A stretch of DNA of 64,000 bases from Rhodoferax sp. WC2427. GTDB lineage: Bacteria > Pseudomonadota > Gammaproteobacteria > Burkholderiales > Burkholderiaceae_C. Below, piece by piece: positions 1 through 64,000 of the stretch. The stretch's first letter is position 1. Each line of letters opens with the position of its first letter. The stretch is taken from contig NZ_CP162006.1 in the NCBI RefSeq assembly GCF_040822085.1, forward strand, positions 496,001 through 560,000, read 5' to 3'. A program made the position numbers and the translations under genes. Below the pieces are notes generated by a model. The model worked only from the letters and a program-made list of their open reading frames with translations. It did no database searches and was not told where the DNA came from.

Positions 1-2
1 AG

Positions 3-89
3 GCCCAGCAACCGGGCACGTACTCGGGTGGCAAAGCCGGGACATACCGGGGCGGTGCGGCGCGCATTTACGCGTCGGTGGCGAGCTAA
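3..89 (+). CDS. C-terminal end of an unidentified protein (5' cut by window)
   Basis: An open frame runs in from the left edge and stops at TAA 87-89, giving 28 residues that end in RIYASVAS. The Gly-rich, Ala-rich composition and GC-rich third positions look coding, and the stop is followed at once by an intergenic repeat. The fragment is too short to assign to a family. It could also be chance, since the other two plus frames are also open over this stretch. Confidence 0.35.
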   Translation, partial: AQQPGTYSGGKAGTYRGGAARIYASVAS

Positions 90-100
90 AAATCCAATTT

Positions 101-186
101 TAGGCCTTTTTTAAGGCATCAAATCGACTGCTCACGCTACAGCCATAAGCGTGAGCAGCTATCAAAATCTACTTCAAATACGATAG
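101..186. repeat. Palindromic intergenic repeat, copy A
   Basis: A perfect inverted repeat with 11-base arms (CTGCTCACGCT at 128-138, AGCGTGAGCAG at 148-158) is preceded by a TTTTTTAAGGC module and followed by AGCTAT and CGATAGCG. Both modules recur at 37883-37948. It lies between the fragment at the left edge and the 3' end of fliA, so it could also act as a bidirectional terminator for these convergent genes. Confidence 0.7.
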
Positions 187-193
187 CGGCCCG

Positions 194-910
194 CTAGTGG
201 CTCCGCATTTTGGCCCGCAGGCGGGCAATCGACTGGCTGTGCAACTGGCAGACGCGCGATTCGGTGATCTCCAGTACTGCCGCAATCTCTTTGAGGTTCA
301 TGTCGTTTTCGTAGTACATGCTCATGATGTACTGCTCGCGGTCGGGCAGGGTCTTGATGGCCTCGACCAGCGACGCGCGCAGGCGGTGGTCGCGCAGCAG
401 GTTCACCGGGTCGGCAGCATCATCGGCTACGTGCCGGTCCAGAAAGCCCGCGCCTTCTTCCGAGTTGCCATTCATGTCTTCCAGGTACACCAGCTGCGTG
501 CCGCGGACCTTGCCGAGCAGTTCCTGGTAGTCGGGCAGGGTCATCTCCAGCTCGGTGGCGATCTCGGACTCCAGCGGGCTGCGGCCCAGCTTCTGCTCCA
601 GCCGCTGCACGGCGCGCTCGATCTCTTTCTGGCTCTTGCGCGAGCCGCGTGACATCCAGTCGCCCTCGCGCAGCTCGTCGATCATGGCCCCGCGGATACG
701 CTGGGTGGCAAAGGTCTCGAACTGCACGCCCTGGGCCACCTCGTAGCGGGTGAGCGCCTCGGACAGGCCGATCATGCCCACCTGGATCAGGTCGTCCAGC
801 TCGATGTTCGGCGGCAGCTTGGCGATCATGTGGTGCGCCAGGCGACGTACCAAGGGCACATACTGGCGCAGCATGTGCTCGCGGTCCATATGGCCTTTGG
901 CGGTGTACAT
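194..910 (-). CDS. fliA: RNA polymerase sigma factor FliA (sigma-28)
   Basis: This flagellar sigma factor directs transcription of late flagellar genes (flagellin, cap, motor, chemotaxis) from TAAA-N15-GCCGATAA promoters. The 238-residue length fits the family. Region 2 lies at about residues 15-85 (DDLIQVGMIGL near 39-49) and the region 4 helix-turn-helix near 190-235 (LKEIAAVLEITESRVCQLH). The ATG shares its A with the TGA of the upstream flhG-like gene, so the two are translationally coupled. It is the last gene of the flhB-flhA-flhF-flhG-fliA run. Likely targets visible here are the flagellin promoter near 22374 and the fliS promoter near 25395. Confidence 0.96.
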   Translation of the reverse strand: MYTAKGHMDREHMLRQYVPLVRRLAHHMIAKLPPNIELDDLIQVGMIGLSEALTRYEVAQGVQFETFATQRIRGAMIDELREGDWMSRGSRKSQKEIERAVQRLEQKLGRSPLESEIATELEMTLPDYQELLGKVRGTQLVYLEDMNGNSEEGAGFLDRHVADDAADPVNLLRDHRLRASLVEAIKTLPDREQYIMSMYYENDMNLKEIAAVLEITESRVCQLHSQSIARLRAKMRSH

Positions 911-1671
911 CAGCGGCTTCCCACCCCATGGGCCATCGGGATGGCACTGGCCATCAGGCGCAGCGCGATCTGGTGTGCGTCATCCCAGCGCGCGTGCTGC
1001 TGCGGGAACGAGCGTACGGTCATGAAATCGGTTTGGCAGTCCAGGTGCAGGTGCGCGCAGTTTTGCAGCGCCCGACCGGTGGATTTGGCCAGCAGCTCGG
1101 CGTTCTTGAAGGGCGCGGTGACGACCGAGGCAATCAGCGGCACCAACCGGGCCTGTAGCAGCAGTTTCTTGAAGTTTTGGTAGGCCCCGATGATGGAGGC
1201 GCGCCGCGGCGTGACGGCCAACAGAGGGCGCACCTGGCTGCCCGGCATCAAGGTGGCCAGCAGCTGGGCATCGGCATACACCACGACCAGGTCGCAGCTG
1301 CGGAACAGGTGGCTGAGGGCTTGGAGTGGTGGGGGTGACATGGGGGAATCCTGGCGGGTCTGCAGTGCCAGACGGCTCAGCCCCAAACGGGCGGGCACGA
1401 TGTGCCACGGGGGCGCGTCAAGGTCTGCATCTTCCAGCCAGTGTGCGTGGTCCAGCAGGTTCTGTAAACCTGGATTGTCTTCCGTTTCTGCCGAGCTTGC
1501 GTCCAATACGGTGATGCGCAGGCTAAAACTTTGCAAGGCCGCGCAGATCTGCCAGAGCAGCGGCAACTCGGTGGCAGTGTCGCCCCGGGTCACCATGGCG
1601 ATCACGCTCCAGGCGGCTTGCGGCGCGATGCGGCGCAGGCTTTCGCCTTGGTCGACGCTGGTGTCAAGCAT
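910..1671 (-). CDS. FlhG/FleN-like protein lacking the ATPase P-loop
   Basis: This 253-residue protein occupies the usual flhG slot between flhF and fliA. FlhG is a MinD-like ATPase that limits flagellar number and stimulates the GTPase of FlhF through an N-terminal DQAxxLR motif. Here residues 7-13 read DQGESLR, followed by RRI, a close match. The segment that should hold the deviant Walker A (GKGGVGKT) reads VTRGDTATELPL, with no glycine-rich loop and no lysine. The following strand keeps the fold pattern (RITVLDA for RVLLLDAD). It overlaps the flhF end by 8 bases and fliA by one. I infer a degenerate FlhG that keeps FlhF contact but cannot bind ATP. An unrelated protein is possible but less likely, given position and motif. 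Confidence 0.7.
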   Translation of the reverse strand: MLDTSVDQGESLRRIAPQAAWSVIAMVTRGDTATELPLLWQICAALQSFSLRITVLDASSAETEDNPGLQNLLDHAHWLEDADLDAPPWHIVPARLGLSRLALQTRQDSPMSPPPLQALSHLFRSCDLVVVYADAQLLATLMPGSQVRPLLAVTPRRASIIGAYQNFKKLLLQARLVPLIASVVTAPFKNAELLAKSTGRALQNCAHLHLDCQTDFMTVRSFPQQHARWDDAHQIALRLMASAIPMAHGVGSR

Positions 1672-3076
1672 GCGCCCGTTCCTGGCGGCTGGAATCCATC
1701 GGTGCCGGGGTGAAGAAGAAGTTCAGATCGGCGGCCTTGGGGTCGAATGCCGACTTGGTGGTGGAGCGCATCGAGGCACGCACCAGCTTCTTGGCATCGG
1801 CCGGTTCCCAGTCTTCGGGTACGCGCTGGCCGTTGCACACACCGCGCAGCACCAGCTGGTGGCGGATGATGGCGTCCAGCGCCGGGCCCAGCTTGGCCGC
1901 TTCGTCGATTTTGGACAGGATGGCCTGTTGCACGCCCCGGGTCTTGAACGAGGTGAGCACTTCGTCCATGGTGTCGCCGTGGCTGCCTGCATTGAGCACC
2001 AGCAGGCGGTTCACGCCGGGCAGGTCCAGCACGTCCATCATGTCGCGCTTGCGCGGGTCTTTGGGGGCGATGCCGGTGGTATCAATCAGCACCATGCGTT
2101 TGTTGCCCAGCAGACCCAGCAGGTCTTGCAAGGCCGCGCGGTCGTGGGCCAGGTGGGCTACCACGCCCAGCATGCGGCCAAAGGCGCGCAGTTGCTCGTG
2201 GGCGGCAACCCGGTAGGTGTCCAGTGTGATCAGTCCCACGCTGTTGGGGCCATGTACCCGGGCGCAGTGCGCAGCCAGCTTGGCCGCGGTCGTGGTTTTG
2301 CCTACGCCGGTGGCACCCACCAAGGCAAATACGCCGCCTTGCTCAAAGATCGGCTTGCTACCGGCATCGGTGCGCAGGTTTTGCTCTAGCACGCCCATCA
2401 GCCAGCGGATGGCCTCGGCGGGCGTGGCATCTTCGGGCAGGCGTTCCATGACGGCGCGGGCCAGGTCGGGCGAGTACCCGGCGCGGATCAGCTTGAGCAT
2501 CAGGTTGGACTGGATCGGGTCCTGCTTGGTCTTGCCCAGCCAGGCCATGGTGTTGAAGCGCTCTTCAATCATGTCCTTCATGGCCTGCAGTTCGTCCACG
2601 ATGCCCTTGGAGTTGATGGTGGCGGCTGCCGGGGCGGGCTTGGGGCGGGCGACAGGTGGCGCAAACGGCACTGCGTGCACCACGGGCTTGGCGCGCTGTG
2701 GGGCCTGGGGCATGGGCGCGGCCTGCACCGAAGTTTTGGCTGGGAAGATCTCGTCGCGCAGGTCGGGGCTGCTTTCGTGGCGGCGGCGCAGCATGCGTTC
2801 ACGCACGTAGTCCTGGAACGACAGCGTGCTCATGGCCAGTTGCTCGGTGTCTTCCTCCACCGGGATCTGCGCCATGGCGATGGTGGCCGCCGACGCAGGT
2901 GCCGGTGCCACGCTGGGCCGGTCCAGCGACGACAGCGAATCTTCCGCGGTGGCCACCACTTCCACGCCGTTGGGCGTGGGGCGGTTGGACAGAATCAGCG
3001 TCCCTTCACCAAAGACCGCACGGGCCTTGGCCAAAGCTTCGCGGGACGTGGCAGCGTGAAAGCGTTGGATGTTCAT
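1664..3076 (-). CDS. flhF: Flagellar SRP-like GTPase FlhF
   Basis: FlhF is an SRP-family GTPase that marks the cell pole and recruits early flagellar parts, setting polar placement. The 470 residues show the typical FlhF N terminus (MNIQRFHAATSREALAKAR), a Pro/Ala-rich linker to about residue 155, the N domain, and a G domain with P-loop GATGVGKT at 253-260. DTYR follows at 286-289, DTTG at 332-335 and SKID at 388-391. Its ATG overlaps the flhA stop (ATGA), so translation is coupled. Its presence with no flhDC in view is typical of polar flagellation. Confidence 0.95.
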   Translation of the reverse strand: MNIQRFHAATSREALAKARAVFGEGTLILSNRPTPNGVEVVATAEDSLSSLDRPSVAPAPASAATIAMAQIPVEEDTEQLAMSTLSFQDYVRERMLRRRHESSPDLRDEIFPAKTSVQAAPMPQAPQRAKPVVHAVPFAPPVARPKPAPAAATINSKGIVDELQAMKDMIEERFNTMAWLGKTKQDPIQSNLMLKLIRAGYSPDLARAVMERLPEDATPAEAIRWLMGVLEQNLRTDAGSKPIFEQGGVFALVGATGVGKTTTAAKLAAHCARVHGPNSVGLITLDTYRVAAHEQLRAFGRMLGVVAHLAHDRAALQDLLGLLGNKRMVLIDTTGIAPKDPRKRDMMDVLDLPGVNRLLVLNAGSHGDTMDEVLTSFKTRGVQQAILSKIDEAAKLGPALDAIIRHQLVLRGVCNGQRVPEDWEPADAKKLVRASMRSTTKSAFDPKAADLNFFFTPAPMDSSRQERAHA

Positions 3077-5154
3077 GTCAGTGCACCTTTGAGGATAGGG
3101 CCAATGCGGATGGTGTGGGTTTCAGGTATTTCGCTGTGCGCCAGCACCTGCAGCCGGGGGGCTACGCGGCGCACCAGCCGGGAAATGGCGTTGCGGATCT
3201 GGTCGGGCACCAACAGGCAGGCCGGCACGCCCAGCTCTTCCTGTTGCAGGGCCACGTCGGCCACGTTGCGGGTCAGCAGTTCGGCCACGCCGGGGTCCAG
3301 TGCCGGACCTGCGGCATTGCCCAGGGCTTGCACCAGCATGCGCTCCAGGCTGGGCTCGATGGCAATCACGTTGAGTTCGCGGGTGGGGCCGTAGATTTGC
3401 TGCACGATGGCCGGGGCCAGGGCGATGCGCACCCGGCGGGCCAGGTCGGCGGGGTCGGTGGTGGCCACGGCGTGCTCGGCCAGGCATTCGACGATGGTGC
3501 GGATATCGCGGATGTGCACAGACTCTTCCAGCAAGAGCTGCAAGACTTTCTGGAACGTGGCGATAGACACCATTTTGGGAACCACTTCTTCAATCAGTTT
3601 GGGGGCCAGTTTGCTGACATGCTCCACCAGTTGCTGTGTCTCGGTACGGCTCAGTAAGCGGGCCGCCTGCACTTGCATCAAGTGTGACAAATGTGTGGCC
3701 ATCACGGTTTCCGAATCAACCACGGTAAAACCTGCCATTTGTGCCGCTTCCTTCTGGCGTTCATCGATCCAGTGGGCGGGCAGGCCAAAGGCCGGGTCGG
3801 TGGTGGCCGTGCCGATCAACGGGGTGGTGATGCCGCCCGGGTTGATAGCCAGGTACATGCCCGGGAAGGCCTCGCCTTCGCCCACCACCACGCCGCGCAG
3901 GGTGATGCGGTAGCCGCTGGGCTTGAGTTCCAGGTTGTCGCGCACGTGCACCGGTGGGGGTAGAAAGCCCACTTCCTGGGCAAATTTTCGGCGTACGCCC
4001 TTGATGCGGGTCAGCAGGTCGCCAGGGCGGGATTTGTCCACCAGGGTGATGAGGCGGTAGCCCAGTTCCAGACCCAAAAGGTCAACAGGCTGCAGGTCGT
4101 CCCACGTGGCTTCGCCGTCGGTCGGGGGTGGGCCGACGACCAGGGTGGGGTCTTGCGGCACGGGCCGCTGCGCGATGGCCCACGCGCCGTAAGCCAGTAC
4201 TGCCGCCATCGACAGGAACACCACGTGCGGCATGTTGGGGATGATGCCCATGACCGCCATGATGCCCGCCGTGATACCCAGCACTTTGGGCGAGTCAAAC
4301 AGCTGGCCGATGATCTGCTTGCCAATGTCGTCGTCCTTGCCCACACGCGACACCACCATGGCGGCCGCAATGGAGATCAGCAGGCCGGGGATCTGCGCCA
4401 CCAGCGCATCGCCTACCGCCAGCAGGATATAGGTGTCAGCCGCTTTGGCCGCGGTCAGGTCGTGCTGCAGCACGCCGATGGTGAAGCCGCCCACGATGTT
4501 GATCAGCAGGATCAGGATGCCGGCAATCGCGTCGCCGCGCACAAACTTGGAGGCACCGTCCATGGAGCCGAAGAAGTCGGCTTCTTCGCCCACTTCGGCG
4601 CGGCGGCGCTTGGCTTCTTTTTCGTTGATCAGGCCGGCGTTCAGGTCGGCATCCACCGCCATTTGCTTGCCGGGCATGGCGTCCAGGGTGAAGCGGGCCG
4701 ACACCTCGGCAATCCGCTCGGAGCCCTTGGTCACCACCACGAAGTTGATGACCACCAGGATCGCGAACACGATCAGGCCGACTGCGAAGTTGCCACCGAT
4801 CAGGAAGTGGCCAAAGGCCTCGATCACCGCTCCCGCGGCCCCTGCGCCGGTGTGGCCTTCGAGCAGCACGACGCGGGTGGAAGCCACGTTGAGCGACAGG
4901 CGCATCAGCGTGGTGAGCAGCAATACCGATGGAAAAGCGGCAAAGTCCAGCGGACGCACCATGTAGGCGGCCACCATCATCACCATCAGCGCCACGGCGA
5001 TATTGATGGTGAAAAACGTGTCCAGCAGCCACGCGGGCATGGGCAAGACCATCATGGCCAGGATGATCACCACCATCACGGGGGCCGAGACACCTTGCAG
5101 CAGCTTGCGGTTGGTGTTGAACCACTGCTGTGCGGATTTGAGCTGGGGGTTCAT
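3073..5154 (-). CDS. flhA: Flagellar export gate protein FlhA
   Basis: FlhA is the largest membrane component of the flagellar type III export gate and docks substrate-chaperone complexes through its cytoplasmic domain. The 693-residue product has about eight hydrophobic segments in its first 320 residues, the conserved FHIPEP-family loop (VKGSERIAEVSARFTLD followed by MPGKQMA), and a cytoplasmic C-terminal half. The length is normal for the family. It overlaps flhB upstream and flhF downstream by 4-base ATGA junctions, which points to coupled translation within one operon. Confidence 0.97.
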   Translation of the reverse strand: MNPQLKSAQQWFNTNRKLLQGVSAPVMVVIILAMMVLPMPAWLLDTFFTINIAVALMVMMVAAYMVRPLDFAAFPSVLLLTTLMRLSLNVASTRVVLLEGHTGAGAAGAVIEAFGHFLIGGNFAVGLIVFAILVVINFVVVTKGSERIAEVSARFTLDAMPGKQMAVDADLNAGLINEKEAKRRRAEVGEEADFFGSMDGASKFVRGDAIAGILILLINIVGGFTIGVLQHDLTAAKAADTYILLAVGDALVAQIPGLLISIAAAMVVSRVGKDDDIGKQIIGQLFDSPKVLGITAGIMAVMGIIPNMPHVVFLSMAAVLAYGAWAIAQRPVPQDPTLVVGPPPTDGEATWDDLQPVDLLGLELGYRLITLVDKSRPGDLLTRIKGVRRKFAQEVGFLPPPVHVRDNLELKPSGYRITLRGVVVGEGEAFPGMYLAINPGGITTPLIGTATTDPAFGLPAHWIDERQKEAAQMAGFTVVDSETVMATHLSHLMQVQAARLLSRTETQQLVEHVSKLAPKLIEEVVPKMVSIATFQKVLQLLLEESVHIRDIRTIVECLAEHAVATTDPADLARRVRIALAPAIVQQIYGPTRELNVIAIEPSLERMLVQALGNAAGPALDPGVAELLTRNVADVALQQEELGVPACLLVPDQIRNAISRLVRRVAPRLQVLAHSEIPETHTIRIGPILKGALT

Positions 5155-6308
5155 GGGGTCGCCTCAGCCAGGATGGTGTTGCTCAGCGGGTCCAGTTCGG
5201 GCGGAACATCGGGCTGCGGGAAGCTGTCGGGCATCTGGCCCTCGCCGCGCATGGCGGCTTTCACGCGGTACACATAGGCCAGCACCTGGGCCACGGCGGT
5301 GTAGAGGGCCGACGGGATTTCGCCATTGATCTCGGCGTGTGCGTACAAGGCGCGCGCCAGCATGGGCGACTGGAATACCGGGATGGCGTGGCTTTTGGCC
5401 ACGTCGCGGATCTTCATGGCCACCAGGTCGGCACCCTTGGCGATGACCTGCGGGGCGCGCATGGTTTTTTCGTCGTACTTGAGGGCCACGGCGAAGTGGG
5501 TGGGGTTCATCAGCACAAAGTCGGCCTTGGGCACGGCGGCCACGCTGGTGCGCTGGGCAATCTCGCGGGCCCGGGCGCGCATCTGGCCCTTCATCTGGGG
5601 GTTGCCGTCGGATTCCTTGTGCTCCTGCTTCACCTCCTGGTGCGACATTTTCAGACGCGACTTCATCAGAAAGGTTTGCAGCGGCACGTCGATGGCCGCC
5701 ACGGCAAATACCACCAGCAGCAACAGGCTCATGCCCGAGGTGATCCAGTTCGCCACGTGCTGGATGGAGGCTGCGGAGGGCTGCAGCACCAGCTGCGCGA
5801 CCGACTGCAGGCTGTTGGACAAATAGGTCCAGGCCACCGCGATCAGTACGGTGGTGATGACCAGCAATTTGAGGATGTCGGTGGCTTGCTCTTTGGAAAA
5901 CAGGCGGCCGAACCCCGAGATGGGATTGATGCGGCTGAAGTCCGGCATGATGGGTTTCAGGCTGGCCACCCAGCCGCCCGATGCCACCGCACTACCGATG
6001 GCCGCGGCCAACACGATCGCCGCGAACACGCTGCTGGCCACCATGCCGACCAGCACGACGTCCTGCAACCGGTCCAGCATGCTGCCGTTTTGCGCCAACG
6101 TGGCCGCATCAAACGACAGCTGCTGGCCCAGAACCCGCTTGAAGTGCTCTAAAAAAGAGGGGGCCAGCACCAGCACCGCAACGGAGCCCGTACCCAACAC
6201 CGCCAGATGGGACAAGTCCTTGGAGCGAGAGGCCTGCCCATCCTTGCGCGCTTGGTCGAGCTTGCGCTGGGTGGCGGGTAGGTCTTTGTCTTGGCTGGAT
6301 GATTCCAT
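5151..6308 (-). CDS. flhB: Flagellar export switch protein FlhB
   Basis: FlhB is the export-gate protein whose self-cleavage switches secretion from rod/hook to filament substrates. The 385 residues include four hydrophobic segments between about 35 and 210. The cytoplasmic domain carries the autocleavage motif NPTH at residues 268-271, inside MNPTHFAVAL. The cleavage switch is normally triggered by FliK, encoded at 32309-33568. It starts the flhB-flhA-flhF-flhG-fliA run. The 81 bases separating it from cheZ hold a strong inverted repeat at 6354-6382. Confidence 0.97.
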   Translation of the reverse strand: MESSSQDKDLPATQRKLDQARKDGQASRSKDLSHLAVLGTGSVAVLVLAPSFLEHFKRVLGQQLSFDAATLAQNGSMLDRLQDVVLVGMVASSVFAAIVLAAAIGSAVASGGWVASLKPIMPDFSRINPISGFGRLFSKEQATDILKLLVITTVLIAVAWTYLSNSLQSVAQLVLQPSAASIQHVANWITSGMSLLLLVVFAVAAIDVPLQTFLMKSRLKMSHQEVKQEHKESDGNPQMKGQMRARAREIAQRTSVAAVPKADFVLMNPTHFAVALKYDEKTMRAPQVIAKGADLVAMKIRDVAKSHAIPVFQSPMLARALYAHAEINGEIPSALYTAVAQVLAYVYRVKAAMRGEGQMPDSFPQPDVPPELDPLSNTILAEATP

Positions 6309-6353
6309 GGCAATGGGGTTTTAGGAATCCCCATTGTCGGCACCGAGCCGCTG

Positions 6354-6382
6354 CGCTAAAGCCTGATAAACAGGCTTTAGCG
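6354..6382. terminator. 12-base inverted repeat between cheZ and flhB
   Basis: CGCTAAAGCCTG (6354-6365), a 5-base loop and CAGGCTTTAGCG (6371-6382) pair perfectly. On the minus strand it follows the cheZ stop and precedes flhB. No T-tract follows, so it may attenuate transcription or stabilise the upstream mRNA rather than end transcription fully. It does not share the core of the repeat family found elsewhere in the window. Confidence 0.5.
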
Positions 6383-6389
6383 TGGCTTA

Positions 6390-7010
6390 TTAAAAGCCTA
6401 GGCTGGCGAGCAAATCATCCACTTGCGACTGGTCCGTCACCACATCGGTGCGGTTTGAAGCGTCGACCACCGGGCCTGCCAGTCCTTCCAGGACTTTGGG
6501 CTGGATCGGCGAAGGACTGGGCGCGGTCTGGATCAGCAGCTCGATCAGCTGCTTTTCGATCGTCGACGTCAGGTTCACTACCCGCGCAATCACCTGGCCG
6601 GTCAGGTCGTGGAAATCCTGCGCCATCATGATTTCGGTCAGGTGCATGTCGATTTCTTTGCTGGCGCGCTCGACGTCGGCCACAAAGTTGTACACCGCGC
6701 CGGTGGCGACGGCAGCCACCGGGTCCTTGACGATGAACGCGGCCAGCTTGCTGGTTTCCGCGGCAATGAAGTCGTGCTGGATTTTGGCCAGGTCGACCCG
6801 GCTGAGCACCTTTTCAGCCGCTTCGCCGGTCAGGCGAGCGATGTAGGTCAGGCGGCTTTGTGCGTCGGGTAGCTCTTCGGCGCTGCCCTTGAGTTTGTCG
6901 GTATAACCCAACTCGTTGAGCGAATTGTGCAGTTGGCGTGTCAGCATGCCCAACTTCTGGTGCACCGCTGGCTGCAACTCTCCATCGGCGGGTAGGGCAG
7001 CGGCGGTCAT
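6390..7010 (-). CDS. cheZ: Chemotaxis phosphatase CheZ
   Basis: CheZ removes the phosphate from CheY-P and so ends the motor-reversal signal. The 206-residue length is close to E. coli CheZ. The catalytic motif DFHDLTGQ gives Asp135 and Gln139 in the DxxxQ spacing of E. coli Asp143/Gln147. The C-terminal tail [10 protein letters not shown] matches the CheY-binding peptide of the family. Its ATG overlaps the cheY stop (ATGA), a coupled cheY-cheZ pair. A second protein with a CheZ-like motif is encoded at 39874. Confidence 0.95.
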
Positions 7011-7405
7011 GCTGGAATCAGCCCGTTCTTTTTGAGAATGTGCGTCAGCTTTTCTTCCAGCGTGGCCTTGGTAAACGGCTTCACGATATACCCGGCAGCG
7101 CCACCTTGGGCGGCGGCCACGATATCTTCCTTGCGGGCTTCGGCGGTCACCATCAGCACCGGCAGGTGCTTCAGCTTTTCGTCGCCCTTGATTTCGGCCA
7201 GCAACTGGAAGCCGTTCATGTTGGGCATGTTGATATCGCTCACCACGAAATCAAAATGCACGCCACTGCGCAGCTTTTGCAGGGCGGCCAGACCGTCTTC
7301 GGCTTCATCCGCATCGGGATAACCGCTTTCTTTGAGCAGGTTACGCACGATGCGGCGCATGGTGGAGAAGTCATCCACGATTAAAAAACGCAGGTCATTT
7401 GCCAC
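7007..7405 (-). CDS. cheY: Chemotaxis response regulator CheY
   Basis: CheY is the single-domain response regulator phosphorylated by CheA; CheY-P binds FliM at the flagellar switch. In its 132 residues the acidic pocket Asp11/Asp12, phosphoacceptor Asp57 ([10 protein letters not shown]), Thr87, Tyr106 and Lys109 are all present, matching E. coli CheY almost position for position. It is coupled to cheZ by a 4-base overlap and lies 60 bases downstream of motB. A second, more divergent CheY is encoded at 40372. Confidence 0.96.
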
Positions 7406-7465
7406 GGGTGACCCTTTCGATGAAGGTTGCAGGAATAGAGCGCATTTTGAAGGTTCTCGGCGATA

Positions 7466-8428
7466 TCATGGTTTGGGTACACCCCGTGCGGGCGTTGGAA
7501 CGGCAGTCTGCTCGGGTTCCGGCGCTGTTTCATTTGTTACAGAAGATGCTATTGTGGCATTGCCCATCAGCCGCGCCTCCGCTTCTCTGGTCATGATCGT
7601 AATGCTGATGCGCCGATTCACCGGGGCGACCGGTGTTTTGGGGTCCAGCAGGCTGCTGGCTGCCAGGCCCACCACGCGGGCCATTTTTTCATCGGGCATG
7701 CCGGCTGCCACCAATTCGCGGCGCGAAGCATTGGCCCGGTCCGCGGATAGTTCCCAGTTGCTGTAGCCCCGCTCACCATTGCCATAGGGCGTGCTGTCGG
7801 TATGCCCAGCCAGGCTGATGCGGTTTTCGACCCCGTTCAGGGCCTCGCCGATCGCCCGCAAAATATCGCGCATATAGGGTTTGACCAGGGCGCTGCCGCT
7901 GTCGAACATGGGGCGGTTTTGCTCGTCCACAATCTGGATCTGCAATCCGTCGGGGGTGGTTTCCATGCGGATCTGCGAGCGGAATTCAGCGAGTTTCGGG
8001 TTGTTGGTGATCAATGCGTCGATCTTGTCGCGCAAATTCTTGATGCGCGAAGCATCCTGCTTGGCAATTTCGGCCTTGGCTGCGGCTTCGTCCATCTTCT
8101 TTTTGACCGGGTCATCGCCCGTGCCGCGGGTGCCTTGCCCGGCCGTCTTGGTCAGGTCGGAGCCGCCGCCCGACAAAATGCTGTTACTCGCCCCCGCGCC
8201 GCTGCCGCCTTGCATGGCCACCTTGAGCGGGGTGTTGAAGAAATCGGACAGGCCTTTTTTGTCGCCTTCCGATGTGGAGCCCAGCAGCCACATCAGCAAA
8301 AAGAAGGCCATCATGGCCGTTACAAAGTCGGCGTAGGCGATCTTCCAGGCACCACCATGCACGGCGTGGCCACCTTTTTTGATCTTCTTGACGATGATCG
8401 GTTGGAGCTTTTTGCCTTCCGTCGCCAT
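7466..8428 (-). CDS. motB: Flagellar motor stator protein MotB
   Basis: MotB forms the proton-driven stator with MotA and anchors it to peptidoglycan. The 320 residues have one membrane helix near residues 33-50 (YADFVTAMMAFFLLMWLL), with Asp34 in the position of the essential proton-binding Asp32 of E. coli. The C-terminal OmpA-like peptidoglycan-binding domain includes LAGHTDSTPYG and the SADRANASRR segment. It lies 17 bases after motA on the same strand. Confidence 0.95.
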   Translation of the reverse strand: MATEGKKLQPIIVKKIKKGGHAVHGGAWKIAYADFVTAMMAFFLLMWLLGSTSEGDKKGLSDFFNTPLKVAMQGGSGAGASNSILSGGGSDLTKTAGQGTRGTGDDPVKKKMDEAAAKAEIAKQDASRIKNLRDKIDALITNNPKLAEFRSQIRMETTPDGLQIQIVDEQNRPMFDSGSALVKPYMRDILRAIGEALNGVENRISLAGHTDSTPYGNGERGYSNWELSADRANASRRELVAAGMPDEKMARVVGLAASSLLDPKTPVAPVNRRISITIMTREAEARLMGNATIASSVTNETAPEPEQTAVPTPARGVPKP

Positions 8429-8445
8429 ATCAGTCTGCTAAAGAA

Positions 8446-9306
8446 TTACTTCTTGCCACGCACATGGCCTTCCAGTTCTGCAAAGCTGGGTCGGTCGCCC
8501 GAGAACAGCACCTTGCGGCCAAACTCGATGGCGGTGGCCGGGTTGTAGCCCTGCATGCTGGCCAGGAGCGTGGTTTTCATGCACTGCAGTTCCTTGGCAC
8601 TGTCTTCGGTTTTTTGCTCCAGCAGGCCGCCCAGCGGCTCCACCACGCCATAGGCCAGCAAAATCCCCAGGAAGGTTCCCACCAGCGCCGACGCAATCAT
8701 GCCGCCCAGCACCGATGGTGGCTGTCCCACAGAGCCCATGGTGTTCACCACCCCCAACACCGCAGCCACAATCCCGAAGGCGGGCAGCGCGCCGGCCAGC
8801 CGGGCGATGGCCGCAATCGGGGCGTGGGCTTCAGCGTGGTGGGTGTCGATCTCGCTGTCCATCAGCGACTCGATTTCGTGGGCGTTCAGGTTGCCCGACA
8901 CCATCATGCGCAGATAGTCGGTCATGAACTCCACCACATGGTGGTCGCTGCCCACCGTGGCGTACTTTTTGAAGATTTCGGAGTTCTCGGGCGACTCCAC
9001 GTCGCCTTCGATCGCCATCAGGCCTTCCTTGCGGGCTTTTTGCAGAATGTCATACATCAGCGACAGCAACTCCATGTAGCGCGTCTTGGTGTATTTGGAG
9101 CCTTTGAGCGCCTGCGGCAGCAGGGCCATGGTGGCTTTGAGCACTTTGGGCTGGTTGTTCACCGCAAACGCGCCCAGCGCACCGCCGAAGATGGTGATCA
9201 GCTCAAACGGCAGGGCGTGCAAGATCACTGAAATGTTGCCACCGTGGAAGATGTAAACACCAAAGATGCAACCCATGGAGACGGCATAGCCGATGAGAAC
9301 AATCAT
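8446..9306 (-). CDS. motA: Flagellar motor stator protein MotA
   Basis: MotA is the four-helix stator subunit that conducts protons and pushes on FliG. The 286 residues include N-terminal helices (MIVLIGYAVSMGCIFGVYIF), a large cytoplasmic loop from about 60 to 160, and two C-terminal helices with the conserved Pro-rich PAFGIVAAVLGVV segment. Length and order match the family. It begins the motAB pair and is divergent from the glycosyltransferase gene, with about 200 bases between them. Confidence 0.96.
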   Translation of the reverse strand: MIVLIGYAVSMGCIFGVYIFHGGNISVILHALPFELITIFGGALGAFAVNNQPKVLKATMALLPQALKGSKYTKTRYMELLSLMYDILQKARKEGLMAIEGDVESPENSEIFKKYATVGSDHHVVEFMTDYLRMMVSGNLNAHEIESLMDSEIDTHHAEAHAPIAAIARLAGALPAFGIVAAVLGVVNTMGSVGQPPSVLGGMIASALVGTFLGILLAYGVVEPLGGLLEQKTEDSAKELQCMKTTLLASMQGYNPATAIEFGRKVLFSGDRPSFAELEGHVRGKK

Positions 9307-9509
9307 GTTTGGATGGTGGCAGTCGTTAACGGGGGAGTTATGGCGGTGGGCGCGGCTTGGCGCTGGTACGCTGTGTGTAAATGTATCGGATTTATGGGCG
9401 CGTGCACCAGAAGAAGAGGCCCAAAACGACAGCTAATCGGGCTTTGTGGTTGCCGAGTCGTCGTTATCCTTGACCATCAGACACTCCCTGCGCTCCAGGC
9501 AGCAAGACC
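9307..9509. promoter_or_regulatory. Divergent intergenic region between motA and the GT41 gene
   Basis: These 203 bases must hold the promoters of motA (minus) and of the glycosylation cluster (plus). I found no convincing sigma-28 or sigma-70 promoter. Weak GCCGA-like matches at 9450-9460 have poor spacing, and no terminator or repeat-family copy is visible. Confidence 0.4.
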
Positions 9510-12500
9510 ATGATCGACGCAAGTACCGAGACATCCAGCCCGCAGCACACCGACACCACGACCGTGGACAGCCTGCTGGAGCAGGCTATCGAGGCCCACC
9601 GGGGCCTGGACTTCGTCGCAGCGGAAACGGACTACCGTGCTCTACTGTCCCGTGAGCCTGAACATGCCGATGCGAGTCACAACCTGGGCGTGTTGCTGGC
9701 GGTGCAATTGCTGAGGCCCCAGGAGGCCTTGCCTTATTTTGAGGCGGCGCTGAATGCTGATGCCGAGCGGCCCCAGTTTTGGTTCAGTTACATCGACTGC
9801 CTGGTGCGCTGCGAGCACTTCGACCTGGCCCGCCAGGTCTTGCCGTTGGCCCAGGGCTTGTCGGTGGGCATGGTCAATGCGCTGACCGAGCGGATGCCGC
9901 GGCTGGCCGACACATCCACCCCTGTCGCTATCCCCGAGCCGGAGCGGGAACCCAACCAGACGGAAAAGCAGGCCCTGGTGAGCCTCTTTCAGCAAAAAAA
10001 ATACGAGCAAGGCGAAGCGCACGCCCGCAAGCTGGTGCAGCGCTACCCCGAAAGCGGCTTCGCCTGGAAGGCGCTGGGCACCATGCTGCAGCCGCAAGGA
10101 AAGAAAGAAGAGGCCCTGGAAGCCAAGAAAAGGGCGGTGCAATTGCTGCCTGACGACGCTGAGGGTCTGTGTAACCTGGGGCGCTCGTACTTTGAGCTGG
10201 GCCTGACGCTGCAGGCTATTGAGGCCCTGCGGACCTGCGTAGCCACCAAGCCAGACTATGCCGAGGCCTTGAACAATTTAGGTTTGGCGTTGAATGCCAA
10301 TGGCCAGGTGGATGAAGCGCGCCAATGTTTTGAGCGTGCGATAAAGATCAACCCCCAATTTGCAGAGGCACTCAACAACCTCAGCGGCTTGTTCACATTG
10401 AATGGGCAGATCGACGAAGCTATTGCCGTCTTGCAAAAAGCCGTTGCAGCCAAGGCCGATTACAAAATTGCTTTTGACAATTTGCTGTTCGTGGTGAATT
10501 ACCACCCCGACCGCAGTGCCGAGGAGATATTCAAAAGTTACAGCGAGTACGAACGGCGCTTTGGTGCGCCAGCACGTGCCGAGTGGGTGCCTCACCAAAA
10601 CCCGCGCAGCACCCAGCGGCGCTTGAAAGTGGGCTACGTGTCCCCCGACTTCAGGGGCCATGCCTGCACCTATTTCATGGAGCCCTTGCTGGCCCGGCAT
10701 GACCGACAGGTGGTGGAGCTCTACGCCTACGCAGAGTTGACGCATGAAGATGCCGTCACCCAGCGGTACAAGCAGTATGTTGAGCACTGGGTGCCCACCC
10801 GGGGCATGAGCGACGTGGCCCTGGCGCAGCGCATCCGGGCCGATGGCATCGACATCCTGGTCGATCTGGCGGGTCACACTGCGGGCAACCGCCTGGGCGC
10901 GTTTGCCCGCAAACCGGCGCCGGTGTCGATGAGCTGGATGGGATTTGGCTATACCACCGGCCTGCGGGCCATCGACTACTACCTGACCGATGCCGTGTGC
11001 ACGCCCGCGGGCAGCGATCACCTGTTCTCGGAAGAACCATGGCGCCTGGACGGCACCTGCTTTACGGCCTACCGCCCCGGCCCCGGCATGGGCGAGGTCA
11101 ATGCCTTGCCCGCCGCGCAGCGCGGCTATGTCACGCTGGGCACTTTGACCCGGGGCGTACGCATCAACCACCACAGCCTGCGCGTGTGGGCCAGCATCTT
11201 GTTGCGGCTGCCCACGGCCCATTTGGTGATCGACAGCCGGTCGTTCCTGGACGCCACGGTGCAGGCCGACGCGGTGCAGAAGTTTGCCGCCTACGGCATC
11301 GCTGCCGAGCGCCTGCACATCGGCTTTAACAGCCCACCGTGGGACGTGCTGCGCGGCATTGACCTGGGGCTGGACTGCTTTCCGCACAACAGCGGCACCA
11401 CCCTGTTTGAAACCCTGTACATGGGCATCCCGTATGTGACCTTGGCGGGCCGCCCCAGCGTGGGCCGCATTGGCAGCAGCATCCTGCACAGCCTGGGCCA
11501 CCCGGAGTGGATTGCCCACAGCGAAGACGACTACATCGAGAAGGTCGTCGCCCTGGCCTGTGATCTGCCCGCCCTGGCCCGGCACCGCGCCAGCCTGCGT
11601 GCCGAAATGCAGGCCAGTGTGCTGATGGACGAGAGCGGCTTTACCCGCAAGGTCGAGCAGGCCTATGCCCAGATGTTTGCCCGCTGGGCCAGCACCGCCC
11701 CGCAAGCCACCCAAAAGGCGTCTCCCGTGGCGCGCCGCAGCCAGCCCAGCGCCGATGAAATGAAGTTGGTTTCCTCGCTTTTCCAATCCCGCGACTTTGT
11801 GGCGGGTGAAGCCGCCGCCCGCGAGTTGGTGCGCTTGTACCCGCAGCACGGTTTTGGCTGGAAGGCTCTGGGCATCATGCTGCACCCTTTGGGTCGTGCC
11901 GAAGAGTCGTTGCAGGCCAAGAAGCAAGCCGCGCACCTGATGCCGCAGGATGCCGAGGCCGCCTGCAACCTGGGCCAGTCCCTGCAAGACATGGGGCAAT
12001 ACGCGCTGGCCGAAACGGTCTTGCAGCGGGCCTTGGCGCTCAAGCCCGACTACGCCGAGGCCTACAACAACCTGGCCATCACCTACCAAAAAATGGGGCG
12101 CATCCCCGAATCGGAGGCCAACTTCCAGGCAGCTTTGGCTCTCAAACCCCAAAGCATCTGGATTTTTGACAACCTGTTGTTCACGCTGAACTACCACCCC
12201 GACCACAGTGCCGAGGAGATATTTAAGAGCTACTGCGAGTACGAGCGCCGATTTGGCGATCCCTACCGGAGCGCCTGGAAGCCGCACACCAACCAGCGCA
12301 CCCCGGGGCGGCGCTTGAAGGTGGGCTATGTGTCGCCCGATTTTCGCAGCCACGCGTGCAGCTACTTTCTGGAGCCCTTGCTGGCCCGGCATGACCCGGC
12401 GCTGGTCGAGGTCACCGCCTATGCCGACCTGAGCATAGAAGATGCGGCGAGCCAGCGCTACAAGGGCTACGTGTCCCATTGGGTGCCCACCCGGGGCATG

Positions 12501-15500
12501 AGCGACGCGGCCCTGGCGCAGCGCATTCGGGCCGATGGCATCGACATCCTGGTTGATCTGGCAGGTCACAGCACAGGCAACCGCCTGGGCGCATTTGCCC
12601 GCAAACCGGCGCCCGTGTCGATCAGCTGGATGGGCTACGGCTACACCACCGGCCTGCGTGCCATTGACTACTACCTGACCGATGCCGTGTGCACGCCCGC
12701 GGGCAGCGAGCACCTGTTCTCGGAAGAGCCATGGCGCCTGGACGGCACCTGCTTTACGGCCTACCGTCCCGGCCCCGGCATGGGCGAGGTCAATGCCTTG
12801 CCCGCCGCGCAGCGCGGCTATGTCACGCTGGGCACTTTGACCCGGGGCGTGCGCATCAACCACCACAGCCTGCGCGTGTGGGCCAGCATCTTGTTGCGGC
12901 TGCCCACGGCCCATTTGGTGATCGACAGCCGGTCGTTCCTGGACGCCACGGTGCAGGCCGACGCGGTGCAGAAGTTTGCCGCCTACGGCATCGCTGCCGA
13001 GCGCCTGCACATCGGCTTTAACAGCCCACCGTGGGACGTGCTGCGCGGCATCGACCTGGGGCTGGACTGCTTTCCGCACAACAGCGGCACCACCCTGTTT
13101 GAAACCCTGTACATGGGCATCCCGTATGTGACCTTGGCGGGCCGCCCCAGCGTGGGCCGCATTGGCAGCAGCATCCTGCACAGCCTGGGCCACCCGGAGT
13201 GGATTGCCCACAGCGAAGACGACTACATCGAGAAGGTTGTCGCCCTGGCCTGTGATCTGCCCGCCCTGGCCCGGCACCGCGCCAGCCTGCGGGCCGAAAT
13301 GCAGGCCAGTGTGCTGATGGACGAGAGCGGCTTTACCCGCAAGGTCGAGCAGGCCTATGCCCAGATGTTTGCCCGCTGGGCCCACCAGACCGCGGTGGAT
13401 GCGGTAGAAGCCACGCCGAGCGTGGACGAGATGAATGCCCTGGTGCGTCTGTTCCAGGACCAGGCGTTTGCCCAGGGCGAGGCGGCAGCGCAGGCCCTGG
13501 TGGCGCGCTACCCGCGCCATGGCTACAGCTGGAAGCTGCTGGGTTCCTTTTTGCAAAAGCAGGGCCATGTGGAGGCCGCTTTGCAGGCCAAGCAACGTGC
13601 CGTGCAGTTGCTGCCCGACGACACCGAGGCCTTGTTCAATCTGGCGCTGGCCTATGAGCAGCAGGGCCTGATGGCCCAGGCCGAGCCCTGCTACCGCGCC
13701 GTGATTGCCCAGCACCCGGACGATGCCGACGCCCACCACAATCTGGGCAACACCCTGGTCGGACAGGGACAGCAAGCGCAGGCCATCCCCTGTTACCGCG
13801 AAGCCCTGCGCTTGCAACCGCAGCTGGAGAGTGCCTACGACAGCCTCGGCGGGCTCTTGCAAGACGCGGGCTTCCTGGTGGAGGCCGAGTCGGTGTGGCG
13901 CCGGTTTTTGCAGGTCAAGCCCGGTCATATGCAGGCGGTCATACAACTGGGGCGCAATCTGCAACGGCAAGGCCGCCGTGCCGAAGCAGAGGCCTGCATG
14001 CGCAGTGCCGTGGACGTGAAGGAAGACGACCTTGCCGATTACTTCACCCGCGCCAACCTGCTGGGCGAGCTGGGCCTGTACGCTGATGCCGAGGCCGATT
14101 TCCGTCGGGCGCTGGACATCAACCCCAAAGCCCCTGAAATCTGGTGCAATCTGGCCGCCAATCTCAAAGAACAAGGGCGGCTGACCGAGGCCGAAGCCTG
14201 CGCGCAACGGGCCTTGGACATCCAGCCTGAACTGGTGGTTGCGGTGACCAACCATGCCGTGATCTTGATGACCCAGGGGCGGTTGATCGAGGCGGAGGCC
14301 GGTTTCCGCAAGGCTTTGGAGCTGATGCCGGACAACCAAGGCATTTTCTCCAACATGCTGTTTGCGCTGAACTACGACGCAGACAAAAGCGCCGAGGAGA
14401 TCTTCGAGGCGTACCGTGAATTTGACCGACGGTTTTGCAGCGTCCACCGGGACACCTGGACCCCCCATACCAACGTCCCGGCGGCTGGGCGGCGGCTCAA
14501 GGTGGGCTACGTGTCGCCAGACTTCAAGAACCACTCGTGCATCTTCTTTATGGAGCCCCTGCTGTCACAGCACGACGCCCAAGTGGTCGAGCTGTACGCT
14601 TACGCCGACCTCACCCAGGAAGACCACGCCACCAAGCGCTACAAGGAGTACTTTGAGCACTGGGTGCCGATACGCGGCATGTCGGACGTGGCCTTGGCGC
14701 AGCGTATCCGGGCCGATGGCATTGATATCTTGGTGGACATGGCAGGCCACACCTCGGGCAACCGCTTGTGCCTGTTTGCCCGCAAGCCTGCCCCGGTGTC
14801 CATGAGCTGGATGGGCTATGGCTACACCACCGGCCTGCAAGCCATTGACTACTACCTGACCGATGCCATCAGCGCGCCACAGGGCAGCGAACACCTGTTT
14901 GCGGAAACCCCCTGGCCCCTGCCCGATACCTGTTTTACCGCGTACCGCCCTGGCACATCGATGGGCGAGGTGAACGCCTTGCCCGCGCTGCAGCGGGGTT
15001 ATGTGACGCTGGGCACGCTCACGCGGGGCGTGCGCATCAACTACCGCACCATCCGCGTGTGGGTGCAGATCTTGCAGCGCCTGCCCACGGCGCGCATCGT
15101 GATCGACAGCAGTTCCTTCAAAGACCACGACGTGGCGCAGGCCCTGCTGCTGCAATTCACGGCGCAGGGCATTGCGCAGGAGCGTGTGTACGTCGGCTAC
15201 AACAGCCCCCCGTGGGACGTGCTGCGCGGTATCGACATCGGGCTGGACTGCTTTCCGCACAACTCCGGCACCACGCTGGTGGAGACCCTGTACATGGGCA
15301 TTCCCTATGCCACCTTGGCGGGCCGGCCCAGCGTGGGGCGCATCGGAAGCTCCATCTTGCACGCCGTAGGCCACCCAGAGTGGATTGCCCAGACCGAAGA
15401 CGAATACGTCGACATCGTGGTCGCCCTGGCCCATGACCTGCCCGCCCTGGCCGCGCACCGCGCCAATTTGCGGGGTGAGATGCAGGCCAGCACGCTGATG

Positions 15501-15578
15501 GACGAGCCCGGCTTTGCCCGCAAGGTCGAGACCGCCTACGCACAGATGTTCCAACGCTGGGAGGAGTCGCAAACATGA
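9510..15578 (+). CDS. Three-module TPR-GT41 (SPINDLY/OGT-like) glycosyltransferase
   Basis: A 2022-residue cytoplasmic protein (no signal peptide or membrane segment) made of three TPR arrays, each followed by a GT41 domain of the O-GlcNAc-transferase/SPINDLY type. The catalytic domains begin near residues 370, 934 and 1661 ([10 protein letters not shown]), and each carries an HNSGTTL-[FV]-ETLYMGIP donor-site segment. The TPRs before modules 1 and 2 are short; those before module 3 are longer (about residues 1300-1640). GT41 enzymes glycosylate Ser/Thr using the TPRs to bind protein. The position before sugar-nucleotide genes and 5 kb before flagellin suggests flagellin glycosylation. Modules 1 and 2 are almost identical at DNA level over about 690 bases. 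The start has only a weak ribosome site; the stop overlaps rfbF (ATGA). Donor and target are inferred. Confidence 0.85.
11001..11690 (+). repeat. Internal duplicated segment, copy 1 (GT41 module 1)
   Basis: The distal half of the first GT41 domain matches bases 12693-13382 at an offset of 1692 bases (564 codons). I count about seven differences by eye, nearly all at third codon positions (one changes Asp to Glu). Upstream parts of the same two domains are clearly more divergent. Confidence 0.85.
12693..13382 (+). repeat. Internal duplicated segment, copy 2 (GT41 module 2)
   Basis: Partner of 11001-11690 inside the same gene. The offset is a multiple of three, so recombination between copies would delete or add one complete TPR-GT41 module in frame. 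The third module (14490-15578) is not part of this near-identity. Confidence 0.85.
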
Positions 15579-16345
15579 AAGCCGTCATTTTGGCCGGGGG
15601 CCTGGGCACCCGCATCTCGGAGGAAACCCACCTCAAACCCAAGCCGATGATCGAGATCGGTGGCAAGCCCATCCTGTGGCACATCCTGAAGATGTACTCC
15701 GCCCACGGCGTGAACGACTTCGTGATCTGCTGCGGCTACAAGGGCTACATCATCAAGGAATACTTCGCCAACTATTTCCTGCACATGTCTGACGTGACCT
15801 TCGACATGGCCAACAACCGCATGGAAGTGCACCACAAGCACGCCGAGCCCTGGAAGGTGACCCTGGTGGACACCGGCGACGACTCCATGACCGGCGGCCG
15901 CCTCAAGCGGGTGGCCGACTACCTGCGGGGTGAAGAAGCCTTTTGCTTCACCTACGGGGACGGCGTGTCGGATGTGGATATTGGTGCATCCATCGCCTTC
16001 CACCACCGGCACGGCAAGCTGGCCACCGTCACCGCGGTGCAGCCCCCGGGCCGCTATGGCGCGTTGAACATGCGCGGTGCGGTGGTGCAGGGCTTCACCG
16101 AGAAGCCGCGTGGCGATGGCGGCTTGATCAACGGGGGCTTTTTTGTGCTCTCGCCCCAGGTGCTGGGCCGCATTGCCGACGACCACACCAGCTGGGAGCA
16201 AGAGCCGCTGACGGGCCTGGCCGCCGAAGGCCAGCTCATGGCTTTTGAACACACCGGCTTCTGGCAACCCATGGACACGCTGCGTGAGAAAAACCTGCTC
16301 GAAGAGCTGTGGCTGTCGGGCAAAGCCCCCTGGAAAACATGGTGA
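15575..16345 (+). CDS. rfbF: Glucose-1-phosphate cytidylyltransferase
   Basis: This enzyme makes CDP-glucose from CTP and glucose-1-phosphate, the first step to CDP-linked deoxysugars. The 256-residue length is normal. The nucleotidyltransferase signature [19 protein letters not shown] is at the N terminus, followed by [14 protein letters not shown], and [11 protein letters not shown] is in the middle. Its ATG overlaps the stop of the GT41 gene and its stop overlaps the start region of the CDP-glucose dehydratase gene, giving a tightly coupled operon. Also called ddhA in O-antigen loci. Confidence 0.93.
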
Positions 16346-17394
16346 TGTGGTCTGACACCCCGGTTTTTCTCACCGGCCACACCGGCTTCAAAGGCGGCTG
16401 GCTGGCCCTGTGGCTGCACGCGCTGGGGGCCAAGGTGCACGGCTACGCGCTGGACCCGAACACCACCCCCAACCTGTTTGGCGCGGCGCGTGTGGCCGAG
16501 GTGCTGGCCAGCGACGCGCGCGCCGATCTGGCCGACCGCACCGCGTTGCAGGCCGCGTTGACCGCCGCCCAGCCCCGAGTCGTATTCCACCTGGCCGCCC
16601 AGCCCTTGGTGCGCGCCAGCTATGCCGACCCGCTGGGCACCCTCGCCACCAACGTCATGGGCACCGCCCACCTGCTGGAGGCCGTGCGCCAGGTGCCCAG
16701 CGTGCGCGCCGTGGTGGTGGTGACGACCGACAAGGTCTACGACAACCGCGAATGGGTCTACCCCTACCGCGAAAGCGATGCACTGGGCGGGCACGACCCC
16801 TACAGCGCCAGCAAGGGCGCGGCGGAAATCGTGGCCGCCAGCTACCGCGCCAGCTTCTTCCACACCCCCGGCGCGGCGCAGATCGCCACCGCCCGCGCGG
16901 GCAACGTCATCGGCGGCGGCGACTGGGCGGCCGACCGGCTGGTGCCGGATTGTTTGAAGGCCTTTGCGCATGGCCAGCCGGTGCAGCTGCGCTTTCCCGG
17001 TGCGGTACGGCCCTGGCAGCACGTTTTGGAGCCACTGTCGGGCTATTTGCGCCTGGCCCAGGCCCTGCAGGACGGCCCCGCTGCCGCCAGCGCCTGGAAC
17101 TTCGGCCCCGATGCCCGCGGCGAGGCTACCGTGGGCCAGGTCGCCCAGCGGCTGGCCGTGCTGTGGGGGCAGGGCGCACGCGTCGAATTTCCCGAGGGTG
17201 GCAGCCACCCGCACGAGGCCGGCCAGTTGCGCCTGGACATCACGCGCGCCCGCGCCGCGCTGGGCTGGCAACCGCGCTGGAGCCTGGAGGAAGCCCTGGC
17301 CCACACGGTGGCCTGGCAGCGTGCCTGGCGGGCCGGGGACGACATGGCGGTGGCCTGTCGGGACCAGATAGCCGCATTTGGTGGCGTGGAGTAA
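16339..17394 (+). CDS. rfbG: CDP-glucose 4,6-dehydratase
   Basis: A short-chain dehydrogenase that turns CDP-glucose into CDP-4-keto-6-deoxyglucose. The NAD-binding motif [10 protein letters not shown] is near residue 10, a TTDKVYDN segment follows, and the catalytic Tyr-x3-Lys is in [10 protein letters not shown] start it at ATG 16339; ATG 16345, which overlaps the rfbF stop as TGATG, is equally plausible, and a GTG at 16309 would add ten unlikely residues. No rfbH-type 3-dehydrase is nearby, so a 3,6-dideoxysugar by the classical route is not supported. Confidence 0.9.
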
Positions 17395-17397
17395 ATG

Positions 17398-17443
17398 CTA
17401 TGTTATTAGTAGCTTCTCACGCTCTATCCATAAGCGTTGGAGG
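17398..17443. repeat. Palindromic intergenic repeat, copy C (degenerate)
   Basis: The gap after rfbG holds AGCTTCTCACGCT, an ATCCAT centre and AAGCGTTGGAGG, a degraded member of the repeat family seen at 101-186. Its right end supplies the GGAGG ribosome site of the next gene. Confidence 0.5.
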
Positions 17444-17451
17444 TCGTTTTG

Positions 17452-18033
17452 ATGCTTGAAGTCGCCACACCGCGTTTTCATTTCCAGCCCACGCCCCTGG
17501 CCGGGTTGTGGCTGGCGCAGCGCCAGCCCATCCGCGACGCGCGGGGTTTTTTTGCCCGCTTCTACTGCGCGCAGGAGTTTGCCGCCATCGGCGTGGTGCA
17601 GCCCTTGGCGCAGATCAACCATTCGTTCTCCCACCAGCCCGGCACGCTGCGCGGCCTGCACTTCCAGCACCCGCCGCACGCCGAAACCAAGGTGGTCAGC
17701 TGCCTGAGCGGCCGCATTTTTGACGTGGCGGTGGATTTGCGCAGCGGCTCACCTACCTTTTTGCAGTGGTTTGGCGTGGAGCTGTCGGCCCAGGCGCAAA
17801 ACAGCCTGGTGATCCCTCCCGGCTTCGCCCATGGTTTCCAGACGCTGGAGCCTGACAGCGAAATTCTCTACCTCGTCACCACCGCCTACAGCGCGGAATT
17901 CGAGGACGGCCTGCACCCGCTCGACCCGGCGCTGGCCATCGACTGGCCCCTGCCAGTGGCCGAAATATCGGCCCGCGATGCCCAGCGCCCGCTGCTGGAT
18001 GTGGCCACCTACGCGGGTGTTCCCCATGTCTGA
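17452..18033 (+). CDS. dTDP-4-dehydrorhamnose 3,5-epimerase family protein
   Basis: A cupin-fold sugar epimerase of the RfbC type, 193 residues. Family landmarks are RDARGFFAR, the QINHSFS and GTLRGLHFQ segments (catalytic His region), KVVSCLSGRIFDVAVDLR and IPPGFAHGF. Next to CDP-glucose dehydratase it probably epimerises CDP-4-keto-6-deoxyglucose rather than the dTDP sugar, as in CDP-tyvelose or CDP-6-deoxysugar loci; this is inferred from context. The ATG at 17452 is chosen because GGAGG lies 8 bases upstream; an upstream TTG at 17437 is less likely. Confidence 0.85.
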   Translation: MLEVATPRFHFQPTPLAGLWLAQRQPIRDARGFFARFYCAQEFAAIGVVQPLAQINHSFSHQPGTLRGLHFQHPPHAETKVVSCLSGRIFDVAVDLRSGSPTFLQWFGVELSAQAQNSLVIPPGFAHGFQTLEPDSEILYLVTTAYSAEFEDGLHPLDPALAIDWPLPVAEISARDAQRPLLDVATYAGVPHV

Positions 18034-18865
18034 AGCCCCCTCCATCACCGTGCTGGGCGCGGGGGGCTTTATCGGCCAGCACTTGGTGGCGCACTTGCAG
18101 CGGGCGGGCCACGCCTGCTATGCCCCGGTGCGGGGCGACCCGGCGGTGTTCACCCGGCCGCTGGGGCATGTGGTCTACGCCATTGGCCTCACGGCCGACT
18201 TTCGCAGCCGCCCGCTGGACACGGTGGAGGCGCATGTGTGCTTTTTGCGGCAACTCCTGCAACAGGCGCAGTTCACGTCGCTGACCTACCTGTCGAGCAC
18301 CCGCGTTTACGCCGGTGCCACCGATACGCGCGAATCGGCCCGCCTGCACGTCAACCCCAACGATGCCAGCGACCTGTACAACCTGTCCAAGCTGATGGGC
18401 GAGTCGCTGTGCCTGCACGGCGGCCATGCGGGCATGAAGGTGGCGCGTCTGTCCAACATCGTCGGCCTGCGGCCCGACCCCGACATTTTTATCGACCAGC
18501 TGCTGGCCGAAGGCTGCCGCACCGGCCATGTGCACCTGCACACCGCGCTGGCGTCCTGCAAAGATTACCTGTCCATTGGCGACGCGGTGGAGCTGTTGAC
18601 CCGCATCGCCCTCAGCCCCGACACCGGCATCTTCAACCTGGCCAGCGGCGAGGGCGTGGCCAACCAGCAGGTGGTTGAAGCCCTGCAACGCCACATGGGC
18701 TTTACCGTGACGGTGGCGCCGGAGGCCCCGGTGTGGGACTTTCAGCCCATCGACACCCACAAGACCCGCGCTCGCTTTGGCCTGGTGCCCCAGCCATTTG
18801 CCGATTACTTTCCCCATTTCCTCCAGCAATACCGACAACACAGGAGTCTGCATGCCCTACCTTGA
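18026..18865 (+). CDS. NAD-dependent sugar epimerase/dehydratase
   Basis: A 279-residue extended short-chain dehydrogenase. The Rossmann motif GAGGFIGQHL lies near residue 11, a YLSSTRVYAG strand follows, and the catalytic pair is in YNLSKLMGE. It most likely reduces or epimerises the 4-keto sugar made by the upstream dehydratase, finishing a CDP-6-deoxyhexose; the exact reaction cannot be read from sequence. It overlaps the epimerase gene by 8 bases and the next gene by 14. Confidence 0.85.
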   Translation: MSEAPSITVLGAGGFIGQHLVAHLQRAGHACYAPVRGDPAVFTRPLGHVVYAIGLTADFRSRPLDTVEAHVCFLRQLLQQAQFTSLTYLSSTRVYAGATDTRESARLHVNPNDASDLYNLSKLMGESLCLHGGHAGMKVARLSNIVGLRPDPDIFIDQLLAEGCRTGHVHLHTALASCKDYLSIGDAVELLTRIALSPDTGIFNLASGEGVANQQVVEALQRHMGFTVTVAPEAPVWDFQPIDTHKTRARFGLVPQPFADYFPHFLQQYRQHRSLHALP

Positions 18866-19607
18866 AACCACCCCCTCGGCCCACCCCGATTACCAGCTGG
18901 AAAAGCAGCAGCGCATTGCCGCCTTTGCCGACGATGCCGAGTTTCGGGCGCTCTCCAACCAATGGCGTGCCATGGCCCTGGAGCGCAAGTACATGAACAA
19001 CTTCTCCTGGCTGGGCCGTCCGCTGATCCAGCTGCCGATGGACGCGATGGCGCTGCAAGAGATCATCTGGGCCGTGAAGCCCGACCTCATCATTGAAACC
19101 GGCGTGGCCCACGGCGGCTCGGTGGTGCTGTCGGCCTCGATGCTGGAGCTGCTGGGCCACGGCGAGGTGGTGGGTATCGACATCGACATCCGCCCGCACA
19201 ACCGCCAGGCCATTGCCGCCCACCCCATGGGCCATCGCATTTCGCTGATCGAAGGCTCCAGCGTCGCCCCCGAGGTGGTGGCCCAGGTCAAGGCGCTGGC
19301 GGCGGGCAAAAAGAAGGTGCTGGTGTGCCTGGACTCCAACCACACCCACGCGCACGTGCTGGCCGAGCTGAACGCCTATGCCGAGCTGGTCAGCGTGGGC
19401 AGCTACTGCATCGTGTTTGATACGTTTGTGGAAGACATGCCTGACGACTACGTGTGGACCGACCGCCCCTGGGGCAAGGGCGACAACCCCAAGACGGCCG
19501 TGTGGGAGTGGATGAAGCACAACCCCGGCTTTGTGATCGACAAGTCGGTGGAAGACCGTTTGCTGGTCACCTCTGCGCCCGACGGGTTTTTGCAACGCAT
19601 CGCCTGA
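18852..19607 (+). CDS. CmcI-like (cephalosporin hydroxylase family) protein
   Basis: A 251-residue member of the CmcI family, a SAM-methyltransferase-like fold that also includes sugar O-methyltransferases of glycan loci. The glycine-rich motif is ETGVAHGGSVVLSA near residue 80, followed by VVGIDIDIRPHNR and the VCLDSNHTHAHV metal-site-like segment. A ribosome site (AGGAG) precedes ATG 18852. In this cluster an O-methylation of the deoxysugar is more likely than antibiotic hydroxylation; this is inferred from the neighbours. Confidence 0.8.
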   Translation: MPYLETTPSAHPDYQLEKQQRIAAFADDAEFRALSNQWRAMALERKYMNNFSWLGRPLIQLPMDAMALQEIIWAVKPDLIIETGVAHGGSVVLSASMLELLGHGEVVGIDIDIRPHNRQAIAAHPMGHRISLIEGSSVAPEVVAQVKALAAGKKKVLVCLDSNHTHAHVLAELNAYAELVSVGSYCIVFDTFVEDMPDDYVWTDRPWGKGDNPKTAVWEWMKHNPGFVIDKSVEDRLLVTSAPDGFLQRIA

Positions 19608-19616
19608 GGTAGCGCC

Positions 19617-20363
19617 ATGAACTTTCTCTCCAGCGTGTTTTTTGGCATCCAGGCCGAGGGCTTTGTGCAGGGCGTGCAAAAGACCATCGACAGCATCCCG
19701 CACAAAGACGGTATCTTCACCGGCGACAACCTCATCACCTTCGGCCGCAACCTGGGCTTCTTCCAGGATGAAAAATTCATGGCGGCGTGGCGTGGCAATG
19801 TGGAGACGCCGGTCGAAGAAGCCATCGTCTGGCGCCTGGCCGTGCTGGCCTGGGCCGCCAAAAGCGTGATCGCCCGCAAGATACCGGGCGACTTTGTGGA
19901 ATGCGCCTGCTACAAGGGCATTACCGCCCGCATCTTGTGCGAGTACACCGACTTTGCCCAGCGGCCCGACCGCAGCTACTACCTCTACGACCTGTTCGAG
20001 CACGACGACAGCATGCTGCACCATTCCATGGCCGAGCACAGCACCACCCTGTTTGACAAGGTGACCGCGCGCTTTGCCGACCACCCCAATGTGCAGGTGG
20101 TGAAGGGCAGCATCCCCGAGGTGCTGCACCAGGTCAGCCCGGAAAAAGTGGCCTTCCTGCACATCGACCTGAACAACGCCCCGGCGGAGATCGGCGCGCT
20201 GGAGGTTTTGTTCGACCGCCTGTCGCCAGGGGGCATTTTGGTGCTGGACGACTATGGCTGGCTGGCCTACCGGGCCCAAAAGCTGGCCGAAGACCCCTGG
20301 CTGGCCGAGCGCGGCTACCAGGTGCTGGAGCTGCCTACGGGGCAGGGGCTGGTGTTCAAGTGA
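19617..20363 (+). CDS. TylF/MycF-like sugar O-methyltransferase
   Basis: A 248-residue class I methyltransferase resembling the TylF/MycF group, which methylates sugar hydroxyls with SAM and a metal ion. GDFVECACYKGITARIL is the SAM-binding segment. FLHIDLNNAP and ILVLDDYGW carry the conserved acidic residues expected to hold the metal. It follows the CmcI-like gene by 9 bases and overlaps the acyltransferase start (GTGA). The product probably carries one or two O-methyl groups; this is inferred. Confidence 0.8.
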   Translation: MNFLSSVFFGIQAEGFVQGVQKTIDSIPHKDGIFTGDNLITFGRNLGFFQDEKFMAAWRGNVETPVEEAIVWRLAVLAWAAKSVIARKIPGDFVECACYKGITARILCEYTDFAQRPDRSYYLYDLFEHDDSMLHHSMAEHSTTLFDKVTARFADHPNVQVVKGSIPEVLHQVSPEKVAFLHIDLNNAPAEIGALEVLFDRLSPGGILVLDDYGWLAYRAQKLAEDPWLAERGYQVLELPTGQGLVFK

Positions 20364-20848
20364 TCACCATCCACCCCCAAGCCCAGGTATCGCACCTGGC
20401 CGATATCGAAGACTCGGTGCGCGGCACCCGCATCGACATTGGTGCCCACACCGTGGTGGACAGCTTCGTCAAATTCAAGCCTGCAGGCGGCACTGGCGAC
20501 GTGGTGGTGGGCGAGTGGTGTGTCATCAATAGCGGTTGCGTGCTCTACACCGGCAACGGCATCCATATCGGCAACCAGGTTGCGATCGCCGCCAACTGCA
20601 CCTTTGCCCCGGTCAACCACGCCTACCAGGACCGCCACCGTCCCATCCGCGAACAGGGCTTCATGCCCAGCAAGGGCGGCATCGTGGTGGAAGACGACGT
20701 GTGGATCGGTGCCAACGTTGTGCTGCTGGACGGCTGCATCCTGCGGCGGGGCTGCGTGGTGGCGGCGGGCTCCATCGTGCGGGGCGAGGTCGCGGCCTAC
20801 TCGGTGGTGGCCGGACAGCCGCTGCGCGTGGTGGGCATGCGGCAGTAG
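20360..20848 (+). CDS. Hexapeptide-repeat acyltransferase
   Basis: A 162-residue left-handed beta-helix acyltransferase (LbH, CysE/LacA/WbbJ type). Repeats with the [LIV]-G-x4 pattern run through the protein (IDIGAHTVV, IHIGNQVAIA, VWIGANVVL). FAPVNHAYQD holds the likely catalytic His, and SIVRGEVAAYSVVAGQPLRVVG is the usual C-terminal coil. It starts at GTG 20360, overlapping the methyltransferase stop. It probably acetylates the sugar or a glycan hydroxyl, and it is the last gene of the cluster. Confidence 0.85.
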   Translation: MITIHPQAQVSHLADIEDSVRGTRIDIGAHTVVDSFVKFKPAGGTGDVVVGEWCVINSGCVLYTGNGIHIGNQVAIAANCTFAPVNHAYQDRHRPIREQGFMPSKGGIVVEDDVWIGANVVLLDGCILRRGCVVAAGSIVRGEVAAYSVVAGQPLRVVGMRQ

Positions 20849-20873
20849 GCCGATGGCCTGAAGGGGCTGGTTT

Positions 20874-20932
20874 GCTATGTAATTTGATGTCAAATTACAT
20901 AGCTGCTTACGCTGATCAAATAAGCGCAGGCA
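20874..20932. repeat. 14-base inverted repeat plus palindromic repeat, copy D
   Basis: GCTATGTAATTTGA (20874-20887), two bases, and TCAAATTACATAGC (20890-20903) pair perfectly. The repeat-family core (AGCTGCTTACGCT, GATCAAAT, AAGCGCAGGC) follows at once. It lies between the acyltransferase and the flagellin terminator, at convergent 3' ends, so it could also limit read-through. Confidence 0.7.
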
Positions 20933-20943
20933 CCTTCTTTGGT

Positions 20944-20979
20944 GCATAAAAAAAGGCCTCGAAAGGCCTTTTTTTATGC
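20944..20979. terminator. Bidirectional intrinsic terminator after flagellin gene 1
   Basis: GCATAAAAAAAGGCC (20944-20958), loop TCGAAA and GGCCTTTTTTTATGC (20965-20979) form a 15-base stem whose arms carry A and T runs. It works in both directions: for the minus-strand flagellin ending at 20989 and for the plus-strand glycosylation operon. Confidence 0.9.
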
Positions 20980-20988
20980 GGGGGAGGC

Positions 20989-22218
20989 TTACTGCTGCAG
21001 CAGCGACAACACACCCTGTGGCAGCTTGTTGGCCTGGGCCACCATGGCTGTACCGGCCTGCTGCAGAATTTGGGTGCGTGACAGGTTGGCCGTTTCCTGG
21101 GCAAAGTCGGCATCCACGATCCGGCCCTTGGCGGCGGCCAGGTTTTCTATCTGGATGCTGATGTTGCTCACAGCGCTTTCAAAGCGGCTTTGCAGCGCAC
21201 CCAGGTTGGCGCGGGCCGAGTTCACCTGGTCGATGGCCGCGTCGATCTTCTTCAGGGCCACCCAGGCATTGCGCTGGGTGTCCACGGTCAGGGTGTCGAT
21301 GCCCAGCGCGTCGGACGTGGTGTTGACGGCATTGATCGTGGAGCCCATCGCCGCAATCGAGGTCAGGCCGGTGGTCGCGGCGGTAAAGCCGGTGAGCGCC
21401 ACCACGGCGGCATCGCCGTTGGAGTCCAGCTTGGCCGACATCAGGTCGATGCGGTACGTTTGGTCCAGGTTTTGTGACAAGAAGGCGGTCACGCCGGTGT
21501 CGGTGGATTTGCGGTTAAGCGCCTCTACCACCTGGCCCATGCGCTCCGAGCCTGAGCTGGCGGCCGCCAGAGGGCCCAGGTCGAAGGAAAACGTGCCGGC
21601 CCCGGTGACCGATATCGACAAAGTCCCCGCGCTCAACGCGGTCAGTGAATTCACCGACGAGGCCGCCACCTGGCTGGCCGACTGGTCATAGCCGTAGGCG
21701 ATGTCGGCCAAGCCGACGGCGGTGGAGTTGGTCAGTGCACCCAGCGATGCCACGTCGCCCGAGTTGGCCCCTACCTGGAACACCGCCCCGGCAAACGAGC
21801 CGTCCAGAATCTTTCGACCGTTGAACGAGGTCTGCTTGGCGACCCGGTCGATTTCATCGGTCAGCTGGCCGACCTCGGCCTGCAAGGCCTGGCGGTCCGC
21901 GGCGCTGTTGGTGGCATTGCTGGCCTGTACCGCCAGTTCCCGCATACGTTGCAGCATGTCGCCCACCTTGCCCAACGCACCTTCAGCCGTTTGCGCCAAG
22001 GAAATGCCATCGTTGGCATTGCGGGCCCCCACCGAGAGGCCGCGCAACTGGGTCGTCATGCGTTCGGCGATGGCCAGGCCAGCGGCGTCGTCCTTGGCGC
22101 TGTTCACGCGCAGACCAGAGGACAGGCGCTGCATGGATGTGGCCAGCCCCATCGCACTGGTTGCCAGATTGCGCTGGGCGTTGAGAGAATTGACGTTGGT
22201 ATTGATCGTGGCAGCCAT
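20989..22218 (-). CDS. fliC: Flagellin 1
   Basis: Filament subunit of 409 residues. The D0/D1 ends are conserved (TINTNVNSLNAQRNL and LSSGLRVNSAKDDAAGLAI at the N end, QETANLSRTQILQQAGTAMV at the C end). The Ser/Thr/Ala-rich centre is surface-exposed in filaments and would be the glycan acceptor. AAGGAG lies just before the ATG. It is divergent from flagellin 2. A possible sigma-28 promoter on the minus strand is at 22335-22362. The two flagellins are of nearly equal length and clearly paralogous. Confidence 0.96.
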   Translation of the reverse strand: MAATINTNVNSLNAQRNLATSAMGLATSMQRLSSGLRVNSAKDDAAGLAIAERMTTQLRGLSVGARNANDGISLAQTAEGALGKVGDMLQRMRELAVQASNATNSAADRQALQAEVGQLTDEIDRVAKQTSFNGRKILDGSFAGAVFQVGANSGDVASLGALTNSTAVGLADIAYGYDQSASQVAASSVNSLTALSAGTLSISVTGAGTFSFDLGPLAAASSGSERMGQVVEALNRKSTDTGVTAFLSQNLDQTYRIDLMSAKLDSNGDAAVVALTGFTAATTGLTSIAAMGSTINAVNTTSDALGIDTLTVDTQRNAWVALKKIDAAIDQVNSARANLGALQSRFESAVSNISIQIENLAAAKGRIVDADFAQETANLSRTQILQQAGTAMVAQANKLPQGVLSLLQQ

Positions 22219-22325
22219 TGCGAAGCTCCTTTAAGGAAAGATGTTGGCCAAAGCCGGTTGTGGTCAGCTCTGCTGGCCAACGACCATGAGCGGTAAGTAA
22301 ATTGTGGTCATTTGGGTTTTTGGCG

Positions 22326-22344
22326 TTGCCGCGATAAGCGGCAA
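22326..22344. promoter_or_regulatory. 7-base perfect hairpin between the flagellin genes
   Basis: TTGCCGC, loop GATAA and GCGGCAA form a perfect inverted repeat in the divergent flagellin region. It overlaps the -10 of the candidate minus-strand promoter and has no T-tract. It could be an operator or an RNA structure; no function is shown. Confidence 0.45.
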
Positions 22345-22362
22345 GAAAACCCCGGTTATTTA
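22335..22362 (-). promoter_or_regulatory. Candidate sigma-28 promoter of flagellin 1
   Basis: On the minus strand TAAA (22362-22359) is followed after 16 bases by GCCGCTTA (22342-22335), a 6/8 match to GCCGATAA. The spacing is one base longer than consensus. The leader to the ATG at 22218 would be about 110 bases. Confidence 0.4.
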
Positions 22363-22373
22363 CGCGTTAGCCC

Positions 22374-22400
22374 TAAAGTTTTGGCGCGGACACCCGAAAA
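22374..22400 (+). promoter_or_regulatory. Sigma-28 promoter of flagellin 2
   Basis: TAAAGTTT (22374-22381), exactly 11 bases, then CCCGAAAA (22393-22400). The -35 half is perfect and the -10 keeps CCGA. The leader to ATG 22460 would be about 53 bases with a good AGGAG site. Confidence 0.75.
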
Positions 22401-22459
22401 CCTATCCAACGGGCCTTTTCACTGGTTCGTCATTGGACCCACACCTTAGGAGCTTTGAA

Positions 22460-23686
22460 ATGACCACCACTATCAATACCAACGTAAATTCGCTGAATGC
22501 GCAGCGCAACCTGATGGCTTCTGGCGGCTCGCTCGCCACCTCCATGCAGCGCCTGTCCTCCGGCCTGCGCGTGAACAGCGCCAAGGACGACGCCGCTGGC
22601 CTGGCTATTGCCGAGCGCTTTTCCAGCCAGATCAAGGGCTTGACGGTTGGTGCACGTAACGCCAATGACGGTATTTCGCTGGCGCAAACGGCTGAAGGTG
22701 CGTTGGGCAAGGTGGGCGACATGCTGCAACGTATGCGTGAACTGGCCGTGCAGTCCAGCAACGCCACCAACAGCGCTGCTGACCGCAAGGCTCTGCAATC
22801 CGAAGTGAGCCAGCTCACCGACGAAGTGGACCGTATCGCCAAGCAAACTTCGTTCAACGGCAAAAAGGTGCTGGACGGCACGTTTGCTGGTGCGGTGTTC
22901 CAGGTGGGTGCGAACTCTGGCGAAAACATCACGGTGGGTGGCCTGACCAATTCCACCGCTGCCGGGTTGTCCAAGTCCGCCTATTCCTACGACCAGTCGA
23001 ACAGCTCGATCACGGCTTCTTCTGTCAATTCGCTGACCGCCCTGTCCGCAGGTACCCTGACGATCGCCGTAACAGGCGCCGGGACGACCACCATCAAGCT
23101 GGATGCCATTGCCGCCGCCTCGTCGGGTTCGGAGCGCATGGGCCAGGTGGTGGAAGCGATCAACCGCAAAACTGCCGATACCGGTGTGACCGCCTTCTTG
23201 TCGCAAAACGCAGACCAAAGCTACCGCATCGACATCATGAATGAAAACTTGACCACCGCAGGCGACTCCGCCGTGGTCAGTTTCACGGGCTTTACCGCGG
23301 CTACCACGGGCTTGGTCTTGGCGGGCGATCTGGCTTCGAAGATCGATGCCACCAACACCACCAGCGACGCACTGGGCATTGACACGCTGAGCATTGATAC
23401 CCAGCGTAACGCCTGGGTGGCCATCAAGAAGCTGGACGCGGCCATCAACCAGGTCAACTCGGCCCGCGCCCAACTGGGTGCTCTGCAAAGCCGGTTTGAA
23501 AGTGCCACCGGCAATATCGCCATCAACGTGGAGAATCTGTCTGCTTCCCGCGGCCGGATTGTGGATGCCGACTTTGCGCAAGAAACTGCCAATCTGTCGC
23601 GTACGCAGATCCTGCAACAGGCCGGTACCGCCATGGTGGCCCAGGCCAACAAGCTGCCACAAAGCGTGCTGTCGCTGCTGCAATAA
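22460..23686 (+). CDS. fliC: Flagellin 2
   Basis: Filament subunit of 408 residues, a paralogue of flagellin 1 in the opposite direction. The N-terminal D0/D1 region (TTTINTNVNSLNAQRN) and C-terminal region (LSRTQILQQAGTAMVAQANK) are strongly conserved. The centre differs mainly in scattered substitutions. I start it at ATG 22460, preceded by TTAGGAGC; an in-frame GTG at 22304 upstream would add 52 residues across the promoter and is not real. It has its own sigma-28 promoter and a strong terminator. The Ser/Thr-rich centre could be a target of the GT41 protein. Confidence 0.96.
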   Translation: MTTTINTNVNSLNAQRNLMASGGSLATSMQRLSSGLRVNSAKDDAAGLAIAERFSSQIKGLTVGARNANDGISLAQTAEGALGKVGDMLQRMRELAVQSSNATNSAADRKALQSEVSQLTDEVDRIAKQTSFNGKKVLDGTFAGAVFQVGANSGENITVGGLTNSTAAGLSKSAYSYDQSNSSITASSVNSLTALSAGTLTIAVTGAGTTTIKLDAIAAASSGSERMGQVVEAINRKTADTGVTAFLSQNADQSYRIDIMNENLTTAGDSAVVSFTGFTAATTGLVLAGDLASKIDATNTTSDALGIDTLSIDTQRNAWVAIKKLDAAINQVNSARAQLGALQSRFESATGNIAINVENLSASRGRIVDADFAQETANLSRTQILQQAGTAMVAQANKLPQSVLSLLQ

Positions 23687-23751
23687 GACGCAGAAGCACC
23701 GCCCCTTGCGCGCCGCCTAAGGTTTGCAAGGGCGTCAATAGGTGCTAAAAC

Positions 23752-23797
23752 GCAAAGGCGGATAAAGGAACCCCCTTTATCCGCCGTTTTGCCTTTT
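23752..23797 (+). terminator. Intrinsic terminator after flagellin 2
   Basis: GGCGGATAAAGG (23757-23768), loop AACCC, CCTTTATCCGCC (23774-23785), followed by GTTTTGCCTTTT. The 12-base GC-rich stem with a T-rich tail lies about 70 bases after the stop and separates flagellin from fliD. Confidence 0.85.
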
Positions 23798-23867
23798 GGA
23801 ATGCGGATACAAACACGGGTATTCGCAGCCACCGCCACGGTGGTACGTTATTGTTCTGGAGAACATC

Positions 23868-25346
23868 ATGGGTATTTCATCTACCGGTATTGGCAGTGGT
23901 TTGAATGTCGAGAACATCATCACCAAGCTGGTCGCACTGGAAACCCAGCCCCTGACCTCGCTGCAGCTCAAAGCGACGATCATCCAGACCAAGATTTCCG
24001 ATTACTCGCAGATCAAATCGCTGGTATCCACCCTGACAGACACCGCGTCCAAGCTGTCGCTCGACAGCGGCTGGAACACGGTGGCCGTCTCCTCTTCCAA
24101 CAGCGCGGCGGTGTCTGCCACCGTGACCGGCATTGCCAGCGCCACCAGTTTCAGTGTGGGCGTGTCGCAATTGGCCAAGGCGCAGTCCAGCGTCTCGGAT
24201 GCCGTCACGGCCGGTGCCGCGGTGGGCTCGGCGGGCACCTTGACCCTGCAACTCGGCACCTGGGGCCCCGCCCGGGCCAACGCCACCGGTAGCCTGTTTA
24301 CACCCGGCAGCGCGGCCAGTGTGAACGTCACCGTGGCCGCCAGTGACACCCTGGCGCAGATTGCCGCCAAGATCAACGACGCGGGCTCCGGCGTGGTGGC
24401 CACCGTGCTGACCGATGCCTCGGGTGACCGCCTCATGCTGCGCTCCGCCAGCACCGGCGAGGCGCAGGGGTTCCGGGTGCAGGCCAACGATACCGGGGAT
24501 GGCAACAACACCAACGACAGCGGCCTCTCGGCCCTGGCCTTCGATCTGGACCTGGACCCCGGCAACACTGCGGCGCCCACCGTGGCTGCCTATGGCATGG
24601 GTGCCAACACCTACCAGGCCGGGCAAAACGCCAAGGCCACTATCAACGGAATTGCCGTTACCTCGGCCAACAACAGCTTCAAAGACGTGGTGGCGGGCTT
24701 GACCATTACCGCGTCCGCGGTGACCACCAGCGACGCAGAGCTCATCACCACCAATGACAAAGCCGCGCTGACCAAAAATATCCAGGCCTTTGTAGATGCC
24801 TACAACGCCGTCAACAAGTACCTGGCCGATGCCACGTCCTACGACGACGCCACCAAGAAATCGGGCGACCTGCAGGGTGACTCCACGGCCATCGGCCTGC
24901 GCAATTCCTTGCGTTCCCTGCTGGGCACCGGGGTGGTGGGGGGCAGCTACAAGCGCCTGTCGGACGTGGGTCTGAGCGTGGCACGCGACGGCAGTGTGAC
25001 GGTGGATGCCACCAAGCTGGGCACGGCCCTGGACAACCCTGCCAATGTGAAGATTCTGTTTGCCCAGAAAAACACCGATGCCAGCACCAACGGCATTGCC
25101 CGCAAGGTCAAGACTTTCGCCGACGGCTTACTGGCTTTCAGCGGGGGGCTGAACAACAAGGCGGACTCCTTGGCTGCGGAAACCAAGCGCAACATGGCCA
25201 ACCAGGACAAGGTGACCGCCCGGGCTGCGGCCGTGGAAAAGCGCCTGCGTACCACCTACACCGCGCTGGACACCAAGATGGCCGGGCTGACCGCCTTGAG
25301 CACCTACATCACCGACCAGGTGGCGGCATGGAACAACAACAAGTAG
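23868..25346 (+). CDS. fliD: Flagellar filament cap protein FliD
   Basis: FliD (hook-associated protein 2) forms the cap under which flagellin folds. The 492-residue protein starts MGISSTGIGSGLNVENIITKL(V), the usual FliD N terminus, and ends in a coiled D0 region with MAGLTALSTYITDQVAAWNNN. ATG 23868 is chosen from a GGAG site 9 bases upstream and the family N terminus; the frame is open 24 codons further upstream. fliS and fliT, its filament and cap chaperones, follow. Confidence 0.95.
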   Translation: MGISSTGIGSGLNVENIITKLVALETQPLTSLQLKATIIQTKISDYSQIKSLVSTLTDTASKLSLDSGWNTVAVSSSNSAAVSATVTGIASATSFSVGVSQLAKAQSSVSDAVTAGAAVGSAGTLTLQLGTWGPARANATGSLFTPGSAASVNVTVAASDTLAQIAAKINDAGSGVVATVLTDASGDRLMLRSASTGEAQGFRVQANDTGDGNNTNDSGLSALAFDLDLDPGNTAAPTVAAYGMGANTYQAGQNAKATINGIAVTSANNSFKDVVAGLTITASAVTTSDAELITTNDKAALTKNIQAFVDAYNAVNKYLADATSYDDATKKSGDLQGDSTAIGLRNSLRSLLGTGVVGGSYKRLSDVGLSVARDGSVTVDATKLGTALDNPANVKILFAQKNTDASTNGIARKVKTFADGLLAFSGGLNNKADSLAAETKRNMANQDKVTARAAAVEKRLRTTYTALDTKMAGLTALSTYITDQVAAWNNNK

Positions 25347-25394
25347 GCGGTGGTGCGGACCACACAGCTTTGCGATATTTCAACCATTGAGGGC

Positions 25395-25421
25395 TTGAGT
25401 TTTTGAGTGCACTGCCGATAA
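25395..25421 (+). promoter_or_regulatory. Sigma-28 promoter of fliS-fliT
   Basis: TTGAGTTT (25395-25402, 6/8 to TAAAGTTT), 11 bases, then a perfect GCCGATAA (25414-25421). Transcription should begin near 25428, only about 12 bases before the first fliS ATG. Confidence 0.75.
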
Positions 25422-25439
25422 CTAATACATCAAGTTCAA

Positions 25440-25865
25440 ATGGATGCCCCCACCATGTTTACACCCGTAAGTGCCCGTGCAGCCTCCGCTTACAAACGCG
25501 TGGGCGCCCAGACCAGCATCGAAGGCGCAAGCCCCCACCAGGTGATTTGCCTGCTGTTCGAAGCGCTGGTGCAGTCTTTACACGCTGCCCGTGGCTGCCT
25601 GGCCCGTGGCGATATCGAAGGCAAAGGCCAGTCGATTGGCAAGGCGGTACGTATTTTGGAAGAAGGCCTGAAAGCGGCGCTGGACATAGAAGCTGGCGGC
25701 GAGCTGGCGGTGAACCTGCGCGGTGTGTACAACTACAGCATTCTGCGGTTGACCACCGCAAACTTGAACAACGACATCACTTTGATTGAAGAGGTAACGC
25801 AGTTGATAGTGCCCGTATTCGATGCCTGGAAAAGCATCCCTCTGCCCCCTGTCGGCAATGCATAA
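25440..25865 (+). CDS. fliS: Flagellin chaperone FliS
   Basis: FliS binds the flagellin C terminus in the cytoplasm and prevents early polymerisation. The 141 residues show the family pattern (SARAASAYKRVGAQTSIEGA, SPHQVICLLFEALVQSLHAA, NLRGVYNYSILRLTTANLNN). ATG 25440 and ATG 25455 are both possible; MFTP at 25455 is the common family start and leaves a longer leader from the sigma-28 promoter. No ribosome site is visible before either. Confidence 0.92.
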   Translation: MDAPTMFTPVSARAASAYKRVGAQTSIEGASPHQVICLLFEALVQSLHAARGCLARGDIEGKGQSIGKAVRILEEGLKAALDIEAGGELAVNLRGVYNYSILRLTTANLNNDITLIEEVTQLIVPVFDAWKSIPLPPVGNA

Positions 25866-25893
25866 GCCCCACCCACCTTGCCGGACCCAGACC

Positions 25894-26193
25894 ATGTCGC
25901 AAACTCTGATTGACTACTACAAAGCCATTGAAGACAGCAGCTTCAAGATGCTGAAGGCCGCCCAGCTGGAAGATTGGGACGAAGTGGTGCGCTACGAAGG
26001 TGCCTGCGCCGTGCTGATCGAGCAACTGCGCCACCAGTCCTTGGCCGACCAACTGACCCCCGAGAACAAGACCGAAAAAGCCCGCATCATGCAACGCATC
26101 TTGCGCAACGATGCGCAGATCCGCTGCCTGACCGAGCCCTGGATCCAGCAGTTCGAGCAAATCCTGGAGCGCAAGCCACAGTTGCTGCACTGA
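25894..26193 (+). CDS. fliT: Flagellar chaperone FliT
   Basis: FliT is the export chaperone of the FliD cap and, in enterobacteria, also a regulator. The 99-residue all-helical product has the family start MSQTLIDYYKAIED and conserved C-terminal segment RILRNDAQIRCLTEPWI. It lies 28 bases after fliS, in the usual fliD-fliS-fliT order. ATG 25894 is chosen by homology; the open frame extends 24 codons upstream into fliS. Confidence 0.85.
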   Translation: MSQTLIDYYKAIEDSSFKMLKAAQLEDWDEVVRYEGACAVLIEQLRHQSLADQLTPENKTEKARIMQRILRNDAQIRCLTEPWIQQFEQILERKPQLLH

Positions 26194-26204
26194 TGAAAAA
26201 TGGT

Positions 26205-26238
26205 AGCTGCCAGCGCTTATCAAACAAGCGCTGGAGCT
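26205..26238. repeat. Palindromic intergenic repeat, copy E
   Basis: AGCTGCCAGCGCTT (26205-26218), loop ATCAAAC, AAGCGCTGGAGCT (26226-26238): a near-perfect inverted repeat with one missing base, starting about a dozen bases after the fliT stop. It has the family core (AGCTGC, AGCGCTTAT, AAGCG). Confidence 0.75.
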
Positions 26239-26254
26239 TCATTTGACCCATAAA

Positions 26255-26276
26255 AAAGCCCCAGAAATGGGGCTTT
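26255..26276. terminator. Bidirectional terminator between fliT and fliE
   Basis: AAAGCCCCA, loop GAAA, TGGGGCTTT pair perfectly, with an A-run to the left. It lies between the convergent fliT (plus) and fliE (minus) genes and would serve both. Confidence 0.85.
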
Positions 26277-26304
26277 GTGCATGGTGCAAACCGTCAAACG
26301 GCAG

Positions 26305-26352
26305 GTGCTATTTATTTGGGAGCTGCCTACGCTGATGGAATAAGCGTAAACC
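26305..26352. repeat. Palindromic intergenic repeat, copy F
   Basis: GGTGCTATTTATT is followed by AGCTGCCTACGCT, GATGGAAT and AAGCGTAAAC. This weaker member of the family (TACGCT / AGCGTA arms) lies 41 bases past the fliE stop. Copies E and F flank the terminator, a two-copy arrangement. Confidence 0.65.
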
Positions 26353-26392
26353 CCTTAAAAGATCTACAAGACACCGATGCTGTGCGGTGCTT

Positions 26393-26710
26393 CTAGACTT
26401 GCATGTTCATGATGTCGCTGTACGCCTGCACCATGCGGTTGCGTACATGCAAGGTGGCTTGAAAGCCGATCTGGGCTTTCTGGATCGCCACCATGGTTTC
26501 TTCCAGGCTGACGTTCGGGTTCTCCATCTGCACCTCGTTCTGCAGCCGGGTGGACTCGTTTTGCGCTGCGCTCACTTCGGCCAAGGCGCCCTTGAGCGCG
26601 GTGGAGAAACCGGGCCCTTTGGCATCCGCGATGGCAGAGGCAGAGGGGCGCTGCACCATGCCCGTGCGGGTGGGCAGGGGGGTGGAAACGGGAGATAAGC
26701 GGAGATCCAT
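26393..26710 (-). CDS. fliE: Flagellar hook-basal body protein FliE
   Basis: FliE links the MS ring to the proximal rod and is the first rod substrate exported. The 105-residue product has the family C terminus (VSLEETMVAIQKAQIGFQA followed by RNRMVQAYSDIMNMQV). ATG 26710 is preceded by GGAGG. It is divergent from fliF with 227 bases between, the common betaproteobacterial layout. Confidence 0.93.
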   Translation of the reverse strand: MDLRLSPVSTPLPTRTGMVQRPSASAIADAKGPGFSTALKGALAEVSAAQNESTRLQNEVQMENPNVSLEETMVAIQKAQIGFQATLHVRNRMVQAYSDIMNMQV

Positions 26711-26937
26711 GACAGTTCCCTCCAGGGGATGGATACGAATGCGCCAATCGTAGTAGGGTGCCGTCGGTGTATGGTGCTGAAAAGGCGGCCAAAACCCCGG
26801 CTTATCAGGGCGATGCCTGGGCGGCTTGCCGGAATAATCAAAAGCGTTAATTGATACAACCTGCCTGCCCCAGGGTGCTCTGCATCCGGGTCCATGCAAG
26901 TTGATGGAGCAAGCTCGCGCCATACCACCCGGAAAGC
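26711..26937. promoter_or_regulatory. Divergent region between fliE and fliF
   Basis: The 227 bases should hold the promoters of fliE and of the long fliF operon. I could not place a convincing sigma-70, sigma-28 or sigma-54 promoter. The GGCTTGCC near 26820 lacks the -24 spacing of sigma-54. Confidence 0.4.
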
Positions 26938-28680
26938 ATGATGTCTGCAGTCGCCGAAATACCCGCACCGACCCTCTCGCCGTTGACGCAGCGTCTGTCC
27001 AACCTGGACCGCGCGCAGCGCATGCGCCTGGGTGCGGGCATTGCATTGCTGGTGGTGGGGGCCTTGGTCGCCGTGCTGATGGGGCGCCAGCCCGACTACA
27101 AGGTGCTGTATACCAATCTGGCCGACAAAGACGGTGGTGCCATCGTGGCCCAGTTGTCGCAGATGAATGTGCCCTACAAGTACACCGAAGGCGGCGGTGC
27201 CATCATGGTGCCGGCCGAGAAAGTGCACGACACCCGCTTGCGCCTGGCCTCCCTGGGCCTGCCCAAGGGCTCGGTGGTGGGTTTCGAGCTGATGGAGGCG
27301 AACCGCTTCGGCATGACGCAGTTCCAGGAGCGACTGGCCTTCCAGCGCGGACTGGAGGGCGAACTGACCCGCTCCATCCAGGCTTTGTCTTCAGTGTCCA
27401 GCGCCCGGGTGCACCTGGCTCTGCCCAGCCAAAACGGATTTTTCAGAGAGCAGCAAAAACCCTCGGCCTCGATCCTGGTGAGCTTGCAGCCTGGCCAGTC
27501 GCTGGACCGCACACAGCTGGCGGGCATCGTGCACCTGGTCGCCTCCAGCGTGCCTGAGCTGCTGCCCAGCGCCGTCAGCGTGCTGGACGACACCGGCAAG
27601 CTGCTGTCGCAGTCGCCCGATGGTGCCAGCGGCGCCGATGCCGAGCAACTGCAGTATGTACAGCGCATCGAGCAGCAATACAGCCGCCGCATCCTGGACA
27701 TGCTGGAGCCCATCGTAGGCCGCCAGAACGTCAAGGCCCAGGTCACGGCCGAGGTCGATTTCTCGCAGGTCGAATCCACCGCCGAATCGCACCGGCCCAA
27801 CCTGGCCAGCGATGCCAGTGCCGTGCGCAGCCAGCAGGTGGTGGAAACCGGTGGCGGGGCCCAGGGTGCCGCCTTGCCCAGCGGCATCCCCGGTGCCACC
27901 ACCAACCAGCCGCCGGCTTCGGCCACCGCACCTATCAACGGCCCCGCCGTGGCCTTGGCGGCTGCAGGCTCGGCCAGCGCCGCGGCCGCTGCGGGCGGCC
28001 CGGCAGCGGGTGCAAAGCGCGAATCGGTGACCAATTACGAGGTGGACAAGACGGTGCGGGTGGTGCGCGGCGGCTCCGGCTCCATCAAGCGGCTGAGCGC
28101 CGCCGTGGTGGTCAACCATGCCGTGGCTGCCGACGAAAAGGGCCAGCCCACCACTAAAGCGTTGACCGACCAGCAAATCGAGCAAATGACCGCTCTGGTG
28201 CGCGAATCCATCGGCTTCAACAAAGACCGGGGTGACTCGGTCAACCTGATGAACGCCCCGTTTCTGGTGGACGTGCCGGTGGTGGACAACACCCCGCTGT
28301 GGAAGCAGCCCGAAACCCTGGAGATGGCCCGCAACCTGGCCTGGCCCGTGGGCACCGTGCTGCTGGCACTGCTGGTGGTTTTTGGCCTGGTGCGTCCGGC
28401 CTTGAAAGCCATGGCCGAGCCCAAGCTTGTGCCGTTGGAGCCCGCAGCCCTGGGCCCGGATGGACAGCCATTGGCGGTGGGGATGGGCCCGCTGGGCGGT
28501 CCTTTGGATGCGCTGGTGGCGGGCGACACGCCGCGCGGCACCATCATCGGCCCCGATGGCATCCAGATTCTGGCCCCCACCGACCACCAGTTGCGGCTGG
28601 AGGATGCGCGCCAGCTGGCCCGCACCAACTCGACTGCGGTGGCGAATATCGTGAAAAACTGGATCAACGGCGAAGACTGA
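26938..28680 (+). CDS. fliF: Flagellar MS-ring protein FliF
   Basis: FliF forms the MS ring in the inner membrane, the base on which the switch and export gate assemble. The 580 residues show an N-terminal membrane helix at about 31-50 (LGAGIALLVVGALVAVLMG), the YscJ-like ring domain, a long Ala/Pro/Gly-rich periplasmic loop near 300-360, a second helix near 465-485 (VGTVLLALLVVFGLVRP), and a C-terminal FliG-binding tail. It heads the fliFGHIJK run. Confidence 0.96.
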   Translation: MMSAVAEIPAPTLSPLTQRLSNLDRAQRMRLGAGIALLVVGALVAVLMGRQPDYKVLYTNLADKDGGAIVAQLSQMNVPYKYTEGGGAIMVPAEKVHDTRLRLASLGLPKGSVVGFELMEANRFGMTQFQERLAFQRGLEGELTRSIQALSSVSSARVHLALPSQNGFFREQQKPSASILVSLQPGQSLDRTQLAGIVHLVASSVPELLPSAVSVLDDTGKLLSQSPDGASGADAEQLQYVQRIEQQYSRRILDMLEPIVGRQNVKAQVTAEVDFSQVESTAESHRPNLASDASAVRSQQVVETGGGAQGAALPSGIPGATTNQPPASATAPINGPAVALAAAGSASAAAAAGGPAAGAKRESVTNYEVDKTVRVVRGGSGSIKRLSAAVVVNHAVAADEKGQPTTKALTDQQIEQMTALVRESIGFNKDRGDSVNLMNAPFLVDVPVVDNTPLWKQPETLEMARNLAWPVGTVLLALLVVFGLVRPALKAMAEPKLVPLEPAALGPDGQPLAVGMGPLGGPLDALVAGDTPRGTIIGPDGIQILAPTDHQLRLEDARQLARTNSTAVANIVKNWINGED

Positions 28681-28689
28681 GGCAACCCC

Positions 28690-29685
28690 ATGGACGAACA
28701 AGGTCTTACCGACGCGGCAATTTTTCTGATGTCCCTGGGCGAGGAGGAGGCCGCCGAGGTCTTCAAACACCTGTCGCCCAAGGAAGTGCAGAAGCTGGGC
28801 GAAACCATCGCCAAAACCAAGGTGGTCACCCGCGAGAAGGTCGACGAGGTGCTGGTGCGCTTCACCAATGCCGCGGCGGCCCAGAGCCTGCTGGTCAACG
28901 ACACGGCCGACTACGTCAAGGCCGTGCTGCGCCGGGCGCTGGGCGACGACAAGGCCTCGCTGCTGATCGACCGCATCTTGCTGGGCGGCGACGTATCGGG
29001 CATTGAAAGCCTGAAGTGGATGGACCCGCTGTCGGTGGCCGAGCTGCTGCGCAACGAACACCCGCAGATCGTGGCGGCCATTCTGGTGCACCTGGACTAC
29101 GAACAATCCGCCGCCGTGCTCAAGCAGCTCACCGAACGCCAACGCAATGAAGTGCTGCTGCGGGTGGCCACGCTGGAAGGCATCCAGCCCACGGCCTTGA
29201 AAGACCTGAACGAAGTGCTCTTCAAGGTGCTGGCCGGGGGCGACAAGATCCGCAAATCCTCGCTGGGCGGCGTCAAGGCGGCAGCGGAAATCATCAACTT
29301 GCTGGGCGCCAACATCGAAGGCACGGTCATCGAATCCATCAAGGGCTTCGACTCCGACCTGGCGCAAAAGATCGTGGACAAGATGTTCGTCTTCGACGAC
29401 GTCGCCAAACTGGACAACAAGTCCATCCAGCTGGTGCTCAAGGAAGTGGCTTCCGAAACCCTGGTGGTGGCGCTCAAGGGCGCTTCGCCCGAGCTCAAGG
29501 AGAAAATCCTGGCCAATATGTCCAGCCGTGCCGCGGAATCCATGCGCGAAGACCTGGAGTCGCGCGGTCCGATGCGCCTGTCCGAAGTGGAAGCGCAGCA
29601 AAAAGAAGTGCTCAAGATCGTGCGCCGCCTGGTAGACGAAGGCCAGGTCGTGTTGGGCGGAGGAGGCGACGATGGTTTTGTCTAA
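28690..29685 (+). CDS. fliG: Flagellar switch protein FliG
   Basis: FliG is the rotor protein that receives torque from MotA. The 331-residue length and three-domain layout are normal. The middle domain has EHPQIVAAILVHLD (EHPQ motif), and the C-terminal domain has charged torque residues around ELKEKILANMSSRAAESM. It lies 9 bases after fliF and overlaps fliH by 14. Confidence 0.96.
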   Translation: MDEQGLTDAAIFLMSLGEEEAAEVFKHLSPKEVQKLGETIAKTKVVTREKVDEVLVRFTNAAAAQSLLVNDTADYVKAVLRRALGDDKASLLIDRILLGGDVSGIESLKWMDPLSVAELLRNEHPQIVAAILVHLDYEQSAAVLKQLTERQRNEVLLRVATLEGIQPTALKDLNEVLFKVLAGGDKIRKSSLGGVKAAAEIINLLGANIEGTVIESIKGFDSDLAQKIVDKMFVFDDVAKLDNKSIQLVLKEVASETLVVALKGASPELKEKILANMSSRAAESMREDLESRGPMRLSEVEAQQKEVLKIVRRLVDEGQVVLGGGGDDGFV

Positions 29686-30415
29686 CAACCGCAGTTCGTC
29701 CCGCGCCCACTCGCGCTTCATCCGCAGCGAAGAGCTGGGCGAGGTGTCCGAGTGGCGCTTTGGCGCGGTGGGTGGCGTGGTGCCGACGGCACTGGAGCTG
29801 CTGCCCGAACCCGAGCCCGAGCCGGAACCCGTTGAGCACGAGCAGGTCCGCCTGGACCGCGCCTGGGCCGACGGCCATGCCGCCGGTCTGGCCCAGGGCC
29901 TGGCCGAAGCCACCCTGGAAGGCAACCAAAAGCTGGACGATTTCGTGCAAGGCCAGGGTGTCGAAACCGCGCAGAACCTGGCCGACATGTTCGCCGCCAT
30001 GCAGGCCCGTCTGGCCCAGCTGGAGCAAGACATGGCCCAGCAGGTGCTGGCCCTGGCCTGTGGGCTGGCGCGCCAGGTGGTGCGCCGGGAGCTGAGCGTG
30101 GATGCCTCCGCCCTGGAGCCGGTTATCCGCGAAGCACTGGGCATGCTGGTGATGGACGGCAAGGCTGCCGTCATCAAGCTGCACCCCCAGGATTGGGAGG
30201 TCTTGCAGGCCCCATTGAAGGCGGCTTTTCCCCTGCCCGCGCTGACCTGGCTGGCCGATTTGGCCGTAGAGCGCGGAGGCTGCCTGGTCGAATCGGGCGG
30301 CACGGTGATCGATGGCACCCTGTCCAAGCGCTGGGAGCGGGCGGTGGCCAATTTGGGCTTGGCCTCTGCCTGGACGGATCCGGTAATCGACGCGGATGGG
30401 GAAGATGGAAGCTGA
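29672..30415 (+). CDS. fliH: Flagellar export regulator FliH
   Basis: FliH binds and restrains the FliI ATPase and carries it to the export gate. The 247-residue protein has a Glu/Pro-rich segment near residue 50 ([14 protein letters not shown]), a central helical region and the C-terminal domain ending in [17 protein letters not shown], a FliH hallmark. It overlaps both fliG and fliI. Confidence 0.92.
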
Positions 30416-31829
30416 GCGCTCCCCGGATACCGATGTCTGGTCCCAGTTCATGGCCGATGCGCAGCAGCGCGTCGACACCGGCAGCACCCTGGAGGTGCGC
30501 GGCACCCTGACCCGCCTGGCGGGTTTGGTGCTGGAGGCCGCGGGTGTGCGCAGCGCCGTGGGTTCGCAGTGCCTGGTGTCCATGCCCGGCCGGCCCTCGG
30601 TGCTGGTGGAAGTGGTGGGTTTTTCCAACGACAAAGCCTTTTTGATGCCTGCTGGCGACGTGCACGGCCTGCGCAGCGGGGCCAGCGTATTGCCGGCACC
30701 GCCGTTTGTGTCGGTGCCCCGCCTGGGTGACGCACGCCGCGACAAGGCCGCCGGTGTGGCGGGCGTGTTGCGCTTGCCGATTGGCGACGGCCTGTTGGGC
30801 CGGGTGGTGGATGCCCAGGGCGCACCGCTGGACCACGGCGGCCCGATCCGCAATGTGCGCTCGCAGCCTTTGGACCGCAGCCCCATCAACGCCATGGACC
30901 GCGACCCGGTGCGCGAGCCGCTGGATACCGGCGTGCGCGCCATCAACGGCATGCTGACCGTGGGCCGGGGCCAGCGTATCGGCTTGTTTGCGGGCTCTGG
31001 CGTGGGCAAGAGCGTGCTGCTGGGCATGATGGCCCGCTACACCCAGGCCGACGTCATCGTGGTCGGCCTGATCGGCGAGCGGGGCCGCGAAGTCAAAGAA
31101 TTTGTGGAAGATATTTTGGGCGAGGATGGCCGGGCCCGTTCGGTGGTGGTGGCCGCCCCGGCCGACGCGCCGCCGCTGCTGCGCCTGCAAGGGGCCGCCT
31201 ACGCCACCGCGGTGGCCGAGTATTTCCGCGACAAAGGCCAGCACGTGCTGCTGCTGATGGACTCGCTTACCCGTTTTGCCATGGCCCAGCGTGAAATCGC
31301 CCTGGCCATTGGCGAGCCCCCGGCCACCAAGGGCTACCCGCCCTCGTGCTTTGCCAAGCTGCCGCAGTTGGTGGAACGCAGCGGCAATGGCCTCAACGGA
31401 GTGGGCTCGATCACCGCGTTCTATACCGTGCTGACCGAGGGCGACGACCAGCAGGACCCGATTGCCGATGCCGCCCGGGCCATTCTGGACGGCCACATCG
31501 TGCTGTCGCGCGCGCTGGCCGAGGCCGGGCACTTCCCGGCCATCGACATCGAGCAATCCGCCTCGCGGGTCATGCACAACGTGGTCAGCCCGGCGCATTT
31601 CGAGGCGGCACGGCGCTTTCGCATGGTCAACTCGCGCTACCAGAAGGGCCGTGATCTGGTGCAGATCGGGGCCTATGCCGCGGGCTCCGACCCGGGGCTG
31701 GACGAAGCCATTCGCCTCAGCGGCGGCATGGCGGCGTTTTTGCAGCAGGGCATGTTTGAAGCATCGCCTTTGCCGCGCAGCCTGGCCGAGATGGAGCAAA
31801 GCATTCCCAAAGCCGCAGGTGCACGATGA
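30396..31829 (+). CDS. fliI: Flagellum-specific ATPase FliI
   Basis: FliI is the hexameric ATPase of flagellar type III export, related to F1-beta. The 477 residues carry the P-loop AGSGVGKS at 199-206, the Walker [21 protein letters not shown] region and [12 protein letters not shown]. Start at ATG 30396 or, with a GGGGAAG site close by, ATG 30405; both overlap fliH. fliJ follows after 16 bases. Confidence 0.95.
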
Positions 31830-31845
31830 CTAGCGGGAAGTTCGT

Positions 31846-32319
31846 ATGTCGCTGTTAAGAACCCTGGCTTTGGCCGTGGAGGTGGCCAGCCGCAAGCGCG
31901 ATGCGGCCCACCGCGCGCTGGGCCAGGCGCAGCAAAAGTACATTGCCGCGCACGACCAGCTCACCCAGCTGGAAACCTACGCCGCGGAAACCGAGACGCG
32001 CTGGATGACCCAGGCCCAGACCTGTGCCGTGCCCGAGTTGATGCAGCACCACTACCAGTTCATGGAGCGCTTGGCGCAGGCCATCCAGATGCAATTGGGC
32101 ATCCTGGCCGACAACGCCCGCTGGGTCGAGACAGCCAAAAAGCAGCTCGCCGACACAGAAATCCGGGTGGCCACCCTGCAACAGGTGTGCCGCAACAAGC
32201 AACTGGAAGCCAACCGGCTGCAAGACCGACGTGAGCAAAAGCAGATCGACGAATTTGCAGCGCAGCGGTTTGGTAAATCCATAGACCAACAATTTGGCGA
32301 GGACCCCCATGGCCATTGA
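31846..32319 (+). CDS. fliJ: Flagellar export protein FliJ
   Basis: FliJ is a coiled-coil stalk inside the FliI hexamer that links it to FlhA. The 157 residues are almost wholly helical and charged (RKRDAAHRALGQAQQKYIAA; KQLADTEIRVATLQQVCRNK), with the usual length. It lies between fliI and fliK and overlaps the fliK start by 11 bases. Confidence 0.9.
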   Translation: MSLLRTLALAVEVASRKRDAAHRALGQAQQKYIAAHDQLTQLETYAAETETRWMTQAQTCAVPELMQHHYQFMERLAQAIQMQLGILADNARWVETAKKQLADTEIRVATLQQVCRNKQLEANRLQDRREQKQIDEFAAQRFGKSIDQQFGEDPHGH

Positions 32320-33568
32320 ATCCTTTCCTGCCACCTTGGTCCCCGCCAAGGCGGCCACGCCCGCCGCGGCGACCCCGCAAGGCACCGGCAAGCCGACCGT
32401 GGAAAACAAGGCTGCCGACCCGGCGGACAAGGCGTTTCGCCGCGTGCTGGAGGAGCTGGACTCTGCGGAGGATGTACCTGCCGATGGCGCACCGCCAGAG
32501 CCGGATGCCGCCGCCACCGAGGATGCCCGCCCGGGCCTGAAGAAACTGTCCGCCGCCGCCAAGGCCACGGCGACCAGCACGACCAGCGCCGATGCCGCCA
32601 CCTGGATGGCCGCCTATTTGCCACCGCCACCGGCCCCCTTGGCCCCCCCGGCGGGCGGCACTGCCGTGTCCGGCGCACCCGGGGCCGCGGATGCGCTGCC
32701 AGGCACCGGGCCGTTGACCGCATTGAAATCCGATGCCGCCAATGCGGCGGCTTTGGCGGCACCGGCCGATGCGCGGGCCCAGTCGGTCAGCCTGGCCAAC
32801 TATGCGTCGGTGTTTGAACAGATCCAGAGCCGGTTGGCCAACGGCGGCACGGGTGCGCCCGATGGGGCCGGATCGGGCACCAAAGGCCTGGCCAAGCCAG
32901 TGTTGGGCACCGCGGCTGCCGACGCGCGGGCCGACCAGATGGCCAGCCTGGCCAGTGGCGGCGTGTGGACCCTGCCGGTCACCGAGGCCGCCGCCTTGCA
33001 AGCCTCCACCAGCGCAACCGAGGCCCAACAACTGGCCGTGCGCGAAACCGGCGACCAGCGCGAAGGCCTGGCGACCGACAAAGTGCCCGAGGGCGGCGTA
33101 GCGCACCACCATTTCACGCCGACCGTCCATTTTGAGAGCGCCACCGCCCGCGTGGATGCCAGCCAGCCCGCTCCCGAGGCCGCCGTGGCCGACCAGGTCA
33201 GCTACTGGATATCGCAAGGCATCCAGAATGCCGAGCTGACCTTCGACGGGGCCGATGCCCAGCCGGTACAGGTCAGCATCAGTCTGTCGGGTAACGAGGC
33301 GCACGTGGAGTTCCGGACCGACCAGTTGGAAACCCGCGATCTGCTCACCGGTTCCGCCGCACACCTGAAAGACTTGCTGCAAAGCGAGGGCATGGTGCTG
33401 TCCGGGTTGTCGGTGGGGTCGTCGGGAGCGGGTGGGACGAACGCTCGGGAGCGCCGGGCTCCTTCCGAGGGGCAACACGCTACGGCCAGGGCGGCGCCTG
33501 AAGTGGCCGCGGTGCGCCCGACGGCACCCAAAGGGTCTTCGGGGCGGTCGGTCGATCTATTTGTGTAG
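32309..33568 (+). CDS. fliK: Flagellar hook-length control protein FliK
   Basis: FliK is the secreted ruler that stops hook growth and triggers the FlhB switch. The 419 residues have a long low-complexity Ala/Pro/Asp-rich N-terminal part and the FliK C-terminal domain (NAELTFDGADAQPVQVSISL, GNEAHVEFRTDQLETRDLL). The protein ends RSVDLFV. ATG 32309 follows GGCGAGGA. It is the last gene before the fliL operon. Confidence 0.9.
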   Translation: MAIESFPATLVPAKAATPAAATPQGTGKPTVENKAADPADKAFRRVLEELDSAEDVPADGAPPEPDAAATEDARPGLKKLSAAAKATATSTTSADAATWMAAYLPPPPAPLAPPAGGTAVSGAPGAADALPGTGPLTALKSDAANAAALAAPADARAQSVSLANYASVFEQIQSRLANGGTGAPDGAGSGTKGLAKPVLGTAAADARADQMASLASGGVWTLPVTEAAALQASTSATEAQQLAVRETGDQREGLATDKVPEGGVAHHHFTPTVHFESATARVDASQPAPEAAVADQVSYWISQGIQNAELTFDGADAQPVQVSISLSGNEAHVEFRTDQLETRDLLTGSAAHLKDLLQSEGMVLSGLSVGSSGAGGTNARERRAPSEGQHATARAAPEVAAVRPTAPKGSSGRSVDLFV

Positions 33569-33710
33569 GGTGGGCAAGCCAGCCGAATACGGCGGTTTTG
33601 CACCGCTTATCTGGCTATTATCAAACCCGTCCGGGTGAATAATCCGGACATGGGCTTTGAATTGATGGCGAACGTGGGCTGCAATCTGCCCCACCCCGGA
33701 AGGAATTATT
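33569..33710. promoter_or_regulatory. fliK-fliL gap with an inverted repeat
   Basis: The 142-base gap holds CCCGTCCGG and CCGGACATGGG around 33628-33654, an imperfect hairpin without a T-run, and the ribosome site GGAAGGA before fliL. A fliL promoter is likely here but I could not place one with confidence. Confidence 0.35.
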
Positions 33711-34283
33711 GTGTCTGCACCTGCTGCCGCTGAAGCGTCTGCTCCCCCCAAGGCCAAGGGCAAGAAAATGCTCGTCATCATTGTGGCGGTCGTTTTGCTG
33801 CTGGTGCTGGGGGGTGGGGGCTGGTTCTTTTTCCTGCGCCATCCGGCCACTGAAGACGGGGAAGATGCGGCACCCGCGGCCCATGCGTCGGCCAAGTCCA
33901 CAACGCCCCCTGTGTTTTTGCCCATGGACAACATGGTCGTGAACCTGGCGGACGCCGGGGGCGAGAAGTTTGCGCAGGTCGGCATCACCATCGGTGTGGT
34001 GGACCAGCACACCTCGGATGCCGTCAAGGCCAATTTGCCCACCATTCGCAGTGCCGTCCTGCTGTTGATTTCGCAGCGGACTTCGGAAGAGCTGCTGACC
34101 AAGGAAGGCAAGGAGAAGCTGGCCCACGAAATTCTGCGCGAGGTGTCCACGCCGCTGGGCTACGAAGTCGAGGACGCCGATGCGGAAGAAGACCCCGCAC
34201 CCAAGAAGAAGGCCAAAAAGAAGCACGTTGCAGCGGCCAGCCCGATCTTGAGCGTGTTGTTCTCCAGTTTCATCATCCAATGA
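33711..34283 (+). CDS. fliL: Flagellar basal body-associated protein FliL
   Basis: FliL surrounds the stators and strengthens the motor. The 190-residue product starts at GTG 33711 with GGAAGGA 6 bases before it. It has one membrane helix at about residues 21-40 (MLVIIVAVVLLLVLGGGGWFF) and a periplasmic domain with DNMVVNLADAGGEKFAQVGI. A Lys-rich tract (KKKAKKKH) lies near the C terminus. It opens the fliLMNOPQR run. Confidence 0.93.
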   Translation: MSAPAAAEASAPPKAKGKKMLVIIVAVVLLLVLGGGGWFFFLRHPATEDGEDAAPAAHASAKSTTPPVFLPMDNMVVNLADAGGEKFAQVGITIGVVDQHTSDAVKANLPTIRSAVLLLISQRTSEELLTKEGKEKLAHEILREVSTPLGYEVEDADAEEDPAPKKKAKKKHVAAASPILSVLFSSFIIQ

Positions 34284-34305
34284 CGACACACCATGGAGTC
34301 GCTTC

Positions 34306-35313
34306 ATGAGTGAATCATTCCTCTCCCAAGAAGAAGTCGATGCCCTGCTTGAAGGGGTCACCGGCGAGAGCCAGAAAACGGTAGAAACCGTTTTCGAGAC
34401 CGGAGAAATCCGCAACTACGACATCTCCAGCCAGGAGAAGATTGTCCGCGGTCGGATGCCGACCATGGAGATCGTCAACGAGCGCTTTGCCCGCAATTTC
34501 CGCATTGGCCTGTTCAATTTCATCCGCCGCAGCCCCGAAATATCGGTGGGCACGGTGACGGTGCAGCGCTACAGCGCCTTTTTGCGCGAGCTGGCGGTGC
34601 CCACCAATTTCAACATCATGGCGATCCGGCCGTTGCGCGGCAGCGGCTTGATCGTCTGTGAACCTTCGCTGGTGTTCGGGGTGATCGACACCTTGTACGG
34701 CGGTGTGGGCAAGTTCCAGACCCGTATCGAAGGACGCGAGTTCTCCATGACCGAGCAGCGGGTGATCAACCGCCTGGTGGATGTGGTCTGCGCCGAGTAC
34801 AAAAAAGCCTGGCACGGCATTTACCCGCTGGAGCTGGACTACCAGCGCTCCGAGATGCAGCCGCAGTTCGCCAACATCGCCACGCCCAGCGAAATCGTGG
34901 TGTCCACGGTGTTCCAGCTGGAGATTGGCGACATCACCGGCGCGATCCACATCTGCATGCCCTACGCCACCCTGGAGCCGATCCGGGACGTGCTGTACTC
35001 CAGCACCCAGGGCGATTCGGTCGAGGTAGACCGCCGCTGGATCACCCTGCTGAGCCGCGAAATCCAGTCCGCCGAGGTCACGCTGGTGGCCGAGCTGGCC
35101 CGGGCCGATGCCACGGTTGAGCAGCTTTTGAGCATGAAGCCCGGCGACTTCATCGAGCTGGAGCGCGAGCCGCGCATCCGGGCCTCGATCGGGGGCGTGC
35201 CGATATTTGACTGCCAGTACGGAACCCACAATTCCAAATACGCCATCCGCATTGAAGAATGCCTGCGCAAGGAAGACGGCAATCACCAGGGAGAAATGAA
35301 TGGCAACGGATAA
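34306..35313 (+). CDS. fliM: Flagellar switch protein FliM
   Basis: FliM is the C-ring protein that binds CheY-P. The 335 residues begin with the CheY-binding peptide (LSQEEVDALLEG at 6-17), followed by the CheC-like middle domain (GSGLIVCEPSLVFGVIDTLYGG) and the FliN-like C-terminal domain. It follows fliL after 22 bases and overlaps fliN by 14. Confidence 0.96.
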   Translation: MSESFLSQEEVDALLEGVTGESQKTVETVFETGEIRNYDISSQEKIVRGRMPTMEIVNERFARNFRIGLFNFIRRSPEISVGTVTVQRYSAFLRELAVPTNFNIMAIRPLRGSGLIVCEPSLVFGVIDTLYGGVGKFQTRIEGREFSMTEQRVINRLVDVVCAEYKKAWHGIYPLELDYQRSEMQPQFANIATPSEIVVSTVFQLEIGDITGAIHICMPYATLEPIRDVLYSSTQGDSVEVDRRWITLLSREIQSAEVTLVAELARADATVEQLLSMKPGDFIELEREPRIRASIGGVPIFDCQYGTHNSKYAIRIEECLRKEDGNHQGEMNGNG

Positions 35314-35725
35314 GAAAACCGACGACGAAGAAGACCCGATGGCCGCCTGGGCCGAGGCCCTGGAAGAGCAAAAAGGCGCCGAGGCCAAGCCGGAAGACAC
35401 CAGCCAGGGCGGGCCCCTGTTTGGCAACAGCCCGTCGTCCAAAGACAAAGACCTGGGCTCGCAAGACATCAACATGGTGTTGGACATCCCCGTCACCCTG
35501 TCGGTGGAGTTGGGCCGCACCAAGGTGCCGATCAAATACATCTTGCAGCTGGCACAGGGCTCCGTCGTGGAGCTGGACGCCTTGGCGGGCGAGCCCATGG
35601 ATGTGCTGATCAACGGCTACCTGATCGCCCAGGGCGAGGTGGTGGTGGTGAACGACAAGTTCGGTATCCGCCTGACCGACGTGGTCACGCCGTCCGAGCG
35701 GCTCAAACGCCTGAGCAAAGGCTGA
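35300..35725 (+). CDS. fliN: Flagellar switch protein FliN
   Basis: FliN forms the lower C ring and docks FliH. The 141-residue product has an acidic N-terminal extension and the SpoA domain (MVLDIPVTLSVELGRTKVPI, GEPMDVLINGYLIAQGEVVV). It overlaps fliM and is 5 bases before fliO. Confidence 0.95.
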   Translation: MATDKKTDDEEDPMAAWAEALEEQKGAEAKPEDTSQGGPLFGNSPSSKDKDLGSQDINMVLDIPVTLSVELGRTKVPIKYILQLAQGSVVELDALAGEPMDVLINGYLIAQGEVVVVNDKFGIRLTDVVTPSERLKRLSKG

Positions 35726-35730
35726 ACCCG

Positions 35731-36069
35731 ATGGTCATGGGGCAGACTTTGCTGGTGGTGGTGCTGTTTGTGGCCGCAATGGCCATGCTGCCGCTGGCGG
35801 TCAAATGGATCCAGCGCCGCGCCCAGGGGGGCGGGGTGGCTGCGTCGGGCAATGCCCGCGTGGTGTCGGCCGTGGGTGTGGGGCCGCACCAGCGCGTGGT
35901 GACGGTGGAAGTGGGCCCCGAGGGCGCGCGGACCTGGCTGGTGCTGGGCGTGACCGCGCAGTCCATCACCTGCCTGCACACCGCCCCCATTGCTGTCGCG
36001 CCTTCGCCATCCCCCTCGTCTTATGCCGCTGTGGCCGCCAAGTTGGAAGACGGGAGTTTGCATGTTTAA
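35731..36069 (+). CDS. fliO: Flagellar export scaffold protein FliO
   Basis: FliO is a small membrane protein that helps FliP assemble. The 112 residues have one membrane helix at the N terminus (LLVVVLFVAAMAMLPLAV) and a short cytoplasmic beta domain (VVTVEVGPEGARTWLVLGVT). Sequence conservation is low in this family; the position between fliN and fliP decides the call. It overlaps fliP by 8 bases. Confidence 0.88.
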   Translation: MVMGQTLLVVVLFVAAMAMLPLAVKWIQRRAQGGGVAASGNARVVSAVGVGPHQRVVTVEVGPEGARTWLVLGVTAQSITCLHTAPIAVAPSPSPSSYAAVAAKLEDGSLHV

Positions 36070-36808
36070 CCGTTTGCGCTGGGGGCTGCCTGCGCTGGCC
36101 GGCCTGGTCCACGCGCCTGTATTTGCGCAGGCGGCGGGCACCTTGCCCCTGCTGATTGGCGCGGGCGGGCAGGGCGTGAGCTACTCGGTGCCCATTCAGA
36201 CGCTGCTGTTCTTTACCTCGCTGTCGTTTTTACCGGCTATTTTGCTGATGATGACGGGCTTTACCCGCATCGTCATCGTCTTGTCTTTGCTGCGCCAGGC
36301 GCTGGGCACGCAGTCTGCGCCGCCCAACCAGATCGTGATCGGCCTGTCGCTGTTCCTGACCTTTTTTGTGATGGGCCCGACCTTTGACCGGGTGTACAAA
36401 GAGGCCTACGCCCCCTATACCGCCAACACCATCAGTTTCGAGCAGGCGCTGGAGAAGGGCGAAGCCCCGGTGCGGCAGTTCATGCTCAAGCAGACCCGGC
36501 AGTCGGACTTTGCGCTGTTTGCGCGGCTGGCCCGGCTAGAGACCGGCGTGACGGCAGAGACCGCCCCGCTGCGGGTGCTGGTGCCTGCGTTTGTGACCAG
36601 CGAGCTGAAATCGGCGTTCCAGATTGGTTTCATGATCTTCATCCCGTTTCTGGTGATCGATATCGTGGTGGCCAGTGTGCTGATGTCGCTGGGCATGATG
36701 ATGCTGTCGCCGGTGCTGGTGGCGTTGCCGTTCAAGCTGATGCTGTTTGTGCTGGCCGACGGCTGGAATCTGCTGATCGGCTCCCTGGCCGCCAGTTTTG
36801 TCCAGTAA
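36062..36808 (+). CDS. fliP: Flagellar export gate protein FliP
   Basis: FliP forms the export pore with FliQ and FliR. The 248 residues begin with a cleavable signal peptide (MFNRLRWGLPALAGLVHA, cut near VFAQA), typical of FliP, then four hydrophobic segments including PAILLMMTGFTRIVIVLSLL and IGFMIFIPFLVIDIVVASVL. ATG 36062 overlaps fliO by 8 bases. Confidence 0.95.
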   Translation: MFNRLRWGLPALAGLVHAPVFAQAAGTLPLLIGAGGQGVSYSVPIQTLLFFTSLSFLPAILLMMTGFTRIVIVLSLLRQALGTQSAPPNQIVIGLSLFLTFFVMGPTFDRVYKEAYAPYTANTISFEQALEKGEAPVRQFMLKQTRQSDFALFARLARLETGVTAETAPLRVLVPAFVTSELKSAFQIGFMIFIPFLVIDIVVASVLMSLGMMMLSPVLVALPFKLMLFVLADGWNLLIGSLAASFVQ

Positions 36809-36819
36809 CCGGGGGCACC

Positions 36820-37089
36820 ATGAATTCGCAAATGGTATTGACGGTGGGGCAAGAGGCCATGTGGCTGCTGCTGATGGTGTCGGCCCCGATTTTGGTCACG
36901 GTGCTGGTGGTGGGCTTGCTGGTGAGCGTGTTCCAGGCCATCACGCAGATCCATGAGGCCACGCTGTCTTTTGTGCCCAAGCTGATTGCCTGCATGCTGG
37001 TGTTTGCGCTGGCCGGGCCATGGATGCTGGCCACGCTGGTGGACTACATCCGCCGCACCATCGAATCCATCCCGACGCTGGTTCTGTAG
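36820..37089 (+). CDS. fliQ: Flagellar export gate protein FliQ
   Basis: FliQ is a two-helix subunit of the export pore. The 89-residue length is standard. Helices run from about 16 to 38 and 55 to 75, with the conserved QAITQIHEATLSFVPK between them. It lies 11 bases after fliP and 16 before fliR. Confidence 0.95.
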   Translation: MNSQMVLTVGQEAMWLLLMVSAPILVTVLVVGLLVSVFQAITQIHEATLSFVPKLIACMLVFALAGPWMLATLVDYIRRTIESIPTLVL

Positions 37090-37105
37090 CGACAGACGGC
37101 CTGCG

Positions 37106-37876
37106 GTGTTCACTTTTACCGAAGCCCAGATCGCCGAGTGGCTGTCGCCCATTCTGTGGCCGTTCTTGCGGGTGTTGGCCATGTTCAGCGTGGCGCCGGT
37201 GTTTTCGCTCAAATCCATCCCGCAGCGGGCCAAGATCGGCCTGGCCTTTTTTGTAGCCCTGGCCGCCCAGGCCAGCCTGACCAACCAACCCCAGATCAGC
37301 ATGAACAGCCCGCAGGCGTTTGGCGCGGTGGTGCAGCAGGTGGGGGTGGGCATGTCCATCGGCTTCGCGGTGCGGCTGGTGTTTGCCTCGGTGGAGCTGG
37401 CGGGCGAGCTGGTGGGTTTGCAGATGGGGCTGAACTTCGCCTCGTTTTTCGACCCCGGCAGCAACACCCAGGTCAGCGCCGTGGCGCGCTTTCTGGGCCA
37501 CATGTCGATGCTGTTGTTTGTGGTGATGAACGGGCACCTGATCGTGCTGATGGCGGTGGTCAAGAGCTTTGACAGCTTTCCGGTGGACGGCAACTTCCTG
37601 GAGTTTCTGGCCCAGGTCAAGCTGTACGCCCTGGGTACCCAGCTGTTTGCCAGCGCGCTGTGGATGGCCTTGCCCATGGTGGCCATGCTGCTGTTCGTCA
37701 ACTTGACCATGGGGGTGATCTCCCGCGTGGCCCCGCAGATGAATATCTATGCGATTGGCTTTCCGGTCACCCTCACCATGGGCCTGGTCGGGGTGACCGT
37801 GACCCTGCCGATGATGGACCAGCCGGTGATGGCGCTGATGGAGCGCGCCATCGACCTGTTTGCGGCCCAGCGCTAG
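37106..37876 (+). CDS. fliR: Flagellar export gate protein FliR
   Basis: FliR completes the FliPQR export pore. The 256 residues have about six hydrophobic segments; GELVGLQMGLNFASFFDPGS is a family signature. The GTG start at 37106 is chosen because it gives the usual FliR N terminus (FTFTEAQIAEWL); the frame is open 40 codons upstream across the fliQ end. It is the last gene of the fliL-R run. Confidence 0.93.
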   Translation: MFTFTEAQIAEWLSPILWPFLRVLAMFSVAPVFSLKSIPQRAKIGLAFFVALAAQASLTNQPQISMNSPQAFGAVVQQVGVGMSIGFAVRLVFASVELAGELVGLQMGLNFASFFDPGSNTQVSAVARFLGHMSMLLFVVMNGHLIVLMAVVKSFDSFPVDGNFLEFLAQVKLYALGTQLFASALWMALPMVAMLLFVNLTMGVISRVAPQMNIYAIGFPVTLTMGLVGVTVTLPMMDQPVMALMERAIDLFAAQR

Positions 37877-37882
37877 CATTTT

Positions 37883-37948
37883 TACGGCTTTTTTAAGGCG
37901 TTAAATCAGGTTCCTGTGCTTATTAAATAAGCGTGAGCAGCTACAATT
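37883..37948. repeat. Palindromic intergenic repeat, copy G
   Basis: The stretch GGCTTTTTTAAGGC, then TTAAATC, then GCTTATTAAATAAGC and GTGAGCAGCTA closely matches copy A (101-165); the block ATAAGCGTGAGCAGCTA is identical in both. It lies between the convergent fliR and response-regulator genes. Confidence 0.75.
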
Positions 37949-37949
37949 T

Positions 37950-38579
37950 TTATACCAGATTATTGCGAATTGCGTAGACGGTGAGTTCGGCGTTGTTGGC
38001 CAGTTTGAGCTTTTCCAGCACCCGGGTGCGGTACACGCTGACGGTCTTGGGGCTGAGCAGCAGCTCCTCGGCAATGTCGGACAGGCGTTTGCCCGAGGCA
38101 ATTTTCAGCAGGGTCTGCATTTCGCGCTCGGACAGGGCCGCGTGCGGCACCTCCAGCGCGGGCTTGGACAGGCTTTCCACCAGCATCTGGGCCACCTCGG
38201 GGGTGACGTATTTGCGCCCCTGCATCACGGTGCGCACGGCCAGCACCAGCTCTTCGGGGTCGCCTGCCTTGTTCAAATAGCCTTGCGCCCCGGCGCGCAG
38301 GCAGCGGATGGCGTATTGGTCTTCTGGAAACATGGACACCACCAGCACCTTGATGGGCGAGTCGGTCTCGCGCAGGCTGGCCAATACCTCCATGCCGCCG
38401 CGGCCCGGCATGCTCAGGTCCAGCACCAGCACGTCGCAGGCGGCGGTACGCAGCAGTTCGCGCACTTCGGCATAACCCGAGGCCTCGCCGGTGACCTGAA
38501 TGTCCACCGCCTCCGACAGCATGTTGCGGATGCCGCGCCGCACCATGGCGTGGTCGTCGCATAAAACTACGTGGATCAT
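37950..38579 (-). CDS. NarL/FixJ-type response regulator
   Basis: A 209-residue regulator. The receiver has acidic pocket DD at 8-9, phosphoacceptor Asp54 (VLDLSMPGRGG) and the KxG-like NKAG end. The LuxR-type helix-turn-helix covers about 143-205 (LSEREMQTLLKIASGKRLSD, LLLSPKTVSVYRTRVLEKL). Its ATG overlaps the stop of the kinase gene by 4 bases, so the two form a pair. Its place among flagellar operons suggests control of motility or a linked behaviour; targets are unknown. Confidence 0.88.
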   Translation of the reverse strand: MIHVVLCDDHAMVRRGIRNMLSEAVDIQVTGEASGYAEVRELLRTAACDVLVLDLSMPGRGGMEVLASLRETDSPIKVLVVSMFPEDQYAIRCLRAGAQGYLNKAGDPEELVLAVRTVMQGRKYVTPEVAQMLVESLSKPALEVPHAALSEREMQTLLKIASGKRLSDIAEELLLSPKTVSVYRTRVLEKLKLANNAELTVYAIRNNLV

Positions 38580-39691
38580 GGGGGGGGTTCCGGGGTGGAG
38601 GCATCGGGGACAAGCGGAACTAGCGGCACCGACAGGATGATGGAGGTGCCCACCCCGCCCTGGTTGCTGATGTCCAGCCAGCCGCCGACGGTCTTGGCCC
38701 GCTCGTGCAGGCCGCGCAAGCCAAAGGCCTTGGGTTTGTCGAGTTGGGCCTTGCCCAAACCGCGGCCATTGTCGGTCACTTCCAGCGTCAGCACGCCTTC
38801 GCTGTCGGTCAGTTCGATGCTGACCGCGCTGCATTCCGCGTGTTTGGAGATGTTGGTCAACGCTTCTTGCGCGGTGCGGTAGGCCACCAACTGGATGGCT
38901 TTGCTGGTGCTGAGCGGGTCAAAGGTGGCGTGGAAGCTGGTGGCAATGCCGGTGCGCTTCTGGAAGCTTTGCGCCAGCCACTGCACAGCGGCGGTAAGCC
39001 CCTGGTCCAGAATGGGCGGACGCAGGTCCATCATGATGCGCTGGCTGGCCCCCAGGGCGTGCTGCAGCATCTCCAGCGCCGAGCCCAGGTGCGCGGCCGA
39101 TGGCGCGTCCTTGTGGTGGCGCGCCAGCCAGGCCAGGTCCAGCTTGACGGCGGCCAGCGAGCCGCCGATGTCGTCGTGCACCTCGCGGGCTATGGCGGCG
39201 CGCTCTTGCTCGATCGAGCTTTGCAGGTGCTCGGCCAGCTCGGCCAGGCGGCGTTCGGATGCAGCCAATTCGGCATCGGCACGCTCCTTGGCCTGGCGCA
39301 CTTCGCGCACCTCGATGGCGCGGGCAATCACGTGCGCCAGCTTGTTGATGTCGTCTTTGAGCAGGTAGTCGCTAAAACCCAGCCGGATGGCATCTACCGC
39401 CGCGGCTTCGCCAATGGCCCCCGACAGCAGCACGAAGGGCGGTTGCTGGGCCTGCTGTTGCAGCGCATGCCAGGCATCGATGGCGGTGAAGCCGGGCAGC
39501 CGGTAGTCGGCCAGAATCAAGTCAAACTGCGTGCTGCCGGTCAGCTCGGTAAATGCCGCCAGTGTTTCCACCCGCTGGATGGTGCAGGCCAAACCTTGCT
39601 TGTGCAAGGCGCGTACGACGATCTGGTGGTCTATGAGCGAGTCCTCCAGATGCAGGATCTGGATCGCCTTGTTCTTTTGCCAGGGGCTCAT
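38576..39691 (-). CDS. Receiver-linked HisKA_3 histidine kinase
   Basis: A 371-residue soluble kinase. The N-terminal receiver (about 10-125) has Asp62 in LADYRLPG, followed by a coiled linker near 130-165. The HisKA_3 dimer domain has His172 in AREVHDDIGG, and the HATPase_c domain carries VTDNGRGL and FGLRGLHERAKTVGG. It has no membrane segment or sensor domain, so its input is probably phosphorylation of its own receiver. It is the partner of the downstream NarL-type regulator (4-base overlap). Confidence 0.88.
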   Translation of the reverse strand: MSPWQKNKAIQILHLEDSLIDHQIVVRALHKQGLACTIQRVETLAAFTELTGSTQFDLILADYRLPGFTAIDAWHALQQQAQQPPFVLLSGAIGEAAAVDAIRLGFSDYLLKDDINKLAHVIARAIEVREVRQAKERADAELAASERRLAELAEHLQSSIEQERAAIAREVHDDIGGSLAAVKLDLAWLARHHKDAPSAAHLGSALEMLQHALGASQRIMMDLRPPILDQGLTAAVQWLAQSFQKRTGIATSFHATFDPLSTSKAIQLVAYRTAQEALTNISKHAECSAVSIELTDSEGVLTLEVTDNGRGLGKAQLDKPKAFGLRGLHERAKTVGGWLDISNQGGVGTSIILSVPLVPLVPDASTPEPPP

Positions 39692-39873
39692 GTGCGCTCC
39701 TGAGACGGGCTGGCGTGAGCTACATAAATGGCGATTGTCTGCATGGTGGGCTTGGAGATACAGGGCGAAGGCAGTCGATTTCGCAGATTGTTCGTAACAG
39801 GATGTGAAATAGAATTAACATTCGCGTAAACGAGGCAATTTGTCTTGGGCTTTCCTGCAGCGATGGAGAATAC

Positions 39874-40320
39874 ATGCAAACAGAGCCAACCCCACCGACA
39901 GGACCCGTAGTGCAACTGCCGGTCATGCTGGTTGCTGAGTTGCAGGATTCCCTGATGGTGGTGATGCACGATTTAAGCCGCCTGGAAAGCCTGCTCAGCC
40001 ACACTATGGACAATCTGATGGCCCGCTTCAACAGCGTCAACCTGGGACTCCAGGGTGAGGCTCTACCGAATTCGCTGGCCATGGACGCAGTGCGCAGCGA
40101 CCTGCGTGCCGCCGTGACCGAGCTGCAATTCCAGGACATGGCTTCGCAGTTGATTGTGCACACCACCTTGATGCTGCAAGGCTGCGCATTCCGCCTGGCA
40201 TCGGAGACCATGGGGCAGGACGAAGGCGAAGAGCCAGCGCCCTACGCAACCATGGTGCCTGACCGACCCAATCCGGTGACCCAGAGCGAAATGGACGCAG
40301 GTTCCATTGAGCTCTTCTGA
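39874..40320 (+). CDS. Small CheZ-like chemotaxis protein
   Basis: A 148-residue helical protein, first in the cheY2-cheA-cheW-cheR-cheD-cheB run. The segment LQFQDMASQ near residue 84 gives Asp88 and Gln92, the same DxxxQ spacing as the CheZ active site (DLTGQ in the true CheZ at 6390). The long helix before it (MLVAELQDSLMVVMHDLSRL) could form the CheZ-like hairpin. The C terminus ends GSIELF, like CheD (GSVDLF). I infer a CheY phosphatase or CheY-binding protein; the activity is not shown. GGAGA precedes the ATG. Confidence 0.6.
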   Translation: MQTEPTPPTGPVVQLPVMLVAELQDSLMVVMHDLSRLESLLSHTMDNLMARFNSVNLGLQGEALPNSLAMDAVRSDLRAAVTELQFQDMASQLIVHTTLMLQGCAFRLASETMGQDEGEEPAPYATMVPDRPNPVTQSEMDAGSIELF

Positions 40321-40371
40321 CAAGCCCGTCCCCCCTATTCACGCGCCTTTCATCTTTAGCTGGAGCTTTTC

Positions 40372-40734
40372 ATGCATTCGATTCTTGCCGTTGACGACTC
40401 ACCCTCGATGCGAAAGATGGTCTCCTTTACCCTGACCGGAGCGGGCTACCAGGTCATCGAAGCGGTGGACGGGCAGGATGCTTTCGAGAAGGCCCAGTCG
40501 CATTCCATTGACCTGGTGCTGGTCGACCAGAACATGCCCCGGCTCGACGGCATTGGCCTGACGCGCCTGCTGCGCGAGCACCCCAAGTACAAGACGATTC
40601 CGATTTTGATTTTGACCACCGAGTCCAGTGACCAGATGAAGCAGGCGGGGCGTAGTGCCGGTGCCACGGGCTGGTTGGTGAAACCGTTTGACCCCGCCCG
40701 GTTGATCGAGGTCATCCAAAAAGTCATCCGCTGA
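40372..40734 (+). CDS. cheY: CheY-like response regulator (second copy)
   Basis: A 120-residue single receiver domain with acidic pair Asp8/Asp9, phosphoacceptor Asp52 (VLVDQNMPRLDG), the Thr pair near 82-83 and Lys104 (WLVKPFDP). It is clearly different from the CheY at 7007 and more like the CheY that precedes cheA in many proteobacteria. It lies between the CheZ-like gene and cheA, so both probably act on the local CheA. Confidence 0.92.
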   Translation: MHSILAVDDSPSMRKMVSFTLTGAGYQVIEAVDGQDAFEKAQSHSIDLVLVDQNMPRLDGIGLTRLLREHPKYKTIPILILTTESSDQMKQAGRSAGATGWLVKPFDPARLIEVIQKVIR

Positions 40735-40758
40735 ACCCCGGCAACCCAAGGAGCACAC

Positions 40759-42858
40759 ATGGCCGAGACACATAGCGACAGTTCAGGTTCAGGCGCAGAC
40801 TTTGACCTGACCCAGTTCTACCAGATCTTTTTTGAAGAAGCGGGTGAAAACCTCGACCAGATGGAGCAGATGCTGCTCGACCTGGACCTGGCCAATACCG
40901 ACGACGAAGAACTCAACGGCATCTTCCGTTGCGCCCACTCCATCAAGGGCGGCGCCGCCACTTTCGGCTTTTCCGATGTGGCCGAGCTGACCCACCAGAT
41001 GGAGTCGCTGCTGGACAAGCTGCGCCGCCATGAGCTGAAGCTGATTCCCCCCATGGTCGATGCGTTGCTGGAGTCGGCTGACTCCTCCCGCAGCCTGCTG
41101 GCGCGCCACCAGGCCGGCGGTGAGGGCGAGGCCATCAACACGTCGGCCCTGGTCAAACGCATCAGCGTGCTGGCCTCGGGCACCATGCCTGCGCCAGCAC
41201 CGGTGCCAGCGCCCGCGCCGGTTGTGGTGGTGGTCGCCCCGGTCGCGGCCCCTGAGCCCAGGGCTGCGGGAGTGCGCTCGCTGGTGATCCAGATCGGCCC
41301 GCTGGACAAGCCGGAGCAGGCCGATGCGGTGAAAGAGCTGTTCCGCGACATTCCGGGCCTGGGCACGGTCACCGCGATGCCCAGCGAAAGCGCCAACATC
41401 CGCGTGTTCGCGGTGGAAACCACGTCGACCGACGAGGATCTACTCGACCTGTTCGTGTTCCATGTGTCCAAGGACGTGGTGCGCATCCGTGATCTGGATG
41501 CTGAAGCCACCCCCGTTGCGGCGGCAGAAGCTGCCGTCCCGGAACCCGTCGCCGCTGTGGTGGCGCCGACCGTGTCGGTGGAGGAAGAATACGGTTTCTT
41601 CGCCGGATCGCCCGGCCACCCTGGCGAGCACCCGGTGCCGACCCCCGCTGCCGTGGCCGCCAAGGCCGAGAAAGCCGCTGGCCAGACCCCGCTGGAGGCC
41701 ACCACCATCCGGGTCGACATCAAAAAGGTCGACCAGCTGATCAACCTGGTCGGTGAGCTGGTGATCACCCAGGCCATGCTGGCGCAAAACAGCCAGGGGC
41801 TGGAGCCCGCCATGCACCAGCAGCTGTTTGCCGGCCTGGCCGACCTGGACCGCAACACCCGCGATCTGCAGGAATCGGTCATGTCGATCCGCATGATCCC
41901 CATGTCCATCGTTTTCAGCCGCTTCCCGCGCATGCTGCGCGATCTGGCCAACCGCCTGGGCAAAAAGGTGGACTTCGTGACGCAGGGCGAATCCACCGAG
42001 CTGGACAAGGGTCTGGTCGAGAAGATCACCGACCCGCTGACCCACCTGGTGCGCAACAGCTGTGACCACGGCATCGAGATGCCCGAGGACCGCATCGCCG
42101 CAGGCAAGTCGGAGAACGGCACCATCACCCTGTCGGCGGCGCACCAGGGCGGCTCCATCGTGATCGAAGTGCGCGACGACGGCAAAGGCATGTCGCGCGA
42201 CAAGATCCTGCGCAAGGCCCGGGAGCGCGGCCTGGACGTGAGCGATGCCATGAGCGATGCCGAGGTCTGGCAGCTGATTTTTGCCCCGGGCTTCTCTACC
42301 GCCGATGTGGTGACCGATGTGTCGGGCCGGGGCGTGGGCATGGATGTGGTGAAGCGCAATATTGCCTCGCTCAATGGCACGGTCGACATCGAATCGGTCG
42401 AGGGCCTGGGCATGAAGGTGTCGGTGCGCTTGCCGCTGACCCTGGCCATCATGGACGGTATGTCGGTCAGCGTGGGCGACGAGGTCTATATCCTGCCGCT
42501 GTCGTCGGTGGTCGAGTCCTTCCAGGTCAACGATGAATCCGTCAGCACCGTGGCCCAGGGCTCGCAGCTGGTCAAGGTGCGTGAAGAGTACATGCCGGTG
42601 ATTGCGCTGGAGAAGATTTTCCAGGTGCCGATTGCCGATGCCGAAAAGGCCAACAACATCATGGTGGTGGTCGAGTCCGAAGGCAGCCGCGTGGCCTTGC
42701 TGGTCAACGAGTTGCTGGGCCAGCACCAGGTGGTGGTGAAAAACCTGGAGTCGAATTACCGCAAAGTGTCCAACGTGTCGGGTGCCACCATCATGGGCGA
42801 CGGCAAGGTGGCGCTGATTCTGGACATTGGCGCGCTGGTGCGCCGCTCGCGGCACTAA
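40759..42858 (+). CDS. cheA: Chemotaxis histidine kinase CheA
   Basis: CheA is the central kinase that phosphorylates CheY and CheB in response to receptors. The 699 residues show an HPt domain with His60 in CAHSIKGGAATFG. An Ala/Pro-rich linker with a P2-like domain follows (about 130-260), then the dimerisation domain and a HATPase with NSCDHG and DDGKGM. The C-terminal CheW-like domain has VYILPLSSVVES. No chemoreceptor gene lies in the window. Confidence 0.96.
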   Translation: MAETHSDSSGSGADFDLTQFYQIFFEEAGENLDQMEQMLLDLDLANTDDEELNGIFRCAHSIKGGAATFGFSDVAELTHQMESLLDKLRRHELKLIPPMVDALLESADSSRSLLARHQAGGEGEAINTSALVKRISVLASGTMPAPAPVPAPAPVVVVVAPVAAPEPRAAGVRSLVIQIGPLDKPEQADAVKELFRDIPGLGTVTAMPSESANIRVFAVETTSTDEDLLDLFVFHVSKDVVRIRDLDAEATPVAAAEAAVPEPVAAVVAPTVSVEEEYGFFAGSPGHPGEHPVPTPAAVAAKAEKAAGQTPLEATTIRVDIKKVDQLINLVGELVITQAMLAQNSQGLEPAMHQQLFAGLADLDRNTRDLQESVMSIRMIPMSIVFSRFPRMLRDLANRLGKKVDFVTQGESTELDKGLVEKITDPLTHLVRNSCDHGIEMPEDRIAAGKSENGTITLSAAHQGGSIVIEVRDDGKGMSRDKILRKARERGLDVSDAMSDAEVWQLIFAPGFSTADVVTDVSGRGVGMDVVKRNIASLNGTVDIESVEGLGMKVSVRLPLTLAIMDGMSVSVGDEVYILPLSSVVESFQVNDESVSTVAQGSQLVKVREEYMPVIALEKIFQVPIADAEKANNIMVVVESEGSRVALLVNELLGQHQVVVKNLESNYRKVSNVSGATIMGDGKVALILDIGALVRRSRH

Positions 42859-42895
42859 GCCACCGTTCTACAGTTTGAAGTTGAAGGAGATGGTT

Positions 42896-43378
42896 ATGGG
42901 AGCAATGGAACGTTCGGGGGTTTTGACCACCACCGCGGCCAGAGAATATTTGACCTTCCGCCTGAGCCAGGAAGAGTACGGCATTGATATCCTGAAGGTG
43001 CAGGAAATCCGCGGCTACGAGCCACCGACACGTATCGCCAACGCGCCCCCCTTCATCAAGGGTGTGGTCAATCTGCGCGGCACCATCGTGCCGATCGTGG
43101 ACATGCGCCTCAAGTTCAACTGCTCCGAGGCCGAGTACAACAGCTTCACCGTGGTCATCATCCTGAATCTGCGCAGCCGCATCGTCGGCATCGTGGTGGA
43201 TTCGGTCAGTGACGTGCTGGAACTGCAGCCCGAGAGCGTCAAAGCCGCCCCCGATATCGACAGCATTGTCGACAACAGCTGCATTCTGGGCCTGGGCTCG
43301 GTCAGCGACCGTATGCTGATCCTGCTGGACATCGAGCGTCTGATGTCCGGGCCGGACATGGGCCTGTCTGCCGACTGA
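42896..43378 (+). CDS. cheW: Chemotaxis coupling protein CheW
   Basis: CheW couples receptors to CheA. The 160-residue SH3-like protein has EEYGIDILKVQEIRGYEPPT and FIKGVVNLRGTIVPIVDMR, both family hallmarks. ATG 42896 is chosen because GAAGGAG is 6 bases before it; ATG 42890 would touch the ribosome site. Confidence 0.95.
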   Translation: MGAMERSGVLTTTAAREYLTFRLSQEEYGIDILKVQEIRGYEPPTRIANAPPFIKGVVNLRGTIVPIVDMRLKFNCSEAEYNSFTVVIILNLRSRIVGIVVDSVSDVLELQPESVKAAPDIDSIVDNSCILGLGSVSDRMLILLDIERLMSGPDMGLSAD

Positions 43379-43392
43379 GCGCACGCTTCTCC

Positions 43393-44247
43393 ATGCGCCC
43401 ATCCTCCGCTGTTGCCGCGACCGGTCCCGTGCTGGAAGGCCGCGAGTTTGTCTGGACCGATGCCGACTTCGAGCGCGTCCAGTCGCTCATCTACAAGCAT
43501 GCCGGTATCAAACTGCACGACGGTAAGCACGCCATGGTGTACAGCCGCCTGTCGCGGCGCCTGCGCGACACCGGACACAACAGTTTTCGCGAATATTTGG
43601 GCTGGTTGGAGCACTCTACCGATGGGCCCGAGTGGCAAGAGTTCGTCAATGCGCTGACCACAAACCTGACAGCCTTCTTCCGCGAGCAGCACCACTTCGA
43701 GATACTGGCCACGCTGCTGCGGTCCAAGCCCGCCAGCACGCCGTGGAATGTGTGGTGCAGCGCATCCTCTACCGGCGAAGAACCGTATTCCATCGTGATG
43801 ACGGCGCTGGAGAGTTTGGGTGCCAACGCGTCTTTCAAGCTCACCGCCAGCGATATCGATTCCAAGGTGCTGGCCTCGGCGGCTCAGGGCATCTACCGGC
43901 TGGAAAATCTCAAGGGGCTGGACCAGGGGCGGATGCAGAAGTTCTTGCTGCGCGGCAAGGGCGACAACGCCGGGCTGGTGCGTATCAAGCCTGAATTGCG
44001 CCGCATGATTGATTTCATCAGCGTCAATCTGATCCGGGACGACTGGCCGTTTCGCGAGCATTTCGATGTGGTGTTTTGCCGTAACGTGATGATTTACTTC
44101 GATGCCGCCACCCAACGGGCGGTGCTGGAGCGCATCCACCGGGTGATGAAGCCGGGGGCTACCCTGTTTGTTGGCCATGCAGAGAATTTCAGCGAATCGC
44201 GTGACTTATTCATCTTGCGGGGGAAGACCAGCTATGAACGTTGCTAA
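43393..44247 (+). CDS. cheR: Chemoreceptor methyltransferase CheR
   Basis: CheR methylates chemoreceptor glutamates with SAM. The 284 residues have the N-terminal helical domain and a SAM domain with WCSASSTGEEPYSI, TASDIDSKVLASA and VFCRNVMIYFD. An NNVGL-type C-terminal insert is not seen. It follows cheW after 14 bases, and cheD starts 49 bases after it. Confidence 0.95.
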   Translation: MRPSSAVAATGPVLEGREFVWTDADFERVQSLIYKHAGIKLHDGKHAMVYSRLSRRLRDTGHNSFREYLGWLEHSTDGPEWQEFVNALTTNLTAFFREQHHFEILATLLRSKPASTPWNVWCSASSTGEEPYSIVMTALESLGANASFKLTASDIDSKVLASAAQGIYRLENLKGLDQGRMQKFLLRGKGDNAGLVRIKPELRRMIDFISVNLIRDDWPFREHFDVVFCRNVMIYFDAATQRAVLERIHRVMKPGATLFVGHAENFSESRDLFILRGKTSYERC

Positions 44248-44296
44248 TTCACCCTTTCGCAAGCCGCTCGGCTTTGGCGTGCGCCCTTAAAAAATT

Positions 44297-45049
44297 ATGG
44301 ACATCCCCAGAACCACTGGCCCCACGTTGTACCAACGCATGGCGGCGGGCGCGCTCCCGGTCGGTGGCGATACCGACCGCCGCCGGGCTTCCCGGGTCGG
44401 CGCTCTCCCCGGCGGGCGACCCGCCAGCGAGCGCCACAGCACCATTGAAGAGCTCAAGGCCCGCCCACGCAAGCCGGGGGAGGCTTCGTTTTTTTACCCG
44501 GACCACCATTTCCAGTACAACGCCGTCAAGGTGCTGCCCGGTGAGTACTTTGTATCGGACGAAAACCTGGTCATCATGACGGTGCTGGGCTCCTGCATTG
44601 CCGCCTGCCTGTGGGACACGCGGGCCCAGGTAGGCGGTATGAACCACTTCATGCTGCCCGACGGTGAAGACGGCATTGGCGCGGGCCGCTATGGGTCGTA
44701 TGCCATGGAGCTGTTGATCAACGAAATGCTCAAGATCGGGGCGCGCCGCGAAACCATGCAGGCCAAGATTTTTGGCGGTGGCCAGGTGATGTCCAACTTC
44801 ACCACCATGAACGTGGGTGAGCGCAACACCAAGTTTGTCATCGACTACCTGCAAACCGAGCGCATCCCGCTCCTGTCGCAAGACGTACTGGATATTTACC
44901 CGCGCAAGGTCTGCTTTTTCCCCCTCACCGGCAAGGCCATGGTCAAGCGGCTGGCCCACGCCCATCCCGACCAGGCTGCCAATGAGCGGCGTGGCAATGT
45001 GGCAACGGTGGTGCAATCGACGTCCGGCGGTTCGGTCGATCTGTTTTAA
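44297..45049 (+). CDS. cheD: Chemoreceptor glutamine deamidase CheD
   Basis: CheD deamidates receptor glutamines and feeds back on CheY in some species. The 250-residue protein has Cys100 (VLGSCIAACLWD) and His117 (GGMNHFML) of the catalytic triad. It is longer than typical CheD, with about 55 extra N-terminal residues rich in Arg/Gly/Pro. The protein ends GGSVDLF, resembling the CheZ-like protein. No strong ribosome site is visible before ATG 44297; a downstream start is possible. Confidence 0.93.
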   Translation: MDIPRTTGPTLYQRMAAGALPVGGDTDRRRASRVGALPGGRPASERHSTIEELKARPRKPGEASFFYPDHHFQYNAVKVLPGEYFVSDENLVIMTVLGSCIAACLWDTRAQVGGMNHFMLPDGEDGIGAGRYGSYAMELLINEMLKIGARRETMQAKIFGGGQVMSNFTTMNVGERNTKFVIDYLQTERIPLLSQDVLDIYPRKVCFFPLTGKAMVKRLAHAHPDQAANERRGNVATVVQSTSGGSVDLF

Positions 45050-45061
45050 GTGCGTGCTGTG

Positions 45062-46162
45062 ATGAAGAAAATCCGTGTTCTGGTAGTGGACGACTCGGCG
45101 CTGGTGCGCAGCCTGTTGACCGAGATCATCAACCGCCAACCCGACATGCAGTGCATTGGTGCGGCCAACGACCCGTTGATCGCCCGCGAAATGATCCGCG
45201 ATCTGGATCCCGATGTCATCACCCTGGACGTGGAGATGCCGCGCATGGACGGCATCGACTTCCTGGGCCGCCTGATGCGCCTGCGCCCCATGCCGGTGGT
45301 GATGATCTCCACCATGACCGCGCAGGGGGCTGAGGTCACCTTACGTGCGCTGGAGTTAGGGGCGGTGGATTTTGTGGCCAAACCCCGCATTGGCCTGGCC
45401 AATGGCCTGCGCGATCTGGCGACAGAAATCGTCGACAAGGTGCGCGTGGCGGCGGTGGCCAAGTTCCGTCGCCCGTTGCTGCCTGCGGTATCGCCGCCCG
45501 GCACTGCAGTGGTGCCGCCAGCCTCCGCCGTGCGCTCCACCAATGCCTTGATCGGCCGCTTGTCGACCGAAAAGATGATCTGCATCGGCGCATCCACCGG
45601 TGGCACGGAGGCCATCAAGGACATTTTGGTCCACATGCCCGCCGACTCGCCCGCCATCGTCATCACCCAGCACATGCCGCCGGGCTTTACCACCAGCTTC
45701 GCAGCACGCCTGAACAGCCTGTGCCAGATCACCGTCAAGGAAGCCGTACACGGCGAGCGCATCCTGCCCGGCCATGCTTACATCGCGCCGGGCGGCAAGC
45801 AGTTCCGCATCAACCGCAGCGGTGCCAATTACGTGGCCGTGGTGGAAGAGGGCGAACCGGTGAACCGCCACCGGCCATCGGTGGAAGTGCTGTTCCTGTC
45901 CTGCGCCGAGATGGTGGGCCGCAACGCCTACGGCATCATGCTCACCGGCATGGGCAATGACGGAGCCCGTGCCATGCGCGAAATGCACGACAAGGGCAGC
46001 TACAACTACGTGCAGGATGAAGCCAGTTGCGTGGTCTTCGGCATGCCGCGCGAGGCCATTGCCCACGGCGCAGCCGATGAGGTGCTGCCGCTGGACAAAA
46101 TTGCCCCCGCCCTGCTGGCCAAGCTGGGTGCCAGCGGCGACCGCCTGCACAATCGCATTTAA
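45062..46162 (+). CDS. cheB: Chemoreceptor methylesterase CheB
   Basis: CheB is the response-regulated methylesterase and deamidase opposing CheR. The 366 residues start with a receiver (Asp56 in [11 protein letters not shown]), followed by a linker and the esterase domain with Ser178 (GASTGGTEA), His204 (TQHMPPG) and Asp300 (TGMGNDGA). ATG 45062 is preferred; in-frame GTG codons at 45050 and 45059 are alternatives. It ends the chemotaxis run. Confidence 0.95.
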
Positions 46163-46168
46163 AGAAAA

Positions 46169-46217
46169 TAGGCTGCTAGCGCCCATGGAATGGGCGTAAG
46201 CAGCTATTTAAACGATA
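46169..46217. repeat. Palindromic intergenic repeat, copy H
   Basis: GCTGCTAGCGCCCAT (46172-46186) and ATGGGCGTAAGCAGC (46190-46204) pair at 13 of 15 positions around a 3-base loop, with AGCTAT and CGATAGCG following as in copy A. It lies between the convergent cheB and uup genes and may serve as their terminator. Confidence 0.75.
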
Positions 46218-46221
46218 GCGA

Positions 46222-48129
46222 TCACGCGCTCAGCATTTCCCAGCGTTCCAATGCAGCCAGCAGCTGCTCGTCAATGTGCGCATTGCGCTGGCCCAGGGTG
46301 GTGGCGCGCGCGGCATCGGTGGCGTAGATGCTGCCATCGGCCAGGGTGGCGGTGATCTCGGCTTGCTCTTTTTCTAGCGCCGCGATCTGTTCTGGCAGGC
46401 CATCGAGCTCACGCTGCTCCTTGAAGCTGAGCTTGCGGGCCTTGGGGGCCACGGCGGCGGTGACCGGCTTTTGCTCTGTATTTGATAGCTTCTCCTGCGC
46501 TTCTGGTGGGCGCTGGGGCGTATTTTTCCTATTGGTTTCTGCAATCAACTTGGCACGCTTGCTCTGGATCAGCCAGTCCTGCACGCTGCCTTCGTATTCA
46601 CGCCAGAAGCCAGGCCGCTCCTCGGGTTCGTGGGCAATGATGCTGGTGACCACGTTGTCCAGGAAGGCCCGGTCGTGGCTGACCAGAAACACCGTGCCGT
46701 CGTAGTTCTGCAGCAGGTCTTCCAGCAGTTCCAGCGTGTCGATGTCCAGGTCATTGGTGGGTTCGTCCAGCACCAGCACATTGGCCGGGCGGGCAAACAG
46801 GCGCGCCAGCAGCAAACGGTTGCGTTCACCACCCGACAGCGAGCGCACGGGCGAGTTGGCACGTGCCGGGGAAAACAAGAAGTCGCTCAGGTAGCTTTTG
46901 ACGTGCTTGCGCTGGTTGCCGATTTCAATCCACTCGCTGCCCGGGCTGATGAAGTCCTCCAGCGTGGCGTCCAGGTCGAGCGCATTGCGCATCTGGTCGA
47001 AGTAAGCCACCTGCAGGTTCGCACCCTGGCGGATCTTGCCGCTGTCGGGCTGGATCTCGCCCAGGATGAGCTTGAGCAGGGTGCTCTTGCCCGCACCGTT
47101 GGCCCCCAGAAAGCCGACCTTGTCGCCGCGCAGAATCACGTCGCTGAAGCCCTGCACGATGACCTTGTCGCCAAACGCCTTGCTCACATTGGTCAGTTCG
47201 GCCACGATCTTGCCACTGGACTGGCCCGAGGCCACATCCAGGTTCACGCTGCCCTGGGCATCGCGGCGGGCGGCCCGGCTGGAGCGCAGCGCTTCCAGGC
47301 GTACCACGCGGCTTTGGCTACGGGTACGGCGCGCGGCCACACCCTGGCGGACCCAGACTTCTTCCTGCGCCAGCAGCTTGTCGGCCTTGGCGGAGATCAC
47401 CGCTTCCTGCGCCAGTTGTTCATCTTTTTGCAGTACATACTGTTCAAAGTTGCCAGGATACGAGTTGAGCTTGCCCCGGTCGAGTTCCACAATGCGGGTC
47501 GCGACGCGGTTCAGGAAGCTGCGGTCATGGGTGATGGTGATCAGGCTGCCCTTGAAGTCGATCAACAGGTCTTCCAGCCATTCGATGGAATCCAGGTCCA
47601 GGTGGTTGGTCGGCTCATCGAGCAGCAGCACGTCGGGCTTGGCCACCAGGGCCTGGGCCAGTGCCACACGCTTCTTGGTGCCGCCCGACAGGGTGCCGAC
47701 AATCGCCTCGGGGTTCAGATGCAGGCGGTGCAGGGTTTCTTCGACGCGCTGCTCCCAGTTCCAGGCATCGAATGCCTCGATCTGCGACTGCAAGGCATCC
47801 AGATCCACGCCGTCGGCACCCGACAGATAGAGGTCTCGCGCAGCTATGACGCTGGCCAGGCCCACGCTGGCAGACTTGAACACCGAGTCTTCGGGGTTCA
47901 ACACCGGTTCCTGGGCCACGTAGGCAATGCGCAGACCTTGCTGCACGTGCATTGCACCGTCATCGGGCTTTTCCAGGCCACCCAGGATCTTGAGCATGGA
48001 CGACTTGCCCGCTCCATTGCGGCCAATCAGACCCACACGCTCCGTGGTTTCAAGGGAAAAAGCGGCTCTATCGAGAAGTGCGACGTGTCCAAAAGCCAGT
48101 TGGGCGTCGAGTAGGGTAATAAGTGCCAT
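46222..48129 (-). CDS. uup: ABC-F family ATPase (Uup type)
   Basis: A 635-residue soluble protein with two ABC ATPase domains, P-loops GRNGAGKSS and GANGAGKST and signatures LSGGTKKRVALAQ and LSGGERNRLLLA. A C-terminal coiled coil follows. ABC-F proteins act on the ribosome or branched DNA; Uup of E. coli affects transposon excision and ribosome function. The ATG at 48129 gives the family start MALITLLDAQLAF; the frame is open upstream to 48198. Residues about 535-550, in the linker before the coiled coil, are encoded by a sequence resembling the intergenic repeat family. Confidence 0.9.
   Translation of the reverse strand: MALITLLDAQLAFGHVALLDRAAFSLETTERVGLIGRNGAGKSSMLKILGGLEKPDDGAMHVQQGLRIAYVAQEPVLNPEDSVFKSASVGLASVIAARDLYLSGADGVDLDALQSQIEAFDAWNWEQRVEETLHRLHLNPEAIVGTLSGGTKKRVALAQALVAKPDVLLLDEPTNHLDLDSIEWLEDLLIDFKGSLITITHDRSFLNRVATRIVELDRGKLNSYPGNFEQYVLQKDEQLAQEAVISAKADKLLAQEEVWVRQGVAARRTRSQSRVVRLEALRSSRAARRDAQGSVNLDVASGQSSGKIVAELTNVSKAFGDKVIVQGFSDVILRGDKVGFLGANGAGKSTLLKLILGEIQPDSGKIRQGANLQVAYFDQMRNALDLDATLEDFISPGSEWIEIGNQRKHVKSYLSDFLFSPARANSPVRSLSGGERNRLLLARLFARPANVLVLDEPTNDLDIDTLELLEDLLQNYDGTVFLVSHDRAFLDNVVTSIIAHEPEERPGFWREYEGSVQDWLIQSKRAKLIAETNRKNTPQRPPEAQEKLSNTEQKPVTAAVAPKARKLSFKEQRELDGLPEQIAALEKEQAEITATLADGSIYATDAARATTLGQRNAHIDEQLLAALERWEMLSA
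46480..46526. repeat. Repeat-family-like sequence inside uup, copy I
   Basis: The stretch GATAGCTTCTCCTGCGCTTC, then a short GC-rich loop and GCGCTGGGGCG with a T-rich end resembles copies A and C (GATAGCTTCT, GCGCTT, GCGC core). It sits inside the uup reading frame in the linker region and is translated without a stop. Confidence 0.5.
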
Positions 48130-48436
48130 GTTGGGGGGATTATCCGGCCTGCGGGTTTCATCCCTTGGAGGCCGACCAGGGGAGGTGGCGTCTTTCATCG
48201 ACAGGGTGGGCCGTTTCGGCGTGGAGCCAGTGCACCGCGGGCAATGAACTCGTACGGTTTGCGGCGTTGTCCAACTTTTAATTGCTGGTCGGCAAGAGAT
48301 CGGTACAAACCATGCTAAAGTCTAAGGCTGCGCTGATGAAACACAGCAATGTGCAGAATGCGAAAGCAAGGTTTGGGTTTATTCTCAAACGCACTGCAGC
48401 AGGCAGGCAAGAAAGTTAAATTTCTTGCAGGATGCT
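48130..48436. other. Intergenic region between uup and the first rrn operon
   Basis: The 307 bases hold the uup start region and the upstream control region of rrn 1. An element at 48311-48347 (CATGCTAAAGTCTAAGG) resembles the rrn promoter block near 48446 (CATGCTAGAATACAAGG), so rrn 1 may have two promoters. GCAAGAAA and TTTCTTGC form a hairpin at 48407-48428. I see no gene. Confidence 0.5.
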
Positions 48437-48455
48437 CTAAAAAGCATGCTAGAAT
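48425..48455 (+). promoter_or_regulatory. Promoter of rrn operon 1
   Basis: TTGCAG (48425-48430) and TAGAAT (48450-48455) are a -35/-10 pair with a 19-base spacer, longer than ideal. The -10 and downstream bases belong to the repeat unit; the -35 lies outside it and is specific to copy 1. Confidence 0.5.
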
Positions 48456-48702
48456 ACAAGGCTTCGCTGATCACAGCGAGTTGGACAAAGTGGTGTAAAA
48501 GCTGCGATGTTGATCCTTAAAAATATACAGCCGATAAGCGTGGGCGTTTGAATGCGATTGCCAAGTTCTTCGGAACTAGTGCTTAGCACTACAAACGCTC
48601 ATGAAGTAAAAGAAGATGTGAATATCAGAAATGAAGTTCATGTCAATTCCAATTTATGAGTGGCCCCTGGTGGTAAAAGTCAGGGGCAAAAAATTCAAGA
48701 TC

Positions 48703-50239
<1,537 letters not shown>

Positions 50240-50362
50240 CTGGAAACTGCAGTCAAATTTGAATGCCCACACTTATCGGTTGTTGGAAGGTTGTCGCGAG
50301 GACAATTGTGGGAAAAAGGCCATTGGTCAGATTCTCGGAGTTGCTCTGAGAGCGACCGGCTT

Positions 50363-50439
50363 GGGTCTGTAGCTCAGTTGGTTAGAGCACCGTCTTGATA
50401 AGGCGGGGGTCGTTGGTTCGAAACCAACCAGACCCACCA
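50363..50439 (+). tRNA. tRNA-Ile (GAT), operon 1
   Basis: A 77-base tRNA from GGGTCTG to CAGACCCACCA; the anticodon loop CTTGATAAG gives GAT, and CCA is encoded. All stems pair. It lies in the 16S-23S spacer as usual. Confidence 0.96.
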
Positions 50440-50466
50440 TCCATTCAACAACACTGCCGTTTTTGT

Positions 50467-50542
50467 GGGGGTGTAGCTCAGCTGGGAGAGCGGCTGCTTT
50501 GCAAGCAGTAGGTAGCGGGTTCGAGTCCTGTCACCTCCACCA
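50467..50542 (+). tRNA. tRNA-Ala (TGC), operon 1
   Basis: A 76-base tRNA from GGGGGTG to CACCTCCACCA, with anticodon TGC in CTTTGCAAG. The acceptor stem has one G-U pair. CCA is encoded. Confidence 0.96.
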
Positions 50543-50939
50543 ATAATTTGGTGCTTATATATTCAACACCAAAGTGGCTTTTAACGAGGCTACTTTGTTG
50601 TTGATCAATATCTATTGATCGATATAAATTAACCGTAAGGTTAATCGGCTGTTCATTAAAAATTCATAGAGTTTAATCAGCGTTGCTAACCGTTTAGCTA
50701 CCTCTGGGAAACTGCACATTCGTAAAGGTTTAGTGCAGACCGTGCCCGGTGGTGGTGGTTAGTGACAAATTTTTGATTGCGTCAAAACGAATATCAGACT
50801 TTAGTTTGAAATTCAAAATTAACGATGAAGACTCGAAAGAGTTGTAGTTGTTTACGGCATAACGCGATTGGTGAAAGACCAATCAGACATTCCTTGAAGA
50901 CAATGGCGATGTTTCTGTAAGGAGACGTCAAAGTTATAG
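50543..50939 (+). other. 16S-23S spacer distal part, operon 1
   Basis: A 397-base spacer between tRNA-Ala and 23S with no gene. It has a boxA-like antitermination stretch (TGTTCATTAAAAATTCAT near 50651-50668) and paired segments that flank the 23S for RNase III processing. Confidence 0.5.
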
Positions 50940-53820
<2,881 letters not shown>

Positions 53821-53962
53821 TATAACTTTGATTCCAAGCAATTGGTTTGAAGGACTAGTTATGCCAAGTGACGCATTCAAAAACATATCCGGTGAGATGC
53901 CGGAGCTGATTAAATCTCTATGAATTCGTTGTCCTGACGCATGTCAGGGCGGCAACAAGTTA

Positions 53963-54077
53963 TGCCTGATGACCATAGCGAGGTGGTACCACTCCTTCCC
54001 ATCCCGAACAGGACAGTGAAACGCCTCTGCGCCGATGATAGTGCGGGTTCCCGTGTGAAAGTAGGTCATCGTCAGGC
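53963..54077 (+). rRNA. rrf: 5S ribosomal RNA, operon 1
   Basis: About 115 bases, TGCCTGATGACC to GGTCATCGTCAGGC, with paired ends and the conserved CCGAACAGGACAGTGAAACG loop. It lies 142 bases after 23S and is followed by a strong terminator. Confidence 0.95.
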
Positions 54078-54088
54078 TATTACAGCAA

Positions 54089-54120
54089 GAAACGCCCAGT
54101 CCAGCGGACTGGGCGTTTTC
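54089..54120 (+). terminator. Intrinsic terminator of rrn operon 1
   Basis: GAAACGCCCAGTCC, loop AGC, GGACTGGGCGTTTTC: a 13-14-base stem with a T-run. A second hairpin (CTTTAGTGCT/AGCACTAAAG, 54120-54146) follows, so read-through into rrn 2 should be limited. Confidence 0.9.
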
Positions 54121-54437
54121 TTTAGTGCTACTTGGCAGCACTAAAGAAAACGCAAAACGTTTTTATGTGTGCTAAAAAGCATGCTAGAATACAAGGCTTC
54201 GCTGATCACAGCGAGTTGGACAAAGTGGTGTAAAAGCTGCGATGTTGATCCTTAAAAATATACAGCCGATAAGCGTGGGCGTTTGAATGCGATTGCCAAG
54301 TTCTTCGGAACTAGTGCTTAGCACTACAAACGCTCATGAAGTAAAAGAAGATGTGAATATCAGAAATGAAGTTCATGTCAATTCCAATTTATGAGTGGCC
54401 CCTGGTGGTAAAAGTCAGGGGCAAAAAATTCAAGATC
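54121..54437 (+). other. Inter-operon region and leader of rrn operon 2
   Basis: The 317 bases hold the second hairpin of rrn 1, the six-base junction TGTGTG (54166-54171), then the promoter and leader repeated from copy 1. The -10 TAGAAT is at 54185-54190. Upstream of it TTATGT or TTTTAT replaces the copy-1 TTGCAG, so the -35 is weak. No gene. Confidence 0.6.
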
Positions 54438-55974
<1,537 letters not shown>

Positions 55975-56097
55975 CTGGAAACTGCAGTCAAATTTGAATG
56001 CCCACACTTATCGGTTGTTGGAAGGTTGTCGCGAGGACAATTGTGGGAAAAAGGCCATTGGTCAGATTCTCGGAGTTGCTCTGAGAGCGACCGGCTT

Positions 56098-56174
56098 GGG
56101 TCTGTAGCTCAGTTGGTTAGAGCACCGTCTTGATAAGGCGGGGGTCGTTGGTTCGAAACCAACCAGACCCACCA
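56098..56174 (+). tRNA. tRNA-Ile (GAT), operon 2
   Basis: Identical to the operon 1 copy. Confidence 0.96.
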
Positions 56175-56201
56175 TCCATTCAACAACACTGCCGTTTTTG
56201 T

Positions 56202-56277
56202 GGGGGTGTAGCTCAGCTGGGAGAGCGGCTGCTTTGCAAGCAGTAGGTAGCGGGTTCGAGTCCTGTCACCTCCACCA
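56202..56277 (+). tRNA. tRNA-Ala (TGC), operon 2
   Basis: Identical to the operon 1 copy. Confidence 0.96.
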
Positions 56278-56674
56278 ATAATTTGGTGCTTATATATTCA
56301 ACACCAAAGTGGCTTTTAACGAGGCTACTTTGTTGTTGATCAATATCTATTGATCGATATAAATTAACCGTAAGGTTAATCGGCTGTTCATTAAAAATTC
56401 ATAGAGTTTAATCAGCGTTGCTAACCGTTTAGCTACCTCTGGGAAACTGCACATTCGTAAAGGTTTAGTGCAGACCGTGCCCGGTGGTGGTGGTTAGTGA
56501 CAAATTTTTGATTGCGTCAAAACGAATATCAGACTTTAGTTTGAAATTCAAAATTAACGATGAAGACTCGAAAGAGTTGTAGTTGTTTACGGCATAACGC
56601 GATTGGTGAAAGACCAATCAGACATTCCTTGAAGACAATGGCGATGTTTCTGTAAGGAGACGTCAAAGTTATAG
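56278..56674 (+). other. 16S-23S spacer distal part, operon 2
   Basis: Same content as the operon 1 spacer; no gene. Confidence 0.5.
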
Positions 56675-59555
<2,881 letters not shown>

Positions 59556-59697
59556 TATAACTTTGATTCCAAGCAATTGGTTTGAAGGACTAGTTATGCC
59601 AAGTGACGCATTCAAAAACATATCCGGTGAGATGCCGGAGCTGATTAAATCTCTATGAATTCGTTGTCCTGACGCATGTCAGGGCGGCAACAAGTTA

Positions 59698-59812
59698 TGC
59701 CTGATGACCATAGCGAGGTGGTACCACTCCTTCCCATCCCGAACAGGACAGTGAAACGCCTCTGCGCCGATGATAGTGCGGGTTCCCGTGTGAAAGTAGG
59801 TCATCGTCAGGC
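59698..59812 (+). rRNA. rrf: 5S ribosomal RNA, operon 2
   Basis: Second 5S gene, identical to the first in the parts compared. Confidence 0.95.
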
Positions 59813-59823
59813 TATTACAGCAA

Positions 59824-59855
59824 GAAACGCCCAGTCCAGCGGACTGGGCGTTTTC
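59824..59855 (+). terminator. Intrinsic terminator of rrn operon 2
   Basis: Same 13-14-base GC-rich stem and T-run as 54089-54120, followed by the second hairpin at 59855-59881. Confidence 0.9.
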
Positions 59856-59900
59856 TTTAGTGCTACTTGGCAGCACTAAAGAAAACGCAAAACGTTTTTA

Positions 59901-60049
59901 ATCAATCTGATCTGCTTCTCAATCCAATTGTTGCCCACTGTAACTTGCGCGTGACCTGGGAACAGGGTCAGCGCTTCCCAACTCCGAACGTTGTGGTCCA
60001 GTGCTTTAGTCGTCGCGGATCCATCGGGCACCTGCTGTCGCTGCAGCAT
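59901..60049 (-). pseudogene. IS66 transposase (TnpC) middle fragment
   Basis: The minus frame encodes LQRQQVPDGSATTKALDH, then a piece ending VGNNWIEKQIRLI, matching the IS66 TnpC region before the C terminus (compare VPIDNNWVENQIRPI). The match stops at the exact end of the rrn repeat, so the gene was cut there. The frame is degenerate downstream. It is in reversed order relative to the next fragment. Confidence 0.75.
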
Positions 60050-60138
60050 AGGCGCGCGGCAATCCCCTGTTGACCACGGGCGAAGGCCATGGTTGATGTC
60101 AAAGAGTGATGGGCTGCCAGCGATGCAGCACCAAGTCT

Positions 60139-60275
60139 TCCACTCGGCCGGCCCTGTGCATTGGCAGCCCAAGTCAGCACATCCTTCAGGTAGGCATAGG
60201 GGTCATGCCAACTCATGCGTGTTGACTACACTAGACTCATCATCACCGCCGTAGCCAGTTGGCCCGCGGTATGCG
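60139..60275 (-). pseudogene. IS66 transposase (TnpC) C-terminal fragment with stop
   Basis: The minus frame gives AGQLATAVMMSLV, a TAG stop, STRM and then SWHDPYAYLKDVLTW, the TnpC C terminus (compare AAVMSLIQSARLNGHDPYAYLKDVLTRLP). The stop shows it is dead. In the intact gene this part follows the piece at 59901-60049, but here it precedes it on the coding strand, so the two pieces are permuted or come from two elements. Confidence 0.75.
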
Positions 60276-60296
60276 TACGGCCAACTCATCTTGATT

Positions 60297-60656
60297 GTAA
60301 GCGCGCGGCGAACCCATCTTGATGTGAGTGCAGCGCTCTCGCAAGATCGTGTGCACGCAACAGATCGTGCACACCATGCTCAAAGAATCGGAGGCTTCCA
60401 GATATTCCACTCGGCGCACGCATCGGACACACACACGCCGGAGTTCAAGGCCGAGTTGGTGAGGGCTTGCCAACAGCCTGGTACCTCCATCGCGGCATTG
60501 GCGGGGGAACATGCAATGTGCTGCACCGCTGGCTCAAGGAACACCAGCGCAGTGGCTGTCATCAACTGGCCAAGCCCCGCATGCCCACCATCGCGCAGGA
60601 CCCATCCCCGGCTCCCGCCTTCATTGCATTGGCGTTGCCCCCCGTAACTCCTATGT
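60297..60656 (+). pseudogene. IS66 left end with frameshifted TnpA remnant
   Basis: GTAAGCGCGCGGCG at 60297 looks like an IS66 terminal repeat. After it, HTPEFKAELVRACQQPGTSI (60432-) and, after a frameshift near 60518, VLHRWLKEHQRSG match IS66 TnpA. The remnant ends where the IS21 element begins at 60657, so IS21 probably interrupted it. Confidence 0.65.
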
Positions 60657-60729
60657 GTTAGTGCCGATCCAAAACTGACCAGCTAAACCGCAAAGTGCCA
60701 ATCCAAAATTGACCAGGGTGTTCCACTGA

Positions 60730-60750
60730 CCTGCTGAAACTTTCAGCAGG
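60730..60750. promoter_or_regulatory. Hairpin before istA
   Basis: CCTGCTGAAA (60730-60739) and TTTCAGCAGG (60741-60750) pair around one base, giving a tight stem just before the istA start. It may limit istA expression from outside transcription. Confidence 0.45.
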
Positions 60751-60758
60751 GATTCAAG

Positions 60759-62300
60759 GTGATCACCATGGACATGATTGGCAAGGTCAGGCGCATGAAG
60801 TTGCGCGACCAACTCTCCCTTAGCGAGATCGCGAAGCGCACAGGTTTGTCGCGTAACACGGTCAAGAAGTGGCTCAAGGTGCCCCGCGAGGCCGTCCCAA
60901 AGTACGAGCGGGGCAAGCAGGAAGGCAAGCTCACTTCCTTCGAGGCCACCCTGCACCAGGCCCTCACGACCGACAGCCATCGCCCCAAGCAGGGCCGGCG
61001 CAGTGGCCGGGCCCTGTTCGCCCAGATCCAGGCCCAGGGTTACCGCGGCGGCTACAGCGCCGTCACCGACTACATCCGCCGCTGGCGGATCGAGTCGGCA
61101 TCCAGTCCGACCAAAGCCTTTGTCCCGCTCAGTTTCGAGTTGGGCGAAGCCTTCCAGTTCGACTGGAGCGACGAGGCCATGGTCGTCGGCGGCGTGTTCT
61201 ACAACGTCCAGGTGGCCCACCTGAAGCTGTGCGCCAGCCGGGCCTTCTGGCTGGTGGCCTATCCCAGCCAAGGCCACGAGATGCTGTTCGATGCACACAC
61301 GCGGTCGTTCCAGGCGCTGGGTGGCGTCACCCGGCGTGGCATCTACGACAACATGCGCACCGCCGTGGACAAGGTGCAGCGCGGCAAGCAGCGCATCGTC
61401 AACGCCCGCTTCGCCGCCATGTGCAGCCACTACCTGTTCGACCCCGACTTCTGCAACGTCGCCTCGGGCTGGGAGAAAGGGGTGGTCGAGAAGAACGTGC
61501 AGGACAGTCGGCGCCGCATCTGGATCGAAGCTGGCACCCGGCGCTTCGGCTCCTTCATCGAGCCCAATGCCTGGCTGGGCGAGCGTTGCCGTTCCGTCTG
61601 GGCCGATACCGCGCACCCGATTCACCGGCAGTTCACAGTGGCCGAGATGTTGGAGCTGGAGAAAGTCCACTTGATGTCCATGCCGGCCCCGTTCGATGGC
61701 TACGTCGAGCGGCTGGCCCGGGTCAGCAGCACCTGCCTGGTGGCGGCCGCCCGCAACCGTTATTCCGTGCCCTGTGAATGGGCCGGCCACATCGTCAGCA
61801 CCCGGGTCTATCCTGGCCGGATCGACGTAGCCACGGCCGACGCCGTTGTGGCCAGCCATGCCCGGCTGCCCGGCAGTGGCCAGACCAGCTACGACTGGCA
61901 GCATTTCATCGAGCTGGTGCAGCGCAAGCCGGGCTCCTTGCGCAACGGCACGCCGTTTCTGGACCTGCCGGCGCCACTGCTGCGCTTGCGCCAATCCCTG
62001 CTCCGCCATCCGGGCGGCGACCGGGCCATGGACCAGGTGTTGGCAGCCGTGCCACAGGCAGGATTGGAGGCTGTTCTGGTGGCCGTCGAACTGGTGCTTG
62101 AAGGTATGGCGCCCAGCGGCAGCATCAGCGTCGAGCATGTGCGCAACGTGCTAGCTCGGTTGAAAAACCCCATCACCCCGGAGCAGGCGCAGACCTCGCT
62201 GCGACTCAGCCAGGTGCCGATTGCCGACACGGCACGCTACGACCGGCTGCGACCGACCCATCTGGATCGTCTGGACGGACAGGAGGTCGGCCATGCGTGA
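60759..62300 (+). CDS. istA: IS21 transposase IstA
   Basis: A 513-residue transposase with an N-terminal helix-turn-helix ([21 protein letters not shown]), then the DDE catalytic core ([14 protein letters not shown] with the first Asp, followed by [14 protein letters not shown] and the [13 protein letters not shown] segment). It may start at GTG 60759 or ATG 60768; AAGGTG before the latter is a fair ribosome site. It overlaps istB by 8 bases. Confidence 0.92.
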
Positions 62301-63198
62301 CACCACCACCGATGTGCAGGCGCAACTGAAGGCGCTGCGGCTCAACGGAATGGCCGCGGCCTGGGCCGACCTGACCGAGCAAGGGGGCGATACCACCCTG
62401 GCCGCTTCCCGCTGGCTGGTGGAACACCTGCTACAGGCCGAGGATGCTGACCGGGCCATGCGTTCGATTACCCACCAGATGAAGTCGGTCCGCTTCCCCA
62501 TACACCGTGACCTAGCCGGGTTCGACTTCGCCGTCTCGCAGGTCGACCAGAGGTTGGTTCAAAAGCTGGCCGACCTGGCGTTCACCCAGGATGCGCAGAA
62601 CGTGGTGCTGGTCGGTGGGCCGGGCACCGGCAAGACCCATCTGGCCACAGCGTTGGGCATCTCGGGATTGACCCGGCACGGCAAGCGGGTGCGCTTCTAC
62701 TCGACGGTCGACCTGGTCAATGCCCTGGAGCAGGAGAAGTCCCAGGGACGCGCTGGGCGCATTGCCATGAGTCTGGTGCGCATGGACCTGGTGGTGCTGG
62801 ATGAATTGGGTTACCTGCCGTTCAGCCAGGCTGGTGGAGTCCTCTTGTTCCACTTGTTGTCCAAGCTGTACGAACACACCAGCGTGATGATTACCACCAA
62901 CCTGACGTTTGCCGAGTGGTCCAGTGTGTTCGGCGACGCCAAGATGACAACGGCCTTGCTCGACCGGCTGACTCACCACTGCCACATCATCGAGACCGGC
63001 AACGAGTCCTACCGGTTCCGGCACAGCACGCATGAAGCCAAGGGACGCATCAAGACGCGGGAGCAAGCCAGGAAGGAGGAGGCCAGTCGAGGAACACAAG
63101 CCCGCGATACCGTGGAGGAAGGGGCCTCGCCTGACGGCTCGGGAACAGAACAAACCAATGCAAGAAAAGGAGGCCCAACCGAGGCAGACAGCCTATAG
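62293..63198 (+). CDS. istB: IS21 helper ATPase IstB
   Basis: A 301-residue DnaC/IstB-type AAA+ ATPase that remodels the target and activates IstA. The Walker A is [10 protein letters not shown] near residue 110, the Walker [12 protein letters not shown] follows, and [20 protein letters not shown] is near the end. About 45 C-terminal residues are low-complexity ([16 protein letters not shown]) and longer than typical IstB. Confidence 0.92.
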
Positions 63199-63287
63199 TT
63201 ATCCACAGTCGGCCTTCACGGAGGCCGTTCTAGCACCTGGTCAAAATTCGATTGACACTGGTGGTCAAGATTGGATCGGCTCTAACA

Positions 63288-63487
63288 ACATCGCCTTGAT
63301 GGCTAGCCACGATGTCCAAGTCCTTGAGGTGGACTTGGACGCAATGACGCAATCAACGGCCATCCTGGCGCAGTGGACTTCTGACACGGGAGCCAGAAAC
63401 TACGCCAGAAAACAAAAAAGCAGCCTGTTTTACGGGCCGCTTTTTTGACTACTCCCTGCTAACCTGTTGATTAGTAAGAAGATTTTT
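63288..63487. other. Unassigned region right of the IS21 element
   Basis: The 200 bases are open in one plus frame, which continues from inside the IS and ends at 63448. They encode ALMASHDVQVLEVDLDAM, then a short continuation, which I do not recognise. The open frame may be chance. The region ends with the terminator below, and no IS66 continuation is found. Confidence 0.4.
63414..63446. terminator. Bidirectional terminator before tRNA-Phe
   Basis: AAAAAAGCAGCCTG and CGGGCCGCTTTTTT pair at 12 of 14 positions. It probably ends the minus-strand tRNA-Phe transcript and any plus transcript from the IS. Confidence 0.75.
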
Positions 63488-63563
63488 TGGTGGCCTGGGG
63501 CGGAATCGAACCACCGACACAAGGATTTTCAATCCTCTGCTCTACCGACTGAGCTACCGGGCC
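63488..63563 (-). tRNA. tRNA-Phe (GAA)
   Basis: A 76-base tRNA on the minus strand, GGCCCGG to CCAGGCCACCA, with anticodon GAA in ATTGAAAAT. The D and T arms pair well. The acceptor stem has a C-A mismatch at 5-68 (GGCCCGG against CCAGGCC), where C-G would be normal. CCA is encoded. Confidence 0.93.
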
Positions 63564-63586
63564 AAGACTTAAATTATATACCGAAA

Positions 63587-64000
63587 TTACCCCCGTTTTC
63601 CACGGGCGAGATCAACTCCGAGTTGTTTTAATTTGCGATATAGATGTGTGCGCTCCAGGCCGGTTTGTTCTGCAACACGGGTCATGGATCCACCTTCTTG
63701 GGCAAGATGAAATTCGAAGTAGGCCTTTTCAAAACCATCGCGTGCTTCCCTTAGCGGTTTGTCCAAGTCAAAGGTCTGCTGTGACTGGGGGCCAAGGAGG
63801 CTGGTGCTGGAGAGGGCACCAGGCATGCTGCTGAGCATTTCCAAGGGGACGACCCGGTTGTCCGAATGGGCTTGCAAGACAGGTACCGGCGCGGCTTTGC
63901 GTGTGGCGTTGCGCGTCAGCGCTTGCTCGACTGCTTTCAACAGCTTTTGCAGGGTAATGGGCTTTTCCAAAAACGAGAAGGCCCCGATACGTGTGGCTTC
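63587..64000 (-). CDS. NtrX-like response regulator, C-terminal part (5' cut by window)
   Basis: The fragment begins with the receiver end EATRIGAFSFLEKPITLQKL and passes through a short linker straight into the NtrX-type C-terminal region (LREARDGFEKAYFEFHLAQE) and a Fis-type helix-turn-helix (VAEQTGLERTHLYRKLKQLG). NtrX and NtrC proteins have an AAA+ sigma-54 domain of about 240 residues at this point; here only about 40 residues separate the two. The likely partner is an NtrY-like kinase upstream, outside the window. Confidence 0.8.
   Translation of the reverse strand, partial: EATRIGAFSFLEKPITLQKLLKAVEQALTRNATRKAAPVPVLQAHSDNRVVPLEMLSSMPGALSSTSLLGPQSQQTFDLDKPLREARDGFEKAYFEFHLAQEGGSMTRVAEQTGLERTHLYRKLKQLGVDLARGKRG

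Follow-up and report, generated by a model that had tools for sequence, protein, structure and literature searches.

A three-headed TPR-GT41 protein in a flagellin glycosylation island of Rhodoferax

A single gene in the analysed window, a 64-kb stretch of contig NZ_CP162006.1 of Rhodoferax sp. WC2427, encodes a protein with three complete GT41 heads, which according to sequence comparisons are under purifying selection and appear to share one donor, arguing against the idea that they carry out different steps. The best joint explanation, for which we consider the chances to be even, is that the protein may be a multivalent flagellin O-glycosyltransferase composed of three fused TPR-GT41 enzymes that use one common CDP-6-deoxyhexose. 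The frame runs from ATG to TGA without internal stop codons, and the Pfam profile Glyco_transf_41 (PF13844) matches the protein with an E-value of 1.7e-128 (cut-off 25 bits) in stretches that represent N lobe and C lobe three times over. A profile made from its own and related heads delimited three full heads, and TPR models matched all stretches between them, placing a TPR array in front of each head (Table 1). One frame with three TPR arrays, each with its own GT41 domain, is what the first-pass annotation had described, and the domain search that it had proposed confirmed this description. An assembly artefact or a chance frame was rejected in view of the missing internal stops, the low dN/dS and the existence of multi-head relatives. 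No split of the frame was seen, and an artefact is unlikely because genome G004 from the same genus has the same three heads and four further members of the genus have three or four.

Table 1. Coordinates of the GT41 gene, its modules and the neighbouring genes in the window.
Feature	Position	Strand	Remarks
motB, motA	7466..9306	-	stator genes, divergent from GT41 gene
three-headed TPR-GT41 protein	9510..15578	+	2022 aa; uninterrupted frame; PF13844 429.7 bits, six stretches
TPR array 1	9510..10484	+	residues 1-325; two groups, about 7 units in total (visual count); TPR models
GT41 head 1	10485..11696	+	residues 326-729; donor-position signature R R D P V H G T T E
TPR array 2	11697..12176	+	residues 730-889; about 4 units (visual count); TPR models
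GT41 head 2	12177..13388	+	residues 890-1293; C lobe DNA 98% identical to that of head 1
TPR array 3	13389..14357	+	residues 1294-1616; about 9 units (visual count); TPR models
GT41 head 3	14358..15572	+	residues 1617-2021; donor-position signature as in head 1
rfbF, glucose-1-phosphate cytidylyltransferase	15575..16345	+	TIGR02623 475.7 bits (cut-off 300); 1tzf 452.9 bits
rfbG, CDP-glucose 4,6-dehydratase	16309..17394	+	TIGR02622 476.3 bits (cut-off 278); frame coordinates, true start probably later
RmlC-type 4-keto-6-deoxyhexose 3(,5)-epimerase	17437..18033	+	PF00908; TIGR01221 156.2 (cut-off 155.75)
SDR family epimerase/4-ketoreductase	18032..18865	+	PF01370; PDB matches weak; open frame from 17831, domain from about 18040
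sugar O-methyltransferase, RMNT/CmcI family	18777..19607	+	PF04989 308 bits; frame coordinates, true start probably later
O-methyltransferase, TylF-like	19617..20363	+	PF05711 53.5 bits (cut-off 23)
hexapeptide acyltransferase	20360..20848	+	PF00132
flagellin A, probable acceptor	20989..22218	-	409 aa; NF006467 403 bits, under its cut-off of 443; 79% identical to flagellin B
flagellin B, probable acceptor	22460..23686	+	408 aa; PF00669/PF00700; open frame from 22304
fliD, fliS, fliT	23796..26193	+	flagellar genes

OGT and SPINDLY (SPY) are textbook single-head enzymes. The supposition that a GT41 protein with several heads is unique did not hold, as such proteins are widespread: two to five heads were present in 119 of 121 proteins, comprising the query and the best 120 of 1244 hits after a length filter, which removes single-head proteins, so that this set says nothing about the frequency of multi-head proteins. 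P0002 from Comamonadaceae OS-1 has 2022 aa and 94% identity, and like P0010 (Rhodoferax koreense), P0026 (Pseudorhodoferax) and P0027 (Variovorax), it has the same architecture with three or four heads, whose signature is equal or almost equal. Within the genus, G004 has the same three heads, and single frames encode three heads in G006 and G007 and four in G001 and G005. The window protein is an ordinary member of the set, with no essential difference seen. In the literature searched (titles and beginnings of abstracts, with most subscription journals outside the search), many-headed GT41 proteins were not described. Head number varies from one to four among otherwise similar islands of the D type, and no simple relation to the number or size of the flagellins was found in the loci compared. 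L086, L105 and L109 combine two flagellins with a single-head Asp/Glu enzyme, indicating that head number does not simply track flagellin number.

The best solved relative of head 1 is the GT41 protein O-fucosyltransferase SPY from Arabidopsis (7y4i, E-value 1.4e-75; 8dtf, 5.8e-75), and the bacterial structure 5djs reached 6.2e-73. The alignment with SPY spans the full head, whereas human OGT (3pe3, 1.3e-35) aligns in two pieces only. OGT and XcOGT of Xanthomonas (2jlb, 5.1e-28) are related in sequence and also combine TPR with GT41, but like SPY they have one head and not three. Both GT-B lobes of the window heads exceed the PF13844 cut-off, and all three heads share the acceptor-side histidine (SPY H495), T748, E752 and the preceding TPR array with SPY. 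They differ from it by Arg at K665, Asp at K689, Val at A731 and His at Y744, where SPY positions were counted by hand on the head 1 alignment and are consistent with the residues that the papers name. As far as the accessible parts of two reports go, Lys689 of SPY reads the guanine and K665 is phosphate-binding and essential (PMC10027727, PMC9715652). The residues reading GDP-fucose in SPY (K689, A731, Y744) are therefore absent, as are those of the UDP-GlcNAc signature of human OGT (L866, R904, C917; accessible part of PMC10027727), both sets being replaced by Asp, Val and His. Arg instead of K665 occurs in 369 of the 405 heads of the set; the exchange is conservative, and we do not hold the lysine, although essential in SPY, to be family-defining. 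On the profile match, the heads are best kept under the name GT41 despite this Arg.

Two flagellin-modifying systems offer themselves for comparison. FlmG of Caulobacter crescentus is a soluble flagellin glycosyltransferase with a TPR and a GT-B domain, and its TPR domain binds flagellin, according to the accessible part of its description (PMC7591256). It works in the way proposed here for the window protein, but it has 596 aa and one module of each kind instead of three; the two are likened by description. Its donor sugar, pseudaminic acid, is activated as a CMP-sugar, likewise with a cytidine nucleotide. In enterobacterial flagellin islands, GT41/SPINDLY enzymes occur together with genes for sugar synthesis, methyl- and acyltransferases; most of these GT41 enzymes contain methyltransferase domains, whereas in the window the methyltransferases are separate and the head is triplicated, and the accessible part of the report mentions no multi-head enzyme (PMC4875605).

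The GT41 gene lies between stator and flagellin genes in an island of deoxysugar, methylation and acylation genes, as the first-pass annotation had stated: motA is on the left, and on the right rfbF, the other sugar genes, two methyltransferases and an acyltransferase precede two flagellins. With sugar-nucleotide and glycosyltransferase genes beside flagellin genes, this is a flagellin glycosylation island, and it holds one sugar-nucleotide pathway only. The GT41 gene and rfbF overlap, the TGA of the former with the ATG of the latter. The order motA, GT41, rfbF, rfbG, rmlC-like, methyltransferase, fliC(-) and fliC(+) recurs in relatives, entirely or partially as their contigs permit. Flagellar genes adjoin GT41 in all eight flanked multi-head loci of the clade (the window, L071, L072, L073, L077, L078, L081 and L083) and were not found in the fetched flanks of a distant ninth locus, L110. 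This linkage points to flagellin as the probable substrate, as had been suggested. The sigma-28 pattern TAAAGN(13-17)GCCGATA had no exact match within the window, leaving regulation by FliA without support. Two plus-strand frames (20939-21691 and 21701-22234) are antisense to the minus-strand flagellin gene, and a frame of 1418 aa antisense to the GT41 gene (10278-14534) resembles the frames that commonly arise opposite G+C-rich genes.

The position of SPY Lys689 is occupied by Asp in all window heads (Asp575 in head 1), and its residue is associated with a nearby rfbF: over all samples, rfbF was found at 21 of 26 Asp/Glu loci, 2 of 3 Asn loci and 1 of 124 loci with other residues. The loci were hand-picked from top hits and are not a random sample, and the idea arose partway into the first sample, the remainder of which and two later samples followed. 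In the first sample, limited to stretches of at least 9 kb and heads with Lys or Arg at position 665, rfbF was in the fetched stretch at 14 of 18 Asp/Glu loci compared with 1 of 95 others (Fisher 1.6e-13, relatedness ignored). Seven short stretches were dropped from it (L080, L116, L131, L132, L150, L152, L176), including the Asp-type L080 without rfbF on a 3.4-kb contig, and the Asp-type L043, also on a 3.4-kb contig, was outside the scored stretches. Heads with another residue at 665 (L104, L111, L168, L169) were excluded as badly aligned or degenerate; two of them, L168 and L169, lack rfbF and show Asp in the column of position 689. L079 was scored as Asp with rfbF, the second GT41 there being Met-type. 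The second sample of 20 stretches gave 2 of 2 Asp loci against 0 of 18 others, among which L201 is shorter than 9 kb. In the third, with one head from each of 18 loci and including short contigs (G1225, 4 kb; G1081, 6 kb), rfbF was within 6 kb at seven loci, namely 5 of 5 Asp/Glu and 2 of 2 Asn loci, compared with 0 of 11 others. One further search returned six loci, four of which (L035, L036, L037, L039) are fragments of G002/G003-type genomes that the counts already include.

The association has exceptions in both directions. An Asp head without rfbF occurs in L086, whose genome G081 has no rfbF above the family cut-off, in the lone single-head paralogues L074, L075 and L082 and at the contig edge in L040; the Asn-type L038 lacks it as well, and Met-type GT41 genes lie near rfbF in L076 and L079. 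Presence of rfbF anywhere in the genome was rejected as a predictor of the Asp type, since rfbF above cut-off occurs elsewhere in five genomes whose GT41 is of another type (G012, G038, G126, G161, G186); only local linkage predicts. On trees, the donor signal amounts to one to three independent contrasts (one on supported branches), the pair test gave three contrasts with a sign-test p of 0.25-1, and when rfbF changes were taken first, the residue followed in 2 of 5 pairs and stayed unchanged in 3. After correction for relatedness, about three lineages are left to carry the link, which is then not significant. As Asp/Glu loci lie beside rfbF and loci with other residues rarely do, the donor is probably a CDP-6-deoxyhexose, and on chemical grounds an acidic residue would be suited to read cytosine. 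We know of no characterised GT41 enzyme with a CDP-sugar donor.

All nine segments of the gene have a dN/dS of 0.04-0.15 between G000 and G004, and of 0.09-0.37, at high dS, against G006 and G007. The nucleotide sequences indicate that gene conversion homogenises the donor lobes of the first two heads, separately in two species: synonymous divergence between these C lobes is 0.033 in G000 and 0.007 in G004, whereas comparison across the two species gives 0.26 for head 1 and 0.23 for head 2, and both heads of G004 share an identical run of 609 nt. The donor-pocket comparison that had been called for covered ten C-lobe positions, which are identical in heads 1, 2 and 3. The earlier proposal that different modules handle different sites or steps is thereby weakened as regards the steps, whereas different acceptor sites may still be served because the TPR arrays and N lobes differ. 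A protein whose heads add different sugars or act at different steps has only a slim chance of being the right reading, considering the shared donor positions, the gene conversion and the single sugar-nucleotide pathway. Of 24 positions compared in all, two differ between the heads, both in the N lobe; the equivalent of SPY T572 is Thr, Ser and Thr, and that of S496, which contacts fucose and acceptor according to the accessible parts of PMC10027727 and PMC9715652, is Ala, Ala and Ser, which would suit a division of labour. Among the 119 multi-head proteins, 114 have one residue class (Asp and Asn pooled) at the base-reading position of all heads, whereas 1000 shuffles gave 88 on average and 93 at most, but P0045, P0047, P0062, P0068 and P0097 mix classes, so that proteins with such a division may exist. 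That all heads use the same CDP-sugar, one linking it to Ser/Thr and the others elongating it to a di- or trisaccharide per site, would agree with the equal signatures and with N (acceptor) lobes that differ (71-83% identity). GT41 enzymes, however, are not known to add more than single sugars, each head has kept its TPR array and acceptor-side His, and the variable head number in similar islands also makes chain extension unlikely.

SPY works as a dimer, as stated in the accessible part of PMC9715652, and by analogy only one or two heads might be catalytic, with the rest resembling the dimer partner. One head each of P0031 and P0044 with Cys at the position of the essential lysine/arginine would fit, as would head 2 of G007, which has Ala at the position of T748, an exchange that strongly lowers SPY activity (accessible part of PMC10027727). 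Such a scaffold is nevertheless improbable for the window protein, as the pocket residues are retained in all three heads of the window, G004 and G006, and dN/dS is comparably low in all heads. Similarly small is the probability of another acceptor, such as chemotaxis receptors or a surface polysaccharide, or of a dTDP-sugar donor. Close single-head paralogues do lie beside methyl-accepting chemotaxis genes in two relatives (L074, L075), and the rfbF-less L086 has its Asp head beside RmlC-type and aminotransferase genes, but the multi-head gene itself goes with the flagellar island, and rfbF overlaps its stop codon.

If the protein is a multivalent flagellin O-glycosyltransferase, RfbF, RfbG, the RmlC-type epimerase and the SDR enzyme would produce a CDP-linked 6-deoxyhexose, and a cytoplasmic chain of three fused enzymes would bind flagellin by each TPR array, by analogy with FlmG. 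Before FliC is exported, each head would transfer the same sugar to Ser/Thr of its central domain, with Asp575 and its equivalents accepting the 4-amino group of cytosine and Arg551 taking the place of the phosphate-binding Lys665. Two methyltransferases and the acyltransferase would decorate the sugar. With differing TPR arrays and N lobes, the heads may act on several acceptor sites, or speed up the reaction, per encounter with flagellin.

Slightly below even odds, we place the broader proposal of a GT41 branch that uses CDP-deoxysugars, recognises cytosine by an acidic residue or Asn at SPY K689 and forms chains of two to five heads with one donor for several sites, head number varying by species. 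If true, nature would provide a series of one- to five-headed bacterial GT41 enzymes, in which the effect of head number on site occupancy and processivity in O-glycosylation is directly testable, a one-residue donor rule for uncharacterised GT41 proteins (Lys for GDP; Asp/Glu, perhaps Asn, for CDP) and a source of enzymes attaching CDP-deoxysugars to proteins. The chain itself may have originated by tandem duplication and in-frame fusion, with gene conversion preventing the donor lobes of its first two heads from diverging. In L089, adjacent but unfused GT41 frames lie beside flagellin.

The three-headed GT41 protein is a real feature of the genome. Its frame is open over 2022 codons without a break in our reading-frame analysis, and the window spans positions 496001-560000 of a 4.78-Mb genome assembled as one contig. 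The names of matching proteins place this genome near Comamonadaceae bacterium OS-1 and Rhodoferax/Albidiferax. The TPR-GT41 unit is present three times: each full GT41 domain (head) was matched by profile, and TPR models matched ahead of every head, bearing out the first-pass annotation of three TPR arrays each with its own GT41 domain. By eye, arrays 1, 2 and 3 have approximately 7, 4 and 9 units. A LVxLFQ...GEA...WKxLG... block is common to all three arrays, the further units vary between them, and array 1 carries an additional group at its front. Over 1.2 kb, heads 1 and 2 share 91.3% DNA identity; the identity of head 3 to each of them is 76–78%. The same genome also encodes a distant GT41 with a single head, of another type (HKV..HTTD; L090), outside the flagellar island.

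Features in the window and the additional GT41 locus L090
Feature	Position	Strand	Evidence or content
Three-headed gene	9510-15578	+	2022 codons
GT41 head 1	residues 326-729	+	profile match
GT41 head 2	residues 890-1293	+	profile match
GT41 head 3	residues 1617-2021	+	profile match
rfbG	right of rfbF	+	TIGR02622, 476 bits
Flagellin	20989-22218	-	profile score below cut-off; flagellin comparison
Flagellin	22460-23686	+	flagellin domain matches
rRNA operon, copy 1	48437-54165		exact 5729-bp tandem repeat
rRNA operon, copy 2	54172-59900		exact 5729-bp tandem repeat
L090, single-head GT41	genome 1740174-1741253		HKV..HTTD type

To the left, the minus strand encodes motA, motB, a CheY-like regulator, cheZ, flhB and flhA, followed by two further genes, one for an SRP54-type GTPase, probably flhF, and one for a factor of the sigma-70 family, probably fliA. 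The stop codon of the three-headed gene overlaps the start of rfbF, and rfbG is followed by genes for an RmlC-type epimerase, an SDR protein, two methyltransferases and a hexapeptide acyltransferase. RfbF and RfbG together form the route from CDP-glucose to CDP-4-keto-6-deoxyglucose. Two flagellin genes pointing away from each other come next, with Ser/Thr-rich central domains (44/174 and 47/173 residues), and then fliD, fliS, fliT and basal-body genes. Plus-strand frames 20939-21691 and 21701-22234 were rejected as antisense artefacts over the minus-strand flagellin gene. Farther right lie two complete rRNA operons, head to tail, each with 16S, two tRNAs, 23S and 5S. GT41/SPINDLY enzymes of flagellin islands are known from Enterobacteriaceae, mostly with a methyltransferase domain in the same protein according to PMC4875605, whereas the methyltransferases near the three-headed gene are separate genes.

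The first-pass annotation had suggested that different modules might handle different sites or steps. Arabidopsis SPINDLY (SPY) is the solved protein closest to head 1, and its donor residues were taken from PMC10027727 and PMC9715652. Ten C-lobe positions are equal in all three heads (R at SPY N662 and K665, D at K689, P at H728, V at A731, H at Y744, G at T747, T at T748 and T749, E at E752); two of 24 compared positions vary, both in the N lobe (S496: Ala, Ala, Ser; T572: Thr, Ser, Thr). Among 119 multi-head proteins, 114 have a single K689-position class in all heads when Asp and Asn are pooled (shuffled mean 88, maximum 93) and 84 without pooling; at position 665, 115 are uniform. Synonymous divergence between the C lobes of heads 1 and 2 is 0.033 in the window genome and 0.007 in its congener G004, where the donor lobes share 609 identical bases in a row. 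Between the two species, the corresponding values for these lobes are 0.26 and 0.23. The pattern is that of gene conversion after the species split, separately in each lineage. No such near-identity was found in the congeners G006 and G007 (0.37–0.61 between their own C lobes), and N lobes are less homogenised than C lobes (83% protein identity, heads 1 versus 2). Purifying selection acts on each of the nine segments (dN/dS 0.04–0.15, window genome versus G004). Taken together, these observations speak for copies that share one donor and against a division into three different steps. Donor signatures differ between heads of the many-headed proteins P0045, P0047 and P0062, the last alternating NKK and RKG types; these proteins are candidates for the use of two donors within a single chain.

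In Caulobacter, the TPR domain of FlmG binds flagellins, which the enzyme modifies with pseudaminic acid (PMC7591256). By analogy, the most likely mode of action is that the TPR arrays hold flagellin and every head transfers the same sugar to Ser/Thr of its central domain; the methyl- and acyltransferases would decorate this sugar. Such multi-site transfer is our first choice for explaining three heads; chain extension by the heads comes second.

SPY reads guanine with Lys689, and human OGT has Leu866 at the equivalent position, with Arg904 reading uracil (PMC10027727); the three heads differ from SPY in having Asp there. We infer that an acidic side chain at this position can act as acceptor for the cytosine 4-amino group, and acidic heads would therefore be expected beside CDP-sugar genes. 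In the first sample, from which this idea arose, rfbF occurred at 14/18 Asp/Glu loci versus 1/95 others, and in the second at 2/2 Asp loci (one in another class) versus 0/18. In the third, rfbF lay within 6 kb of all seven acid/Asn heads (three Asp, two Glu, two Asn; within 132 bp in four) and of none of 11 others (Lys, Gln, Ile, Ala, Gly). Two further loci, one Asp and one Asn, had no detected rfbF. Pooled, rfbF was nearby for 21/26 Asp/Glu, 2/3 Asn and 1/124 other heads. Several results count against this reading. On trees, the residue label switches no more than two or three times, leaving one to three independent contrasts and a sign test far from significant. Starting from rfbF changes, the residue follows in two of five pairs and stays unchanged in three. 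Genome G081 has an Asp head, yet no rfbF above the cut-off. Three lone single-head Asp paralogues have no rfbF in their stretch; their genomes do have it in the main island. Two of the three, L074 and L075, adjoin genes for methyl-accepting chemotaxis proteins; these copies of the three-headed protein's enzyme type are possibly relics or enzymes for a second substrate. At L191-L195, RR-type heads carry Tyr, His or Phe in place of Asp, again with no rfbF found in the stretch, possibly reflecting a further donor switch inside the same clade.

Neither multi-head GT41 proteins nor CDP donors for GT41 were found described in the literature searched (titles and abstract openings, few subscription journals); if confirmed, the rule for the donor and the series of head numbers would be what gives this analysis its value. 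The three-headed form is not singular: in the query plus its 120 best hits, a set excluding single-head proteins by length filter, 119 of 121 proteins have two (18), three (38), four (60) or five (3) heads, and two are fragments with one full head. Source names include Comamonadaceae, Herbaspirillum, Methylobacter, Desulfocapsa, Hyphomicrobium and Phenylobacterium. Among eight genomes of the genus, including that of the window, four encode three heads in one frame, two encode four, and in the remaining two the gene is cut by contig breaks. Single-head relatives of the window's type are also common: a search with module 3 yielded 117 new proteins, 106 with one head and 11 with two. Of 140 GT41 frames having a Lys/Arg head (L071-L189 and the window), 14 contain at least two such heads. 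Since these 14 span at least four signature types, head multiplication seems to have happened repeatedly, and adjacent unfused GT41 frames in L089 and L092 suggest tandem duplication followed by in-frame fusion as the route.
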